Assembly: GCA_938743325.2 (NCBI GenBank)
Contig: OW568868.1
Coordinates: 744,001-808,000 of the forward strand
Reading direction: 5' to 3'
DNA: 64,000 nt
Source: Pycnococcus provasolii
Lineage: Eukaryota > Chlorophyta > Pseudoscourfieldiophyceae > Pseudoscourfieldiales > Pycnococcaceae
In this document: positions 1 to 64,000 of the stretch, piece by piece
Layout of the letters: every line of letters starts with the position of its first letter
How positions within the stretch are numbered: the stretch's first letter is position 1
Made by a program: the position numbers and the translations under genes
The notes under the pieces: generated by a model
What the model was told of the DNA's origin: nothing
The model's input: only the letters and a program-made list of their open reading frames with translations
Database searches by the model: none

Positions 1-72
1 AAATATGAAAGGTCATGCTTGTATGATTTACAGAAAACGGGTGGGTGGAAGGTGTTCGCGTGACTGCTTTTT

Positions 73-579
73 TTAGTCCATTTCGGAAAGTTGTCTGGCG
101 GAGTCGAGCGGTCCCACGCGCGCGGACGTTGGACGCTGTGGCACGTTCAGACGCCGACCGCGTCGTGTGTCCGTCAAAGGGGGCAAGGGCGCCTTACCTA
201 TCGCCGTGGCGGCGGAGGCTGCAGCCGCCGCGGCTTTCACATCGGGCACGACGACGCCACCAGCACCAGCCTCCGCAGCGGCTAGCGACGCCTTTAACCT
301 CTCGTTCTCCACGCGCAGCTGTAGCATAAGCATGCCTTGCATCGCCAACTCCTTCTCGAGCGCCTCGATTTTTTCGTCGCGAGCCCGCAGGTGCGCCCTC
401 ATTTTATCCAGCGGGGTCAGCGCACTCTGCGGCCGACGCGCGGGGCCTGAGGACGAAGCACCGCTCGGGCGGCCAGCGGGGGGTACGTACGGCGTGCGCG
501 CCGTAGTGTCGTCGGCCGGCAGAGGCTGTCGCACGTCGTGGCCGTCAGAGCGCGGGCTCGAGGAGGGATCCGACGACAT
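73..579 (-). CDS. Small coiled-coil protein of unknown function
   Basis: Predicted 168-residue protein starting at the first ATG in the frame (579). The N-terminal 75 residues are rich in Ser, Pro, Asp and Arg and look disordered. Residues about 78-118 form a heptad-like Leu/Glu/Lys/Arg-rich coiled coil, followed by an Ala/Val-rich stretch. The C-terminus carries an R-P-T-S-A-R motif, seen in many low-complexity cytoskeletal or flagellar proteins of algae, but that is weak evidence. I do not recognise a family. The frame is open upstream of the ATG without another ATG, so a 5' exon outside this frame is possible. Confidence 0.5.
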   Translation of the reverse strand: MSSDPSSSPRSDGHDVRQPLPADDTTARTPYVPPAGRPSGASSSGPARRPQSALTPLDKMRAHLRARDEKIEALEKELAMQGMLMLQLRVENERLKASLAAAEAGAGGVVVPDVKAAAAAASAATAIGKAPLPPLTDTRRGRRLNVPQRPTSARVGPLDSARQLSEMD

Positions 580-1069
580 ACCTACTAAGGTTACGTAGAG
601 GCGTGGCCAACGAGGACGACGTTCACGCAACTCAAAATGAACGCCGCGTGTAAGTTTATTTATATATGGGGTTGACCTGACCGCCTAAGCCAACTTACAG
701 GGATGCACCAAATACACGGCCCTGCCAAATACTACGGTACAGTATGGTTAGTCCTGCCGTGCCGGAAATGCCGACCAGCCCGCCCGACTTCAAACAGATC
801 GGTAGTCAATCCACCGACCAGATGGACCGACCTCGACGATCGGCCGGGGCTGCGGGGCACCCACCTCCTTGACCGGGGTGGGCACTGGTCAGAGCCTCAG
901 AAGGTGCAAACAACCGTTATTTTACCGTCAAGATGATTGACGGCACCACATGCGCGGCTGAATGGCACCTGTGAATGGGCTGAATGGTGAAAGTAAATAA
1001 TGTGAATGGACAACCGTTGGACAAACTAAAGTGCACTCCATTCCTGAACGAGGGATCTAAGATCTTATC
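580..1069. other. Intergenic, no gene recognised
   Basis: Between the coiled-coil gene and the end of the plastid membrane-protein gene. Reading both strands I see only short unconvincing frames, no tRNA-like fold and no recognised repeat. Confidence 0.5.
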
Positions 1070-3013
1070 TTACCACAACCCAATCTGCAGCAAAACGGGC
1101 AACTGGCCCTTGTTGCGAATGCGGGCATTGTCGACGCGCCTGATATGCTCGTCCAACGGAATCTTAGCCACGCCCACCGTCGCCAGGTGGCCACCCTTCT
1201 CCTCTCGGTCCAGCGCGGCGACAACGTCCGTGAGCACGGGGAACCTCTCGTAGTAGCCGCGAATCCAAGCATTGAAGAAACCGTACGCACCGAGAATGTA
1301 GCATGCGGAGATTGTAGCCACCACGCCATTCTGCATTGTGGAGGTGAGCATCGCGGAGTGAACGAGTAGAGGGCTCATCATGTACAGCATCGGAACGATC
1401 GACATGGTTATGCACGAAAGGCACAGGCCGACGTGCAGTGCGAGGAAGGTCGAGCCGTCTAGGCGGCGACGCTTCATCGAGTCCACGGATATGATGATGG
1501 GTATGCACAGGATGCCAAGTAAAGATGCGCCGAGCGTTTGCACGCTGTAGAGGACAGCCGTCTTCACGGATGCCACCGCGGTCAGCGGGAATCCCAGCGC
1601 CGCGGTGATGGATGCGTCACCGACACGCGACATGGTGTCGAGGATCGCTGGAATGGACCCTCGAAGCGACGTGTCGTAGGCGGATGCCACGGCAGCGAGC
1701 TCTGCAAGCTTCGGCGACCACAGCAGCGTCGGGTGCAAGATCAGCAGTGTGCCTGTGACTAACGTGACGACCCACAGAAGCATCATGGACCAATCGAACC
1801 ACCCTTTGGGATATTCTTCCCAGTCGACGTCGCGCAGCATCTCAACGGCACGGTCGCCACACGCGCGCACGGTGCTAACGAGGCACGCCATCGGCGTCTC
1901 GCCACTCTCGCGCGCACCCTTGGCAAGGCCCATCCATCCGACCACCCCGGTGGCGATGCTGACGGCCATCGCTTTTGCCACGGGTAGCGGGAAGTAGAAC
2001 GCATGAAAGACGCCTGGGACGTGGAGATGCGAGTGGACGAAGAACGGGTTGAACGACACGAGCGTGGTGAGTACGGTGATGGCACTCCACACTATGAGCG
2101 TGAGGTTCATTCGCTTGTACGTCTCGCTCTTCATGCGCCCGTGAAGCTCGGCATCCTTGAGCCGGTAGCAGAGCATGGCCAGCATGGGCTGTACGAGTGC
2201 GGACATGCGCAGGCACATCTGCGCGGTGCTGCCTGCAAAGAAGCTCAGCTTTGCGAGACTTTCGGCAGCGACAGCGCCCGCGGGCGTGAGAGCGAATCCG
2301 CCAGGTGCGAGCGGCGTGCTGAGCATATCCGGCCAAGGGAAGCTCGTCATGACTGAGACGGGTGCGAGTATTGCAAATGCGGAGTGCACGAGGAAGAAAA
2401 TGGTCCCCGCGTGGTAGAGGCGTGAGAGTGTTGTTGGCGGTGGTGGCGGTCCTTTTGTTTTCTTCGGAGGTGGCCTCCCCCCCTCCGGAACGGCGACTTC
2501 GTAGTCTTCGCGGAATATATCCGGCGTACCCCACTTCTTTCTTTTCACAGGTTCGTAGTGCGGCGTGAAACGTGGCGTCTCCTTCCAGCGACCATTAGCA
2601 TCCTGTGCGACCTGTGCTTGTGCACTGCCGTCGACAACTTCCGGTGTGAGCACACCGTCATCGTTGTCATCATTTCCCGGCGAGGAAGAAGACTCTGCTC
2701 CTGAGTTTCCTGAAGTCGCGCGAGTGACGTGACTGTGACGAGATGACGAGGCTGAAAGTGAAGACAGAGGCTGAAAAAGAAGACGAGAATGCTGATGAAA
2801 CCGTTTCTGAAATCTATGGTACGACGACGACGACGACGACGACGACGAACGAGACTGCTGAGAGCATCTTTGTATAATGATCCTTTTCCTCCTCCTCGTC
2901 GGGCAACTCCTCAGAGGACTCAGAGGAGGACGTAAGCCTGCTACTGGAGGAAGCTGGAGAGAACCATAAGAAACATGGTGAGTGAACATGGGAGGCAACA
3001 CCATGGGAGGCAT
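1070..3013 (-). CDS. Multi-pass membrane protein, probably plastid-targeted, family unknown
   Basis: 647-residue protein from the first ATG (3013); the open frame extends upstream but without an ATG. The first ~100 residues are rich in Ser, Arg, Pro and His with almost no acid, as in a chloroplast transit peptide, followed by an acidic Ser/Asn/Asp linker and a Pro/Lys-rich segment. From residue ~200 on there are roughly nine to eleven hydrophobic segments separated by short basic loops, including a W-E-E-Y-P-K-G-W-F-D-W loop before one helix. The C-terminal 50 residues are soluble. I recognise no transporter signature. Plastid envelope or thylakoid location is inferred from the N-terminus only. 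Confidence 0.6.
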   Translation of the reverse strand: MPPMVLPPMFTHHVSYGSLQLPPVAGLRPPLSPLRSCPTRRRKRIIIQRCSQQSRSSSSSSSSSYHRFQKRFHQHSRLLFQPLSSLSASSSRHSHVTRATSGNSGAESSSSPGNDDNDDGVLTPEVVDGSAQAQVAQDANGRWKETPRFTPHYEPVKRKKWGTPDIFREDYEVAVPEGGRPPPKKTKGPPPPPTTLSRLYHAGTIFFLVHSAFAILAPVSVMTSFPWPDMLSTPLAPGGFALTPAGAVAAESLAKLSFFAGSTAQMCLRMSALVQPMLAMLCYRLKDAELHGRMKSETYKRMNLTLIVWSAITVLTTLVSFNPFFVHSHLHVPGVFHAFYFPLPVAKAMAVSIATGVVGWMGLAKGARESGETPMACLVSTVRACGDRAVEMLRDVDWEEYPKGWFDWSMMLLWVVTLVTGTLLILHPTLLWSPKLAELAAVASAYDTSLRGSIPAILDTMSRVGDASITAALGFPLTAVASVKTAVLYSVQTLGASLLGILCIPIIISVDSMKRRRLDGSTFLALHVGLCLSCITMSIVPMLYMMSPLLVHSAMLTSTMQNGVVATISACYILGAYGFFNAWIRGYYERFPVLTDVVAALDREEKGGHLATVGVAKIPLDEHIRRVDNARIRNKGQLPVLLQIGLW

Positions 3014-3337
3014 GACTGACGCACGACAAAACGAAAACACGAAAAAGGGAAAAGCCCAAGGGGGTCGGACGGCGGGGCGGCTGAGAGAAAAGTTAAGTTC
3101 GGAGGGAGACAACAGAACACTGAGAACAGCGTTGGGTTTGGTTTATCCAAATGGAACTTCCCAACCACGACACGACGACCAGGAAAGAAAAAACGGCGAG
3201 TTGTTGTTTTCGGGGTTACATTCATTCGGGGTTAGAAGAATCATTTTTTGTTTCGGGGTTGGTTGGTTCCTCAACTGGCACGGTCGCGATCCCCATCCCG
3301 CCATATTTATGTACTGTATCGTTCCTCTTCCCGCGTT

Positions 3338-4198
3338 ATGGTCTCCTTCCTTCCAAAAACACTCCTCCATCATGGTATCTCTCCTCCTCTTCCCACTCGC
3401 ATTCGCAGAATAACCTCGCGCGATCGGAGAAGAAGAGACAACGTCGTGGCATCATGTAGCAAGCCCACGGTCTGTACGTCCGTGCCCTTGCCGTCAACGT
3501 GTGCAGACGCCGCTGTTGACGCAAGGCAAGTGCTGCGTGCGCTGCGTGAAATGAAACAAAGCGAAAGGCCGTCGCGCGTTCGGATGGAACTCCCGCTACC
3601 TCAGGCAGGTGTGGAAAATGACAAGATCGTGTACCTCGGAAAGCACGGCCAACTCGCTGACTGGAGCGGAGGTATGCGGCAGCGCTTCCGGGCGACGCGG
3701 CCGCTCGTCGACACGCTCCTAGAGGGCAGACAAGCAAATTTTGCAGGACTGCTGGAGGATGCGGAGGACGGCGTTGGCGTGTGGGCGTGCGACGGTGATA
3801 TCACAGTACTTACCCATGTCGCAGACACGACTGCAGGCCTACTCTTCAAGCTCCTTCGCGGCGAATACGGATCAGCGCCAACACGAGAGGGAGCTATGGT
3901 GTGCGTCGTCAACGCCTTCTGGACCGACGGCGGCGAGAAGGTGGGAAACCCGTGGGAATTTAAGCTCAGAGAAGAGGCGCGCGACGTTCTCAAGGCTGGG
4001 AGCTGGGAGGTTGTCTATTGCCTTAGGGCAGTACGCACGGCGGCCGGCGTGCCAGGAACGATATGGCGTAGATATCCAGAACCTTGGTTGGTATTAGACG
4101 AGACGGGACGAGTCGTGCTCTCAAAAGAAGGATCGGAGGAACCGTCGTCGGCGGAGGTGGCAGAGGCACTCAACCGCACCGCAAATGCTACCGAGTAG
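3338..4198 (+). CDS. DUF1995 plastid protein
   Basis: 286 residues from the ATG at 3338 (an upstream ATG at 3248 would add 30 residues). The basic Ser/Arg/His-rich N-terminus fits a plastid transit peptide. The rest follows the DUF1995 pattern found in photosynthetic organisms: an early R-V-R-M-E-L-P-L-P strand, a central V-V-N-A-F-W followed by N-P-W-E-F, and a late V-Y-C-L-R-A-V ... G-T-I-W-R-R-Y-P-E-P-W-L-V-L block. Some plant members of this family assist photosystem II accumulation, but the exact role here is not deducible. It converges with the PEN-2 gene, 3' ends 63 bp apart. Confidence 0.75.
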   Translation: MVSFLPKTLLHHGISPPLPTRIRRITSRDRRRRDNVVASCSKPTVCTSVPLPSTCADAAVDARQVLRALREMKQSERPSRVRMELPLPQAGVENDKIVYLGKHGQLADWSGGMRQRFRATRPLVDTLLEGRQANFAGLLEDAEDGVGVWACDGDITVLTHVADTTAGLLFKLLRGEYGSAPTREGAMVCVVNAFWTDGGEKVGNPWEFKLREEARDVLKAGSWEVVYCLRAVRTAAGVPGTIWRRYPEPWLVLDETGRVVLSKEGSEEPSSAEVAEALNRTANATE

Positions 4199-4261
4199 GA
4201 AGCGGCATTATTGTAACTTTAGTCTATTTACATTCCAATACAGGAAGAACAATTCACAGCA

Positions 4262-4756
4262 TCAGAGCTGCTCGAGTCCGAGGTCCTGCCTCGTGATGCT
4301 CAGCTTCGACCACAGTCTCGCGCCGACGGCGTCCACACCGCCGAACAGAAACACGAACGTCCACACGCTGAAGCATACGGACGTGACAACCCCAAGCGCG
4401 AAACTTGCGGTCGCGTAGTATGCGACGTCGCCGGCATCCTGGTATCGTCCGCGCTGTAAACTTGCTCGTCGTCGTATGGCAGGCCAGAACATCCACGCGT
4501 TGACGAGCCAGAGAGCAGGCAGTCCCGCGAATCCCGCAACAAAAAGCCGAAAGGCTTGCTTCTTCGCTTCTTCGAGCGACATGTCGAAGTTGAGGTCACC
4601 GTCGCACGTCAGTACCCCGGCGGAGATGCGTTGCGGCTGCGGTGCCTCGGATGTGTGTGCGTGCTCTTCGTCTGTCAACGCAGTTTGTGAAGGGGCAGCA
4701 TCAGGAGCCACGCCAACCAAGGAGCCACCTCCAGGTCCAGGGGGGGAGTCGTCCAT
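4262..4756 (-). CDS. PSENEN: PEN-2, gamma-secretase subunit
   Basis: 164 residues. The C-terminal ~100 residues match presenilin enhancer 2: the F-V-A-G-F-A-G-L-P-A-L-W-L-V-N segment of the first membrane region, an aromatic/basic loop, and a second membrane segment (V-V-T-S-V-C-F-S-V-W-T-F-V-F-L). PEN-2 is required to activate presenilin, the intramembrane aspartyl protease of the endosomal/ER gamma-secretase complex. The first ~65 residues are an acidic, Pro/Ala-rich extension absent from the ~100-residue animal protein. The C-terminal D-Y-L-S-F motif important in animal PEN-2 is replaced by L-W-S-K-L-S. A TA-flanked MITE lies 80 bp upstream of the ATG. Confidence 0.85.
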   Translation of the reverse strand: MDDSPPGPGGGSLVGVAPDAAPSQTALTDEEHAHTSEAPQPQRISAGVLTCDGDLNFDMSLEEAKKQAFRLFVAGFAGLPALWLVNAWMFWPAIRRRASLQRGRYQDAGDVAYYATASFALGVVTSVCFSVWTFVFLFGGVDAVGARLWSKLSITRQDLGLEQL

Positions 4757-4836
4757 ACCTCTTGTACCAAATAATAACGGGACAAATGGAGGACGTTACC
4801 GCGGCAGGAAAAAGGAGGGGTGGAAAACCCGAATCA

Positions 4837-5460
4837 TAAGGCCATTTCTTAAACTGCGAAACCCGAAAATCGGGGCGAAAAGGTTTTCGGGGGTTTTTTT
4901 CGGTCTGAAATTTCGTTTTTCGCGATGTCGCGTTATCCACCTTATATTCGCGAAAAGATTCTTGCCCGAACTTTCGGTCTTCGCGACGGTGCGACGTGCC
5001 CTGAAGTTGCGAAAACCGAAAATTTCGGGCAAGAATGGTTCGAGTTCTGGGTCCGGGGTTCCTCCACCTTTTCGGGCGAAAAGGTCACGTTTGGTCGTTG
5101 GTTCTGCGTGGGCTGAACATCTCGTTTTGTTCCCCCGTTGCTCGCGCGTCACATTGCACGCGTACTCTCTCACCTCGCAGGTGGTGGCCCCTCTAGACAA
5201 GTGGCCGCAACGACGAGAAACAAGCGGTTAAGGCAGGCGTCGGGAGGCAGTTTGAATTTCGCCCCCCCGGGGCGAAAATCTTGGGGGCAGGGGCAAGAAC
5301 CGGCCAGTTTCGCCCCCCCGCCGGGGGGGGACCGAAAAATTTGAACACTTTTCAGGAGTTTAAGGACGTCACAATTTGCAACCCCCCGAAAAAAGGATCC
5401 GAAACCCTCCCCCATTTTCGGTTTTCGCCCCGAACTTCGCGAGTTTAAGAAATGGCCTTA
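4837..5460. mobile_element. Non-autonomous MITE-like DNA transposon with TA target site
   Basis: 624 bp bounded by imperfect terminal inverted repeats of about 24 bp. The left end (from 4837) reads TAAGGCCATTTCTTAAACT then GCGAA; the right end (to 5460) is its reverse complement with one inserted base. Both ends carry TA outermost, consistent with a TA duplication as in Tc1/mariner-type MITEs. The interior has further inverted pairs (for example TTCTTGCCCGAA near 4962 against its complement near 5026) and many GAAAACCGAAA-like words, and no coding capacity. It lies just upstream of the PEN-2 start. Confidence 0.75.
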
Positions 5461-6334
5461 GTAGGGCGGTTTCCTCTCCTCTCCTCTCGTCTTGTTTTCG
5501 AGTCTTCCGAATGGAGGGGAAGGGGGCGGGGCCGGGAGGACAGGACACCTCTCTCTACCTAGGGCGTGTAGTCGCGTCTGCCGAGTCAGAAATAGAAAAG
5601 AAACAGAAGGTTTTCCCCGATTCGCACAATCTTCGAAAATCCGGCTTTCTGGGTGGAGAAGATCACCTCGATTCTCGAAGATCGGAAAGGATTGCTTCGG
5701 GAACTTCTTTAGGGTTAGTGGAGGACGTTCGAAGAAACTCGAACTTGTCGACAACGTCATGGTGAACGGGAAATGGTCATGGGGAAGATCTGCGCACGGA
5801 TTTTGCGACCTTGCACTTTCCGACGGAGCTTCCGAATTCATGCATTTTGCCGCCGCAGGAATTTTACCTTTATATACAATAAATCACTCGTTCGACCACC
5901 TTTGTCTACCTTGCAGGCGAAGGGAGACAGTAGCACCACCCGTACAGTAGACACTCAAAACTCAAAAGTTGTTTCATGCGCGAAACGTCTCCTTCTCGCG
6001 CGAAAATCCTAATCGCGAAAATGAAAATTAATTTGTGGCGCCAAATACAAGCTTTTAGCTAACTTTCTCGCTGACAAGGCAGACGCGATCGTCCTCGATT
6101 CTACCCTTCCTGGACGAAAATGTCAGGTCCATCCAGGACGAGAAACGCCACTTCCCCTGTGGTACGAATCCCCTACGGGTTAGGGTTATAAAGCGGGATG
6201 CGGTCGATCTTTACTTCCAGACTGATCCGACCACCATCCTCTATGCTCTTGAACACCTGGGCGAGCGACTTGGGCTTTCGCGCTTGGGCGCTCCACCTCA
6301 AGCCGTCTAATTCCCACCCACCCTCCCTTGTTGG
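5461..6334. other. Intergenic, no gene recognised
   Basis: About 0.9 kb between the MITE and the TOP2 fragment. Open frames here are short, lack recognisable domains and look fortuitous. A single telomere-like GGGTTAGGGTT occurs near 6177. A minus-strand frame at about 6173-6300 has protein-like composition, but I could not assign it. Confidence 0.4.
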
Positions 6335-6517
6335 TACGTTCCTGGACTCTACAAGATATTCGACGAGATTCTTGTCAACGCCGCTGACAACAAGGTGCGC
6401 GACGCCAAGCAGGACACCATCGCAGTCGACATTGACACCGCTCTGAACACCATCAGCGTATACAACAACGGATCGGGCATACCCGTCGACATGCACAAGG
6501 AGGAGGGCGTGTACGCC
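6335..6517 (+). pseudogene. DNA topoisomerase II fragment (ATPase domain)
   Basis: One frame reads Y-V-P-G-L-Y-K-I-F-D-E-I-L-V-N-A-A-D-N-K, the N-terminal GHKL ATPase box of eukaryotic type II topoisomerase with its Mg-ATP-binding Glu and Asn, then a 20-residue stretch and Y-N-N-G-S-G-I-P-V-D-M-H-K-E-E-G-V-Y, which contains the second ATP-lid glycine motif. Homology starts abruptly at 6335 and stops at ~6517; a few codons later there is a stop. About 61 of the ~1,400 residues of TOP2 are present with no upstream or downstream TOP2 sequence, so this is a duplicated gene fragment, not a functional gene. A perfect palindrome begins 3 bp after the end of homology. Confidence 0.85.
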
Positions 6518-6519
6518 AT

Positions 6520-6546
6520 CGGTATTAGTACCGGGTACTAATACCG
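6520..6546. repeat. Perfect 13-bp-arm palindrome at the TOP2 breakpoint
   Basis: CGGTATTAGTACC followed after one base by GGTACTAATACCG. It begins immediately after the TOP2 homology ends. Confidence 0.8.
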
Positions 6547-6853
6547 GGGTCATGGGGCGGGACAATAACGCCGCGGTGGAACTTAAATACGTCGAGAGTG
6601 ACGCGAAGCCCCTTCGTTGGGTGGTCGCGCCATCAGCTGTGCAGTGCTGCACTCCGCGCCTTGCGAACGCGTGCGCGCGGAGACCCGTTCCGGCGATGAG
6701 GCTCGCCGTCCTCAGGGTTGGTCAGCGGAGTCGGGGAATGCTTTAAACTGTAACTCGAAAACAGAAATCGGCAAAAGTTGAAACCCCAAAAAGCCCCTTT
6801 TGTTTGTCCCCGTGGTAGGTAGGTGGCTGTTCCCATTATACCTACATCCAGCC

Positions 6854-7873
6854 ATGGCGGCGGCGCCCAGCGCACCCAGCTTGAACGCGTCCTCCGCAGC
6901 AGTCTCGTCCGTCTCGCAGGCGCACAGCGTGCTCGCCCTCGCCGACGAACTGGGGGCGGCCCAAGGAGGGGGCGTGCACGTGCACCCGCTCGTGCTCTTC
7001 AACGTCTGCGACTCCTTCATACGACGATCCGAAAGCTCGACCCGAGTCATTGGAACGCTGCTCGGAACCGTCTCGGGGGGAGGATCGCGCGTCGAAGTCA
7101 CAAACTCGTACGCAGTGCCGCACGAAGAGCAGGCGGGATCCGTGTCGCTGGATGTGGACTTCCACCGAACCATGCTGCAGCTGCACCAGAAAGTACACCC
7201 CAACGAGGGGGTTGTCGGATGGTACAGCACGGGACTTGGCGTGAAGGTGGGTGACGTGCTGCTGCACGACTTCTACGCCAGAGAGACGCCTGGCGCCGGT
7301 GCGGGAGGTGCGCAGGCGAGCGCGGCGGACGGATCGGGTGCAGCACCAGCGACGGCGGCGGCGGTGCCGCAGCAGTCGTCGTCGCTTCCCATCCACCTTA
7401 CCGTTGACACGGGCTTGACGAACGGACGCATGGACGTCAGCGCGTACGTGAGCTCGAAGCTCGACGTCGGCGAGAGCGCGCCTGTGGGAACGCAGTTCAC
7501 CGAGGTGGAGTGCATGGTGACGATGGACGAGGCGGAGCGCATCGGACCGCAGCTGCTCTCGGATGCGCAGACGAACAAGCTTCCTGGCGAAGCGGAGGGA
7601 CTCGCAAGCAGCGTGTCGAAGTTGCAGAGCGTCGTCAGCACCGCCGTGCGGTACGTCGAGCAGGTGGTGAACGGCGAGACGCCGGCGGATGCCGCGACGG
7701 GTCGGCGGCTTGCGGAGGCTGTACGCAGCGTGCCAACGTCGGCGACGTTGGACTTCGAGAGTGCGTTCCAGGACAACGTGCAGGACGTCTTGATGATTGA
7801 GTACTTGGCGAAGCTTACGCAGACCCACATGGCGCTTGCAGATCGCCTCAACAAGTTCTCACTTCCCATTTGA
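6854..7873 (+). CDS. EIF3F: Eukaryotic translation initiation factor 3 subunit F
   Basis: 339 residues starting at ATG 6854. An MPN (Mov34) domain begins near residue 40: V-H-P-L-V-L-F-N-V-C-D-S-F-I-R-R, then V-I-G-T-L-L-G. It continues with V-T-N-S-Y-A-V-P-H and G-V-V-G-W-Y-S-T-G, and lacks the JAMM zinc ligands, as expected for eIF3f. An Ala/Gly/Thr-rich insert follows (residues ~155-180), then the second half with the conserved helical C-terminus. eIF3f is a core subunit of the initiation factor that binds the 40S ribosome. The neighbouring convergent gene is ribosomal protein eL31, 69 bp away. Confidence 0.9.
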   Translation: MAAAPSAPSLNASSAAVSSVSQAHSVLALADELGAAQGGGVHVHPLVLFNVCDSFIRRSESSTRVIGTLLGTVSGGGSRVEVTNSYAVPHEEQAGSVSLDVDFHRTMLQLHQKVHPNEGVVGWYSTGLGVKVGDVLLHDFYARETPGAGAGGAQASAADGSGAAPATAAAVPQQSSSLPIHLTVDTGLTNGRMDVSAYVSSKLDVGESAPVGTQFTEVECMVTMDEAERIGPQLLSDAQTNKLPGEAEGLASSVSKLQSVVSTAVRYVEQVVNGETPADAATGRRLAEAVRSVPTSATLDFESAFQDNVQDVLMIEYLAKLTQTHMALADRLNKFSLPI

Positions 7874-7942
7874 GTAACAACAACTTGAGTGTGCTTTTGG
7901 TTATTTTTTTTTTGAAGTAGTGAGGAATTACAGCAACAGCGT

Positions 7943-8720
7943 TCACTCAACCACCTTGGTGCCGAGGAAGGAGAATCCCTCCGGCGGAAGCTCGGCTGAG
8001 GTGACGTATGAGTAGTGTTCCTCCTTTGCGTCCTCGTCGTCGTTACGCTTGCGGTCGATACGGATGCGGAACTTCTTCGGCACGTTGCGGATGCCGCGCC
8101 TCCAAACATCCTTGTTCAGCTTCACGTCCACGCGCACGTCGTCTGTCTTCATCATTTTCGCGGCAAACTGCTTGATCGCCTTGATGGCACGCGGCGCCTT
8201 CTTCTTGAAGGTGCTGTTATATTTTTGATGGAAGAGGGGGGGGAATGTCGAAACGTTAGTAAGTGTTCGTTCGTTTTGCTGTTGTTGTCTCCAGCCATCC
8301 TTTCCGACACACACTCTCTCTCTCTCTTTCTCTCTCTCTCTCTTTCTCTCTCTCTCCATGCGTGTCGCGCGCCGCGACGACCCGAGCTTGGGTCACCACT
8401 CGCCCACGCGCCGCGTGTATCGAGAGACCCTTCATCGCGCTGAGAAATCTGCGGCGCCTTGCGACGCGTAGACACGACGTCGTCCCACAGGGGCTTGAGG
8501 CACACAGCTAGCTGCGAGGTGCACCGCTGCGAGGTCGCTCCGACGGTACGCCCACCGATCCCGGTTCCTTTTTCTCCCTTCCCTTGACCCTTGTGAGGCA
8601 CGCAGAAGTTCATCCCATCCCATCCATCAAGTGAACGTACCATCCGTGCAGCATCTTGCCGAGGTTGACGGTGTACTCTCGCGACACCACCTCTTTCTTC
8701 GCGGACTTGTCCTTCGCCAT
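7943..8720 (-). CDS. RPL31: 60S ribosomal protein eL31, two exons
   Basis: Complement of exon 1 8641-8720 and exon 2 7943-8213; 116 residues. Exon 1 encodes [20 protein letters not shown] and ends inside a Cys codon (donor GTACGT at 8640); exon 2 begins after an AACAG acceptor and continues C-T-F-K-K-K-A-P. The rest shows the eL31 hallmarks [19 protein letters not shown] and [12 protein letters not shown]. Length equals the usual ~120-residue family size, so the model is complete. The 427-bp intron carries a CT microsatellite (about 8313-8357). Structural protein of the large ribosomal subunit near the exit tunnel. Confidence 0.93.
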
Positions 8721-9400
8721 GGTACCAAAAGCTAAGAACAACGATTGGAGGAGGGGGGTCTCACCTCCAAGGGGAGGGAGGGAGGACGGCGGCGGCGAGC
8801 ACGAAACCTGAGAGCAAACCTCCCCCGCCCTAGGGGGATACCTGTTTGCTTTCTACGGGGACCGGACTGGCTACCGTAGGCTTTAGGGCTTAGGGTTTTA
8901 GGTCTAGCTAGGGTTACGGAAATTAGGGTTTGGGGTTAGGGTTACGGACTTACCCCCCGACCCCCTCGCCCCCCCTGGCCCTCGGTCCCGTCCCTCCCCA
9001 TACCACCATAGGAGGAGGGCACCTGCCCCCCATTCTCCGGCATCTCTCTGCTTCCGCAGCTATATGGACGACTCGGACGGCGCCTTGTCCACCTTGCGAC
9101 GACACGCACTCTTGATCGGAGCCTGGTGTCTCGCCATACGATCGGTTCCGTACGTACTCAACGCTATACAAACATCGTCGTCGTCATCTGCCTCGTCGTC
9201 CTCTTGAGCTTGAGAAGGATCACATCCCATCTGGCGGCGACTTTTGGCTGGATAGGCTGGATAGGTTGGGGTAAGTAAGTAAGTAGTACATATCTTAGCT
9301 GGAGAGAGAGAGAAACGAAAAAACAAAAAAAAAAGAGAAAAGGATCATCAAGGACATATCAGAGAGGTCACATACATAGAAGCAAATCATCATAATCATA
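8721..9400. other. Divergent promoter region of eL31 and GFAT with telomere-like repeats
   Basis: 680 bp between two divergently transcribed genes. A degenerate TTAGGG/TTTAGGG run lies at about 8881-8948. Near 9277 is a short GTAA tandem. No gene seen. Confidence 0.5.
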
Positions 9401-11686
9401 ATGTGCGGCATTTTCGCATACTACAACTGGAACGTGCCGCGCGAACGACGCGCGATCCTGCAGCTTCTCGTCAAAGGACTCAGGAGGCTCGAGTACCGTG
9501 GGTACGATAGCGCGGGACTGAGCGTGGATGGCGACGAAAACGTGCCTGCAGCGACGCTCAACGCCGTGAGCAACAACACAAGCCCAAGCAAGCTCCAGTC
9601 AGTACGCAAGTCTGTCGTCATCAAGGAACAGGGCAAGATCGACCACCTCGAGGCGAAAATCAACGAAACGTTCACCGAGAACCCGGACACGTTCGACGCG
9701 GAGGTTCTCGTGGGAACGCACTGCGGCATCGCGCACACGCGGTGGGCCACGCACGGGCCGCCTGCACCGCGCAACAGCCACCCTCAGACGAGCGACAGCA
9801 TCAACAACGAGTTTGTGGTTGTGCACAACGGCATCATCACCAACCACCGCGAGCTGCGCGCGTTTCTGACCAAGCAGGGATTTCAGTTCGAGAGCGACAC
9901 AGACACCGAGGTGGTGCCCAAGCTGGCCAAGTACCTGTTCAGCCGCATCCAGGGGAAACGCATGTTGTTTCGAGAGCTCGTGGTGGAGGTGATGCGCCAC
10001 CTCGACGGCGCTTTCGCGCTCATCTTCAAGTCCGTGCACTACCCTAACGAGCTTGTCGCGTGTAAGCGCGGCTCGCCGCTCATCCTAGGCGTCGGCGAGA
10101 CGTCGAGCAACGACGACGGCGAGAGGGACGAGAAGCGACCGCGGCTGGACAGCAGCCTTCGCAGTGCGGAGTACTACCTATCCAGCGACGCCGCGGCGGT
10201 GGTCGAGCACACGAAGCGCGTCATTGTGCTGGAGGAGGGGGACATCGTGCACCTTCGCGACGGAAAACACGGCGTGTACCACACGAAGCGTTCGTCAAAC
10301 TCGAACGACCACGCGACTCTGCTCAAAAGGCTCGAGTCGGGGGCGAACAGCCCTGCCAGCGAGAGCACGGCAGACGGAAACCATGCTTCCGCTATGCCCC
10401 TCGAGGTGGTGCGTGAGGCGCAGGTTCTTCGCATGGAGGTGGAGCAGATTATGAAGGGGGAGTACGACCACTTCATGCTGAAGGAAATTTTTGAGCAGCC
10501 TGACAGCCTGCTGAACTCCATGCGCGGGCGCATCGAGCTGTCCGCGTCGAGCGTGTTCAGCCACGTACCCACGGAAGAGATTGCGGACGGCACTGGCGGA
10601 CCAGGCAAGAAGACGACACCTAAGCAGGTGCGCTTCAACGTGCCGTCGTTCCCCCGAGGCCTTGACAAACCGCGAATCGTGCTCGGCGGATTGTCGGAGC
10701 ACCTGAACACCATGAACCGGTCTCGTCGGCTGATGTTCGTGGGATGCGGAACGAGCTTCCACGCCGCGGTGGCGGCGCGTGGGTTCATCGAGGAAATGGC
10801 GGAGATTCCCGTGGACCTGCAGCTTGCCAGCGACCTCATGGATCGGCAGTGCCCCATTTTCCGCGAGGATACGTGCATATTCCTGAGCCAGAGCGGAGAG
10901 ACGGCAGACACACTTCAGGCGCTGCGGTACGCCAAGGCTCGTGGAGCGCTGTGCGTCGGCGTGACGAACACTGTCGGAAGCGCCATCGCGCGCGAGACGG
11001 ACTGTGGCGTTTATATTCACTGCGGCGCGGAGATCGGTGTGGCATCCACCAAGGCATACACCAGCCAGATCGTCGTCCTTACGATGATCGCGCTCGCGAT
11101 GGCGGCGAACAAGAACGACAAGGCGGCTCGCTCCGAGGAGGTGATCAACGCGCTCGTCTCGCTTCCGGAGATTGTGCGCAAAGCTCTGCAGCTCGATAAG
11201 CACATACAGTCGCTGGCCAAGGAACTGTACGAGGAGCAGAGCCTGCTTGTGTTTGGCCGAGGTTACAACTACTCAACCAGCCTCGAGGCTGCGCTGAAGG
11301 TGAAGGAGCTCGCGTACATGCACAGCGAGGGCATCAATGCGGGTGAGATGAAGCACGGACCGCTCGCGCTGATCGACTCCAACTTGCCTGTGATTGTGGT
11401 GTGCACGAAGACGGACGCCGTCTACCCGAAGATGGTGAGCGTGATTGAGCAGCTTCGTGCGCGCCAGGCGCGGCTCATCGTGCTGTGCACGGAGGATGAC
11501 GAGGAGCTGATTTCGCAAAAAGACAAGTTTGCTTCCCTCATCATCGTCCCATCGTCCGTCGACATTCTCCAGCCGGTCGTCAACATCGTTCCACTGCAGC
11601 TTTTGAGTTATCACCTCACCGTGTTGCGTGAGTTCGACGTCGACCAGCCGCGTAACTTGGCGAAGAGCGTGACAGTCACGGAGTAG
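9401..11686 (+). CDS. GFA1: Glutamine:fructose-6-phosphate aminotransferase (GFAT)
   Basis: 761 residues. Converts fructose 6-phosphate and glutamine to glucosamine 6-phosphate, the committed step to UDP-GlcNAc, in the cytosol. The glutaminase domain starts at the mature Cys (M-C-G-I-F) and includes R-R-L-E-Y-R-G-Y-D-S-A-G, H-T-R-W-A-T-H-G and V-V-H-N-G-I-I-T-N. Two SIS isomerase domains follow: G-C-G-T-S-F-H-A-A near residue 450 with S-Q-S-G-E-T-A-D-T, and G-R-G-Y-N-Y-S-T-S-L-E-A-A-L-K near 617 with G-E-M-K-H-G-P. The C-terminus ends P-R-N-L-A-K-S-V-T-V-T-E as in the family. It is about 80 residues longer than typical, owing to hydrophilic inserts near residues 225-245 and 300-330. Confidence 0.95.
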   Translation: MCGIFAYYNWNVPRERRAILQLLVKGLRRLEYRGYDSAGLSVDGDENVPAATLNAVSNNTSPSKLQSVRKSVVIKEQGKIDHLEAKINETFTENPDTFDAEVLVGTHCGIAHTRWATHGPPAPRNSHPQTSDSINNEFVVVHNGIITNHRELRAFLTKQGFQFESDTDTEVVPKLAKYLFSRIQGKRMLFRELVVEVMRHLDGAFALIFKSVHYPNELVACKRGSPLILGVGETSSNDDGERDEKRPRLDSSLRSAEYYLSSDAAAVVEHTKRVIVLEEGDIVHLRDGKHGVYHTKRSSNSNDHATLLKRLESGANSPASESTADGNHASAMPLEVVREAQVLRMEVEQIMKGEYDHFMLKEIFEQPDSLLNSMRGRIELSASSVFSHVPTEEIADGTGGPGKKTTPKQVRFNVPSFPRGLDKPRIVLGGLSEHLNTMNRSRRLMFVGCGTSFHAAVAARGFIEEMAEIPVDLQLASDLMDRQCPIFREDTCIFLSQSGETADTLQALRYAKARGALCVGVTNTVGSAIARETDCGVYIHCGAEIGVASTKAYTSQIVVLTMIALAMAANKNDKAARSEEVINALVSLPEIVRKALQLDKHIQSLAKELYEEQSLLVFGRGYNYSTSLEAALKVKELAYMHSEGINAGEMKHGPLALIDSNLPVIVVCTKTDAVYPKMVSVIEQLRARQARLIVLCTEDDEELISQKDKFASLIIVPSSVDILQPVVNIVPLQLLSYHLTVLREFDVDQPRNLAKSVTVTE

Positions 11687-11745
11687 TAACAAAAAATGAT
11701 GTGTTTATGATGTGTTAAAAAATTATAAGAGTCTCTAGTTTGGTT

Positions 11746-12261
11746 TTACATGTCAAGCGACTTGCCTTTTGTGTACGCCTGCCAGTATGCATCTTTGCAT
11801 GCGTCAAACATACCTTCATCAATCGCCTTTTTGTCGAGCTGCTCAATAACCGCCTCCGCCGTCTCCTCGTCGGGTGCAACGACCGCGATGGGCGTCCCTA
11901 CTGCAACGTCACGGTCGTCAGCTGCAGGCTTTAGAAGAGCTACCACGACGCCCTCGTCAACCGTCTCGATTTGCATCTCAAGCTCGTCGTCGACACGCTC
12001 CGTAACGTTGCTGACGCCCACGTCCACGATGAGGTGATACGGCTCAAGTTCATCCATCGGCTTAACGTGCCATTCCTTGATCCGCACGCTCGACACATCC
12101 GGTGCGAGCTGTGGCACGCGCAGCACTTGCACATCGGAGAGCAGGGAGTGAGCGGTGCTGGAGCTGAATGTTGTAGCTGCTGCAAGAGGGCGGAGTCGTG
12201 CGACGACGGACGAGGGGCTTGCACGAGGCTTGCACGCGGCGCGCACGAGGAACGCCAACAT
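11746..12261 (-). CDS. Lipoyl/biotinyl-domain-like protein lacking the acceptor lysine
   Basis: 171 residues. The first ~45 residues are basic, Ala/Ser-rich and acid-free, like a mitochondrial presequence. Residues ~47-130 align by eye with the lipoyl domain of 2-oxoacid dehydrogenase E2 proteins: V-L-R-V-P-Q-L-A-P at the start, I-K-E-W-H-V-K-P, then D-E-G-V-V-V-A-L-L-K-P and V-G-T-P-I-A-V-V. The usual E-T-D-K-A hairpin carrying the lipoyl lysine is replaced by a longer acidic segment (V-T-E-R-V-D-D-E-L-E) with no lysine. A short helical acidic tail follows. A structural or partner-binding role is likely; covalent lipoylation is not expected. Confidence 0.6.
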   Translation of the reverse strand: MLAFLVRAACKPRASPSSVVARLRPLAAATTFSSSTAHSLLSDVQVLRVPQLAPDVSSVRIKEWHVKPMDELEPYHLIVDVGVSNVTERVDDELEMQIETVDEGVVVALLKPAADDRDVAVGTPIAVVAPDEETAEAVIEQLDKKAIDEGMFDACKDAYWQAYTKGKSLDM

Positions 12262-12487
12262 GTCAGTACGACGACGTGGAAGATCGCCCGCCTTGCGATA
12301 TTTTGGTACGTAGAGGAGTTCGCACCTAAAATAATGTTGGCCAATACCAACCTAGGATGGTTGTGGAACTTGCACCCACGCTGAAAACCCCAAACCAAAT
12401 TCTATGTAATGATTTTTCGGGGTTGGGTCGAGGCTTGGAGTTTAAGTACATACAGCCAGAAACCAGTTACAAAAAGAAACTACACAG

Positions 12488-14703
12488 TCAGACGTCGGAT
12501 AGTCGCACGGAACGACGACGACGACGACGCGTTCCATCAGCCGCGTTCCGCTTCAGATACCCCATCGCGCAGTTGCGCAAAACAACGGAACACTCGTGTC
12601 GCGCGCAGCAACCACCGCAGCGAAGAGGCGATGCTTCCGCAGCTAATGGACTGTCTCCGAGCGAGACACGAAGCGCGCGTGCGCAGCACGCATGGAACGC
12701 CACACCGCACGTTGCGCACATTCGAAAAGCGAGCGGGTCCAAGCACGCAGGCTTGGAGGGGGGTGAGGGGGAGGATGGTATGGAGGCCACAGCTGCGCCG
12801 TGCTCCTTCGCCTTGCCTTTCGCGTCACGCGCAGCCTGATGCTTCGGGTTCACCTCCGTCGCGTGCGTGGGGATGTGAACGCCGAATGCACACAGCCCGC
12901 ATGGCGCCATCGGCGGCGCGGGAGGATTTGCAGAAGTCAGCATGTCGGCTTCGCCGTTCACGCGCCGCATCCAACGCTGCACGCCCGCACGCCGCGACTT
13001 TGTGGCGATGTCCATCGACAATCGCTCATGTGACGGCCTCTCTCCCAAGCGCCCTCCGAACGCGGCGTAGTATGTCGTCGCCTCCCAGCATGGCTTCGAT
13101 CGCAGGTTGCGAGACATCGGCTTATTCGTGTGATGTTCTTCTTCCTCGTCTTGTTCTTTGTCGTCGCCGTCTTCGTCGTCTTCAACTTCGCCGCCGCCGC
13201 CGCCGCCGCCGCTCTCATCGCTGACAAGGTCAATGATTTCCACCTCGCTGCCGTGATTCGACGTGGGCGGCGGTGCATGATCGCAGTTGACATCCACAAT
13301 CCTCACTTGCACATCCTGCTCCTCCTGCTTTTGCTCCTCCTCGCACTCGCCCTCGTCTTTAAGCAGAACCTCAATGAAGTCAGACGTGTTCTGCGCCGAC
13401 GGGACGCCCCTGGCGCCGCAGTGGTAGAGCCAGGCCTCTGGTGTGAAAAGGCGAATCGACGTTGAGGGTACGGTCGCTGGCGGCGATGCCGAATGCGGCG
13501 GCGTGAGTGATTCTTTGTCGTCCGACAGAACAATTGCCTTCGACGACGTTGCTCCCGCATCCGACCCACCGGCAGCCTGCGCCGAGACAATTGGTCGATC
13601 AACATCCTCGATCGCCAAGGCGTCGGCGGCGGCGTCGCACGTCGCACAGTAGCACGCGATGAGTCGGCGGTGCACGTAAAGCACGCCGACCATCGCCTCC
13701 GTATTGTCTGTTGCAAAGCTTGAATCCACGGGTGCGTATCGTATGGGAAGTGCACCTGGCCCAAATGCGTCGCGAGCCTTCGAAAGCTTCCACAACGGCG
13801 GCGGAACGGGCTTCGTCGACGTCGCAGGTTTGTTCGGTTTCCTCCGCGTCTTCGGCCTCGGCTTGGTCGGGCTTGGCGTTCCCGGCGAAATGTTTCCCAA
13901 GCTGTTTGACTTTCTCTTCTTTCCTAACGCCTTCCTGAGCACTTCGCACTTTGGGCAGAACCACGCCCCACGCGGGATTTTTGCAAGCGGCGGGTTGAGG
14001 CAGCACGTATGGTATCCAGCGTCGCAGCCGTCGCACAGAAGCAGCAGGTGCGCGTCGTCGCCGCTCCCGCAGATGCTGCAAACGACTTCGTCCTGGTTGT
14101 CGCGTTCATCCGCCACCTTTTCCGTCTCCACGGTGGCTAGCTCGGAGTCGAGCAGACCAGGCGGGTTTCTCATCTGCTCGGCGAGAAGTTCAAGCAGCTC
14201 TTCGCGCGAGCTCACCAAGCTTCCGACGGGTTTGATCGTGCCTGCGACTCTGAGTTTGTTGAGGTCACGTAGCTGCATGACTTCGCGGTCGCCGTCAGAG
14301 TACCTGATGTGGCTGTGTTTGTTTGTTTTTGTTTGTTTGTTTTGTGTGTGTGTGAGTGAGTACGGTGCATCTCGTGAAGGCTTGCGGATGAATCAATCTG
14401 GCAACAACACCAGGAAGTGTTGTGGTCAGAAAAAGGCACTCACAAGTCAACATGAGGCCAACATTGCGCGTTGTCATCCAACAGCTTATTCCCACCAACA
14501 TTGGCAGTAGAAGGTTCCCCCAGAACAGGAACACCACAAGGTTCATCCTGAGCACGCCGTTCGACGACGTGTGTGACTGTGCCGGTGAACCACATGCCCC
14601 ACGCGAACCGCTTACGAATAATCAAACCATGGTACAGTGAAGGTGCAAATGAAGGAGCAGCCATTCCACCATGAGGACACTCAAGTGCAGCCATTCCAAC
14701 CAA
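12488..14703 (-). CDS. PHD-finger chromatin protein, two exons
   Basis: Complement of exon 1 14444-14703 and exon 2 12488-14303, joined through a strong GTGAGT donor and a CATCAG acceptor (140-bp intron); 691 residues. The junction creates a continuous segment L-I-I-R-K-R-F ... W-F-T-G-T-V ... [11 protein letters not shown], typical of a small Tudor-like module in algal nuclear proteins. A canonical C4HC3 PHD finger follows at about residues 160-210 (C-S-I-C-G ... [12 protein letters not shown] ... W-F-C-P-K-C). The C-terminal half is acidic and low-complexity, then has Cys-rich clusters ([20 protein letters not shown]) like an extended second zinc module. Probable reader of histone tails; target unknown. 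The start among Met codons at 14703, 14694 and 14664 is uncertain. Confidence 0.75.
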
Positions 14704-14927
14704 CTACCACGAATTGAACGTTGAAATGACCCACCGGCAACCGGGCGCGGGGGAGGCCTCATGGGACCTTTCCCGGGACCCGAAAATACAAACCCTGAAA
14801 AATTGAAATCCACCCACCACGAAGCAGATCTCTCGACTGACTGATGAGCAGAGCAGGCAGAAATTCTCTCAAATTTGTAAATTTGCCTGCTCGTAATTTG
14901 GGCTAACCTTAGCTACGATAGGGCTAC

Positions 14928-15010
14928 TCGTAGGGTTAGGTTGTTAGGGTTAGGTTGTTAGGGTTAGGTTGTTAGGGTTAGGGTTACAGTTAGGGTTAGT
15001 CTAGGGTTTC
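14928..15010. repeat. Telomere-like degenerate repeat
   Basis: Three consecutive copies of a 13-bp unit (GTTAGGGTTAGGT phase) followed by looser TTAGGG words. It lies between the divergent PHD gene and the next gene to the right; the 14704-15298 gap holds nothing else that I recognise. Confidence 0.8.
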
Positions 15011-15298
15011 GTTTTGGTTTTTGGGGTTTTACCACCTACCTCCACCTGGCTGCCTGGTTTCAACGGTCTTTAACTTACCATGTTCCCGATTTCCGGCTTC
15101 GCTTGTTTTGGTGTTTTGGTGTTTTCGCTCGTTGTTGTGCTTACACCTGCTCCCTTCTTGCTTTTTTATTTCCTTCACGAGTTTCGTTTCGTTTTTACTT
15201 TTTCATCAATCTGTCTGTACTCTGTACAGTGTGCACGTGCATCGGTGCGTGCGTGCGTGCGTCGTGTGACTCGTGTTGTGCTTCTTCTTCTTCCGTCC

Positions 15299-16414
15299 AT
15301 GACCATCATCATCGATCACCCTCCTCCTCGGCGTGGTGAAAAAGAAGAAGATGTTGAAGAAGAAGAAGAAGAAGACGCGCCGGAATCATCATCGATCAAT
15401 AATAGGTCAAATTCGAAAGCGGAAGCAACGACGTCGAAAAGAAGTGGTGGTGGAGGTGGTGGTGACGCGATCGTCGACAATCAACAAGACTCGGACAATG
15501 TCGTCGGGAGGCGCAAGTCGAAATCCCATGAAGAAATTGCCAGGGGGGCTTCTTCTGCCGTTATGATTGGAAATTCCGCCGCTGCGGAAGACGTCGAAGA
15601 CGATCATCATCAAAAGAGATCATTTCGGTCGATGCAAAGACACGGCGATACGCGAAAGCAGGAGGAGGGTGTCAACAAGAACGATCAGCAGCAGCAGCAC
15701 GGCAACGGCAAGAACAGTGATTACAAAACTTGCAGACAACACCAAGAACAACGGAAAGCAGCAGAGGAAGAATGTACTACTACGCCAACTGCAACTGCAA
15801 CTAGGCATGTTGATAATGACGACGACAACGCCAAACGTCCGCCGGGATGTTTTTTCATCTTTAGAAACCTCTTCAGGGGTCACGGCAGCAAGAGTAGTTG
15901 TAGATGCTGCAACGGTGGAACGACGACGAGCGAAAGTCTCCACCGACAGCCACAACCACAACCATCATCCGCACGACGCACAAGCAGTCGACGACCATCG
16001 ATGGCAACGATCGCCGCCTCGGCAGGCATGAGCTTTGGTGGTATGCCAAGCCGTACAGCTATCGGCGGGGCGGCAGCAACTGTGACAAAGAATGATGATG
16101 ACAGGCAGCAGCAGCAACCGCCAGCCGCGCCACAATCGCCGCGCATCCTCCCGCTCGACGAGTTTACACTGCGCTGGTTGGATCATCATGCATCGAGGAA
16201 CTCAGCTTCGCAAGGCGGCAACAACATGATGGGCTCTGGCAGCACATCGGCAGTGGACAAAAAGGTTGATGGGAACCTGATTCGATACCTCGATGAGCAG
16301 CTTCACGGTGTGCTGAGCACGATCGAACAGCAGGAATCGCGACGACTTGGACGTTCCCATAGCAGCAGCAGGAGGAGGACCATGTTGTTCCGTCCTGGTA
16401 AAGCAGAACCGTGA
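15299..16414 (+). CDS. Low-complexity basic/acidic protein, function unknown
   Basis: 371 residues from ATG 15299; an ATG at 15080 would add 73 hydrophobic residues, but that segment is T-rich and resembles leader DNA. Composition is extreme: runs of Glu, Gly, Gln, Asn, Ser and Arg and many Asp. The only ordered-looking parts are F-F-I-F-R-N-L-F-R-G-H-G around residue 190 with a C-R-C-C cluster after it, and the C-terminal P-L-D-E-F-T-L-R-W-L-D and L-I-R-Y-L-D-E-Q-L-H-G-V-L segments, which look like amphipathic helices. The frame is open throughout despite base bias, supporting a real gene, but I cannot assign a family. Confidence 0.45.
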   Translation: MTIIIDHPPPRRGEKEEDVEEEEEEDAPESSSINNRSNSKAEATTSKRSGGGGGGDAIVDNQQDSDNVVGRRKSKSHEEIARGASSAVMIGNSAAAEDVEDDHHQKRSFRSMQRHGDTRKQEEGVNKNDQQQQHGNGKNSDYKTCRQHQEQRKAAEEECTTTPTATATRHVDNDDDNAKRPPGCFFIFRNLFRGHGSKSSCRCCNGGTTTSESLHRQPQPQPSSARRTSSRRPSMATIAASAGMSFGGMPSRTAIGGAAATVTKNDDDRQQQQPPAAPQSPRILPLDEFTLRWLDHHASRNSASQGGNNMMGSGSTSAVDKKVDGNLIRYLDEQLHGVLSTIEQQESRRLGRSHSSSRRRTMLFRPGKAEP

Positions 16415-16505
16415 CGATCGCCATGGAAATTGCTGGTGCTCGGAGCGGCAGAGAGATAGAGCGTGTAATGATGCGGTGAGAAACTAAAATAGGGGAGAAA
16501 GAATG

Positions 16506-18134
16506 TCATTTCCTAGTGTCCTTCACAATAGCCGCGGCGTGCTGGTAGCCGGCAGCGAGTCGTCTTACCGTGTAGCCGCCAGCTCCAAGCCGACCGGCTA
16601 CGGGTGTTGCCACCTCAGGCTTAACGGCGGCACCATTTCCTCCCTGCCCCACGCCGTTCGCTCCAAGGCTCATCACTCGACGATTTGCGTCGTCGTAAAT
16701 GAGCGCGAAGTACTCGCCTGCCGCAACCATCGTAACCAGCGCGGCATGTGAAGCTGGCGGTAGACGAGCAACGCAAGGCTCCGACGTCTCGTGAGTCTCC
16801 ACGGCATTTGAGTCACCTGCGCGCTCGCACAGCACCTTCGACGGCAGATGTCCCCAGAAGAGCGCCTCACCGCCACAAGCGGCCCATGATTGTCCGCGAC
16901 CAGCAGCGACGTCAACGCACCGTTCAAGGCCTAGAACTCTCTGCGGGGTGAAAACATCCGAACCTGGCGTTGCAGCAGCCACGGCGCGCCAATTAATACC
17001 CTGGTGCTCCTGGAACCGCTCGAGCTTGCTTCCGTACCCATCGTAGCCCGTGTGGCATGCAACTATAGCGCCATTTTGCGTGAGCGCGACCCAGTGGCTG
17101 TACCCGCTATCGATTTTCGCGTAACCGTCGCCGCTCTCCGTCGGTGGCAAAGGAAGCTTTCGCGGAATGTGCGCCTGCGACTCGTCGCTCACGGCGCCAG
17201 CGCATCCATCCTGCCCCCACACGTAGGCGACACCGGCGACGTCCCACGCGACGGCGGAGTACCGCGCCGCCGATATGCCGATGGCGCGAAAGTCTTCGGG
17301 CAGCTCCACTGGCGCGGGATTACCGCTTCGGCAGCCAAAGCCAACGACGCACCGTATGCCGTCTCCACCCGAGCGGCCGTGCACCGTGGTGATGGTCTCG
17401 CCGAATTTGAAGCCGTCGCGCGGCGTTGCACCCTCTGGCGTGTCGGAGACACCCGCTCGCCCGAGCTGGCCATGGTCGTTCAAGCCCCACGTGTACACCT
17501 TACCATGCGCATCCACGGCGGCGGAGTGGTACCTTCCGGCGGCGACGCCCACCGCGGGTGCACGTCCGAGCGCAACGGGTCCTGGCCCTTCGTTTCTGGG
17601 AAAGTCTTTACGCCACCAGTCAAAGCTATCGCCACGCCCGAGTTGGCCGCTGTCGTCGATCGGCTGGCTTCCCTGCCCCCCTCCGCCGGCGCTGTTGTTT
17701 CGGCCGAACGTGACAACCGTTCCATCAGAAAGAACGGCAAGTGTGTGTCCCGAGAGCGCGACGGCGCGCACGGCGGTGGTGCGCAGCGCAGGAAGAGGCT
17801 CGTCGATGTTGCCCGCCGGGTCGTCGCGAGCAAGCCTGCTTCCTCCGATGCCCCAGTCGAGCAGCTGGCCGCTCGCCAGCTGGTGTGCCGCCTCGTCGGC
17901 GCCTATGCGCGCGCGCGTATTCTCCGCGATTCGCTTGAACGCCTCATGCGAAGCCGTTCCCGGCCCCTGCCGCGCCGGCGCTTGGTGTGTATTTCTAAGG
18001 GAGCGCCACCTGAACGATCGCGGCGATGTGTACGTGTACGCGGCGGAGCTGCGTGCCGTGAACGTGGCCGCAATCACGAGCACCGCAAGCATCCGCGCGG
18101 CGACGCGCATATCGCTGTTCGCTGATCGTGGCAT
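16506..18134 (-). CDS. Secreted RCC1-repeat protein
   Basis: 542 residues from ATG 18134. A signal peptide is clear (M-R-V-A-A-R-M-L-A-V-L-V-I-A-A-T-F followed by a small-residue cleavage region). The rest has at least five RCC1-type beta-propeller blades, e.g. V-A-A-G-R-Y-H-S-A-A-V-D-A-H-G-K-V-Y-T-W-G with D-H-G-Q-L-G-R, and V-A-A-G-E-Y-F-A-L-I-Y-D near the end. RCC1 propellers are usually nuclear or cytosolic interaction or exchange-factor modules; secretory targeting is unusual. Partner unknown. It diverges from another signal-peptide gene (18435 on), sharing a 300-bp promoter region. Confidence 0.75.
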   Translation of the reverse strand: MPRSANSDMRVAARMLAVLVIAATFTARSSAAYTYTSPRSFRWRSLRNTHQAPARQGPGTASHEAFKRIAENTRARIGADEAAHQLASGQLLDWGIGGSRLARDDPAGNIDEPLPALRTTAVRAVALSGHTLAVLSDGTVVTFGRNNSAGGGGQGSQPIDDSGQLGRGDSFDWWRKDFPRNEGPGPVALGRAPAVGVAAGRYHSAAVDAHGKVYTWGLNDHGQLGRAGVSDTPEGATPRDGFKFGETITTVHGRSGGDGIRCVVGFGCRSGNPAPVELPEDFRAIGISAARYSAVAWDVAGVAYVWGQDGCAGAVSDESQAHIPRKLPLPPTESGDGYAKIDSGYSHWVALTQNGAIVACHTGYDGYGSKLERFQEHQGINWRAVAAATPGSDVFTPQRVLGLERCVDVAAGRGQSWAACGGEALFWGHLPSKVLCERAGDSNAVETHETSEPCVARLPPASHAALVTMVAAGEYFALIYDDANRRVMSLGANGVGQGGNGAAVKPEVATPVAGRLGAGGYTVRRLAAGYQHAAAIVKDTRK

Positions 18135-18434
18135 GGCAAGTTTCACTTGCCCGCGCGAGCGAGAAGAATGGACAGGTGAACAGCTGCGCGTTATGTAAGA
18201 ACTACTTGACCGAGAAGGTAAACCACTAAGGCGGTTCGCCATCAGCTGTTCACATAGTTGTATCACACAGTGGCACAGTTGCGCATCTTCGCGCTCATCA
18301 TCACCGTAAAACCTTCATTTCTGGGTGGTAAACTTTCGTTCCCTGCCCTCGGCGCATATGCCGCGGACAATCATCCGCTCGCTTGGAGCTTTCGAGCGTC
18401 TTGATCATAGTGGTACGTACGACTCGGCGGTGCC
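18135..18434. promoter_or_regulatory. Shared divergent promoter region
   Basis: 300 bp between two head-to-head genes that both encode signal-peptide proteins. No specific element recognised beyond general position. Confidence 0.4.
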
Positions 18435-20012
18435 ATGGCGATCCTGCCGCTTTCCACGGCGTTCCAACGCCGACCACGCGGCGCAAGGCGTACGCGCAAC
18501 CGCGGTGGGATGACTTGCGCCTTGCTCGCGCTGAGCTTGTTAGCGACGATGTGCTCAAGGTTCGGCGTGGTGGCGGTGTCGCCAGAGCACTTCTACCGCA
18601 CGCAGACGGGCACGAACGGCAACCTCGTTTCGTCTGGTCAACTGCCTGCGAAAAGTGCCGCATTTGCAAACTCGGAGGAGGTTGCGACGTACGAGGAGGT
18701 GCCGGAAGAGCAAGTCAGTGCGAGCAGCGTGGCAGATCAGCTCGCGGATGGCGAGGAAAACGAGGAAGAGGAGGCAACGCAAGGCGACGAGAGCCGGGTG
18801 CCGCAGGGCGCGATGAACGACGAAGCGACTGACCACGAGCTTGAGGAGACGCCCGCGGCGGAAGGTCCTCACGAGCTTGAGGAAACTCCGGCGGAGCCAG
18901 TGAGTGACGAGGATGACGGCGCGGAAAGCGACGACCAAAGCGACGAGTCTAACGTGGAAACTAGCGTCGTTGAGGCGGAGTCTGACAACACCAACGAGCG
19001 CGTCGCGTCGATTCTCAGCGACCTAGCGCCAGCTAAGGAGGACACTCCACCTAGGCCGAGACGCCGTTCGCGAGGAGCAGCTGCAGGTGCAAGAGTGAAC
19101 CACCACGAGGCAACCTCCGCCGAAGAACACCATGGCCGCCGCCGTCGAGGCCATCGCCACCACCTCGACGACGAGGAGGAGCACGACGAGCACGACGACG
19201 CTCACGACGACGCGCACGACGACGCGCACGAAGACGAATTCGAGGGTGCTGGAGATGGGGACGACGGTGAACTCTTGCCCAGTGATGCTGTGCGGCGTGC
19301 TCACCATCGGCACCATCAGCATGCCTTGGAAATTCCCGTCGCAAGTCGCGACATCTGCTTAGAATGTGTCTCGGCATGCCCAGCGCACTGCAAGGAGCGC
19401 TTCCGCCAGGAGCGGATGCAGCGTGAGCAGGAGCGTCAGGAGCGCTTGGAGGCGAAGATGGAGGCTGCTCGGGCACGGCGCTCGGAGCGGCGCGATCGTG
19501 CCGCGTCGGGACTTCCGAGCCTTTCTTACGAGCGCCGGAAGGAGCGCGAGGCGTTCGACGAGAAGGTGGAATCGCTCAAGCACCAGATGGGCACGATGCG
19601 CGCTTTTGGCGAGAACATCAAGGGGGAGGTGGACACGAACGCGGTGAAGAAGACCGCGTCTGGTTACTCGAAAGGCTACGACGACAGTCACGTGTGGAAA
19701 TCTATGCGCGAGTCCGCTCCCAAGGGCAAGGCTGGCTACTTCGAGACGGTTGACATCCTGCGCCGATCGACCCCAGGCATGAATGTTGCCACGCACTTGC
19801 GCCATCACAGCACGGACACGAAGACTGGCGAACACCCGGACGTTTCGATCGACCCTAACCTGAAGGTGAACCTGAATTCGGTTCCTCGCAATAAGCGCGG
19901 CTACTTCAAGATGGTGAACATGGCGAACGCGGGTCGCACCGAGAAGATCGAGCGCTACATGGACTTGGAGAAGCGCGCGCACGCCAAGGGATGGCAAACA
20001 GGACGCCGCTAA
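18435..20012 (+). CDS. Secretory-pathway acidic His/Asp-rich protein with C-terminal repeats
   Basis: 525 residues. The N-terminus is basic, followed by C-A-L-L-A-L-S-L-L-A-T-M-C, a signal peptide or signal anchor. Residues ~60-210 are strongly acidic with a duplicated H-E-L-E-E-T-P motif. Around residues 245-275 there is a D-D-A-H-D-D-A-H-D-D-A-H tract that could bind divalent metal ions. A C-L-E-C-V-S-A-C-P-A-H-C cysteine cluster near 312 precedes a long charged coiled coil. The C-terminus has two related units, P-K-G-K-A-G-Y-F-E-T-V-D-I and P-R-N-K-R-G-Y-F-K-M-V-N-M. No known family recognised. Confidence 0.6.
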   Translation: MAILPLSTAFQRRPRGARRTRNRGGMTCALLALSLLATMCSRFGVVAVSPEHFYRTQTGTNGNLVSSGQLPAKSAAFANSEEVATYEEVPEEQVSASSVADQLADGEENEEEEATQGDESRVPQGAMNDEATDHELEETPAAEGPHELEETPAEPVSDEDDGAESDDQSDESNVETSVVEAESDNTNERVASILSDLAPAKEDTPPRPRRRSRGAAAGARVNHHEATSAEEHHGRRRRGHRHHLDDEEEHDEHDDAHDDAHDDAHEDEFEGAGDGDDGELLPSDAVRRAHHRHHQHALEIPVASRDICLECVSACPAHCKERFRQERMQREQERQERLEAKMEAARARRSERRDRAASGLPSLSYERRKEREAFDEKVESLKHQMGTMRAFGENIKGEVDTNAVKKTASGYSKGYDDSHVWKSMRESAPKGKAGYFETVDILRRSTPGMNVATHLRHHSTDTKTGEHPDVSIDPNLKVNLNSVPRNKRGYFKMVNMANAGRTEKIERYMDLEKRAHAKGWQTGRR

Positions 20013-20278
20013 TGTAACTTAAGTCTAGTTTAAGTTAAACTCACATTCCATTCAAAAGCGGACACTCTTGGATAATAAGAGCGCCTGAGGCGTTTCCGAA
20101 GGCTAGTCCGACTAAGGTTACTTGTGTGACTCCCCGTAACCCTAGATCCTCTTATACCCTAACTGTACTGTTGAGATGCTTTTTCGTCATACCACTATTT
20201 CGGCTGAATTTTGATTCTTCCTTCTGGGAACGCTCGTCGTCGTCGTGGAAACGTCACTCTCGTCGTCGTCGTCGAACG

Positions 20279-22621
20279 ATGTTGATGGCGCTCCCCTCAC
20301 TCCTCCTGTGCGTGCTCGCGTTCACGCCTTGCGTTCGCCTCTCCTCTGCGCATCTTGACGCGTCTGTGCACCGCGCCGTGCACCAAACCGAGCACGCGCT
20401 TTCGTACATCAACATGCGACTCCTGCAAGAAGTCGACCCAAATACACCGCTGTGCGCGATGTGCACTGTCGAAGCGAACGTGTCGCACGTCTCCGACGGG
20501 CAATTCGTGCAGGTGAAAGTCAACACGTCAACGTACGCAACTGGCGGCGAGGAGGAAAATCAGCACGACGCTCACAACAGAAACACGCACTGGCTGGCAG
20601 TGTATAGTCCAGCAAACGCTGACGTGCGCAAGACCACACCCATCAAATATGCTATTCTGGGAGAAAAGTACGTGGATGCCAGCGGAAAAGCCAAGAAGAG
20701 CACGTTTCGTGGTGGAAAGGAGTACGTTGAAACGGGTATCGCGAAGGTAAACATGCAGCTCATCGACATGCGAACGCACGACTTTGCATTCTACGTCTTC
20801 AGCGGCGGCTTGGATCTCACTTGGGGTTCTCACAAACCGCCGTCCAAGGCGTCGGCAACGCTGCTCACAAGGTCACGTGCCCAGCTCAGCATGTCCGAAT
20901 CCAGTCGCCCACGTCGTCCCAGGGCAGCTCTCGCTAAGGAAGATACGCTGCGGTTGACGTGGAGTGACGCACAAGCACACAAAGGTACCTTTCGATATGA
21001 GGTTTGGGCTGGCGAAAAGTTGGTCGCTGGACCTTCCTCTGCAACTGTTAAGACGACGTATTACGAGGCGGACGATATGTGCAACGAGCCAGCGACGACG
21101 TACGGCTACCGAGATGCTGGTTTGCAGCACACCGCAGACATACCAATCTCGAGCAGCTGGGATGATGGCGCGAAAATTCGGTACTGTCTTGACGGAGTTG
21201 AGAACTGCTACACTTTGCGTCTACCCCGTCGTCCCGGTCGTGCTGCAGACGGCCCGACCGTGCTTCTTCTGACGGCTGACATGGGACAAGGTGTACACCC
21301 TTACGATGATTCAACCACATGGCCTCAGTACGGCCAACCGAGCCACCATGTTGTGCGAAACATGATTCAAGACATTGAGAAGATCGACAGCACCGTGGCA
21401 ATGCACGTTGCCGGTGGAAATGTCAGCGAGCTACGGGCGCACGCCGTCTTCCATTCCGGCGATATCTCCTACGCAATAGGATTCGCCGCCGTTTGGGATT
21501 GGTGGCTCTGGACGATCGAGGAGCTGACGTCGAAGATCGTCTACTTCACCAATCCAGGAAATCACGAATTCGACGCGCCGAAGTTCCCCGCAGACCGCCC
21601 CGCATCGTGGTTTCGCGGCACAGACTCGGGAGGGGAATGTGGTGTGCCCGCCGCCAAGCTCATGCCAAGTCCTCGAGCTGGTATCGATCGCGACTGGTGG
21701 AGCGTGGACATTGGACTGGTCCATATGGTGAGCATAAACACGGAGGCTGACATTACACCTGGTTCACCTCAGCACGAGTGGCTTGCGCGTGACTTGGCTT
21801 CCGTCAATAGGAGCGTCACGCCGTGGATTGTTCTCGGTGGGCACAGGCCAATGTACATTGACAGTACGTACGTCTGCAACGGCACGGATCCTTTCCACCC
21901 AAACGACAGTGGGGGAGGAGGTGACCATGAACCCTGCGATATCGACGTGGCGCATTACCTCAAGATGAGCATGGAGCCTCTGCTGCTCAAGCACGAGGTT
22001 GACTTGGCTTTTTGGGGTCATGCCCATGTGATGCAGCGCCACTGCGCCGCATACAACGGGACGTGCGTGACAAAATCGGTTCCGTGGCTTCCTCTTGGTG
22101 CAAACACGCCAACTGTGGCTCCTGCACGTCCCGGTGACCCAGGGCCTAGCGACACGCCGCCGTACGTACGATTCGTCGAGCCAAAGGCAACAATTCATCT
22201 TGTTGTTGGCACGGCTGGGGCAAAGCACTACAAGAATGCATTCGGAGATGCCACCGATGAGCGGTGTCTTTATGAGCACGGCCATGTTCGATTTTACGCC
22301 TTCAATGCGACGCACGCACTTTGGGAATTCGTCAGCCTTGGACCAATCCCGGAAGCGTCGGAGTCGAAGGCGTTCAACGCTGCTCACATTCGTGACACAA
22401 TATTGATCGAGCGAGCAGCCTCGCCTTGGAAATCGGCATCCTCGCCGACGGCATCCTCTCCGACGGCAGTGCCAAGTGCGGTAATCGTATTTATCGTCGT
22501 GATGATTGGTGTGGGTGCAGCCATTTGGGCGGGCATGAAATTGTACCGCTGTCGCCAGCACCCTCTTCGTCATGACTCGTTCACTCGCTTGGAGGTTGTG
22601 GAAATGGAGCCAATCAGGTGA
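20279..22621 (+). CDS. Purple acid phosphatase-like metallophosphoesterase with C-terminal membrane anchor
   Basis: 780 residues from ATG 20279, beginning with a signal peptide (M-L-M-A-L-P-S-L-L-L-C-V-L-A-F). An N-terminal fibronectin-like region precedes the metallophosphatase core, which has all five metal-binding blocks in order: T-A-D-M-G, G-D-I-S-Y, G-N-H-E, V-L-G-G-H-R-P-M-Y and G-H-A-H. This set is diagnostic of plant/animal purple acid phosphatases, which hydrolyse phosphate monoesters with a binuclear metal centre. Several N-x-S/T sites suggest glycosylation. Near the C-terminus a hydrophobic helix (V-I-V-F-I-V-V-M-I-G-V-G-A-A-I-W) and a short cytosolic tail predict a type I cell-surface or vacuolar enzyme. 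A role in phosphate scavenging is inferred. Confidence 0.88.
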   Translation: MLMALPSLLLCVLAFTPCVRLSSAHLDASVHRAVHQTEHALSYINMRLLQEVDPNTPLCAMCTVEANVSHVSDGQFVQVKVNTSTYATGGEEENQHDAHNRNTHWLAVYSPANADVRKTTPIKYAILGEKYVDASGKAKKSTFRGGKEYVETGIAKVNMQLIDMRTHDFAFYVFSGGLDLTWGSHKPPSKASATLLTRSRAQLSMSESSRPRRPRAALAKEDTLRLTWSDAQAHKGTFRYEVWAGEKLVAGPSSATVKTTYYEADDMCNEPATTYGYRDAGLQHTADIPISSSWDDGAKIRYCLDGVENCYTLRLPRRPGRAADGPTVLLLTADMGQGVHPYDDSTTWPQYGQPSHHVVRNMIQDIEKIDSTVAMHVAGGNVSELRAHAVFHSGDISYAIGFAAVWDWWLWTIEELTSKIVYFTNPGNHEFDAPKFPADRPASWFRGTDSGGECGVPAAKLMPSPRAGIDRDWWSVDIGLVHMVSINTEADITPGSPQHEWLARDLASVNRSVTPWIVLGGHRPMYIDSTYVCNGTDPFHPNDSGGGGDHEPCDIDVAHYLKMSMEPLLLKHEVDLAFWGHAHVMQRHCAAYNGTCVTKSVPWLPLGANTPTVAPARPGDPGPSDTPPYVRFVEPKATIHLVVGTAGAKHYKNAFGDATDERCLYEHGHVRFYAFNATHALWEFVSLGPIPEASESKAFNAAHIRDTILIERAASPWKSASSPTASSPTAVPSAVIVFIVVMIGVGAAIWAGMKLYRCRQHPLRHDSFTRLEVVEMEPIR

Positions 22622-22694
22622 ACGTTGAAAAAAAGCACAAAACAAAAGATTACAAGGGCTATGTAAAACAACAAAGATTTGACCAGTTGGACGC

Positions 22695-23357
22695 TCATGC
22701 CTTGCGCTGCTTCTTTGCAGCAGGCGCGTCTTCACTTTCACGCTCACCACCGCCATGGAACATGACGAAGAGCGCCTTCTCGACGTCAGCCACGCATGAC
22801 TGGGTACGCTTAGCGATGGCTTGGATTTCGTTCACGAGTGCCTTGAGTCGTTTCTCCGTGTACTCTCGCGTTCCGGTCATTTCGAGCGCCTCATCAGACA
22901 TCACAGGCACAGACTCGTCGAGAATTGCGAGGACATATGCCGCCGTCGCCGGTCCTATTCCCTTAAGCTCGCAGAGCGGCTTGATCGCCTTTGCGACGTC
23001 TTTCGTTTCCCGAAGAACTTTCGCAGCTTCGGAGGATGCGTTTTTCACCGTAGCATCTTTATGTTCTCCCGCCCACTTGAGTAAGTTCGGCCTGGTTTTA
23101 CCGCGCGTGAGTTTCCACGCGACGACTTGAACGAGCTCCGCCGTGGTGTTAAGCGCGGGTGGCGTTCGCTGTCGAGCATTCTCCGCGAGCTCGTTGATTT
23201 GCGATTCCAGTTTGACGAGGTTGGCTTTGGACTTGGACGACGCCGCCACGGTTTTGAGCGTTTGCGCGTACGACGCAAGGAGGGGCGCGATTGATGAGTC
23301 AGAAAGAGAAGAAGGGAGGGAGGAGGAGGATGCCGCTGCACCACGGCGAGAGGACAT
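22695..23357 (-). CDS. Helix-hairpin-helix protein related to the HhH/glycosylase fold, function unknown
   Basis: 220 residues from ATG 23357. A Ser/Ala-rich start is followed by a helical domain. At about residues 130-150 there is E-L-K-G-I-G-P-A-T-A-A-Y-V-L-A, a classical helix-hairpin-helix DNA-contact motif, and E-S-V-P-V-M-S-D-E-A-L resembles the segment downstream of the HhH in glycosylase-like proteins. The catalytic Asp/Lys pattern of EndoIII/OGG enzymes is not obvious. The C-terminus is Lys/Arg-rich (A-K-K-Q-R-K-A) and could be a nuclear signal. It diverges from the DUF1415-SET gene with 219 bp between starts. Confidence 0.55.
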   Translation of the reverse strand: MSSRRGAAASSSSLPSSLSDSSIAPLLASYAQTLKTVAASSKSKANLVKLESQINELAENARQRTPPALNTTAELVQVVAWKLTRGKTRPNLLKWAGEHKDATVKNASSEAAKVLRETKDVAKAIKPLCELKGIGPATAAYVLAILDESVPVMSDEALEMTGTREYTEKRLKALVNEIQAIAKRTQSCVADVEKALFVMFHGGGERESEDAPAAKKQRKA

Positions 23358-23576
23358 CGCAGAGGCGAGGCGTGCGTGGTCGTGGGTGTGGCAGGATGAG
23401 CCGACGCAAAGCAGGCCACGAAGCAGGCCACAAAGCAGGGAGGGCGGGAACACCTCCTCCGCCAACCCCTAAATCCCCCTGGGTGGTTTTTTTCCCCTTT
23501 TTTCTCTCTTTTACTGTCAGTCTGTTGTGGAGAACTAAAATAACTTGTTTGGTAAGGTCACTTTGTGGTTTTGCTC

Positions 23577-25802
23577 ATGCCCGGGCGGCTAATGGCGGCG
23601 GCGCACCACTCCCACTCCCACTCGCTCGTGGGTATGGTGGGTGCGCGTCCATATTGCTCTTTTAGGAGTTGGAGGACACCTCTTCGTCTTACACGCCTCC
23701 TCCGTCACCGTCATTCTCGTTCTCACGCCTCGTCGTCGCCTTTGCCCTCATCCGCTTCATCCGCGGAGAATAAGAAGGAGTCCGACTTCAAGTCATCACT
23801 CGTCACTTCGTCCCTTGCGAATGATTCCACGAAGCAGGGACATGAGAGAACGCCCACGGCATCCGCGGCGCGATGGCTCGATGACGTCGTCATCGGAATG
23901 CCACTCTGCCCGTTCGCGGCGGCGGCGCGGAACGGTACGCGCATCGTGCAAATTAACACCGACGCGTCACAGGAGGACATCATCAGGCAAATCTCCTCAG
24001 AAATGAGAGGGCTCGCGGCTGCCTCGCTCGACGACGCCGCGACGACGCTGTGCGTGCTCCCACCCGACACGCAGTACGATGACTTTGTGGAGTTCATGAA
24101 TGAAGTCGTCGCGCCGTGCCAGGATGTCGCAGACGCACTGTGGGACGAAATCAACGGAGGACTGTCGAAGGAAGAGGAGGATGCGCGCGCGGACGTACAG
24201 GTCGTTCCGTTCCACCCACGCGCTGAATTTGAAGACTCGCCCGATGCTTGTGTCGACTACAGCAGTCGCGCGCCCGTTCCGGTCGTGCACCTGCTTCGCC
24301 AGGCGGATGTCGACGCCGCGCGTGTCACCTGGCCACTCTTCGGCGGCGACGATACAGATGGCCAAGAGTTCCTCGACCTGCCCGCAATCAACTCACGCAG
24401 GCTGCGTCGCGTCGGACGCGAGAAGCTCGAGGAAATGCTCGCGACATGCCAGCGAAGCGCGACGGTGAGCAGCGAAGATCGCATAGCGGCACACCCCGCG
24501 GACGTACGAACCGAGGCGGATGGGGAAGCACTGCTTGTATGGGCGGCAGAGCAAGGCGCGAACGTCGACGCGCTGCGCGTCGTGCGCACGTCGCCCACCG
24601 ACATGGGCGCCGTGGCGAGCCGACCATTATCTCGTGGCGAGCCGCTCTTTGAGCTTCCCCGCTCGCTCGCGATGAGTGCGCGCCGACTTGCCGAGCAGAG
24701 TGACGTGCCTTATGCCGCAGCAGTGAGGAGCGCAATGGACGCGTGCAGTGAGGAGGATGCCGAGGTGCCTCTGGCTGTGGCATTGGCGGCAGAACTCGCA
24801 CTGATGCGCTCCAAGACACCTGGCCCTCTTGCACCGTACGTGCGCATGCTCCCATCGCTTGCGTTGCTCGAGATGATGCATATTGACGTCGCCGATCGCA
24901 AAGTGCTAAAAACCGTGCTTGCGGACACGCTGCTGCTCACAGACCTCCAAGCACGATGGGCGTGGCTGGACCATGCTCGTGCCACCGCTGCGAATGCGCT
25001 GTCTGAGGGCAATTGCGAGGCTACTGCCGATGAAATTGCACATGCCTTTGCGCTCGTGGCATCGCGAGCCTTTGCTCTCGACGGTGAGGGAGATTATCAG
25101 CGTGAGGTTCTCGCCATCTGTCCGGTGGCGGACATGCTAAACCACTCGCCTCTCGCGCACGATGCACTGTTAACCTGCTTAGACACGGACGAGGGATCGT
25201 ACGGCGTTCGCGCGCATTGCGATTACGACGCTGGCGAGCAGGTGTACGACTCATTCGCAGGTGCGAAGCTGCTTGCCAGCGACACTTTCGTGCGGTACGG
25301 GTTCGTGGATCTGCGCAACGGCGATCCTGAGGCGATTCGCGTGCCAACTTCGGCTTTGCGCTTGCCCGAATCGTCGGAGGCTGGGATTGCACTTTTGGAT
25401 TACCTGCAGCTGTCGGACGTCACGGTAAGTGCGGACGCCACGAGCGGCATCGGCGATGACGCGCTTGGTGCCGCGGCGGCGCTCACGGCGACGGACGACG
25501 AGCTCGCGGAAGCAGGATGGTCGGGCGATGCTAAGCACGACAACGACGATGCGTCGTCCGCAGCCCTAGCGGAGGATGTGCTCGCCTCGCTGCTGTCGCT
25601 CGCGCCGGTTCGTGCGCGCGCATCGTCTCACCTTCAAGCTACTCTGTCTTCCATGGCCGCGCACGCTGACCTCGCCATCGAGCGCACGAAAGATGGATCG
25701 TCATTCGTCGTCGCAAGCGCGCACGCATCTGTGCGTAATGAGTCGTGTGCATTGCACGGCGCGGTGCGCGCGTTGGAGCTACGGCGGAAGCGTGACATCT
25801 AA
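23577..25802 (+). CDS. DUF1415 domain fused to a rubisco-methyltransferase-like SET domain
   Basis: 741 residues from ATG 23577 (an alternative at 23592 is possible); the His/Arg/Ser-rich N-terminus looks like an organelle transit peptide. Residues ~100-245 match DUF1415: V-I-G-M-P-L-C-P-F-A, T-T-L-C-V-L-P, F-H-P-R-A-E-F and S-R-A-P-V-P-V-V-H-L-L-R. From ~320 on is a SET domain of the LSMT/SETD type: G-A-V-A-S-R-P-L-S-R-G-E-P-L-F at the start, P-V-A-D-M-L-N-H-S-P near 518, then V-Y-D-S-F and V-R-Y-G-F-V. LSMT-like enzymes methylate lysine in plastid or cytosolic proteins; the DUF1415 activity is unknown. The frame is continuous, so a true fusion is read. The 3' end is 27 bp from the convergent gene. 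Confidence 0.8.
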   Translation: MPGRLMAAAHHSHSHSLVGMVGARPYCSFRSWRTPLRLTRLLRHRHSRSHASSSPLPSSASSAENKKESDFKSSLVTSSLANDSTKQGHERTPTASAARWLDDVVIGMPLCPFAAAARNGTRIVQINTDASQEDIIRQISSEMRGLAAASLDDAATTLCVLPPDTQYDDFVEFMNEVVAPCQDVADALWDEINGGLSKEEEDARADVQVVPFHPRAEFEDSPDACVDYSSRAPVPVVHLLRQADVDAARVTWPLFGGDDTDGQEFLDLPAINSRRLRRVGREKLEEMLATCQRSATVSSEDRIAAHPADVRTEADGEALLVWAAEQGANVDALRVVRTSPTDMGAVASRPLSRGEPLFELPRSLAMSARRLAEQSDVPYAAAVRSAMDACSEEDAEVPLAVALAAELALMRSKTPGPLAPYVRMLPSLALLEMMHIDVADRKVLKTVLADTLLLTDLQARWAWLDHARATAANALSEGNCEATADEIAHAFALVASRAFALDGEGDYQREVLAICPVADMLNHSPLAHDALLTCLDTDEGSYGVRAHCDYDAGEQVYDSFAGAKLLASDTFVRYGFVDLRNGDPEAIRVPTSALRLPESSEAGIALLDYLQLSDVTVSADATSGIGDDALGAAAALTATDDELAEAGWSGDAKHDNDDASSAALAEDVLASLLSLAPVRARASSHLQATLSSMAAHADLAIERTKDGSSFVVASAHASVRNESCALHGAVRALELRRKRDI

Positions 25803-25829
25803 GTCAAAAAGTGTATCAATTAAAGAATT

Positions 25830-26603
25830 TTACAGAATTTCCACTATGCCGTCAAGTTTGCTCAGTACGTCTTTGAGCTCCTTACTTCGTTGTTCGTACT
25901 CGTCGTCTTCTACGACGTAACGTGCCGTTGCAAGTCGTTTGTCCACGTCCACGTCCTCCTCCTCTGTTTGAATATTATCTAACCAAGAGAAGCATCCCCA
26001 CGTTTCTCCGTCGGCTTTGAACGTAAGTGGTGAGGAAAGAATACTGCATCGCAGGAGGAGCAGCGTAGCGCTGTTGTCGCGTTTGAACCGACTCGCCGCG
26101 AATGCGTCGGGATCAAACGGGTGGAACTGCGCTGTCGCTGTCGCCGAGAGACACTCGCGTGCGTCCGGAACGTGCCAAGCTTGTGTGACCTCCGCCTTTA
26201 CGTCGAGTTGTATATTCTGAAAGGGAAGGTGGTCTGCTTTGGCATATCCACGAAACTTATTTGAATCGTGTGTTTGCATGTGTTCTTTTCTCAAGATAGC
26301 TGAGGATGCGTGAAACTGCGTGGGTAGGAGCAGGAAGGACCTGTGCTTGATATGAAAAGAACCACCAGACGAGGTGGAGTCGCCTCTGTCTTTGATGCCC
26401 CCTCGACGGAATAAAACACACCCACCACCGTTATGACCCTCCTGTTGTTGTTGTCTTAAGAAGGAGACGGCAGGATAGATTTCCTTCAAGACATGAACGG
26501 GAACACAGGGAGACTGACCGGAGGAGGAGGAGGAGTGAGCAAGCACTGTAAAGGTACGAGCTCGAACGCGAACGCGAACGGGACGACTGCACTGGGACGG
26601 CAT
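25830..26603 (-). CDS. Hypothetical protein, possibly organelle-targeted
   Basis: 257 residues. The first ~40 residues are Arg/Val/Ser-rich without acids, compatible with a targeting peptide. The middle contains L-D-V-K-A-E-V-T-Q-A-W-H-V-P and a W-G-C-F-S-W segment. The C-terminus is an acidic coiled coil (D-E-Y-E-Q-R-S-K-E-L-K-D-V-L-S-K-L). No family recognised. Its start faces a 13-bp telomere-like tandem repeat upstream. Confidence 0.5.
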   Translation of the reverse strand: MPSQCSRPVRVRVRARTFTVLAHSSSSSGQSPCVPVHVLKEIYPAVSFLRQQQQEGHNGGGCVLFRRGGIKDRGDSTSSGGSFHIKHRSFLLLPTQFHASSAILRKEHMQTHDSNKFRGYAKADHLPFQNIQLDVKAEVTQAWHVPDARECLSATATAQFHPFDPDAFAASRFKRDNSATLLLLRCSILSSPLTFKADGETWGCFSWLDNIQTEEEDVDVDKRLATARYVVEDDEYEQRSKELKDVLSKLDGIVEIL

Positions 26604-26693
26604 GTATGTGACTTATCAATAATTATGATTGCAAAAATATCTATGGCGGACTGAGGGTTGGATTCCCTTGATTCCCGAGAGAGATTTCGATTC

Positions 26694-26790
26694 GGGTTCG
26701 GGTTAGGGGTTCGGGTTAGGGGTTCGGGTTAGGGGTTCGGGTTAGGGGTTCGGGTTAGGGGTTCGGGTTAGGGGTTCGGGTTAGGGTTCT
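26694..26790. repeat. 13-bp telomere-like tandem repeat
   Basis: About seven copies of GGGGTTCGGGTTA between two divergent gene starts (26603 and 26935). The rest of the 330-bp gap holds no gene. Confidence 0.9.
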
Positions 26791-26934
26791 TAGGGTGACC
26801 GGTGACGTCGTGTTATTTCATTTTTGATTTTTCCGTTTCCGTTAGGTGTTTCCGTTTCCATTTGGGGTTCTTCAGCCTCTCAGGTGCACGGGTGCTGGGA
26901 TCCTGGGGGGGTCAGGTCAACCAGTCCCTCTTTC

Positions 26935-29900
26935 ATGGCGTCACGCCCATTCAAGGCATTCTCCGGCCTCGCTGCTGCTGCTGCTGCTGCTGGTGGTGGT
27001 GGTGGTGGTGGCAGGTCTCTGCTGGGCATGATGATGAACCTCTATCAATCTCATAGTCGTGGTGGTCTTATGCGTCCTTATAGGTTCTTCTCCCCCTTTG
27101 GTTGGCGTCGCCCTTCTTCGCTTTATAGGTGTGTTCGCCTCCTGCTCCTATGCCTAACATGCACGTCCGCCTTCTTAGCATTCGCCATCTGGTTCCCCGC
27201 AATCGCCAACCAGCTAGGTGCACGATCGCGTCAGTCGTTTGGCGTGCTCGCAACGTCGCGACAGTTTATCGTCGACAAAATGAAGCGCAGCAAGCACGTC
27301 GACGTCGACGTCGACGTCTCTCAATGGGAAAACAAGGCGGAAAGACTTATCAGGATCAAACAACGCCTGGAAGATGTCAAACATGTCGCGCAGCAGAACA
27401 ACGTGCCGTCGCCGACGTCGGCGCCGTCGTGCGCGCACATGGCGGGCGGGCTTGACAACGCTCTGAAACGCGTCGGGGCACGTGCTGTCTGCCTCAACGC
27501 TCGCGAAAACGAAGTCGACGTAGACTTTCACGTGCACCGCGCGAAGGGATTCAACCAACGGATTGACGAACTCATGCCCGACATGGTTGTCGCGGACCTC
27601 AAGGACGTGCATGCCGTCGCCGACGTCGTCAAGGAGTGTGCGCGACTCGGCTTGCGCGTTGCCGTGAAGGGTGGAGGACACCACCCGTTGCGACCGGGAA
27701 GTCCCAGGCGGTCCGTCGTGCTCGACTTGTCCGAGATGCGAAGCGTCAACGTCGACGCCAATCGCATGACCGCGACCGTGGGCGGCGGAGCGCGCTGGCA
27801 GCACGTGAACGATGCGCTCATCGCGCACGGGTTGGTTGCAAATGGCGGGGCATGCCCTATGGTGGGCGTGGTGGGATTTCACCTCGGTGGCGGCATCGGC
27901 TTCAACTCGCGCCGCCGCGGACTCGGCGTCGATAGCTGGCTTGAAGCGACAGTGGTGCTCGCGAACGGACGCATCGTCACAGTGCGCGCGCCCAATGCGA
28001 ATAGTCGAGCGATCGACGACGGCGCGTTCGCTGGAGCAAATAACACGTGGCGCATGTTTGCCGATGCTCTGAGGCGCCATGGGCGTGAAAATGCCATGCC
28101 TTCTGCAGATATAGTCGACCCAGACGGTCAACTGCTCTTCTGGGCCCTCAAGGGGTCAGGACACTTCGCGCAGCTGGGTGTCGTCACGTCAATCACGGTT
28201 CGCGTCTACCCGCTTCCGGGGCAAGAGGCTGGTGATGATTGGCAAAAGAGACAATTGGCTTCCGAATCCGATGCGGGTGCATATTTGCCAGGGAAATTGA
28301 CGCCAGAGGACGCAACGCCACACCAAATTCGTATGCAAATCGCGGCGCGCGCTCAGTCTAGGTTTCGTCAGCGACAGCAGATGCAAAATAAACCTGGAAA
28401 TACCGCAATGGTTGCTGGCGAATTCTGCATGGAAACGCCGAACGCGAATGCGTTCGCAACCGTGACATCTCCCATCGAGCACGTAGAACCTCTCGGCGAG
28501 ATGGACGAAAAGGCGTACGTGGGCATGATCTTCCGTATGTCGGTTGACCAATCTCCCGATCGCACCACAGTAAAACCAAGGGTACAAATTTGCTACATTG
28601 CGATGTACAGTGACACCTTGGTGGCTGGAGTGGAGAAGCTAGGACCATTCTTTGATCGCCTCGCGGACGCCTATATAGCAGCGGATATTGGTCGGGAGCA
28701 TCATCGCATTCGAACGGGCGAAGTGTTCTACAGTCCAATTGGAAACTTCAATGATTTCATCGGGCAGAACAATGTCAGCCGAGCGTACATGGTCTGGAAG
28801 AGTGCGTATACATACAAGAGTTTCTCCGAGACATTGCCACTGAACTCCCACTCCGTCGATGCGAAGAGCCGGCTACAGTCGATCAGCGACTACCTATTTT
28901 CGACGGATGGCGCACAGGAAGACCTCAAGCTAGCCGCATACGCAATGCGCCAGCGTGACTCCCTGTCTAGTCTGGTTATGCAAAGCGTGTTCGAGCATGT
29001 TGGCGGCACCATGTCACAGCCTACCACGGACTCCGCAGGTCTGACGTCGTATTCAAATCGAAAGGCAAAGTACATGATATCGGTGAACTTATTCCTAACG
29101 CCAATGGGTTCGTGGTATGCGAGGGGGAAGGGAAAGTCAAATTCGGACGACAGGATTCTCGACAGCCTCATCGTAAAGCTCAGTCGCAGCTTACTCGCAG
29201 CTTCGCTTTACCCCGAGGGGAGATTGCCGACAGGAGATGCAACCCCGTCGACGATGACGAAGATGACATGTCCCGCACGCTATTCAGGCTACAGCAACTA
29301 CGGCGACTTTGATCTCGCAGCCGGTCGGCGATTCGAGAGCGCCTACTACATTTCGCCATCACATCATCGTGACACGCCCGACGCCGATAGCCCTTCGTAC
29401 CCAACATGGCTAGATCCAGCAATACCCGCGCCGCTCGATCTGTCTGTGTCGGATGCCTGCATGGCACCTGCAGGCAACGAAAAGCTTGCCCTGCTGCGCC
29501 TGACGAAGCTGATGTATGACCCAGACGGAGTGTTCAGCGCTGATTCCGAGGCGCGCTTCGCGCCAACGAGCGTGGCATTTGATACTCCCACGGCAACACC
29601 CGATATCGCTGCACAGCGACGCCCATTTGCACGCGATCAGATGTCTACAGATTCGTCGTCAGCGAATCTGCCAAAGTGGCTCGACACAAGTCAGCAGTTT
29701 GGAACATCGAAATGCGATTTGCGTCTTGTGATTGACTCAGATGATGTGACGAAGACTTCGCCAATGGCAGGACGATTTTGTGTGCTGGTTGGTGCGAGCG
29801 AAGGCAGCTTGGCACACCGCGCCGCGTTCGTGCTCGCCCGACTCGGATGCACGGTGTCAATCTCCACGCGATCGAGGCGCAGTTGCAATGCCGCCGTCGC

Positions 29901-30954
29901 AAGCCTACTGCGCAGCCAGCGCCTTAGTGGCACAAGATCGCCTGCTCCCACTTGCCTAGGTGGCTTCGACTTGCGTGATCCACGCGAAGTACGCGCCCTT
30001 GCTCGTGCTATGGGCGATAACATCGACGTGCTTGTTTTTTCGGCGGCGATCGCTGAGCCGTTTCGTGCGCATAACGAGACGACAAGTCCCGGTGGCTGGG
30101 AGAATGCACACTTCCCGGATAAGCCCCAGGACACCATGGCAACGAACCACTACGCGCCATTCCTTCTCATACACGAACTGCTGCGCACGCGCTCCTTTGC
30201 ACGGTCACGGCCATCAGGATTCCACGTCGCCGCGCCCGCGGTGCCCCCGCGCGTGGTGCTCGTAGGTTCGTTTGCTTCTGACATGGTACTTGCAGACGAC
30301 GTGAAAGCATTGCATGATGCCGATTTTAACTACGTAAAGGCGTGGGGTGAGCAACCCATTTTCCCTGGCGGAACCGCTACCATGGGCGAACTGCGTGCCT
30401 ATGGTGTGACGAAGCTGCTGAACGCGTGGCTCGCACATTTCCTGGACCAGTCCGCTCAGAGGTGCAGGACTGCCGAAATGTGCCCCTCAGCTCCCACCAA
30501 GGTAGATCCGTCAAGTCTTCCGACATTCCACGTGGCTGTTCCAACCGTGACCACGCTGACGAGCATCACCAAGAAGATGGAATCGTCTCAACAGTTCATG
30601 TCAATGCCGAATGTGGGAGCAAGCCTTGCCGAGGGTGCAGCCAGCCTTCTTGCAGCAGCGACGGGTGCGCATGATGGCGCGAGGCGACATTCGGGTGGTG
30701 TACACGTGCAGTGCACCTTCGCTCCTTTCGATCGCGCCGAGCTGATACCCGCCCCAATGCGACGGGGCCGTGATGACGAGAAGGATATTACCTTCGCGGC
30801 GAAGAGCTCGCCCATAAAAACAATTAATTCTGAGATGCTGAATGCACTCGCATGTGACGCGTATGTCAAAACTGCGTTGCACATTCATTCGCAGAGTGTT
30901 CACACGGAGGTATTCGGTGAAGGGGCACAACCTTGCGAGAAGGATGAGTTGTAA
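26935..30954 (+). CDS. Bicovalent-type FAD oxidase (BBE-like) fused to an atypical short-chain dehydrogenase
   Basis: 1339 residues from ATG 26935. After Ala8/Gly7 runs there is one membrane-spanning segment (L-L-L-L-C-L-T-C-T-S-A-F-L-A-F-A), so the enzyme is probably a membrane-anchored secretory protein. Residues ~220-390 are an FAD_binding_4 domain with V-K-G-G-G-H-H (His for FAD attachment, ~248) and C-P-M-V-G-V-V-G (second attachment Cys, ~306), the pattern of berberine-bridge-like oxidases. The BBE C-terminal motif appears as Y-S-N-Y-G-D and Y-D-P-D-G-V-F. From ~945 a Rossmann SDR follows: L-V-G-A-S-E-G-S-L, V-F-S-A-A-I-A-E, V-V-L-V-G-S and Y-G-V-T-K. The dinucleotide loop deviates from TGxxxGIG. 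Substrate unknown. Confidence 0.75.
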   Translation: MASRPFKAFSGLAAAAAAAGGGGGGGRSLLGMMMNLYQSHSRGGLMRPYRFFSPFGWRRPSSLYRCVRLLLLCLTCTSAFLAFAIWFPAIANQLGARSRQSFGVLATSRQFIVDKMKRSKHVDVDVDVSQWENKAERLIRIKQRLEDVKHVAQQNNVPSPTSAPSCAHMAGGLDNALKRVGARAVCLNARENEVDVDFHVHRAKGFNQRIDELMPDMVVADLKDVHAVADVVKECARLGLRVAVKGGGHHPLRPGSPRRSVVLDLSEMRSVNVDANRMTATVGGGARWQHVNDALIAHGLVANGGACPMVGVVGFHLGGGIGFNSRRRGLGVDSWLEATVVLANGRIVTVRAPNANSRAIDDGAFAGANNTWRMFADALRRHGRENAMPSADIVDPDGQLLFWALKGSGHFAQLGVVTSITVRVYPLPGQEAGDDWQKRQLASESDAGAYLPGKLTPEDATPHQIRMQIAARAQSRFRQRQQMQNKPGNTAMVAGEFCMETPNANAFATVTSPIEHVEPLGEMDEKAYVGMIFRMSVDQSPDRTTVKPRVQICYIAMYSDTLVAGVEKLGPFFDRLADAYIAADIGREHHRIRTGEVFYSPIGNFNDFIGQNNVSRAYMVWKSAYTYKSFSETLPLNSHSVDAKSRLQSISDYLFSTDGAQEDLKLAAYAMRQRDSLSSLVMQSVFEHVGGTMSQPTTDSAGLTSYSNRKAKYMISVNLFLTPMGSWYARGKGKSNSDDRILDSLIVKLSRSLLAASLYPEGRLPTGDATPSTMTKMTCPARYSGYSNYGDFDLAAGRRFESAYYISPSHHRDTPDADSPSYPTWLDPAIPAPLDLSVSDACMAPAGNEKLALLRLTKLMYDPDGVFSADSEARFAPTSVAFDTPTATPDIAAQRRPFARDQMSTDSSSANLPKWLDTSQQFGTSKCDLRLVIDSDDVTKTSPMAGRFCVLVGASEGSLAHRAAFVLARLGCTVSISTRSRRSCNAAVASLLRSQRLSGTRSPAPTCLGGFDLRDPREVRALARAMGDNIDVLVFSAAIAEPFRAHNETTSPGGWENAHFPDKPQDTMATNHYAPFLLIHELLRTRSFARSRPSGFHVAAPAVPPRVVLVGSFASDMVLADDVKALHDADFNYVKAWGEQPIFPGGTATMGELRAYGVTKLLNAWLAHFLDQSAQRCRTAEMCPSAPTKVDPSSLPTFHVAVPTVTTLTSITKKMESSQQFMSMPNVGASLAEGAASLLAAATGAHDGARRHSGGVHVQCTFAPFDRAELIPAPMRRGRDDEKDITFAAKSSPIKTINSEMLNALACDAYVKTALHIHSQSVHTEVFGEGAQPCEKDEL

Positions 30955-31123
30955 GTTGTATAGGGTACTGTATCACTTCTAGTTGTAATTTGTTTACGTG
31001 TACTACAGTATGTTAGTCTATGGTATCGAAAAAAGAAGTTAGTTACGAGAATACACAACACAGCACACGCACGCACGCACGCACGCACGCAAAACGACGT
31101 CACAGCCGGCGCACGTCAAAAGC

Positions 31124-32524
31124 TCACATTCCAGGAGCTCGCTCCGGCCCTTGTTCGTCGTAGCGACCACTGTCGCTTGCACTCCCGCTGTTGTCCCCTA
31201 CTCGCACGTCATACGAACCAGATTTGCACAAATAACGCACCCAACGGTGAACGTTGTACCCACTCTTTTCCAGAACTTTCAAGTACCTCACGCGCAGACC
31301 GCTCGCCGTGAACATGGGCACCTGAAAGTCGAGCGAGATGGGAGGCTTGGCCCATTTCTTCGAGTTCTCCTTCGTCGACGCCACCATCTCCACCTCCGCG
31401 TCCAGCGACACCTCCTGCTGCCCAGGATATCGCTTCACCTTCCAGATGAGCGCATTCTGTCCCGCGTCGTACTTTGCTTTTCCGCTCGTCACGTTGATCG
31501 TAGCGCGCGCCGTCGTCGGGGGCACGGGAATCTTCACCTTCAGCACGATTGCGAACAGCTTGTCCGAGTACACGGAGCGGATGCGCACGTTCGCCTCGAG
31601 CCGTGTTCGCCCGAGCTCGCGGATGGACGGGAGCACCTTGAACGGCAGCTTAATACCGTCGCTGATGCGGTAGCGCATGAGCTCAAACTCGCCGTCGGGA
31701 GGAACGAGGCTGATAGCGCGCTCGCTGTCGAAGTTGGCAAGGTTCACGCACTGGTGGAACACGATGTCGTCGATGTCAACCTGCCGCGAGTTTCCGCCAC
31801 CGCCGCCGCCGCCTGCGGCACCCTCCATCACCTTGACGTCGTTCAGGCCGAGACGGAGCTCTGGCATGCCGGAAAGAAAGCAGCGCATGATGAGCTTTCC
31901 GGTTACGTCCGTGCGCAGCACGGTTCCCTTTGCGGACATGAGCAGGTTCACCTCCTCCTTGATGTCCAAGAACACCTCGTTCTTCTTGTACACGAGACCC
32001 TCGTTGCGGTGCGGCACGGCGCCAGTCACCTGCAGCGTTGCGTTGCGCACCTCCTCCGCGCGCTGCCACGCCGTCTTTGCGTTCTCGCTCTTGTTTCCCT
32101 CCTGCGTGATGTACCGCTTAAGTGTCTCGGCGTCTAGCGTCTGCGGGTACCCGTAGTCCATCACTTCGTCGAGCAGTTCGTATATGATGACAAAGTTGTT
32201 TCGTATGGCGTTGTCGTTGCACTCTCCTCCGAAGTACGAGCGGAATACACCTGCAAGGTCCGTCATGAACTTGAGCGCGAGCGTGGCGTTTGAGTTTCCC
32301 TGCGTGACGACGACGAGGTATACGTTCTCGACTCTGACGTAGAGGAACGACGCGGATCCAAGCAGGCGCAGCGGTCCCGTTCCATCGGAACGTTCCGAGT
32401 CGGATAAAATCTCGTCTCGGAACGACTCGATGACGTTTCGGTTGACGTCGTCTCGGTACGCGCGATAAATCAGGACATCCCCGCGCAGGTTGAGGAGGTA
32501 CACGGCTGAGCACGCGAACGCCAT
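31124..32524 (-). CDS. AP2M: AP-2 adaptor complex subunit mu
   Basis: 466 residues. The N-terminal longin part reads Y-L-L-N-L-R-G-D-V-L-I-Y-R-A-Y-R-D-D-V and N-N-F-V-I-I-Y-E-L-L-D-E-V-M-D-Y-G-Y-P-Q. The mu-homology domain has R-R-N/K-E-V-F-L-D equivalents, F-H-Q-C-V-N-L, P-P-D-G-E-F-E-L-M-R-Y and K-W-A-K-P-P-I-S-L-D-F, and R-V-R-Y-L-K-V-L-E near the end. Overall it resembles AP-2 mu more than AP-1 mu, the cargo-binding medium subunit of the clathrin adaptor at the plasma membrane. A 20-residue polar tail after W-V-R-Y-L-C-K-S-G-S-Y is extra. It converges with the FAD-SDR gene. A TTAGGG-type box lies upstream near 32684. Confidence 0.9.
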   Translation of the reverse strand: MAFACSAVYLLNLRGDVLIYRAYRDDVNRNVIESFRDEILSDSERSDGTGPLRLLGSASFLYVRVENVYLVVVTQGNSNATLALKFMTDLAGVFRSYFGGECNDNAIRNNFVIIYELLDEVMDYGYPQTLDAETLKRYITQEGNKSENAKTAWQRAEEVRNATLQVTGAVPHRNEGLVYKKNEVFLDIKEEVNLLMSAKGTVLRTDVTGKLIMRCFLSGMPELRLGLNDVKVMEGAAGGGGGGGNSRQVDIDDIVFHQCVNLANFDSERAISLVPPDGEFELMRYRISDGIKLPFKVLPSIRELGRTRLEANVRIRSVYSDKLFAIVLKVKIPVPPTTARATINVTSGKAKYDAGQNALIWKVKRYPGQQEVSLDAEVEMVASTKENSKKWAKPPISLDFQVPMFTASGLRVRYLKVLEKSGYNVHRWVRYLCKSGSYDVRVGDNSGSASDSGRYDEQGPERAPGM

Positions 32525-33006
32525 ATTATATTACCGGCCAAGACACCTTAACACGAGGAGGACACACGACGAGGAGCAAGCAAGCAAGCCAACCACACCT
32601 TAAGGAGCTTAAGCAAAGCTAGTAAGGTATTTATGATATAATAATATAATAGGAAGAAGCGCGAACTAACGGGACCGACCGGCCTAACCCTAACCCCTTG
32701 GGAGTGATTCGGGAAGCCGAGAGAAAAGAAAAATCAGAAAAGAAGAGGCACCTTCAACTCTTCAAGAAGCTTTCCACTTAAGGTTAGGGCTTTCAAGAAG
32801 GGGGCTAAAGGGCTGGGTTCACCAAGACTGCCCCTCAACCCGTGCCCCCCCTACCAGCTACGTCGGTGGTGTATGTTGGGTGGTTTTAGTGGTTGAATAT
32901 GCTTCCTATATGTCCAAAGAAATATGCTGCAACTTTATCTCGTCTCAAACGGACGCGTACTCGCTGAGATCGGCAAACCCCTAATTGAAACCCCTAATTG
33001 AAACCC
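32525..33006. other. Intergenic with telomere-like and short direct repeats
   Basis: Contains CCTAACCCTAACCCC near 32683, and three copies of a 14-bp unit with CCCCTAATTG at about 32978-33011. No gene recognised. Confidence 0.6.
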
Positions 33007-33998
33007 CTAATCCCGACCAGAATGGTCGGGGCCGACAAAAATAGTCGGGGCATAATTCGCGTGCACGCCTCGCTGGTCAAGCGTGAAAGAGCCGCCATTT
33101 GCGACGAAATCACCCCACCAGCGCCGCAACGTATCTCCCGAAATTCCGAATGGTTTCCCACAACGCTCGGCGAGTGCATGCACACTCTCCACGGTTGACT
33201 CATCTTGATTGGCGCGGCGTAGTCGAGCGATCGAGCGAGATCGGGATGACAACTCTATGCCGTACCAGCGGCATGCTCGAGCCTGGGTGGCGAGTCGGAG
33301 TTGCAGGGCTGATGAGGTCGATGTGACTCTATCTTCATTTCCGTGAAGGAGACTTACATCGTCCATTTGACGCACTCCCTGTAAGATATTTGAAAGGTTG
33401 GTTGAGGATTGAGTTAGTCAAGGTGGTGTCATCACCGTCCTGGTGATCACGTCCTCATCAGCACGGTGAAGGCGTCATGAACACCACCAGTACGTACCTC
33501 TTCAAGTATCCGCACGAATGCGCGGCACGTCTCCGCGTGCGCTTCGGCACCCTCCGCGCTAGTCTCCGAGCGCCTCCTCTTCTCACGCTCCTTCCGACGG
33601 CAACGAAGCCTCTCTTCCCTTTTCCGTTTCGATTGCTCCCGGCGCTGCTCAATGTCCGTTGCCATCACCCCAGCCACCTTTGTTGGGGTGAAGTGCTGCA
33701 CCTGCTCTCGTCTCTCGCGCTCATCCTTGCTAAGAACCCTCGAGTACAGCCCCTCCTCCACCCACGATCTGAAAGCACGTGCGTTCAACCACGCCTTGTC
33801 TTCAGTGTCGAAGTAGTGGTCTCCGGTCCACAGCTCGTGCGCGCTCGTAATCTCGACGGGTTTCGTTGCCCTCTTCGTCTGCACTTTCAGTCTGATCCAA
33901 TACTTTCCATTCGTCGCTTTCGTGACACGCGGCCGCCACTGTGCTGTGCGTTTCCACTCCTTAAGCTGCGCATCAGCTGCGTCTTGACGCTCCGGCAT
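33007..33998 (-). CDS. Two-exon gene with a transposase-type helix-turn-helix, probably mobile-element derived
   Basis: Complement of exon 1 33498-33998 and exon 2 33007-33378 (119-bp intron, donor GTACGT, acceptor CTTACAG, frame kept); 290 residues. Exon 1 encodes a W-R-P-R-V-T-K segment, H-E-L-W-T-G-D-H-Y-F-D and a long Arg/Glu/Lys coiled coil. Exon 2 contains a helix-turn-helix followed by G-D-T-L-R-R-W-W-G-D-F-V-A-N-G-G-S-F, a pattern seen in N-terminal DNA-binding parts of eukaryotic transposases (L-R-R-W ... N-G-G-x-F ... R-G). A stop follows soon after, before any catalytic DDE domain, so this is either a truncated transposase or a domesticated DNA-binding protein. The splice model is inferred from consensus and frame. 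Confidence 0.45.
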
Positions 33999-34390
33999 GG
34001 CTGTGAGTGGTCGATGTGTGTGTGTGAATCTTGAAAGTTAGTTTCCCCCTTCAGTTCTTGGCCGTTTGAGCTCATCCTTGGTGTTTTGGAAAGCTCTTTT
34101 CACGCTCTATTCAACCGTACTGCGCCCATGAAGAGAACGCACCTTAACAAAAAGTTGAGACGTCGAATCACAATTTCCACGCGTTAGTTCGCCATGGGCG
34201 CGCCGCCATCCGCCTCAGACGAGGGTTTCTGATAGCCGTAATGGCCACCTTATCTCGAGAAAAAATGCTCTGAAGGGGGAAATCGGGGAACCGTCCTGGG
34301 GGCAGTCTTGGTGAACCCAGCCCTTTAATGTGCTTCAAGTTCAAGCACGGCCTCCTTGCAAGCAAGCCCCTTAAAATATGCCTTAGGCCT

Positions 34391-34665
34391 TACAGTCATT
34401 TGTTCTCAGTTGGCCTGACTTTTGAGGCTCTTCATTAAAATAACTTTTGCAAATCGTCGAACTTTTTTGGTCGGCAGATTTGGTCGGGGCCCTCAATGCC
34501 GCATTTTTGCGACCAAAATCTCCCGTTCAACAATCTGTTGTTCTCGAAAAGTTTGCCAATAGTTCTAATCGAGTTCGAGCCCACCGACCAAAAGTTTGCC
34601 CAAAGTTCGACGATTTGAGTTCCCAAAAAGTAAAAAGTCAGGCCAACTGAGAACAAATGACTGTA
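34391..34665. mobile_element. MITE with 33-bp perfect inverted repeats and TA target site
   Basis: 275 bp. The left end begins TACAGTCATTTGTTCTCAGT and continues to form 33 bp that are the exact reverse complement of the right end. Both termini carry TA, as for Tc1/mariner-type insertion. The interior forms a further imperfect hairpin (AATCGTCGAACTTT near 34453 pairs with AAAGTTCGACGATT near 34603) and has no coding capacity. Perfect ends suggest recent insertion or conservation. It is a different family from the 4837-5460 element. Confidence 0.88.
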
Positions 34666-35301
34666 CCTTGCAAGTGGTTTGTTTCTTCCATCCGCGTGTT
34701 TCTTCGAGCTTCATTTCCGCTGGCCTCGGGAGTCCCGGGACTACTGTATTTTAGATTCCCCCAAACAAACCAAACACTGTACACACGGCACAAATGGGCA
34801 CGTCCCCTTCATCACTGTACTGTAAGCTCCGCCCGCGGGGGAGGGGAAAACAACCACTGTGGAAAAACCATAACCGTGTGGAGAGCTCACAGTTTGAAGC
34901 GGAGAAGCAAGCGCGTGTCCAGTCTAGACTTGGAAGCTTGGAGTCTAGACTCCAGTCTAGACGCGTACTTACCCAGCCGCCCAGGGTAAGTATCCCCTAT
35001 GTACTGAACTGTCGTTGGGCACCACCAACAACAACGGAACAACGGAACAACTGAACAACACCACCCCGTATCACCGTATGTATCCCATCCAAACACGGGT
35101 ATTCGGCCATACCCGTACAGCACATGAAAGGTGACCGGTGTTTCTTCCATCTACCTCTGCTTTAGCTGCATCGATCTCCCTGATAGAACACCTGGTCGGC
35201 CTTAAGGGACCTCTGCCTTCTCGTTAGGTGGTCACTTCGAAGAAGGTCCTGGATTATTACGGACTCGCTCTCCGGTGGCCGGCGTTGGTGCACCAGGAAG
35301 C
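34666..35301. promoter_or_regulatory. Upstream region of the ammonium transporter-cyclase gene with clustered palindromes
   Basis: Three closely spaced copies of the palindrome AGTCTAGACT (34921-34962; the second extends to GAGTCTAGACTC, the third is one base short) lie about 340 bp upstream of the ATG. Other sequence is unremarkable apart from an ACAACAACGGAACAAC-like tandem near 35025. A regulatory role is a guess. Confidence 0.35.
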
Positions 35302-38300
35302 ATGGCGAATGGCAAGTATCATGGTGAAGTGTTCTACAGACTTGCGTGCGCGTCAACCGTCATATTCATGCAAGCAGGGTTCATGCTCCTTGAGGCCGGC
35401 TCCGCGCGCATAAAGCACTCGCGAAGCGTGCTTGTGAAGAACATCGCTGGAGCGTGCCTGAGCTTTATCAGTTGGGCTACCGTTGGCGCTTTCATCGGGA
35501 ACGAGCACGGCAACATAGACGATCCGGGCTTTGTCAGCCTTGCTATCGGAGCAGGCTTTTGTGCAACTGCTTCCACAATAGTAAGTGGAGCCATAGCGGA
35601 GCGCACGAGGATTGAAGCATACTTGGTGTTCAGCATGTTCTTTTCCGCCCTCGTGTATCCAATTTGTCTGCGCCTAGTGGACTGGGCTGGCTCGTGGAAC
35701 CTGCATATGCACGACTGCAGCTTTCACGACGCTGCAGGTGGGACGACCGTGCACGTTGCTGGCGGAGTCGCTGCGGGCGTGTTTGCCAAACTCGTTGGGC
35801 CGCGTTTGGGGCGCTTTGGTACGCAGGCGACCAACGTACACGGGCACAATGCGGCCTACGTCGCTCTTGGAACCTTCATCTTAATGTATTCGTGGTTCGG
35901 ATTCAACGGCTCCGCCGCTGTCTTGTCGTTGCACGAGAACAACGCCAACGCGATGGAAACGGCAGAGAGCATCTTCCTTTCCACCTTGTTCGCCGCCGCC
36001 GCCGGGCCGATTGGCAGCGAGCTGTACCTCCTCTCACGGAAACGGCGTCTTGTGCTTGACCCCGGGGACCTCTGCAATGGCCTTCTCGCCGGCCTTGCCG
36101 CGATCACCGCAGGCTGTGACGTGATACCCGTTCACACGAGCATTCTCGTCGGTGCCAGCGGTGCGGCGCTCGCCACGGCGGTGAATTACACCCTAAAAAA
36201 TAATCGCATCGTCGACGATGTCGTGGGCGCTGTTGGCGTGCACGCGGTCGCCGGCGCGTGGGGAACGCTTTGCGTAGGCTTCTGCGGCAAGGAGGCTACG
36301 CCCAAGCAGTTCCTCATTCAATTGCTTGTGACGCTACTGATCGGCGCATATTCTGCGTTCACCACCGGGGCATTTTATCTGGCATTCGATCGCGCCGGGA
36401 TGCACTTCCGAGCCTCCGCGAAAGACGAGGTCAACGGTCTGGATGGACGCTTTGAAGGAACGGCGACAGAGATCAAGCCACCCGAGGGCGTCGTCACGAT
36501 CGTCGAGACGGACATTGCGAACTCATCATCTCTGTGGTCAGGTCATCCGATGGAGATGTCAGCTGCCCAGGAGATCCACGACATGATCATGCGAGAGTGC
36601 ATGGCGCAACACCGCGGGTATGAGGTGGCGACAGAGGGAGATGCCTTCTGCATTGCATTTGGAAATACCATCGACGCGGCATCTTTTTGCCTTGACGTGC
36701 AGCGCAAAATGTCCGCGGCCAAGTGGCCAAACGCGCTGGAGACGGCAATCGCGGCACAGCAGCACACCGACGAGAATAAAATTAATGGATTGCTGATTCG
36801 TATGGCAATCGACACTTCGTGGTGTCAGCGCACGATGCACAATACGTTTGGCACATTCCACTATCGTGGCAAGGCTATAAAGACCACGGCACAGATGCTG
36901 GAATGCATGCCTGATGGTGGGATGACACTGATGACTCACAGGGTGCACAGGAAAGTGTTCTCGATGACCACTGCAATGGACAGTGCATTTATCATTCATC
37001 TCGGGCGGTACGATTTGCATGCAAAGACGTCGTCAAAAAGAAAGTCCGTTGGACTCTTTGCGCTCCTCCCTCGTGAACACGCGAAGCGTTTGCATGCTGC
37101 GAGTCGCATTGTCGTGGGTGAGCGCAAAGATAGTGGCTTTATTCATGCGCCTGGAGTGGATATGCAAGCAATTGCCAGCGTGGAAGGTTTTGGTGGGCGG
37201 ATCGAAAAGAAGGTCGCCATGGTGTTCGTGACGATCATTGACAGGACGAAGGCGCATCACCCTGCGATTGATCGCGTTGGTAGCTACGAAAATCTGTCGG
37301 ATATCGACAACGCCGCATCTCCGACTCTAGACAACCGTTTCGAGACTCCGGACAACTCCGTGCGAGGTGCATCGCTGTACACTTCCATGGTGACCTCCTC
37401 CTTCAGACGGATCTCCAAACTGAGTCAGGTATGGCCTACTTCGGTATCGCCCACTTCTCCACCTAGTGGCGGCGGGTCCTCCAATGATCTGACTGCGCTA
37501 GATGATGAGGACCTCACTTCGACCACTGCCACCCACCGTGAATCGGTGAACTACGTCGGCAGCATCATGCGAGAAACGCTGAAAGAATTCAACGGCTACT
37601 TCTGCCAGGAGCATAGGGAACGGTTTATGTTTGCATTCGAAAATCCTCGTGATGCAATCCTGTGGGCGATGGCTTGCTCAGATGCAGTGGATATTCGCTC
37701 AAAGTCGCTGACAATCCAACCTACTTCGTTGGCGATTGGAATACACTACTCCACGCCTAGGCAGATACGTCCACACGACACATCCGGAAGGGCAGACTAC
37801 TTTGGTGACATGGTTAACACGTCGGCTCGCGTTGCGTCACGTGCTGCAGATAAGGTGAGCTCGTGTGGAGGGAGTGTTGTGATGTTGACGAAGTTGAGCC
37901 TCTTAGCTGCCGACTTAGATTCTGCCGGATCGTGGTGGCAAAATTCTGTCAAGTGTACCAGTTGCGGCGTGACAAAGCTGAAAGGCATCAAAGAATTGCA
38001 TGAGCTATACGTTCTGGAGCGATACAGTGCGAACGGCACATTCATTTCGGAGGATGAATCAGGCGTGGAGTTCTCTCGCGTTGAAAAAGCCTTACGCGAG
38101 GCTATGGATAAGATTGCCCGCTCCAATGATGCGGGATTCGAAGACAGCGACAGCGACGTATCTGAACTTGAGAACGTGGTATCGCATACTAGTCCTTATG
38201 CATCAGCGCGTTCTTCTAGATCAAAAGTAAATTTAGCCACTGGCTTGAGTCTTGCACGGCTGAGAAATGAGATGCGGACAATATCTAGCGATGACATGGT

Positions 38301-38304
38301 TTGA
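35302..38304 (+). CDS. Ammonium transporter fused to two class III nucleotide cyclase domains
   Basis: 1000 residues from ATG 35302 (or 35275). Residues ~1-370 are an Amt/Rh-type channel with about 11 membrane segments: F-M-Q-A-G-F-M-L-L-E-A-G-S, A-G-G-T-T-V-H-V (first pore His, with the preceding Asp), W-F-G-F-N-G-S and V-G-V-H-A-V-A-G-A-W-G (second pore His). Two cyclase homology domains follow. CHD1 (~393-600) has both metal-ion aspartates (V-E-T-D-I-A-N-S-S and E-G-D-A-F) but lacks the Asn/Arg transition-state pair. CHD2 (~635-925) keeps Y-F-G-D-M-V-N-T-S-A-R but its metal site is altered (H-R-E-R-F in place of G-D-x-F). Together they could form one active site, as in C1/C2 adenylyl cyclases. 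Probable ammonium sensor producing cAMP or cGMP; the nucleotide is not deducible. Confidence 0.88.
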   Translation: MANGKYHGEVFYRLACASTVIFMQAGFMLLEAGSARIKHSRSVLVKNIAGACLSFISWATVGAFIGNEHGNIDDPGFVSLAIGAGFCATASTIVSGAIAERTRIEAYLVFSMFFSALVYPICLRLVDWAGSWNLHMHDCSFHDAAGGTTVHVAGGVAAGVFAKLVGPRLGRFGTQATNVHGHNAAYVALGTFILMYSWFGFNGSAAVLSLHENNANAMETAESIFLSTLFAAAAGPIGSELYLLSRKRRLVLDPGDLCNGLLAGLAAITAGCDVIPVHTSILVGASGAALATAVNYTLKNNRIVDDVVGAVGVHAVAGAWGTLCVGFCGKEATPKQFLIQLLVTLLIGAYSAFTTGAFYLAFDRAGMHFRASAKDEVNGLDGRFEGTATEIKPPEGVVTIVETDIANSSSLWSGHPMEMSAAQEIHDMIMRECMAQHRGYEVATEGDAFCIAFGNTIDAASFCLDVQRKMSAAKWPNALETAIAAQQHTDENKINGLLIRMAIDTSWCQRTMHNTFGTFHYRGKAIKTTAQMLECMPDGGMTLMTHRVHRKVFSMTTAMDSAFIIHLGRYDLHAKTSSKRKSVGLFALLPREHAKRLHAASRIVVGERKDSGFIHAPGVDMQAIASVEGFGGRIEKKVAMVFVTIIDRTKAHHPAIDRVGSYENLSDIDNAASPTLDNRFETPDNSVRGASLYTSMVTSSFRRISKLSQVWPTSVSPTSPPSGGGSSNDLTALDDEDLTSTTATHRESVNYVGSIMRETLKEFNGYFCQEHRERFMFAFENPRDAILWAMACSDAVDIRSKSLTIQPTSLAIGIHYSTPRQIRPHDTSGRADYFGDMVNTSARVASRAADKVSSCGGSVVMLTKLSLLAADLDSAGSWWQNSVKCTSCGVTKLKGIKELHELYVLERYSANGTFISEDESGVEFSRVEKALREAMDKIARSNDAGFEDSDSDVSELENVVSHTSPYASARSSRSKVNLATGLSLARLRNEMRTISSDDMV

Positions 38305-38642
38305 TGATGAGTATCAACTTGAGTAACATGTTCCCGTAAGAATGCATCTGTTGTTTTTGATAGAACTACATTTCAACCAGCGGATCCAACCAGCCTTAAG
38401 TTATAACCCTAAACTAAAGGTAACTCAACCCTAAACTTAAGATTAACTCTTACCCCTAAACCCTAAACCCTAAACCCTAAACCTCCTCTTGACCCCTCTC
38501 CGGACTCCGGTATTCGCGGGGCCGGGGAGAGCTCCTCAGGCAGGGGCCGGGGCCGCAGGGGGTTGATTTTATCATTTTTGAAGGGTCCCCCGAATCGATT
38601 AGAATATCTAAAATCCCACACGACGGTAGCACAGCACACAAG
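38305..38642. repeat. Interstitial telomere repeat and flank of the Ginger-like element
   Basis: Contains four exact CCCTAAA units at 38454-38481, preceded by degenerate copies from ~38405. This is the plant-type telomere unit. No gene seen in the 338-bp gap. Confidence 0.85.
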
Positions 38643-38836
38643 TGTAGCGGCCACCTAAGGTAGGTGGCCCCAGGCCGGTCTGGCTGGCCTGGGGCCGTTC
38701 CTGCATGCCCCAGACCCTCTCTCCACCCAGGCAAAGCCCCAGACCCTCTCTCCACCCAGGCACGGCCCCAGATCTTATCTCCACCCAGGCACGGCCCCAC
38801 AGCGTCGCCATTCTCAGGCGCGGACTCACGCGGACT

Positions 38837-38952
38837 CACAGCGACGGCGGTTCAGGGCGCAGCCTCACAACGACGGCGGTTCAGGGCGCAGCCTCACAGC
38901 GACGGCGGTTCAGGGCGCAGCCTCACAGCGACGGCGGTTCAGGGCGCAGCCT
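38837..38952. repeat. Four 29-bp tandem units inside the left end of the Ginger-like element
   Basis: Units start at 38837, 38866, 38895 and 38924, each beginning CACAGCGACGGCGGTTCAGG (the second differs by one base). The right terminal repeat contains only one unit, so the array expanded on one side after the ends were formed. Confidence 0.85.
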
Positions 38953-39049
38953 CAGCAGTTGGCGGCGCGCAAGAAGGTGTGGAAACGCTGCAATGGAGGG
39001 GAGAGGAAGAGACATCATTAGTGTAGACAAACACGTTTTTTCCACACTA

Positions 39050-39430
39050 ATGATGGCGGGCGCCAACCTTCCCTTACTGCCAGAAACTCTGAGCGACGTT
39101 GTTGTCGCCGAGGTCGAGTCGGGTGATGATGCCGGAGCATCATCAACTAAGCACACGGAGCCGGAATGGTTCGGAGCTTACAGGGATGGTGGAAGCGACA
39201 AGCACTACATGCCTACTGATGGAGCTTTGGGGAAACACTATGTCGCCATGGTGAAACACGACGCGATGAAGCAAAGAACGAAAGGGGCGGGTGGATACAT
39301 ACCTAACGACCTATATGTATACGCTTTCGAGAAGTTGATGGGAGGCGCCGCGGGCGCGGGCACAACGGCTGCAATCACCGTGGCTGGGGTTCGGGAGGGG
39401 GTACTAGGCACATGTTTGGTAGTGCTGTAA
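39050..39430 (+). CDS. Possible small protein inside the Ginger-like element
   Basis: 126 residues from ATG 39050. It reads A-N-L-P-L-L-P-E-T-L-S-D-V-V-V, E-P-E-W-F-G-A-Y-R-D-G-G and H-Y-V-A-M-V-K-H-D-A-M-K, then a Gly/Ala-rich hydrophobic end. The open frame extends upstream through the terminal repeat. Composition is protein-like, but no family is recognised; it could be a captured gene fragment. Just upstream (about 39012-39055) the DNA can fold through CATTAGTGT/ACACTAATG. Confidence 0.3.
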   Translation: MMAGANLPLLPETLSDVVVAEVESGDDAGASSTKHTEPEWFGAYRDGGSDKHYMPTDGALGKHYVAMVKHDAMKQRTKGAGGYIPNDLYVYAFEKLMGGAAGAGTTAAITVAGVREGVLGTCLVVL

Positions 39431-39489
39431 TCAACACGTCAACACGTCAACAAGTCTATCCACCTACGCTGCCACCTACGTTGCCTTAT

Positions 39490-40110
39490 CTATGTCTGAG
39501 CGAGCGTCCAGTTTAGGCAGCACCCGTTCCGATGGCACACCCTTGAGCAAGCCGTCCCAGCGAGCGCGCATGGACAGCGTGTCGGCACACATTTTCTTCC
39601 CCTCACCGTCCTGCACCTGCACCCAACACCACTGGCGGCAGCGTGGCGAACGTTCGACGCGGCTGCAAGATCGCTTAGCGAGATTCGCGTCCCGCCCACT
39701 GACGCCATGGCCTCGTCGATCGTGGCGAAACCGAGGTCATCTTGGTCTGCGGTGCCTTCGAAACGCGCGAGCCCGTCGCCGAGCGTGTGCTTGCCGTCCA
39801 CCACGCCGTGCTTCGAGATGACGGTGTAGCGTCCCCTGCCGTGCGACTCCTTCACCATCACGACGTCGTGCTGCCGCGCAATCGAGCTGCGGTTGACACC
39901 CTCCTCGACGAGCCTGAGCAGGGCGAGGTCACCCACCTCAAGCGCGTTGATGCTAGCGAGCGCACGCTGCGCGCGCCTCTCCACGCCCGCGATGTATGCA
40001 AGTTGGTTCACTCTTGACTCCTCCCTGAAAATGCGGAAGTGCTCCGGTGTAACCTCGCCTACGTGCAATGTTGGCAGAGGCGGTGGCGGCGGCGGAACGT
40101 CGGGTGCCAT
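39490..40110 (-). CDS. Integrase-like C-terminal Cys-rich protein of the Ginger-like element
   Basis: 206 residues from ATG 40110. After a Pro run, the central part (G-D-L-A-L-L-R-L-V-E-E-G ... G-R-Y-T-V-I-S-K-H-G-V-V) resembles the small beta-barrel that follows the catalytic core in Gypsy/Ginger integrases. The end is a Cys-rich module, C-R-C-R-T-V-R-G-R-K-C-V-P-T-R-C-P-C, then C-S-R-V-C-H-R-N-G-C-C, similar to the CXC-like tails of integrase-derived proteins. No DDE catalytic core or HH-CC zinc finger is present, so it cannot transpose alone. Confidence 0.5.
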   Translation of the reverse strand: MAPDVPPPPPPLPTLHVGEVTPEHFRIFREESRVNQLAYIAGVERRAQRALASINALEVGDLALLRLVEEGVNRSSIARQHDVVMVKESHGRGRYTVISKHGVVDGKHTLGDGLARFEGTADQDDLGFATIDEAMASVGGTRISLSDLAAASNVRHAAASGVGCRCRTVRGRKCVPTRCPCALAGTACSRVCHRNGCCLNWTLAQT

Positions 40111-40563
40111 GGCCAGTAGAGTGTGGGTGGTGTGATTCGACCACCCACAAGGCGGGAAACTCTGCACTCGACGACGGTATGAGGCATAGCCTCAGCTCCA
40201 ATATACGCCAAGGCTGTGCCCCGTTAGCAGAAGAACCTGAGGCTGCGCCCTGAACCGCCGTCGCTGTGAGTCCGCGTGAGTCCGCGCCTGAGAATGGCGA
40301 CGCTGTGGGGCCGTGCCTGGGTGGAGATAAGATCTGGGGCCGTGCCTGGGTGGAGAGAGGGTCTGGGGCTTTGCCTGGGTGGAGAGAGGGTCTGGGGCAT
40401 GCAGGAACGGCCCCAGGCCAGCCAGACCGGCCTGGGGCCACCTACCTTAGGTGGCCGCTACACAAGCTGCCAGCTGTGCTTTGCTTCGCGTGTTTTTGCT
40501 GTTTTTGCGATCTTCCACTCGTAAGTAAGTACGTACAGTACTACCTTTTTTGTTTTTTTGATC

Positions 40564-41400
40564 ATGCTGTCCTCGGGATATCGCGCCGCTCACCTCAGGA
40601 GCGCACCTGCGTTGACGGTGCCGCGCAGGCGCGTGTGCCGTCAACGCAAAACGTGCGCAGCCACGCCGTCGCAGCAAGCCGCGGCGGCATACGCCGCGAA
40701 GGGAGGGGCGATAGGGAAAGGGGCTGGTGCTGCTGTGGCCGGCAAAGCCAATTTGGCGGGAGCCGCGTCGGCGGTGAACCCTGGTGCCGTCGTGGGTGTC
40801 GCACTTGTCGCTGGTGTCGTGGCTGTCGTCATGAACAACTCAAACAAGTCGGGCGGTACGCAGCGCGTCAAGATTACCTCGACGACCATGGCTAAGAAGC
40901 CGACAACCAAAGCTCAGAAGGCTTATATGGAGGCGGATATCATGGCAGCGGAGGCGATGCTTACGTACGAGACAGCGCAGGCTGCTGCGAACCGTGCAAA
41001 GGCGGAGGCGGAAAAGGCTTCGGCGATCGCGGCGGAGACGGCTGCTGTGGCAGCGGTGGCTGGCCAGCTTGCAGTTGCCGCGAGCCTCAAGCGCACTGCG
41101 GCACGTGACAAGGCTGCAGCCGCGGCTGGGGACGATAAGTTGGTGGAGAACTTTGGCGCTGACTGGTCCGCGCCCCTGGCTGCGCGCGTAGAAGACCGCC
41201 GTGAGTGGATTGCCAAGGCGAAGGCTGCGGCGACAGCCGGTGGACTTCGCACGGAGGAGGGAAAGGCTGCCGGCACGACCGCCGTTGTGGCGAGTCGAGA
41301 GGCGCGTGAGCGCAGCCTGCGCGTGCTCGACCGGCAGACGTGGATTGGAAAGTACAAGGCGTCGCTCACAAACGGCGGCCTTCGTGCAGCGGAAGCATGA
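40564..41400 (+). CDS. Ala-rich, probably plastid-targeted protein of unknown function
   Basis: 278 residues from ATG 40564. The basic N-terminus (R-A-A-H-L-R-S ... R-R-R-V-C-R-Q-R-K) resembles a plastid transit peptide. One hydrophobic segment (V-V-G-V-A-L-V-A-G-V-V-A-V-V-M) lies near residue 80. A long Ala/Lys/Glu helix covers ~115-190. The C-terminus has two copies of a W-I-x-K-x-K-A-x-x-x-x-G-G-L-R unit. No family recognised. The Ginger-like insertion ends 102 bp before the ATG and may influence expression. It converges with the next gene. Confidence 0.55.
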   Translation: MLSSGYRAAHLRSAPALTVPRRRVCRQRKTCAATPSQQAAAAYAAKGGAIGKGAGAAVAGKANLAGAASAVNPGAVVGVALVAGVVAVVMNNSNKSGGTQRVKITSTTMAKKPTTKAQKAYMEADIMAAEAMLTYETAQAAANRAKAEAEKASAIAAETAAVAAVAGQLAVAASLKRTAARDKAAAAAGDDKLVENFGADWSAPLAARVEDRREWIAKAKAAATAGGLRTEEGKAAGTTAVVASREARERSLRVLDRQTWIGKYKASLTNGGLRAAEA

Positions 41401-41525
41401 GTTGTTGACGAATGACCTTTATGAAAGATGTGTGCTGCGTGTGTAACCACGTCCGTTTTGGGTTTTGTTTTTTTTATATAATCCTCCTTGGGTTACACGG
41501 AAAGAAAGAAACAACAAAAACTCGC

Positions 41526-42149
41526 TTATACAGAGAATGGCTTGATGCACGCGTCACCGCACTCCGACGCGAAGAATTCATCCGCCTTTTTCAGGTATCC
41601 GATGACAGTGTCGTTGTTGTAGATGGTTTCCTCCGGCTGCCACTTGTAGACGACGTTCGGGTCGTCCAGCGCGCCGCTCTTCTTGAACTGCACGCTCGCG
41701 CCGAGCTTAGCCTTGAGCATGACGAGCCAGACACCGCCGTAACCCTTGTGCGCGTACTTGTAGTTATTCTCCCACGGGTCCGCGAGCGCGACGAAGTCCG
41801 CGTACTTGATATCGTCACCCTTTCCGTTGAACAGTTTATCGAGCATGGCCATCAGCGCTCTGGTGTCGTTGACGAATTCCTCGGTTCCTTCGGAGAATCC
41901 GCCACCCGCCAAGGCAGGTTGCGGCGTGGCGGTTGCGATGGCCATGCTGACGGGTATTGAGGCGATGCCCGTGAGAAGGGAACGGCGCCGGCTTGAGGCG
42001 CCACCATCGCTAAGATCAACGCTGCTCGCCTTCGTCGTCAAACCGGTGTGACAACGACGCGATTGGCCTTTGAGACCTTTGAAAGAAACACGTTGTGCAG
42101 CACGCCTGACGCTAACGTTCGTCATATGCGTGGAAGTGGATGCCAACAT
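41526..42149 (-). CDS. Predicted Tat-targeted thylakoid-lumen protein
   Basis: 207 residues. The N-terminus is bipartite: ~50 Ser/Arg/Thr-rich residues, then S-R-R-R-S-L-L-T-G-I-A-S-I-P-V, a twin-arginine signal ending in P-A-L-A before G-G-G. This targets the chloroplast and then the thylakoid lumen. The ~120-residue mature domain includes Y-A-D-F-V-A-L-A-D-P-W-E-N-N-Y-K-Y and Y-G-G-V-W-L-V-M-L-K. I do not recognise it as PsbP, PsbQ, Psb27 or a pentapeptide protein. A photosystem-linked role is inferred only from location. Confidence 0.65.
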   Translation of the reverse strand: MLASTSTHMTNVSVRRAAQRVSFKGLKGQSRRCHTGLTTKASSVDLSDGGASSRRRSLLTGIASIPVSMAIATATPQPALAGGGFSEGTEEFVNDTRALMAMLDKLFNGKGDDIKYADFVALADPWENNYKYAHKGYGGVWLVMLKAKLGASVQFKKSGALDDPNVVYKWQPEETIYNNDTVIGYLKKADEFFASECGDACIKPFSV

Positions 42150-42456
42150 GGTGTCTAGTAGAAGTATGTTAAACTTTACTGTAGAGTGATTGAGATATCC
42201 ACCACAAGCAAAACGACTTGCTTGCGCGGTTTGTTTCTTGGTCGTTCCGGGTAGTCAGTCGCACGCACCCGGACAGAAAGGGGTTCAGCCCGTTCAGGAG
42301 ATTATTGGGATAAGATTCGGTTGGACTCCCTCGCTAAAGTTTTTTTTTAAGTTTTTAGGCGAACTTTGTGTTTAGGGGTTATGTTTAGGGGTTACGTTTA
42401 GGGGTTTCTTAGTCCTAGCTAGGGGTTTCCCCCAGGTGTTTCCCCCCTTCGGTCGG
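42150..42456. other. Intergenic with GTTTAGGGGTTA repeats
   Basis: Three tandem copies of a 12-bp GTTTAGGGGTTA-like word at about 42368-42405 precede the retroelement remnant. No gene seen. Confidence 0.55.
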
Positions 42457-42573
42457 TTTTAGGGGGGGCCAGTATTGCCAATGAAGGTCATCTTTTACAC
42501 AAACCGAAATTAAAACCAAAAGTAGGTCTCCTGCTCCAAGTACCAACTATAGTCAACAGGGAGGGAGGGTGGG

Positions 42574-42742
42574 AGGTTGTTTGCGAAGCAAGCAACCAAC
42601 AGCAAGAGTGGATACGCGCGAGCAGCCTTAAGGGAGAGGCCGCCGGAGGGTCTCGAGACCCGCCGGGCGGCCGCCCAGAACCAGCTGCGCGAGCGACTCC
42701 CCCTAATCAAAAACCCCAATTAAACAAGTAGAACTGAAGATT
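42574..42742. repeat. Left copy of the 169-bp direct repeat (A2)
   Basis: Base-for-base identical by eye to 44176-44344. The ends are not TG...CA, arguing against an ordinary LTR. On the plus strand it begins AGGTTGTTTGCGAAGCAAGC. Confidence 0.9.
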
Positions 42743-42802
42743 TTAGGGGGGGCCAGTATTGCCATCATAGTCACGTATCTCCACGAAGAGGAGAGACGAG
42801 TG

Positions 42803-43117
42803 TCACCAATCGACGCGGTTGACGCAGTGCGCCGCTCCGCCGTCGATCTCCTCCCATGCTCCCAGCTTCAGGAGGCGTGACGTCTCCGCCTCCATGAAGC
42901 TGTTTTCCTCCTCCGTCATCGACGTTAGGCTCGCGCCCAAGTCGTACGACGGGGGAGGACCGTTCGTGAATGTGATCGCCACTCCCTTGGCAATCCAGTG
43001 CAACAGCTGCGGGCCCGCGCCGATCCGGCGCCACTCCTCCAGCTGTTCCCTGACCTGAGCGGCCAAGCGACTGCCCACGCGATCGCTCGTCCTCAGTATG
43101 CGCTTCCCCAGGCACAT
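42803..43117 (-). pseudogene. Reverse transcriptase N-terminal fragment, DIRS-like
   Basis: 104 residues with S-R-L-A ... L-E-E-W-R-R-I-G-A-G-P, L-L-H-W-I-A-K-G-V-A-I-T-F, then E-A-E-T-S-R-L-L-K-L-G-A-W-E-E, corresponding to the segment before the catalytic YxDD in DIRS/PAT RTs. A stop follows at C-V-N-R-V-D-W and the catalytic blocks are missing. Confidence 0.6.
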
Positions 43118-43193
43118 CCGTTGTTATTCCTTCCGTTCCTTCCGTTCTCGCCAACCGCCCTCCAACCCTCCCCCAGCTGCGCAGCATGCGCCG

Positions 43194-44012
43194 CTAAGGT
43201 TTATCCTTTTTGTTGGTTGCCACCGACTTGACAGCCGCTTGCTTGGCAATCTGAGTCGCCCTGTTAGAGCGGATCTCTTTCTGGATGCGGGTGGTTCGCT
43301 TCGAGCGCGGTGGGTAGGCGGTCGTCTCCTCCAGCAGCTGTGCCACTGTGGCGTCGGCCGTCTCCTTCGTAATGACGGTACGCGGTCCCTTGTTCGCTAC
43401 GAAGAAGTCTTCCAGCTCCGCGGCGAGCTCCAGGACGCCTGTGAGAGTGTTGCGCGTGCGCTCCAGAACGGAGTCAATCCTCGCGATCTTCTTGTTCAGC
43501 TCGTTGAAGCGCGCCAGCTTCTCTTCGTCTCCTTCTGGATCTAACGGTTTCCCGTCGTCTCCGCGCTCGACGTCCAGGTTCTCTTCGACGTAAGTCGCTA
43601 GTTCCTCCACTCGGTCGTCAGTCTCCTGCTGAAGACTCAGCACTCCGAGTTCCAGATATGCGCTGACACTCACAATCGATCGGAAAATCCACGCGTTATG
43701 CGAAGACGCGTGTCCCTGTTTCACCGATTCCACCTCTAGGTGCTGAAGAACAGGGTTCGACGGCAAGGAAAGCAGTGTTGGCTTGCCACGACGCGGAATC
43801 CCAGTCGTAGGTAGCGACTCCGCGTGGCGAGCGTCCGGATAGCTGGCCGGCACCACGTAATCTAACGTAGGCTCGCCTCCTTCTTCGGCCGCTTTCTTGC
43901 CCTTCTGCTCTGCTTCTGCAGCTGCACGGCGCTCCTGCGCTAGCGCAATCTCCAGCTGCAATATTTCGCGACGAGCTTCCAGAACCTCGAGTTCGTTCGG
44001 CGCGTCACCCAT
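43194..44012 (-). CDS. Gag-like protein of the retroelement
   Basis: 272 residues, mostly helical and charged: an N-terminal Glu/Ala/Arg coiled coil, a central L-P-S-N-P-V-L-Q-H-L-E-V-E segment, a long helical region (A-R-F-N-E-L-N-K-K-I-A-R-I-D-S-V-L-E-R) and a Lys/Arg-rich C-terminus. The position between the 5' repeat and the RT fragment, and the lack of catalytic motifs, support a structural (gag) protein. No zinc knuckle is seen. Confidence 0.45.
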   Translation of the reverse strand: MGDAPNELEVLEARREILQLEIALAQERRAAAEAEQKGKKAAEEGGEPTLDYVVPASYPDARHAESLPTTGIPRRGKPTLLSLPSNPVLQHLEVESVKQGHASSHNAWIFRSIVSVSAYLELGVLSLQQETDDRVEELATYVEENLDVERGDDGKPLDPEGDEEKLARFNELNKKIARIDSVLERTRNTLTGVLELAAELEDFFVANKGPRTVITKETADATVAQLLEETTAYPPRSKRTTRIQKEIRSNRATQIAKQAAVKSVATNKKDKP

Positions 44013-44175
44013 TAATCAATCGATTAAGAATCCAACAGTAAACTTCCAATCGAAGGTTGCTGATGTTTCGATCTAAACGTAGGTATTCAGACCGTTTCGG
44101 TACACGAACTACGTCCCTCGAAGACGCGTTCGGCGTGTGTTCGACCTCCCACTACTCGCGTGTAGTGCGGCTGTT

Positions 44176-44344
44176 AGGTTGTTTGCGAAGCAAGCAACCA
44201 ACAGCAAGAGTGGATACGCGCGAGCAGCCTTAAGGGAGAGGCCGCCGGAGGGTCTCGAGACCCGCCGGGCGGCCGCCCAGAACCAGCTGCGCGAGCGACT
44301 CCCCCTAATCAAAAACCCCAATTAAACAAGTAGAACTGAAGATT
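44176..44344. repeat. Right copy of the 169-bp direct repeat (A1)
   Basis: Identical by eye to 42574-42742. It ends 86 bp before the ATG of the cation-exchanger gene, so the remnant probably lies within that promoter. Confidence 0.9.
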
Positions 44345-44430
44345 AGGGCTAGGGACTTAGGGTAAAAGTCGGTTGCGTTTTGCGCTGCTACCATAACCTC
44401 CTGCCATCCGCCATCCGTCGACGGATCGGC

Positions 44431-46653
44431 ATGGCTTCGTCGCGCCCGGCCGCGCTGCGAGTCAAATTCAAACTGCAAGTCAAGCGTCAATGGCGACCTC
44501 TCGTGGCCTGCGCTAAGTCACTCCTGACGCTTATGCTCTTAGCCGTGTTTGCGGCCGTCAGACAACTCAAGGAGGAGGACCACCGAACACCTCTGCAAGA
44601 TGCTTCGGTGGGCTTTGGTTCGGTTGGCTCAGCGTCGCCTCTCGCCAGCCTCGCACAGACGCCTCTTGCATCGGACGCAACCGACGGCAACTTGCAAAGC
44701 CTGACGCGCAGTCTTATGGAGGAAGTGGCCATACCTCGCCTTGCTGGCGATGCCCACCAAGACGGTCGCAGCAACGACATCAGCGGAAACAGCTTCCCCT
44801 TTGGAGACCACAGGAGAAAGCTCAGGAATACGTTGGGCAGAAGCCTGAGCGGCATGTCGTCGCCATCATCGTCTTCGTCGCCAACTGCGTCGAAGAATGG
44901 CAACAAAAAACCCAGTAGCCATCCCAAAACGACGGTGCTCTCACCTTGCGACATCGCCGTGCGACTGCCAACCTCGCCGAAAAAGTGCCAGAAAGTTAGA
45001 AAGTCTTGCCCACCCGAGGAAGACGCCATGGTTGACTACACAGTGCTGAGATACTGCGGACCTCTCGGCGGCGTGGGAACCACGACGCTGCTCGTCGTGC
45101 TCGTCGCGCTCTTCTTCTACATTCTCGGAGATACCGTCGACGACTACTTCTGTCCCGTGCTTCAGTGGCTAGCCGACGCGTGGAACCTCAGCCCAAGCAC
45201 GGCGGGTGTCACGCTGCTGGCGCTCGGAAACGGCGCGCCGGATGCGTTCTCGAGCCTTGCGGCTTTTAAGGGAGACAGCCAGGCTGCGCAGTCGGATATG
45301 GCGGACGCCACCGCACTTGGGCTAGGTGCCATCATCTCAGGTGGCGGATTCGTCAGCGCATTCGTGCTAGGCGCCGTCGCATGCACGAGCTCGCCTTTCC
45401 ACGTCGAGCGCCTTCCATTTGTGCGCGACGTGTCCTTCTACCTCGTCGCCACGCTCGGCGTCTTCTACGGTTTCGTCAAGCGTGGGTACGCCACCCTGCA
45501 CACGTCCGCGGCATGCCTTGCATTCTACGCAATTTATGCAACCGTCGTCGTTGTGGGTGAGCGCTTCCGCCGAGATGGCGGCAAGGATGCCGACGGCGGT
45601 GGCGGAAAGGAGCCGACAGCAGCAGCCGGCGGCGGTGACGGCGACGGCGACGGCGATGCGGCTGCAGGTGACATCATTCCCGCCAACGGGTGCAGGTCGT
45701 CGTCGTCGACGCCGCTGTGGATCGCACTGCTCGAGACGGCGAATGCCCCGCTCACGCCGAACATGGTGCTTGCGCTGCGCGAACGTGGCCTCGGGCGCAT
45801 GAATTGGGAACAGATGGCGCATGTGCTCGCCGCGGCGCTGTACCTGCCCATCACGTTGGTGCGAAGGTGCACAATCCCCATCGGCGCATCCGAGCCACGA
45901 CGATGGGACAGCCGCCTAGATGCCGTCGCCGTAGTGCTCGGCCCGATGGTGCTGCTCGTATTCCAGCAGTTCGTGAGCCCCAACCTCGTCGTGCTACGCC
46001 TCCCTCTCCCTCATGCCGCCGCCGCCGACGCGCATGACACGCTCGACGTGCCGTTGTGGTTTGTTGTGCTGCTCCAGTCGAGTACGCTTGGCTGGTTCTT
46101 CTACCAGATGGTGTCGCATGCAGACTTGAACACCAAGGCGGACGACGTGCGCCACCCGGTGGGCAGTTTGCAGACGCTGCTTGTGGCACTGAGCTTCTGC
46201 ACATCCATTGCGTGGATCTCGCTCGCAGCCCGCGAGCTTCTTGGCTGCCTTCGCGCGCTCGGCCTTGCGTTTGGCGTGAGCAGCCAGGTGCTCGGCTTAA
46301 CGGTTCTTGCGTGGGGAAACTCCGTCGGCGACCTCGTCGCGGACGTTGCAATCGCGAGAAGCGGCGAGCCGAACATGGCGGTGGCTGGGTGCTACGCGGG
46401 CCCGATGTTCAACCTGCTTGTGGGCATGGGAGGTGCGCTCACCATTGCATGTGCGAACTCGCCCAGCGGACGGCTCGCGCTCCCGATGAGCCCGAATGTT
46501 CCGGTGAGCTTCGGCTTCCTGTTCGCCGGCCTTGCGGGCAGCTTGCTATCAGTTCCACTGTCAGGATACAGGCTCACCTTCCCGTGGGGAATTTGTTTGA
46601 TGGTCCTGTACCTGACCTTCGTCGTCACGAGCGTGATCGTGGAGCTGAGTTGA
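44431..46653 (+). CDS. Cation/calcium exchanger (CCX/NCLX type)
   Basis: 740 residues from ATG 44431. An N-terminal signal-anchor helix (L-L-T-L-M-L-L-A-V-F-A-A-V) is followed by a long luminal or extracellular polar region to ~200. Two halves then carry the alpha repeats of the CaCA superfamily: L-A-L-G-N-G-A-P-D-A-F-S-S near residue 265 and L-A-W-G-N-S-V-G-D-L-V-A-D near 628. A Gly/Asp/Ala-rich loop (~385-425) separates them. About 11-12 membrane helices are predicted. The G-N-G-A-P-D ... G-N-S-x-G-D pair is characteristic of the CCX/NCKX6-like branch, which exchanges Ca2+ or other cations for Na+/K+/H+ at endomembranes or plasma membrane. A GGGCTAGGGACTTAGGG telomere-like word is 70 bp upstream. 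Confidence 0.85.
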   Translation: MASSRPAALRVKFKLQVKRQWRPLVACAKSLLTLMLLAVFAAVRQLKEEDHRTPLQDASVGFGSVGSASPLASLAQTPLASDATDGNLQSLTRSLMEEVAIPRLAGDAHQDGRSNDISGNSFPFGDHRRKLRNTLGRSLSGMSSPSSSSSPTASKNGNKKPSSHPKTTVLSPCDIAVRLPTSPKKCQKVRKSCPPEEDAMVDYTVLRYCGPLGGVGTTTLLVVLVALFFYILGDTVDDYFCPVLQWLADAWNLSPSTAGVTLLALGNGAPDAFSSLAAFKGDSQAAQSDMADATALGLGAIISGGGFVSAFVLGAVACTSSPFHVERLPFVRDVSFYLVATLGVFYGFVKRGYATLHTSAACLAFYAIYATVVVVGERFRRDGGKDADGGGGKEPTAAAGGGDGDGDGDAAAGDIIPANGCRSSSSTPLWIALLETANAPLTPNMVLALRERGLGRMNWEQMAHVLAAALYLPITLVRRCTIPIGASEPRRWDSRLDAVAVVLGPMVLLVFQQFVSPNLVVLRLPLPHAAAADAHDTLDVPLWFVVLLQSSTLGWFFYQMVSHADLNTKADDVRHPVGSLQTLLVALSFCTSIAWISLAARELLGCLRALGLAFGVSSQVLGLTVLAWGNSVGDLVADVAIARSGEPNMAVAGCYAGPMFNLLVGMGGALTIACANSPSGRLALPMSPNVPVSFGFLFAGLAGSLLSVPLSGYRLTFPWGICLMVLYLTFVVTSVIVELS

Positions 46654-46881
46654 TCGATCCACCCGCCAGAGTTTTCTTCCTTAGGGGTATGGTTCAAGGA
46701 ACGGATCCCCTCCTTTGTATCGGTCCTTTGTAAAATTCTTCTCGGACGTCTCATTACTCACAGTCTACAGAACCAAGGCTTCCTAGCCAAATTTAAGAGT
46801 GGTGCCGCGTCTTCGTCGTCTTCGTCGTCGTCGTCGCGTCTTTCACATCAGCTTCACGCCGACGAGGGCGGCGAGTGCCGC

Positions 46882-48438
46882 ATGCGAGGGCGGCATTGCG
46901 AGCACAAGTACGAGGCTACGATGATGAGCCAAACAACAATATGCGCCGCGATGCGTGGCGACGGTGGTGTAGACAAGGCGCGTCGCCGACGCATTATGTT
47001 GTTCTTTGCATGCTGGATCGGCTATCTCGCAGTCTATCTTTGCCGCAAGCCTTTTGCCGTTGCGAAGGCGAATCTTGCCGCAAGCCTCGAGATATCGTCG
47101 CCGGGTCTCTCGTTCATTGACACAGCATTTCTAGCGTCGTACAGCATCGGCGCGTTCGTTGGAGGACGACTTGGCGACAAGATTGGCGTCAGAAGGACGC
47201 TCGTGTTTTCGATGGGAATAAGTGCTTTGTCCACGTACATATTTGCGCTTGTGCCGTCACCCAGCCTTCCGTTGTTGGCAATCATCTGGGCTGTCAATGG
47301 GTTAGCGCAGGGCTGTCCGTACCCAGTCTTCTTGAAGGTTCTCTCAGACACATTTGGCGACGAGAATATGTCGATGACAGCTGGCTTGTGGTCGACGAGC
47401 TCTTACCTGGGTGGAGCGATGGGAAATGCAATTGCGTCTGCCATGATGAATCACAGGATGGCGATGTCTGGTGGAAAGACTGTCGAGAACGTGTGGCGCG
47501 CCGCGTTTGTGCCAGGGTCAATGGTGCTCATGTGCACAACAGCATTCGTCGCGCGGATCATACATCTTTACTACGATAAAAAGGATTTCTCGTCAGCATC
47601 ACTACCAGCTCCAACAACAGCACGTCCTTACTCTGCAGTCAAACGCAAAACCAGCGACTCGATTGTTCCAGTGCTTTCCCTCTCCGACGATGTCGACAGC
47701 GGCACAGTGTGTGATGATGGTGGTAGTACTTGTGCTACAGGAGATGGCGGCGTCGTCCTGATAATAAATATCATCCGAAACACTCCCTACCTTCTTTCCA
47801 TTTCCGCGTCCTATTTTCTGGTGAAGCTCGTTCGCTACAGCCTCTTGATGTGGCTTCCATTCATGCTGACGCAGGCAAAGGGGCTTTCGACGAATTCAGC
47901 AGGCGCTTTATCGAGCTGCTTTGAAATGGGCTCGATGATTGGAAGCATTTTCGCAGGATGGGCGTCCGATCATTTGGCGTCAGGACGTCGACTACTTGTG
48001 GTATGGTGCATGCTCCTCGGCACGGCGTTCGCGACACTCTACTATGCAAGGCTGGACTTGTACCCGCCGACATCACCCGAGTCATGCGTCTTTTACGAAA
48101 TAGTCGTGCTCATAATTATGGGTGCCGCCATCGCTGGACCTGATACGTTGTTGTCTGGGCCAATTGCTCAAGACTGCGCTTCGAATAGCAGCGAAAAGAA
48201 TTGCTCGAGCACAATCGTTGGCATCGTCGACGGCCTTGGCTCGATCGGTGCCATTTTCCAAGGTCCATACACAGCAGCGATCATCAAAAACTCTGAAATG
48301 ACTCAGCAATGGTCGAATCTGCACGTTAGCTTCGCTCTGTGCCTGTTTCTTGCCGCGCTTCTTCTAAGTAGCGGTGCTCTGCCCGACGAAGCGAGGCGAA
48401 AGTCTTCTCATCACTGGGTGAGGGCTTTGTATAGCTGA
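46882..48438 (+). CDS. MFS transporter, SLC37/glycerol-3-phosphate transporter-like
   Basis: 518 residues (ATG 46882; 46921 is an alternative start). Twelve membrane segments in two halves. The first helix and loop read W-I-G-Y-L-A-V-Y-L-C-R-K-P-F-A-V-A-K, matching the Y-x-x-R-K-P signature of the organophosphate:phosphate antiporter family; G-G-R-L-G-D-K-I-G-V-R-R is the MFS loop 2 motif. The central hydrophilic loop (~235-295) contains Ser/Thr/Asp. Likely exchanges a phosphorylated sugar or glycerol 3-phosphate for phosphate across ER, plastid or plasma membrane; substrate unresolved. Confidence 0.75.
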   Translation: MRGRHCEHKYEATMMSQTTICAAMRGDGGVDKARRRRIMLFFACWIGYLAVYLCRKPFAVAKANLAASLEISSPGLSFIDTAFLASYSIGAFVGGRLGDKIGVRRTLVFSMGISALSTYIFALVPSPSLPLLAIIWAVNGLAQGCPYPVFLKVLSDTFGDENMSMTAGLWSTSSYLGGAMGNAIASAMMNHRMAMSGGKTVENVWRAAFVPGSMVLMCTTAFVARIIHLYYDKKDFSSASLPAPTTARPYSAVKRKTSDSIVPVLSLSDDVDSGTVCDDGGSTCATGDGGVVLIINIIRNTPYLLSISASYFLVKLVRYSLLMWLPFMLTQAKGLSTNSAGALSSCFEMGSMIGSIFAGWASDHLASGRRLLVVWCMLLGTAFATLYYARLDLYPPTSPESCVFYEIVVLIIMGAAIAGPDTLLSGPIAQDCASNSSEKNCSSTIVGIVDGLGSIGAIFQGPYTAAIIKNSEMTQQWSNLHVSFALCLFLAALLLSSGALPDEARRKSSHHWVRALYS

Positions 48439-48547
48439 TAAAAGTTTTTGTATCCATCCATTACCCAAATCAAAATTGTACCGTTCAAACAAAAATGCAG
48501 CGCGACTACATCCAGCGGCGCCAGTGCGTGCGTCGTATCAAAATTTA

Positions 48548-48985
48548 CTATTCCATTGCCCACCCATCGAGGAATGGGTTGTTGATGTTGTTCGCGTCGC
48601 CACGTCGCACGAATACGCCTGCTCTGTAGCCGACAAACAGCGTTAATGCTATGTTGACGAGTCCTAGCGCAAAGCTTGTTGACGCGATTGCCGCAGCCGC
48701 ACGATCGACATGTTCAATATGCTTTTCCTCCTTTTTCTCATCAGCATCATCCTCAGACGGCACGAACGAAGGAGTGCTGTTGTCGTTCGTCGTCGAATTA
48801 CCATCGTGCTCCCAATCACCGTCAGGAAGGCGAGCGCGTGGTCCGGGTGAAGCCGGCGTCAACGCCGCCACCATCACCGTACCACCACCACCACCACCAC
48901 CACCGTGAGGCTGCATGACGATGGCCACGTTAATGACGACAAACCACCACATCGCCACCAGCAGTGGCCATGAAAGGAGCGCCAT
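48548..48985 (-). CDS. Small two-helix membrane protein, unknown
   Basis: 145 residues. It has an N-terminal signal or anchor helix (W-P-L-L-V-A-M-W-W-F-V-V-I-N-V-A-I-V), a Gly-run linker, an acidic Asn/Asp/Ser/Glu-rich stretch with a possible N-glycosylation site, and a second hydrophobic helix near residues 100-122. It ends N-N-P-F-L-D-G-W-A-M-E. No family recognised. Confidence 0.5.
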   Translation of the reverse strand: MALLSWPLLVAMWWFVVINVAIVMQPHGGGGGGGGTVMVAALTPASPGPRARLPDGDWEHDGNSTTNDNSTPSFVPSEDDADEKKEEKHIEHVDRAAAAIASTSFALGLVNIALTLFVGYRAGVFVRRGDANNINNPFLDGWAME

Positions 48986-49177
48986 TGGCTGATTGGAAAT
49001 CTAAATAAAAAACGGTCGAGAAACTGCCTCGACCGGACACAGCAACAAAACAGCCGGAGAAAATAGAATTTGAGAAGTGGGAGCACCGACATATTTTACA
49101 CCCCTAAACGAAAAATGGTCTTCTTGAATCCCATGTTAACTTTACCGTGTCTGTTCACAATTCGATCCATAGCTAAG

Positions 49178-51043
49178 TTACCACAGCGTGGGAAACTTCG
49201 TCGCGTTCAAGTCTGGCACTGCCCAGTCGCAGGCGTCCTCGATGCCTAGATTGTCCACGCCGCGAATCACCCTGGCCCATCCATCTTCGCCCCAGTATTC
49301 GCCCCAGCTGTTGCGCAAAAGCCAGTACTTCGTGCCGTCCTGCGTGACACCCCATCCGGCAACACTAATCTCGTGGTCGATTTCTTTGCATCCAGTCGTG
49401 TCGTTAAACACACCTCCGCTGTACACTTCGAACTCTAGCGTCACGCACACGCCACAGCCAATCGGTCCACGCGCGAAAATCTCAGCCATCATATTCGCCT
49501 CCCCCTTGACTTGCCCGTGCTCGGAAATGTGGTAGCGCTCAAACTTGCCCTCGGGCACCGCGGCGCATCCCTTCATTGGGCGGCAGTTGCGGCACGTCCA
49601 CTCGGGCGTGCAAGAAAGATCTTTGGCCTGGTAGTTGGAGCACGAGTTGTCAACGATTCCGTTCTTGTAAACCCACTCGTAGGCAGCCGTGGGATCGCCG
49701 CCCTCGCAACCGTGGCTATCCGATCCCGTCACGCAGTCCACGAGCACCTGGCTGGAGAGTTCCACCTCAGGGAAGCGTCCGCCGCGCGCCAAGTTGAAAC
49801 GATCGGAGAGCGCGGATAACGTGCCCTGTGTCCAACAGCTCCCACAGTACTGAGGGATGTGTTGATTCCGGTCAAGCGACGCGTACGACAAGCCTCCGAT
49901 GTTGCGAATGTCGTACGAGTCTGGGATGTCCGACTCTTTCACGTACGTGTGCGGCAGAGGGCTCTTAACGACGGACGCCTTCTCACTCGAGTGGCGCACA
50001 CAAGGCTTGCTCTTGTCGTGGAACTTCAGAGGAGCCGCCTTGACTGCCTTCGACGCTTGCGCCACCGCCTGAACGCGCTGCGGCTCCGACGGGATGGCCC
50101 ACGAGCAGCCATTCTCGATGCCAAGGTTGTCGCTGTGCATCTTAATTTTGAAGTAGCCACCTTCTCCCCAGTAAGTGCCCCACGAGTTTCTACCGATCCA
50201 GTACTCCTCACCCGTCGTATCGTCCACGCTGAAACCGACGATAGCCAAAATGTGGTTGGGTACCGGAAGGAGCACGCGCTGCTGAAAGATTCCGCCGCTG
50301 TAGTTCTCAAACTCGTCCGTGACGTGAATGCCGCACGCCACCGGCCCGTGCGCGAACACTTCAGCCTTGATCTTATCCGCCTTCGACAGTCGGTTGCCCG
50401 CGGCGTCAATGTCCTTACCACCGTGCACGTGGCCATACTGCGAAAGCGTGACGCGGCTGTAGTTGGTGACGGGCGTGCATCCTTGTCCAGGACTGCAGTT
50501 CTCGCACACGCCGTACGGCTGGCACTTTCCATCAATCGCCTCGTAGTTCTGGCACGACTCGCTCGGCAAGCCCTTCTCGGCTATGTACTCGTACACTCCG
50601 TACGGGTCGCCTCCCTCGCACGAGCCTCCGCCGCCGCAGTTGACGAGCACTTGAGGTGCAAGGTTGAACTGCTGTCCCACCTTCTTGTTCGCGATGTTAA
50701 GGCGGTCAGAGAGGGAGGACGTCGTGCCAAAAGCCCAGCAGCTGCCGCAGTACTGTGGGATGTGCTGGTTACGGAGCTCGGAGAGGTAGTTGACTCCGTT
50801 GACGTCGCCCCAGAACCATTTCTTGGGCACGTCGTTCATCGAAAGTCGTTCGTGAGCTCGCGGGCCTGTGACTCGCTCGCCGTTCTTGAATTCGGTGTTT
50901 CCGTTGTAGCACGCCTTCTGGAACGGCTTGGCTTTGGCTTGAATGCGCGCGTCGACCATAGCTCTTCCACCATAGGAGGCGGCCGAGACGGCCACCAGCA
51001 GGGATGCCACCACGAGGGAGAGGAGGAGCATCACCGCCATCAT
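49178..51043 (-). CDS. Tandem-domain cathepsin Z/X-like cysteine protease
   Basis: 621 residues from ATG 51043 (or 51040), beginning with a signal peptide (M-L-L-L-S-L-V-V-A-S-L-L-V-A-V-S-A). Two complete C1A peptidase domains follow. Each has H-I-P-Q-Y-C-G-S-C-W with the catalytic Cys preceded by the cathepsin Z-type P-Q-Y-C, a C-E-G-G-D-P turn, a catalytic His (N-H-I-L-A-I-V-G-F; D-H-E-I-S-V-A-G-W) and an N-S-W-G motif (R-N-S-W-G in both). Both domains keep all catalytic residues. Domain 1 (~1-305) has C-W-A-F-G and domain 2 (~310-621) C-W-T-Q-G after the nucleophile. Cathepsin Z is a lysosomal/vacuolar carboxypeptidase; an internally duplicated form is uncommon. Substrates unknown. Confidence 0.9.
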   Translation of the reverse strand: MMAVMLLLSLVVASLLVAVSAASYGGRAMVDARIQAKAKPFQKACYNGNTEFKNGERVTGPRAHERLSMNDVPKKWFWGDVNGVNYLSELRNQHIPQYCGSCWAFGTTSSLSDRLNIANKKVGQQFNLAPQVLVNCGGGGSCEGGDPYGVYEYIAEKGLPSESCQNYEAIDGKCQPYGVCENCSPGQGCTPVTNYSRVTLSQYGHVHGGKDIDAAGNRLSKADKIKAEVFAHGPVACGIHVTDEFENYSGGIFQQRVLLPVPNHILAIVGFSVDDTTGEEYWIGRNSWGTYWGEGGYFKIKMHSDNLGIENGCSWAIPSEPQRVQAVAQASKAVKAAPLKFHDKSKPCVRHSSEKASVVKSPLPHTYVKESDIPDSYDIRNIGGLSYASLDRNQHIPQYCGSCWTQGTLSALSDRFNLARGGRFPEVELSSQVLVDCVTGSDSHGCEGGDPTAAYEWVYKNGIVDNSCSNYQAKDLSCTPEWTCRNCRPMKGCAAVPEGKFERYHISEHGQVKGEANMMAEIFARGPIGCGVCVTLEFEVYSGGVFNDTTGCKEIDHEISVAGWGVTQDGTKYWLLRNSWGEYWGEDGWARVIRGVDNLGIEDACDWAVPDLNATKFPTLW

Positions 51044-51980
51044 CACTTCTTGCAAGGTGTTGCCAACAAACAAGGCTGCAAGGGGGTGGGTTGGTTGGTG
51101 CACCGTGTGACCCAAGAAGAATCAGGTGACTGTAACGCGTCTTTTGACTCTTATTTTTGGCTTGCGGATGGTGATTCCGTCGGAATCATCCACCTGATGC
51201 GAGGCGCTCCGTCCGGATGTACTCTTCACTCGTGGCAGAGTGGCAGAGTGCAAGGCCGAGTGCTTTCTTTCCCCCTTTTCTCTCGGCTTATTCATCGTTC
51301 CCCGGGGGAACGTCCCCCAGGGGAACGTCCCCCCGGGGTTCCCTAGGTATCCCCGATATCGTCCTCCTTGCATCAAACAACAAAACCCGAGTTGCGTCGA
51401 AGAAAAGCGTTTCCCGACCCAAGATCAAACTCTGGATAGGCCGATAGGGCTATTACCGGGTCGAGGCCACAGGTCGAGGCGAGCGGAGGCGTGTGTGATG
51501 AAGGCCACAAAGTACAAACCGCACATGATGAGGGCCACAAAAGCCACGGGAAGTGCACTCTCCAAAAGAAACCAAAAGCAGCCACTCCAAGTCGACCACG
51601 TCACTTGTCACTGCCTTGTCACTCTCCTCTCCTCTCGTCTCGTCTCGGCCTCCACCTGGGTGGGTGACATGCGTGACCTCTCGGTCTCCTCTCCTCTCCA
51701 CCAGGTACTTCCTAACCTTAAGGCTTGGTGGTTCCTTGCAGGCCACTCCCTTGCACCTCCCTCGCCACCTCCACCTCAGAACTTGCCACACGTTCTTTCC
51801 TCTTGCTTTCCCATCACTCATCACTCATCACTCATCACTCATCACTCATCACTTTTGCCTTGTGCAAGTCGCCACCACAACTAACCTTCACCTCCGTGCC
51901 ACACTTACCACCTACGTGCCACTTACCTGTTGCCTCGGCACTTCGCAACTCGTTGAAGAGTCCTCTTTGCAGCCACCACC
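51044..51980. promoter_or_regulatory. Shared upstream region of cathepsin Z and mysC-mysD
   Basis: 937 bp between divergent starts. Six copies of the 7-bp unit CATCACT (51812-51853) lie 130-170 bp before the mysC-mysD ATG. A G/C-rich patch at 51300-51340 repeats GGGGAACGTCCCC. The region just before the ATG is TC-rich (CTCTCCTCTCCTCTCG). No gene seen. Confidence 0.5.
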
Positions 51981-54593
51981 ATGTTCTCTCTGACTGAGTG
52001 CGCACCAACGTCAGCAGCCATGGCTGCTGTCACAACAATGGGACTGATCACGCTCGTTGTGGGAACGAACCGCAAGTTCCTCGTGCAGACAGCCGCGAAT
52101 GTTCTCCCGCTGAACTTCCTCGTGCAGCTCACGTTCCTAGCGCACAAGCACCTCTTGCCGAAAGCAGCATCCTCAAGCACGCACTCCGACCCAACGATGA
52201 AAAACAAAACTGTTCTGGTGACAACGGGCCGCCAGGCGAAAACTCTGCACGTTGTTCGCGCGCTCAAGCAGGTCGGCGCGCGCGTCGTCGTCACGGATAC
52301 CCAGAAAACCTCAAGCAGCGGTGTCAGCAGCTCATGCGACGCGTTTCACGTCGTTCCTTCGTTGGACAACGCCACGGATTTAGACGCCCTCGTGGAAAAG
52401 TTTGCAGAGCTTTTGGAAAAAGAAAGTGTTGACGTCGTCGTTCCCATGTGCTCGATCAACTCTGCATTGTTCTACGCCGCCGCCAAGGACAAACTCGCCG
52501 AGCGATTCCCGCACGTAAGTTGGATCTGCGACAGTTTAAACAAAACTCTGCTGCTCGACAACAAGTTCGCGTTTGCCGACGTCTGCCTTGAATGGGGCGT
52601 GCCCACACCCGAGAGCGGACGCGTCATGAACAAGGAAGACACTTACAGAATTCCCACCTCAAAAATGGACGTCATCATCAAGCGCGTCGAAAGCTCGATG
52701 AATCGCAGCGAGGAGATTCTTGAAGTCCAAAAAGGACAAGATGCCACTAAACTGGAAGCAGTCAACACAGCCACCAGCGACGATCCGTGGCAGTGGCAGC
52801 GCCTCGTGCGCGGCGAAGAATTTTCTGCGTGGTACCTCGCGGTGAACGGACGCATCACGTTCTCCGCGCAGTACAAGAGCGCGCCGGACCTCATGCACTT
52901 CGAGGGCATGCCCGTGCCTGACGACGTCGACGCGTGCCTCACGCGCCTCATCGAGGGCATGAACCTCAATGGCCAGTTCGCATTCGACTACATCCGCGAG
53001 CACGATACCAACAAGTTCTACGTGTTCGAGTGCAATCCGCGAGGCAGCTCCGTTCTCGAGGTTGTGTCCGGCACGCCGGGGTGGGGCAAGGCGTTCTTCG
53101 GCACGGACATGCGCAAGCACGCACAGTTCCAGAAGTGCGGGTTCTTCATGCACGCGAACTGCTGGCCCGTTGGCGGATCGCGATTCAGCGAGTTCAAGGA
53201 TGCCTTCTTCAAGCCGAACGATCCGTTGCCGCTGCTCGTTGGCGAGGTGCTTTACCCGCTCGAGCTGATTCGGAAGAAGGGCCAAAAAGGCTACCATCAT
53301 GTGGATGCGAACATCGGCAAGATCATCGTGCCAGGCAAAAGTCCGGGACGCAACTTCAAGCTCTTCGAGAATGCGGCGAGTGACGTCGCCACCATCACAA
53401 CCTCTGAGTCGTCCCCAGTGCCAGTGGCGGAAGCACCAGCCCCCGCGGCGGCATCGTCGGACGACGAGGATGCCACCACGACAACGCCGACGAGAAAGAC
53501 GCGAGTGCTCCACGTCTTTGGATCCACGTCGAGCGAGTACTACTATGGCGTCTCGCGGTACTACGTGAAGAGTGCGTGGGAGAACCTCGTGGTGAAAGCG
53601 CCCAAGGCGGATCGCAGCAAGTACGACCACGTTCTCATGCAGGGACACCCGAACGGAATGTGGAGTTTGCCGGCAACTCCGAGCGACGACGACCTTCTCG
53701 ACGCGACGCAGCTTCCGCTGAGCGACGTGCTGAATCGCATCTCCTCGCTTCGCATTGACGTCGTCGTGCCGCACATGTACTGCTATCAGGGAATGACGAC
53801 GTGTCGCGGTTTATTCAAACTGCTGCGCCTTCCGCTGCTGGGCAACGGGCCCGACGCCATGGCACTGTCGACGAACAAGTGGCACACGCGTGCCATCATG
53901 GCTTCTGCCGGCGTTCCAGTTGCGGAGGGTCAGCTGCTCCGCCGCGGTGATGTTCCGCGCCTGTCTCCGCCATTTATCCTCAAGCCGAATCGTGAGGACA
54001 ACTCGCAGGGCATAACGCTGTTCAAGGGTGGCGGCGACGAGGCGCTACAGAAAGCACTCGATCACGCGTTTCAGTTCGACAATGAGGTGATCTGCGAGGC
54101 TTTCGTTCCGCTAGGTCACGAGATTCGCGTGACGGTGCTTGAGGACGATAACGGCAAACCATTCGCACTTCCCGCATGCGAGTATGTGATGGAACGCGAC
54201 GGTGCGGGCGTTCGCACCGCGGCGGACAAGCTTCAGACTGACGACCGCGGCGTGCCAACGGTACCCACGAAGTGTCGTCGTGACTTGCCCGCGGTGAACA
54301 TTCCAGAAAATGTGCTTGAGCGATGCCGCGAGGAAGCATTCAAGGCACACCGTGCGCTCTGCTGCCGAGACTATTCGATCTACGACATTCGCATTGCGCC
54401 GGATGGCACGCCGTACTTCCTGGAGGCTTCGCTGTATTGTTCCTTTGCCGAGACGAGTATTATAGTGCTGATGGACAATGCCCGCGGCAAGGGCAGTCGC
54501 GATTTGTTTGACAAGCTCGTTCGTCGATGCCGCAAGGAGCACGAGGAGAAGATTCGTGCTACGGGTGGGCAGCAGCTTCTGGGCATGCTCTGA
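51981..54593 (+). CDS. mysC-mysD: MysC-MysD fusion: two ATP-grasp ligases of mycosporine-like amino acid synthesis
   Basis: 870 residues. Residues ~15-60 are hydrophobic and basic, like the N-terminal membrane segment of MysC. Residues ~73-445 resemble MysC, which ligates glycine to 4-deoxygadusol: V-L-V-T-T-G-R-Q-A-K-T, V-D-V-V-V-P-M-C-S, D-N-K-F-A-F (~193), Y-V-F-E-C-N-P-R-G (~346) and V-D-A-N-I-G-K-I-I-V. After an acidic/Pro/Thr linker (~455-500), residues ~505-870 resemble MysD, the D-Ala-D-Ala-ligase-like enzyme that adds a second amino acid: V-L-H-V-F-G-S-T, P-P-F-I-L-K-P-N, V-I-C-E-A-F-V-P-L-G and F-L-E-A-S-L-Y-C-S-F. No active-site break is seen. In cyanobacteria these are separate genes; in red algae a fused form is known. 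It converges with mysA. Confidence 0.93.
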   Translation: MFSLTECAPTSAAMAAVTTMGLITLVVGTNRKFLVQTAANVLPLNFLVQLTFLAHKHLLPKAASSSTHSDPTMKNKTVLVTTGRQAKTLHVVRALKQVGARVVVTDTQKTSSSGVSSSCDAFHVVPSLDNATDLDALVEKFAELLEKESVDVVVPMCSINSALFYAAAKDKLAERFPHVSWICDSLNKTLLLDNKFAFADVCLEWGVPTPESGRVMNKEDTYRIPTSKMDVIIKRVESSMNRSEEILEVQKGQDATKLEAVNTATSDDPWQWQRLVRGEEFSAWYLAVNGRITFSAQYKSAPDLMHFEGMPVPDDVDACLTRLIEGMNLNGQFAFDYIREHDTNKFYVFECNPRGSSVLEVVSGTPGWGKAFFGTDMRKHAQFQKCGFFMHANCWPVGGSRFSEFKDAFFKPNDPLPLLVGEVLYPLELIRKKGQKGYHHVDANIGKIIVPGKSPGRNFKLFENAASDVATITTSESSPVPVAEAPAPAAASSDDEDATTTTPTRKTRVLHVFGSTSSEYYYGVSRYYVKSAWENLVVKAPKADRSKYDHVLMQGHPNGMWSLPATPSDDDLLDATQLPLSDVLNRISSLRIDVVVPHMYCYQGMTTCRGLFKLLRLPLLGNGPDAMALSTNKWHTRAIMASAGVPVAEGQLLRRGDVPRLSPPFILKPNREDNSQGITLFKGGGDEALQKALDHAFQFDNEVICEAFVPLGHEIRVTVLEDDNGKPFALPACEYVMERDGAGVRTAADKLQTDDRGVPTVPTKCRRDLPAVNIPENVLERCREEAFKAHRALCCRDYSIYDIRIAPDGTPYFLEASLYCSFAETSIIVLMDNARGKGSRDLFDKLVRRCRKEHEEKIRATGGQQLLGML

Positions 54594-54895
54594 TCTGATG
54601 AGAGAAGAACTATTCATTTGGGAAATCACACACGGCAGAAAACCATTAGAGTTATCCTAACTTTGTAATCATGAACGAACACAATTCTTTTTTAATTTGG
54701 AGAATAAAGTCGATTACATGTTGTCTTTCGTTTGTTTTTTCGTAAATATATAGTTGAAGAATGAATGAATGAATGAATGAATTTTGCACATTTCTCAATA
54801 CTAACAAATGTTTACCCGAAGATCGTGATGGTGAATGAAGTCAAGTCAACCTTGAGCTGTTGCACATGTGTGTGTCTCTTGAGCGAGCGAGCTAC
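54594..54895. other. Convergent 3' region of mysC-mysD and mysA
   Basis: 302 bp, A/T-richer than the genes, with five GAAT units near 54760-54780. A GAATAAAG-like polyadenylation motif lies near 54701. No gene. Confidence 0.5.
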
Positions 54896-56470
54896 TTAGT
54901 TGCGCAGGTGTTCGGGCAGCTTGCGCACGCGCGCTGCCTGAACATCGCGGCGCTGAGATGATTGCACGGGCTCACCCGGCCAGTTGTACCCCTCGAGTGT
55001 TGCACTTGCGTCGCCGTAGAGCGACGCGTGCTCGATCCGCGCGCTCTCGACAGCCTTTACCACCTCGTCCACCTGGATGTCGGAGAAGAAGCTCGCCTCC
55101 CCGATGCCCGTCATGAGCGGGATGCGCTGATAGCCGCTCCTCAGGCTCGCAGCGTCACGCAGAGCGTACGCAACGACGTCGCGGTTGAGCGACGGGTGCC
55201 AGAGCGGGAGCTCAAGAGCCTTGAGGATGCTTATGGTTCGGCGTCGTTCGTCCGGCGTGATGAGGCCGCGCATCGCCGACAGCTCTGTTGTCACCGCCAT
55301 GTCGATCGCAACCGCCTCACCGTGGAGCAGCGGTGCGTTGGACTCCAGCGCCGCCATCTCCAGAGGCGGCGAGAGCGTGTGCCCGTAGTCGACGAGTCGA
55401 ATGAGGATGTGCTCGTGCAGGTTCGGCTCGAGTTCCTCGAGCATGCCTTGAATCGAGCGTCGGATCGTGTTGGAAGCCACCTTCTCGAGGTGCGGCGCGG
55501 CGTCTCTGCTGGGGCAGAAGTGTGCTTGCACGAGCGCGTCGGCGTGATCTTCGAGGAGCTCGAAGAGCACGTCGTCCTTCACGCAAGCCATCTTAACGAT
55601 TTCCGCGGCGCCGTTTCGGATGTTGCGTGTGTCGAGGCTGCTCATCAGCGACCGATCAATCAGCGTGGCAAGCGGTGGGCTGTACGTGCCAAGCTTGTTC
55701 TTGTGTCCGTTGAAGTTGACGCCCGTCTTGACGCCAATGGATGCATCGACGACGCCCATGAGCGTCGTGGGGCACTTGATGACGGGCGTTCCTCGTCGGT
55801 ACAGGTTGACGGCGAGACCGACGATGTCGAGGCAGACTCCGCCACCAATGGCGATGACGGGGTGTCGTCTCCTGTCGACGCCGAACTTGCGCATTCTCTC
55901 CGCCACCTCGAAGACGAGCGCCATTTCCTTGTTCTCCTCGCGCGTGGGTAGTGTTAAGACTTCGTACTCGACATCGTGGTGCTTCATGTACGCGTGCAGG
56001 TCGTCGCCGTGGTGCTGATAGACGTTCTCGTCTATCACGATGAGGCGTCGCAGTGGTATGCGCAGGTCCTTGCCGCACCCGCACCGCAGCGGGTAGGAAT
56101 CAGGCACGACGCCTACTAAGAGATCGGTTGATGCCTTGTTGAATAAGCTTGAGGGCACCTCCTTGACGGCGTACTGGATAGGTATGCTCGCAGAAACTGT
56201 GAAGTGTCCACTCGAGAGGCCGTCCGTGCCGCCTTGCGTGAGCCCGTTGAGTCCCGTGCGATTCGGCCCATTTTCTTCGTTGTTGGCGATTTGTTTTTTC
56301 AGATTCGCCTCAGGCGCGTCGATCGCCGCGACAGAGTCGTTGATGTTCTCTTCTTTTTGAATAGTGGTTGCTGAGGAGACTTTGGCGGGTTGCGCGAGAC
56401 ACCACGTCGTCGTGCGTCTCGTCCTCGGCGCGCTGATGCGCCTAGGTTTTATAGTGGTCGTTGTGAACAT
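54896..56470 (-). CDS. mysA: MysA-type sugar phosphate cyclase (DDGS/EEVS family)
   Basis: 524 residues from ATG 56470; the start is Thr/Arg/Ser-rich and resembles a transit peptide. The dehydroquinate-synthase-fold core begins near residue 110. Key blocks are I-A-I-G-G-G-V-C-L-D-I-V-G and P-T-T-L-M-G-V-V-D-A-S-I-G-V-K-T-G-V-N (NAD and substrate), G-A-A-E-I-V-K-M-A-C-V-K, R-L-V-D-Y-G-H-T-L-S-P and L-L-H-G-E-A-V-A-I-D (Zn and active site). It would cyclise sedoheptulose 7-phosphate. DDGS, giving the 4-deoxygadusol precursor, is preferred over EEVS because MysB-, MysC- and MysD-like domains are adjacent; key discriminating residues could not be aligned safely. The gene is separate, whereas red algae fuse MysA to MysB. 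Confidence 0.85.
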   Translation of the reverse strand: MFTTTTIKPRRISAPRTRRTTTWCLAQPAKVSSATTIQKEENINDSVAAIDAPEANLKKQIANNEENGPNRTGLNGLTQGGTDGLSSGHFTVSASIPIQYAVKEVPSSLFNKASTDLLVGVVPDSYPLRCGCGKDLRIPLRRLIVIDENVYQHHGDDLHAYMKHHDVEYEVLTLPTREENKEMALVFEVAERMRKFGVDRRRHPVIAIGGGVCLDIVGLAVNLYRRGTPVIKCPTTLMGVVDASIGVKTGVNFNGHKNKLGTYSPPLATLIDRSLMSSLDTRNIRNGAAEIVKMACVKDDVLFELLEDHADALVQAHFCPSRDAAPHLEKVASNTIRRSIQGMLEELEPNLHEHILIRLVDYGHTLSPPLEMAALESNAPLLHGEAVAIDMAVTTELSAMRGLITPDERRRTISILKALELPLWHPSLNRDVVAYALRDAASLRSGYQRIPLMTGIGEASFFSDIQVDEVVKAVESARIEHASLYGDASATLEGYNWPGEPVQSSQRRDVQAARVRKLPEHLRN

Positions 56471-57913
56471 CGCAGAGTCAAATGACGCAGAAGTGAGAAT
56501 CAGTGAAGTGTGCAAGCTAGCTATGTGTAAGGTGTGCGTGTGCAAAGGCCAGGCGTGTGCAAGCTGCGTGCGAGCAAGGCGTGTGCAAGTTGTTGATGGA
56601 GAGTCTTGCAAGCGCGGCCGGAGACGTGCACGCGAGTGGTTGCCTGCCTTAATGTGTGCCGTGCGCGCGCCTTTGTGCGTGTGCAAGGTGCGTGCGCGTG
56701 TACGAGCGTGTGCAAGGTGCGTGCGCGGCCGGAGACGTTATTGATGTGAACTGCTTGCAATCAATGACGTGTGCGCCGGAAGTGGGACGTATGCGCCGGA
56801 AGTGGGACACGGAGGTGTGTGCTGGAACTCACGTGAATACGTGTATTGACGTACACTGGGAACGAAGTTGGGTTTGTGGCCCACAAGGTGCCCGAGAAGG
56901 CGAAGGCGAAGGCGAAGGAGGAGTGGGCACTGGGCAGTGAGGAGGAGCACTTGTCACATACCTCTGAGGTGGTACGATAAAAGCCGTTTTCGAAGCCTCG
57001 TCGACCGAACAAAGGCGATTCTCCGTCTATCCTTCGGTTCGCTTTCGAGTGGTACAGTACATAGTCTACAGTACTGCGTTCTACGCGTCTCTCTCCGTGG
57101 CTGGGAGAAGAGGACCTTTTTGCGTGTTTTGTGAAAAAAGAAACGGCCCTTCGCTTCAGCCACGCATTCCTCCGCTCACGGCGCTTTTTGGTGGCTGTCT
57201 GCTGAGATTCCCTCGTCGTCTGCAAGCTTCGAGTGACGTCACTCGCTTCCAGGGGTAAGTGCACTTCCTTTTGGCTTCTTTTTGGATGCTTTTTTGCACC
57301 TTTTTGTTTGTTCTGGAAGATTTCTGGTCCAAAAAACTCCACGTTGGTGGTGCCCAAAACTTGGGCACCACCAGTGTGGGTCACCCTATCCACACTCCAC
57401 GGGTTTATTTTTCCACTTTTATTGGAATGTTCTTTTTCTCCTCTCTTCTTTGTCTCTTTTTTGCTCACTTTTGCCTTTTCCAGCAAGACCGATGGGAGAG
57501 CTTGCAAGTCTTGACCACCTCGCCGAGCCGAGAAATCGAATGAGGAGGCCTGGAGGCAGTTGGGCACCTCCGTCCGGGACCGGGACCGGGACCCCCAGGC
57601 AAATAAATCTCCGCCTCAAATCTCCAAAACAGGTTTCCAGCCACACCCGAAGGCCCCCCCCCCCCCCCCCCAAGGGGCCTGGCCGCGCGTTCGAAGTTCG
57701 TCTTGCACGCCAGCCAGCCATCACTCACTCACTCACTTCACTCAACTCACATCCACGCAATACGTGCGCACGCGCACACTTACACTTGTAGCAGACAGAA
57801 CCTCTTCTGCCTCTGCGCCTCTCGTTTCTTTGCTTGTCTCAGCTCAGCTTGCAGTCGGCCTCTCAGCATTCTATTCTCGTCACATCAGCTCCTTAACTAT
57901 CACCACCACAATC
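56471..57913. promoter_or_regulatory. Divergent regulatory region between mysA and mysB-SDR
   Basis: 1443 bp between the two ATGs. It includes a GTGTGCAAG-rich segment (56520-56740), a palindrome at 57339-57379, and a candidate 5'-UTR intron 57255-57483 (donor GTAAGT, pyrimidine-rich tract, acceptor TTCCAG). Eighteen consecutive C residues lie at 57654-57671. The stretch from 57485 on would be leader exon. Joint control of both genes is inferred. Confidence 0.5.
57339..57379. repeat. Long near-perfect palindrome in the mysB-SDR leader
   Basis: GGTGGTGCCCAA (57346-57357), spacer AAC, TTGGGCACCACC (57361-57372); adding one base per side and CCAC/GTGG after a 2-bp mismatch extends it to 57339-57379. 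It falls inside the candidate 5'-UTR intron. Confidence 0.85.
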
Positions 57914-59692
57914 ATGTGCAAGGGCGACACCACCACCTCGGCAGCAGTTGCTCACGGTTTCTCCGTGGAGTCCTTCTTGAGCAAGAGTCCTCCGGGTGTT
58001 CCAGACACTCCCATGGAGGAGGTGGCTGAAAGCCTTCGCGCAGCCTTGTCTTCAGACGACATATCAGTGATGAAGTCGCACATCAGCGAGGCTTTGCGTG
58101 TCGTCGCCGGCCTGGACCCGTACATGGCTGCCATGAGCACTCCTCCAAGTAAGGCTGTGTCCGATCTAGTCCAGAAAAGCGAACAGCACGACTGGGACGG
58201 CGCCTATGCGAATAAAAAAACCCAATTTAAACTCAAAAGGGAAATGTGCGCCGGCTCGCTCGAAGGCGCGTTCGTGCGCATGCTCGCCGCAGTCACGCAC
58301 GCGCGCGATGTGCTTGAAATTGGAATGTTCACCGCCACAACCACGCTCGCGATCGCCGAAGTCATGCCGCCGGACGGACACATCACCGCGCTCGAAATGG
58401 AGCCGTACTTAGTCGAGACCTTCGCGAAACCCGCGTTCGCCAGCGTGGGACGCGAGCACATGCTCGACGTCAAGCTAGGACCCGCCATGGAAGGACTCAA
58501 AGCGCTCGCGAACGAACACGCGCAGTTTGACTTGATCTTCATTGATGCAGACAAGCCGGGATACGAGTCCTATCTAGACACCATCCTCGAAAGCAACATG
58601 CTCGCGCCGCAGGGAATGGTCGTCGCCGACAACACGCTCTTCAAGTCCAAGACGTACCCGCTCGAGGCGAACTACGGAGGCATGGACGAAAACACGCGTG
58701 CGATGCACACCTTCAACCGACGCGTGCTGAACGATCCCACGCTCGAGGTGGTCATGCTGCCCCTGCGCGACGGTGTCAGCCTGATTCGACGAAAGGCGCC
58801 GAGCGAACTTCCCTCCAATCTGCAGCTGACAGGCGCGCACGTCGACACGACGGACGACGTCTTTCGAGGAGTTCCGCGCACACCAGAAGCGCAGGCCATT
58901 CAAACGACGCCTGTGCCATGCCTGCTCGATCGCCTGCGCCTGCGCGGGCAGGTCGCCATGGTCACGGGCGGTGGTCAGGGCATTGGACGGGCGTTTGCGC
59001 ACGCACTTGCCGAGGCTGGTGCGCGCGTTTCCGTCGTGGACATCGATCAATCTAAGGCGAACGCCGTCGCCAGCGAGCTTGTCGCCAAAGGCGCCAAGGC
59101 AATCGCGCTTGCCGCAGATGTCAGCAGCGAGAAAGACTGCCACCGCATGGTGGACGAGACGGTTGCGCAGCTCGGAGGATTGAACATCGCATGCAACAAC
59201 GCGGGCATCAACCGCAACAGCGCGGCGGAAGAGACGACCATGAAGGACTGGGACGACACGTTCAACATCAACACGCGCGGCGTCTTCATGGGATGCCAGG
59301 CGCAGGCCAAGTACATGTTCGCGAACGGTGGAGGACGCATCGTCAATACCGCGTCGATGGCTACACTGCTCGTGCCGCATCCACAGAAGCAGGCTGCGTA
59401 CAACTGCTCGAAGGCGGCTGTGGTGAAGATGACCGAGACGCTCGCTTGCGAGTGGGCTGACCGCAACGTGCAGGTGAACTGCATATCTCCCGGCATCGTG
59501 AATACAGCACTCATTCGCGAGAGCCCCGCTCTCGCGCCTCTCGTCAATCAGTGGCTGGACCAAATCCCGATGGGTCGACTTGCCGAGGTGGCTGATCTGC
59601 AGCTCGCATTTTTGCTTTTATGCAGCCAGCACGCCAATCCTTACATGACTGGTCACAACCTCGTTGTGGAGGGGGCGCAGAGCCTGTGGTAA
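57914..59692 (+). CDS. mysB-SDR: MysB-type O-methyltransferase fused to NAD-type short-chain dehydrogenase
   Basis: 592 residues from ATG 57914. Residues ~35-290 match MysB, the methyltransferase giving 4-deoxygadusol: A-G-L-D-P-Y, L-E-I-G-M-F-T-A (SAM motif I, ~133), D-L-I-F-I-D-A-D-K (~208) and P-L-R-D-G-V-S-L-I-R-R. After a ~50-residue linker, residues ~340-592 are a classical SDR: T-G-G-G-Q-G-I-G, V-V-D-I-D after strand 2 (Asp favouring NAD over NADP), N-N-A-G, a T-A-S serine and Y-N-C-S-K. Both halves keep catalytic residues and the frame is unbroken. The SDR step in this pathway is unknown: it could oxidise or reduce the cyclitol or its amino substituent. Fish gadusol enzymes pair methyltransferase and oxidoreductase similarly, but homology is not shown here. 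Confidence 0.93.
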   Translation: MCKGDTTTSAAVAHGFSVESFLSKSPPGVPDTPMEEVAESLRAALSSDDISVMKSHISEALRVVAGLDPYMAAMSTPPSKAVSDLVQKSEQHDWDGAYANKKTQFKLKREMCAGSLEGAFVRMLAAVTHARDVLEIGMFTATTTLAIAEVMPPDGHITALEMEPYLVETFAKPAFASVGREHMLDVKLGPAMEGLKALANEHAQFDLIFIDADKPGYESYLDTILESNMLAPQGMVVADNTLFKSKTYPLEANYGGMDENTRAMHTFNRRVLNDPTLEVVMLPLRDGVSLIRRKAPSELPSNLQLTGAHVDTTDDVFRGVPRTPEAQAIQTTPVPCLLDRLRLRGQVAMVTGGGQGIGRAFAHALAEAGARVSVVDIDQSKANAVASELVAKGAKAIALAADVSSEKDCHRMVDETVAQLGGLNIACNNAGINRNSAAEETTMKDWDDTFNINTRGVFMGCQAQAKYMFANGGGRIVNTASMATLLVPHPQKQAAYNCSKAAVVKMTETLACEWADRNVQVNCISPGIVNTALIRESPALAPLVNQWLDQIPMGRLAEVADLQLAFLLLCSQHANPYMTGHNLVVEGAQSLW

Positions 59693-59793
59693 TTTCGTGG
59701 GTCGGAATCAGAAAACAATCTCATTCATCCATTCCTTAAATTCTTTATTAAGCAACGACACAATAATTATATTACATAAGGTAGGTTAGTCTA

Positions 59794-61443
59794 CTACACA
59801 TCGCCCTCTTCGGCGTCGTCAGCAGTCATAGTGATGTTCGAGTACCTTGTTGTTGACGGTTTTGACGCCACCTTGATGCGCGCCATGTGCGGATGGAGGC
59901 ATGAGGCAATGAATGTGGTCAGGAACCAGAACATCATGAACGTGACCGCCATGAGCAGAAGTGGCTTGGATCTGGAGCCAGTTTTGGAGACCGCAACTCG
60001 CGTCCATGGAGAGAGCATGACACCAAGCTTTCCAATCGCCGACGCAATGCCGAACGAGCTCGAGCGTACATCTGGCGCAAACAGGAGCGGGGCTGACGCG
60101 TAGATGACTGGCCAAGCGATATCGTAGAAAAACGTCCAAATCACATACGTGCAGAGCAGTGAGCCGAGACTGTGAAATGCGAAAGCGGCAGCCATGGCGG
60201 CAACAGATGCGCCACAAGCGCCGCACGCGGCTGTCAACAGCCGTGCATATCCAAAGCGAGGAACGAACGCGTAGGCGGTTGCAACGAACGCGACGATGCC
60301 CACTATGTTAGCCACCAGCAGCGAACCAAAGTTCTGCGCTCGCGACGCGCCAGCTGCTTTCGCAAGTTCAGGAAGCCACTGGTAAAGCCCGCTCGCGAGA
60401 TTTGCAAAGAGCCAGAGCGCACACGTAAGCACTAAGACGCGATCGAAAGGCGGCAACATGCGATATGCAGTCGCCTGAGTAGTCTTTGACGACTCGCTGC
60501 TGTTGTCGCCTCCACGTCGAAGAGCTGCCGCCTGCGGCGGCGTTGCCTTGCCGTTCCACCTCGCGACTGCGGCGAGTGCCAGAGAGGCTTCTTGCGTGCG
60601 TCCCACCGCGACTAGAAATGCCGCGCTCTCTTCGGCAAGAAAGACCAGCGGCAGGAGAGAGAGCACGGCGGGCATGCCGGCGAATAGAAACACGTACCTC
60701 CATCCGAACTGACTCAGCACCCACCCCATGGCGACCTCCATGACGACGCCCGTCTTGAACCACACCTGCATCAACACTAAACACTCGTCGCGCTGCGCGG
60801 TGGGCAACCACTCAGTCAGCAGCGAGAACGCGACGGGAATCGATCCACCGACGGCGGCGCCTAGACCGAGCTGGCAGAAGAGCAGGCTGGTCAATGAGCG
60901 TGACGCGAACCCAATAACAGCCATGACGATGCCCACGGCCTGGCACGCCGCGAGCGTCCATCTCCGCCCGAACCGGTCGGAAGCGATTCCAAATAACGCC
61001 GCGCCCAGGGCGGCCCCGACGCCTGCTAAGGACAATAACGCCGCCTCTCCCAAGGCGTTGATCTTAAAGGATTCGTGGAGCTGCGGCAGGCACAGCGGCA
61101 TCATGAGCATGAGCGCGCCGTCCGCGCACCAGCAGAGTCCGCATACGGTAAAGTTGAAGAGCTGGTACCGGCCCCATCCCACTTGGTCGATTGCGCCTTG
61201 TACGAGAGCGACGACCGGTGACTCAGAGCTTGAGCTTGAACACGTTTGTAAGTTCGCCGAATTCTCAGGGACAGCCGCTGAGAGATGAGCAGGTGCGGTG
61301 CCCACAAGGAGAGCAGCGCTATCGTCAACGTCATCGTCGGCGGCCAAGTCGTCAGCGTGTGTCACAGTGGTTGTGCTGCGGCGCACCGTCACACCGGCCG
61401 TTGCGCCCGTGTTGCCGAGATTCGTCGCGCCGCTGACGGACAT
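59794..61443 (-). CDS. MFS transporter of the SV2/SVOP or organic-ion type, candidate MAA transporter
   Basis: 549 residues. After a polar N-terminus of ~65 residues, G-W-G-R-Y-Q-L-F-N-F begins helix 1. Loop 2 carries G-I-A-S-D-R-F-G-R-R, the MFS signature, and helix 4/5 has G-L-G-A-A-V-G-G-S-I-P-V. Twelve helices in two halves are apparent, with a Ser/Thr/Lys-rich loop near residue 320. SV2/SVOP-like proteins move organic solutes. It converges with mysB-SDR (101 bp between stops), so a role in export or vacuolar storage of mycosporines is inferred from neighbourhood only. Confidence 0.75.
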   Translation of the reverse strand: MSVSGATNLGNTGATAGVTVRRSTTTVTHADDLAADDDVDDSAALLVGTAPAHLSAAVPENSANLQTCSSSSSESPVVALVQGAIDQVGWGRYQLFNFTVCGLCWCADGALMLMMPLCLPQLHESFKINALGEAALLSLAGVGAALGAALFGIASDRFGRRWTLAACQAVGIVMAVIGFASRSLTSLLFCQLGLGAAVGGSIPVAFSLLTEWLPTAQRDECLVLMQVWFKTGVVMEVAMGWVLSQFGWRYVFLFAGMPAVLSLLPLVFLAEESAAFLVAVGRTQEASLALAAVARWNGKATPPQAAALRRGGDNSSESSKTTQATAYRMLPPFDRVLVLTCALWLFANLASGLYQWLPELAKAAGASRAQNFGSLLVANIVGIVAFVATAYAFVPRFGYARLLTAACGACGASVAAMAAAFAFHSLGSLLCTYVIWTFFYDIAWPVIYASAPLLFAPDVRSSSFGIASAIGKLGVMLSPWTRVAVSKTGSRSKPLLLMAVTFMMFWFLTTFIASCLHPHMARIKVASKPSTTRYSNITMTADDAEEGDV

Positions 61444-61690
61444 CTGCTTCGCTCGACAAGTTGGTGCCGGTGAACTTGTGGCCCTTGAAGAAGAAGGTGT
61501 CGGGAGCTGGCCAGTCTCCCCCTACCTGGGCCCAGGGGGTGGGGATCCCTCCTCGATCCTTTTCGCGTCCACCTTCGTTCGGGATCCCGGGAGAACGACG
61601 TTTCACGTCTGTTCGTGGTGTGTGTGAATGTGTGATGCGTGCAAACGAATGAATTACTGTAAATTGAATGAACTAACCTTAGACTACGAA
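61444..61690. other. Short intergenic region
   Basis: 247 bp upstream of the MFS gene and downstream of the NTF2-like gene. No motif recognised. Confidence 0.4.
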
Positions 61691-62827
61691 TTAATTGTTC
61701 GCAGGAGCAGGCTCCGCGGCAACGACGCGCCCTCTCTCTATTTGCTCAAGCACGGCAATTTCATCGTAAACAAAATAACCTTCCACGATTTGATTCGTCT
61801 CCGCGTGAACATTGAGGTGCATCTCGCCCAACACCACGACGCGCGATCCGCTCGCATCGCCGAAACGCGACGACGTACCCTCATGTTCACCAGCCATCGT
61901 CCAACGCACGGCAAGCCAGCTCCCGACCGCGGTGGGGCCATTGAGGCTGCACGCATTCGTTGCGAAGTCAATACGCCAGCGCGCGTTGGGAAACGCGGCG
62001 AACCAGCTTGCATAGTACTCCTCAAGATCTTCGTGGCCGACGAGCTCGCGTCCTGCTGGCGCTCTCACGAACGCGTGCTTGTGAAACAGGTTCGTGACAA
62101 GCTTAGAGGAGTCGGCCGTGCTGCCTGCATTCCACATTTCGTGCAGCTGAGCGCAAATGCGTGATGCACCACCGCCGCCGCCTTCATGCACGAGTCCGTC
62201 GATCGCAGTAGACACGCTGCTGTCGTCGACCACGCGCGCGTACTCAGCTGCAAGCCACTGAACGAGTCGTTTCTGTGCCGGCTTCTGAGCTCGTTGGCGC
62301 GCTAGATCGTGCGGGTCGCATCCCAGCTGGACGGCGAGCGTGTAATTATCTCGCACGAGCCACTCCTCGACGATAACTTCGTTGTCGATGACGCAGTGCG
62401 CGATGGTGAGTATGCGCGCGCGCCGTCCTGTGGGTGGCCCGTGCTCCGTTGCGCCTTTATGCGTGAGTCTGCTTGAGATGAGGTGGCTTGAGTGGTACTT
62501 GTTGGAGCTATCGCGTCCCCACACCAAACCCAGCGGAAACAAAGTTCGGTCCGGAAACGCTTCCAGAGTAATGTTAGTCGCTTCCGTCACTTCCTCCGCG
62601 CCTTTTGTGATGTGTGCGATCGTGTACACGGGACACTCCTTAGAGTAGTAGTTGTGGCATAACGAAGTTTGCTTTTCTTCCCAGATGGCGTACGTGATGG
62701 CGTCGATGTATCTGACTAAACTTCCGTTGAAGTTTGGGAATGACGCCGATTCTTCCTCTGGTGGTGAATGCTTGCTGCGCAGGTACCCGCAGCTGCTTAG
62801 TGGTAAGGGCTGTGGTGAAGTTGTCAT
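61691..62827 (-). CDS. Protein with two NTF2/SnoaL-like domains
   Basis: 378 residues. Domain 1 (~35-185) starts Y-I-D-A-I-T-Y-A-I-W-E-E-K, then H-N-Y-Y-S-K-E-C-P-V-Y-T, and has V-I-D-N-E-V-I-V-E-E-W-L-V-R-D-N. Domain 2 (~205-365) has H-E-M-W-N-A-G, V-T-N-L-F-H-K-H-A-F-V-R, G-H-E-D-L-E-E-Y-Y-A-S-W-F-A-A-F-P-N-A-R-W and I-V-E-G-Y-F-V-Y-D. These are the alpha-helix/beta-cone features of NTF2-like (SnoaL) domains, used by small-molecule cyclases, isomerases and lyases. The active residue cannot be named. It is on the same strand as the MFS gene and diverges from a second NTF2-like gene. A role on mycosporine intermediates is a hypothesis. Confidence 0.75.
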   Translation of the reverse strand: MTTSPQPLPLSSCGYLRSKHSPPEEESASFPNFNGSLVRYIDAITYAIWEEKQTSLCHNYYSKECPVYTIAHITKGAEEVTEATNITLEAFPDRTLFPLGLVWGRDSSNKYHSSHLISSRLTHKGATEHGPPTGRRARILTIAHCVIDNEVIVEEWLVRDNYTLAVQLGCDPHDLARQRAQKPAQKRLVQWLAAEYARVVDDSSVSTAIDGLVHEGGGGGASRICAQLHEMWNAGSTADSSKLVTNLFHKHAFVRAPAGRELVGHEDLEEYYASWFAAFPNARWRIDFATNACSLNGPTAVGSWLAVRWTMAGEHEGTSSRFGDASGSRVVVLGEMHLNVHAETNQIVEGYFVYDEIAVLEQIERGRVVAAEPAPANN

Positions 62828-63751
62828 ATTGGATACTGGCCGAGCGTGACGCGTGCGACTGGCCGAGCACGTTCAGGTAAGCTGCCTGGCAAGCACGTTG
62901 CCGTCAGTGGATGTGAATTGTGGGTTGTGACGCGCGGCCGAGCACACAGGTAAGCTGACAGTGAATTGTGACGTTTCTCGACTCGGTGGTGACGTGCGTC
63001 TCCTGTGCGTCTCCTCATTAAAAAAATAAGAAGGAGCTCAAGAACCGGTTCTAGAGTGCATCCCAATTTGCTGCGTGGTTTCCTTTGTTTCGTCCTTCGT
63101 CGTCGATCGTTGACGGAGATGCCACGTCGCGGGAACGAGATCTTTGCAATCTTTACCACTACCAAATACACCCATGGTGGGCCTCAATCTGTGCAATGTG
63201 CGATACCAACTATGAGACTTGCATCCCCTTGCACCTTGTGAGCTCACTTACCTTAAGGCTTAACTTACCGGGCTCTCCGGTCCACCTAAAGGTTTAAAGC
63301 CTAAAGCCTAAAGCCACAATGTTACAATGTATGTACCACGACTTGCAAGCTCCTAATAGGTACCACGGTAATAGGAAGTGGTAAAGTTTTTTATTGCATG
63401 CTCGTTAAACTCGTTCCAAGGCAAGCTGGCAAGGCGGTGCAATTTACTGTACCATCCTACCTTTTTTTAAGGGTAAACTTTACCGAGATGTGAAAAAATA
63501 TCTTCCCCACTGCCCGACCATTTCCGACGCACCTGGAAGATTTGCCTCGACCTTTTCAACCCAACCGCGTTTGGTTTGATGCTCCAAACATCCGTACACG
63601 TCACTCTTCCCTTGTTTTCTTGCCGCTTAAGTGTGTGCATCTCAACTTGTGCGCACTCACTCGCCCACTCACGACTGCCTTGGCACTCACTCTGGCACCT
63701 AAGCACCTGCCTGACTTGACTTGTGTTTGCACACTCTACCCTCCGCAAACA
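62828..63751. promoter_or_regulatory. Divergent region between two NTF2-like genes
   Basis: 924 bp. Contains an AAGCCTA tandem near 63295-63315. No gene with recognisable product. Confidence 0.4.
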
Positions 63752-64000
63752 ATGGCGACATCTATGGCGGCCAGCGCACCCGCGCCTGAAGCTGACGCTC
63801 TCGGCAAGGCCCCTCCTCCTGCTTCTTTGGAAGATGTGCGCTCCTTGCGCGATTCCCTATACGCTTCTTTGCAGTCCATGTGGCGTGCCTCCACAGATGA
63901 AGAGTCTCTCCAAATTGCAAAGAACTTTGTAGCCGAAGATGCTATTTTGGATATCTGCGCGCCCGTGGAACGACTCATAGGCGCACAGGCGTTCTTTCAA
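63752..64000 (+). CDS. NTF2/SnoaL-like protein, 5' part only
   Basis: The window ends after 83 codons from ATG 63752. The Ala/Pro-rich start is followed by L-R-D-S-L-Y-A-S-L-Q-S-M-W, F-V-A-E-D-A-I-L-D-I-C-A-P and G-A-Q-A-F-F, the beginning of an NTF2-like domain similar to those of the preceding gene. The rest lies outside the window. It is divergent from, and probably paralogous to, the two-domain protein. Confidence 0.65.
   Translation, partial: MATSMAASAPAPEADALGKAPPPASLEDVRSLRDSLYASLQSMWRASTDEESLQIAKNFVAEDAILDICAPVERLIGAQAFFQ

What the first reader, a model, noticed from the sequence alone, without database searches (positions are those of the whole stretch)
51981..64000. Candidate mycosporine-like amino acid gene cluster in an alga, with unusual fusions and extra genes
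MysC-MysD, MysA and MysB homologues lie within 8 kb in a eukaryotic genome, together with an SDR, an MFS transporter and two NTF2-like genes. Such clustering is typical of cyanobacteria; in eukaryotes it is known mainly from red algae. Seen: the four Mys-type domains with catalytic motifs, and their order and orientation (C-D forward, A reverse, B-SDR forward, MFS reverse, NTF2 reverse, NTF2 forward). Known: the MysA-D pathway. Inferred: that the neighbours tailor or transport the product.
Basis: partly seen in the sequence, partly recalled or inferred. Interest (0 to 1): 0.95.

Follow-up and report, generated by a model that had tools for sequence, protein, structure and literature searches.

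The report
Gadusol-type sunscreen gene cluster, marine alga
A tiny marine green alga carries, side by side, fish-type genes that should make the sunscreen gadusol and a fused enzyme that should attach two amino acids to it, a combination that we know otherwise only as a laboratory hybrid.

Summary
The cluster is real, but its chemistry is not the one named. The window lies in Pycnococcus provasolii CCAP190/2, a marine prasinophyte (two contig lengths equal published figures). The core is three genes in 7.7 kb: a MysC-MysD fusion, a sugar-phosphate cyclase, and an O-methyltransferase-SDR fusion. [quoted passage not shown] 'MysB plus an SDR' is one protein, a homologue of vertebrate gadusol MT-Ox along its length (50% over 569 positions). 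No DDGS was found in the genome. The predicted route is SH7P, EEV, gadusol, then two amino-acid additions: a gadusol-core, two-amino-acid MAA ('gadusporine'-like). A related hybrid (EEVS, MT-Ox, MysC-like, O-MT) is published for other green algae (PMC7826186); the fused MysD is the new element. MFS and SnoaL neighbours are only suggestive. Expression and chemistry were not testable, and the structure prediction never finished. New variant of a known kind.

The parts
51981..54593 (+). MysC-MysD fusion, 870 aa: N-terminal hydrophobic segment (residues 10-28), a MysC-type ATP-grasp half and a MysD/D-Ala-D-Ala-ligase-type half joined by a short linker
   Evidence: Named red-algal fused homologues (Gracilaria 44%, Agarophyton 42%, best local alignment over 45% of the query); P0002 74% over 99%. 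24% identity to Nostoc HK-01 MysC and 41% to its MysD.
52206..53336 (+). MysC-type half (residues 76-452); ECNPR motif at 350-354 conserved
53502..54509 (+). MysD-type half (residues 508-843); the two omega-loop specificity positions read Val and Leu by alignment
   Evidence: positions from PMC11983340
54896..56470 (-). [quoted passage not shown]
57914..59692 (+). Gadusol MT-Ox homologue: O-methyltransferase (residues ~26-295) fused to an SDR oxidoreductase (~342-592)
56471..57913 (.). 1443-bp shared upstream region between the divergent EEVS and MT-Ox genes (possible shared promoter, inferred)
   Evidence: spacing only
59794..61443 (-). MFS transporter (Sugar_tr / aromatic-acid symporter-like); possible exporter, inferred from position only
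   Evidence: no significant similarity to the MFS in the Nostoc HK-01 MAA cluster
61691..62827 (-). Protein with two SnoaL/NTF2-like stretches; role unknown
63542..64000 (+). Start of a second SnoaL/NTF2-like protein (first ATG 63752) that ends beyond the window at C8:808891

Best explanation
This is a nuclear gene cluster of the prasinophyte Pycnococcus provasolii for a mycosporine-like amino acid built on a gadusol core. EEVS cyclises sedoheptulose 7-phosphate to 2-epi-5-epi-valiolone. MT-Ox oxidises and O-methylates it to gadusol. The MysC half of the fused ligase activates gadusol with ATP and adds a first amino acid (glycine by analogy); the MysD half then adds a second, giving a gadusol-core, two-amino-acid MAA of the 'gadusporine' type. 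Shown: gene identities by homology, kept motifs, single copies, clustering, and no DDGS-type gene found in the genome search. Inferred: activity, acceptance of gadusol by MysC and MysD, the amino acids, plastid origin of the substrate, and any export by the neighbouring MFS.
For: Cyclase: ValA (EEVS) 333.7 bits against DDGS 217.4 bits; 45-47% to the best bacterial sedoheptulose 7-phosphate cyclases on plasmids against 39.5% to the DDGS of the Nostoc HK-01 MAA cluster; EEVS-like residue at 23 of 26 columns that separate 119 of its own database hits from two DDGS, DDGS residue at 2, and ValA, not one of those hits, also at 23; a starred clade of 32 rows with green algae and chytrids, DDGS apart. 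MT-Ox: 50% identity over 569 positions to a fish MT-Ox; 118 of the 120 listed hits, all but the two nearest kin, at 48-53% over 91-98%; SAM and SDR motifs kept. MysC-MysD: fused homologues in red algae and unnamed sources, single copy, ECNPR and LEAxLYCSFA kept. Two PF01761 matches in the genome. Zebrafish EEVS and MT-Ox make gadusol in vitro and in yeast (PMC4426668, passages). [quoted passage not shown]
Against: No expression, UV-induction or metabolite data. The EEVS-like set consists of the window protein's own hits, so that count is partly circular; only two DDGS served as contrast, and the published 14 fingerprint residues could not be read. The place of the window inside the EEVS clade is not resolved. 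The MT-Ox tree, unrooted and with a long-branch warning, puts it on the side of fish and one unnamed protein rather than with the green algae (90/96). MysC is only 24% identical to the one cyanobacterial MysC at hand, though two red-algal ones are equally far (26%). The MysD loop fits no characterised pattern. Orthology of this MysC with that of the published green-algal cluster was not tested. The species was among the first isolated from below the pycnocline, where a sunscreen seems less needed, though it is found at 0-100 m (PMC11130579). The structure job did not finish.
Confidence: 0.77

Rival explanations
1. Classical MysA-D pathway: the cyclase is a DDGS, the methyltransferase a MysB, the SDR a separate tailoring domain, the product a 4-deoxygadusol MAA such as shinorine.
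For: MysC and MysD homologues are present; the methyltransferase half is 37% identical to Nostoc MysB.
Against: The cyclase scores higher with EEVS and keeps the DDGS residue at 2 of 26 columns. The MT and SDR are one protein, collinear with MT-Ox. No DDGS-type gene was found elsewhere in the genome.
Confidence: 0.08
2. The pathway stops at gadusol or a one-amino-acid compound, as proposed for other green algae (klebsormidin- or prasiolin-like); the MysD half is inactive or does another ligation.
For: The klebsormidins are cyclohexenone gadusol-type compounds with one amino acid (PMC7118736, passages); the MysD omega loop is unlike the characterised ones.
Against: The MysD half keeps 41% identity to Nostoc MysD over 338 positions and its LEAxLYCSFA motif. 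No separate O-methyltransferase like that of the published green-algal cluster was recognised among the ORFs examined beside the core; the rest of the genome was not searched for it.
Confidence: 0.2
3. The MFS, SnoaL, aldehyde-dehydrogenase and 2-hydroxyacid-dehydrogenase neighbours belong to the pathway and modify or export the product (compatible with the best explanation).
For: 3 of 4 SnoaL matches in the genome are the two genes beside the cluster; the MFS stop lies 101 bp from the MT-Ox stop.
Against: Synteny in other species could not be tested; no significant similarity of the MFS to that of the Nostoc MAA cluster.
Confidence: 0.3

Closest known systems
Green-algal hybrid MAA neighbourhood (Klebsormidium nitens, Chromochloris zofingiensis, Coccomyxa subellipsoidea; PMC7826186, passages seen)
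   Same: EEVS of the same clade (Klebsormidium and Chromochloris rows), an MT-Ox homologue, an ATP-grasp MysC-like ligase, clustering, gadusol core proposed
   Different: There the fourth gene is an O-methyltransferase, and the one mention of mysD in the main text concerns the engineered gadusporines; here MysC is fused to MysD. Pycnococcus is not mentioned. Its MysC-like proteins could not be compared with this one.
Vertebrate gadusol pathway (zebrafish EEVS + MT-Ox; PMC4426668, passages seen)
   Same: First two enzymes and the domain order of MT-Ox
   Different: Vertebrates make gadusol; here an amino-acid ligase fusion follows. Fish EEVS was not among the sequences compared.
[quoted passage not shown] Brawley 2017, seen only as cited in PMC9298759)
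   Same: MysC-MysD fusion; homologues in Gracilaria and Agarophyton
   Different: The front half is EEVS and MT-Ox instead of DDGS/O-MT; the linker between C and D is much shorter; the Pycnococcus MysC and MysD form a deep separate lineage
Cyanobacterial MAA cluster (Nostoc sp. HK-01 plasmid, L020)
   Same: MysC and MysD homologues, and an MFS gene nearby
   Different: DDGS-type cyclase and stand-alone methyltransferase; unfused C and D; MFS without significant similarity
Engineered gadusporine pathway (Osborn and Mahmud 2019, known here only through PMC7826186)
   Same: The same four activities: EEVS, MT-Ox, MysC, MysD
   Different: That was a laboratory combination of vertebrate and bacterial genes; this is a natural cluster

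Membership tests
MysA / desmethyl-4-deoxygadusol synthase (DDGS) | Closest to DDGS in sequence and tree, DDGS residues at diagnostic sites | tested here: not met
   217 against 334 bits for EEVS; DDGS state at 2 of 26 columns; separate branch. Two DDGS sequences only.
[quoted passage not shown]
   23 of 26 columns; inside a starred clade of 32 rows with green algae and chytrids. The 119 EEVS-like proteins are hits of the window protein itself; ValA is the outside check.
[quoted passage not shown]
   Paper not held
[quoted passage not shown]
   Needs an enzyme assay
Gadusol MT-Ox | One protein with N-terminal O-methyltransferase and C-terminal SDR, collinear with the fish enzyme | tested here: met
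   50% identity over 569 positions to the Astyanax protein; 569 proteins found, best 120 listed; motifs
Gadusol MT-Ox | Converts EEV to gadusol | not testable with these tools
   Needs an enzyme assay
MysB | Stand-alone O-methyltransferase acting after DDGS | tested here: not met
   Fused to an SDR; 37% to Nostoc MysB against 50% to fish MT-Ox. The fish MT half is itself 48% to MysB.
MysC | ATP-grasp homologue of MysC with intact ligand motif | tested here: met
   BLAST E 7e-31 to Nostoc HK-01 MysC, 24% identity; ECNPR kept
MysD | D-Ala-D-Ala-ligase-like homologue of MysD | tested here: met
   41% identity, E 1e-73 to Nostoc HK-01 MysD
MysD | Known omega-loop pattern that predicts Ser or Thr | tested here: not met
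   Val/Leu at the two aligned positions (positions from PMC11983340)
Green-algal hybrid MAA cluster of PMC7826186 | EEVS, MT-Ox and MysC-like ligase clustered | tested here: met
   orthology of the ligases not tested
Green-algal hybrid MAA cluster of PMC7826186 | Fourth gene: separate O-methyltransferase | tested here: inconclusive
   None among the ORFs scanned with Pfam from 46.9 kb to C8:813.3 kb; smaller or spliced genes and the rest of the genome were not searched
Red-algal type MAA cluster | DDGS/O-MT fusion together with MysC-MysD fusion | tested here: not met
   MysC-MysD fusion present; no DDGS/O-MT fusion found

The most novel reading that the evidence does not exclude
Pycnococcus provasolii holds a natural gene set for gadusol-core, two-amino-acid (cyclohexenimine-type) MAAs. 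A fish-type gadusol front end and a red-algal-type MysC-MysD fusion stand together in one nuclear cluster, a combination so far known to me only as an engineered one, and it should make an undescribed sunscreen in a widely distributed picoalga.
Probability: 0.58. Interest if true: 0.75.

Novelty: new variant of a known kind. Interest (0 to 1): 0.62.

Why it matters
It names a testable natural source of gadusol-core MAAs with two amino acids, in a culturable alga (CCAP190/2). It extends the hybrid green-algal pathway to an early-branching chlorophyte lineage. It shows the gadusol front end next to a MysC-MysD fusion, which bears on how sunscreen genes were exchanged among green algae, red algae and animals. 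If the ligase accepts gadusol, it is a one-protein tool for making such sunscreens.

Tried and rejected
DDGS/MysA identity for the cyclase: rejected on bit scores, diagnostic columns and tree. MysB plus separate SDR: rejected. A second cyclase that could feed a 4-deoxygadusol route: none found beyond the gene on C15, read as DHQS. Prediction of the amino acid added by MysD from the omega loop: led nowhere. Kinship of the MFS to the Nostoc MAA-cluster MFS: no significant match. MysC or fusion relatives in prokaryote genomes and in viral contigs: no confirmed match; plasmids gave 12 records with MysC-like matches under 60% identity, so one cyanobacterial cluster served as reference. Rfam on the window: 0 matches at gathering score. 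Promoter/terminator scan of 56400-58000: bacterial consensus, not used. Structure prediction of the fusion was asked for and was not finished; no structural claim is made.

Rows left out of counts; the own protein P0158 was left out of the consensus (119 of 120 listed hits used, 2178 found); the tree used 48 rows out of 127 aligned; no row among the 120 listed bears a fish name, so fish EEVS was not compared; 26 of 120 listed MT-Ox hits plus the window. The MysC-MysD protein search considered only proteins of 0.55-1.75 times 870 aa, so stand-alone MysC and MysD of usual length could not appear.

Paper listings were capped: one search showed 40 of 301 papers, 20 of 64, 15 of 67, 25 of 247; some searches showed all of 7, 10, 5, 9 and 8.
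Full report
What the window is. The genome has 32,333,900 bases in 46 contigs and the window is C8:744001-808000. Contig C1 is 1,490,684 bp and C36 is 486,817 bp; these equal the longest scaffold and the N90 length given for the Pycnococcus provasolii CCAP190/2 assembly ucPycProv1.2 (PMC11130579, part 1 of 3 of the text read), whose span is 32.25 Mb. The genome has 51 matches to the light-harvesting family.

The observation. The genes lie as described. The start of the MT-SDR gene is most likely 57914 and that of the cyclase 56470; the database copies P0038 and P0158 begin there. MysC-MysD and the cyclase are convergent with 302 bp between stops; the cyclase and MT-Ox are divergent over 1443 bp; MT-Ox and MFS are convergent with 101 bp between. 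The fusion has one match in the genome and the MT-Ox one full-length match out of 26. With uniform placement the chance that two given loci fall this close to a third is about 2e-7, a figure computed after the fact.

The cyclase is EEVS-like. Against the Protein Data Bank the best match is ValA (4p53, 333.7 bits), then DDGS (5tpr, 217.4 bits), then DHQ synthases. Among plasmid records the best are bacterial sedoheptulose 7-phosphate cyclases at 45-47%, and the DDGS of Nostoc HK-01 follows at 39.5%. At 26 alignment columns at least 90% of 119 EEVS-like proteins (the window protein's own hits) share a residue that differs from both DDGS available; the window has that residue in 23, the DDGS residue in 2 and another in 1; ValA also has it in 23, and the distant cyclase of Streptomyces NBC_00467 in 14. 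The tree of 48 rows puts the window in a starred set of 32 rows with green algae, chytrids and three unnamed proteins, away from the DDGS pair; its place inside that set is not resolved. The listed database hits with green-algal names include Coccomyxa, Chromochloris (Cz11g05100, the query gene of PMC7826186), Ulva, Trebouxia, Klebsormidium and Cymbomonas, at 48-55% identity. The genome search found only one other DHQ-synthase-type match, on C15, read as the ordinary DHQS (28% identical to this one). So no DDGS was found that could make 4-deoxygadusol.

The methyltransferase-SDR is an MT-Ox homologue. Apart from its own species and one near relative (85%), the 120 listed hits match over 91-98% of the query at 48-53% identity; they are green-algal, fish, one chytrid and unnamed, and many fish rows bear the name zgc:113054, the zebrafish MT-Ox gene of PMC4426668. 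A direct comparison with the Astyanax protein gives 50% over 569 positions; with Nostoc MysB 37% over 275. The SAM-binding motif, the FIDADK stretch, the TGxGQGIG nucleotide motif and the SDR S and YxxxK residues are kept (motif roles recalled). In an unrooted tree of 27 rows the window and its kin stand on the side of fish and one unnamed protein (90/96), with a long-branch warning, not among the green algae; so its exact kinship is open. The zebrafish pair turns SH7P into gadusol (PMC4426668, passages).

The ligase fusion. Of 37 database proteins found, one is 99% and one 74% identical over 99% of the query; two others bear red-algal names, Gracilaria domingensis and Agarophyton chilense, and most are unnamed. 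The MysC half is 24% identical to MysC of the Nostoc HK-01 plasmid cluster, the two red-algal ones 26%. The MysD half is 41% identical to its MysD. Rooted on Nostoc, the trees set the Pycnococcus type (window, P0001, P0002) apart from the other eukaryote-type sequences in both halves, with support 81/84 and 91/85 for the rest, on long branches, so where the fusion came from is open. The linker is far shorter than in the red-algal proteins. A hydrophobic N-terminal stretch is shared with Nostoc MysC and, at a laxer threshold, with 7 of 10 relatives checked. At the two omega-loop positions that set Ser or Thr preference in cyanobacterial MysD (PMC11983340, passages) the window reads Val and Leu, so the second amino acid cannot be predicted (alignment-based).

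How it most likely works. SH7P, perhaps from the Calvin cycle given a possible plastid transit peptide on the cyclase (inferred from composition), is cyclised to EEV, then oxidised and methylated to gadusol, then joined to one and then a second amino acid by the fused ligase. Gene identity by homology is shown; activity and substrate acceptance are inferred. [quoted passage not shown] I did not see that original paper.

Against what is known. PMC7826186 already proposed a hybrid pathway with EEVS, MT-Ox, a MysC-like ligase and an O-methyltransferase, clustered in three named species and 'at least four' genomes, and a gadusol-core product. Klebsormidins A and B carry an N-methyl-serine unit (glycosylated in A) on a ring with the extra hydroxyl of gadusol and absorb at 324 nm (PMC7118736, passages). 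What is new here is the MysC-MysD fusion in such a cluster and its presence in Pycnococcus. I saw no paper describing it in the listings of searches, some of them capped, which cover open-access PubMed Central only; most subscription papers are not held.

Neighbours. The two SnoaL-like genes account for 3 of the 4 SnoaL matches in the genome. Beyond them lie an aldehyde dehydrogenase and a 2-hydroxyacid dehydrogenase. The MFS has no significant similarity to that of the Nostoc cluster. These may or may not belong. Upstream are a cysteine protease with two papain domains and a PgtP-like MFS, with no evident link.

Results against the reading. There are no expression or metabolite data; the species was first known from below the pycnocline; the MysD loop is unusual; the MT-Ox tree does not place the window among green algae; only two DDGS sequences and one cyanobacterial cluster served as references; the EEVS-like set is drawn from the window's own hits; and the structure prediction did not finish.

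Noticed in passing
window 35275-38301 (+): An ORF of 1009 aa joins an ammonium transporter (PF00909) to a guanylate/adenylate cyclase catalytic domain (PF00211): a possible ammonium-sensing cyclase.
   Followed up: no
C8:308352-310283 (L017:880-2811, - strand), outside the window: A RuBisCO-large-like protein fused to a Cupin_2 domain; the only PF00016 match found in the genome held.
   Followed up: partly
C31:133072-142609 and C31:360395-366434, outside the window: Twelve light-harvesting-protein matches with the same score in two groups of six on contig C31, in mixed orientations: possibly a recent amplification.
   Followed up: no
C2:246614 and C2:263158, outside the window: Two 18S rRNA 3'-end sites in opposite orientation about 16.5 kb apart; upstream of the first the 18S seems to hold an intron-like insertion (by eye).
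   Followed up: no
window 49178-51115 (-): A cysteine protease ORF with two papain-family stretches next to the cluster.
   Followed up: no
P0025-P0033 (database proteins): MysC-type proteins in which no MysD part was found; eight of the nine were in the MysC tree and sit among fused lineages, which would fit fission or independent fusion.
   Followed up: partly
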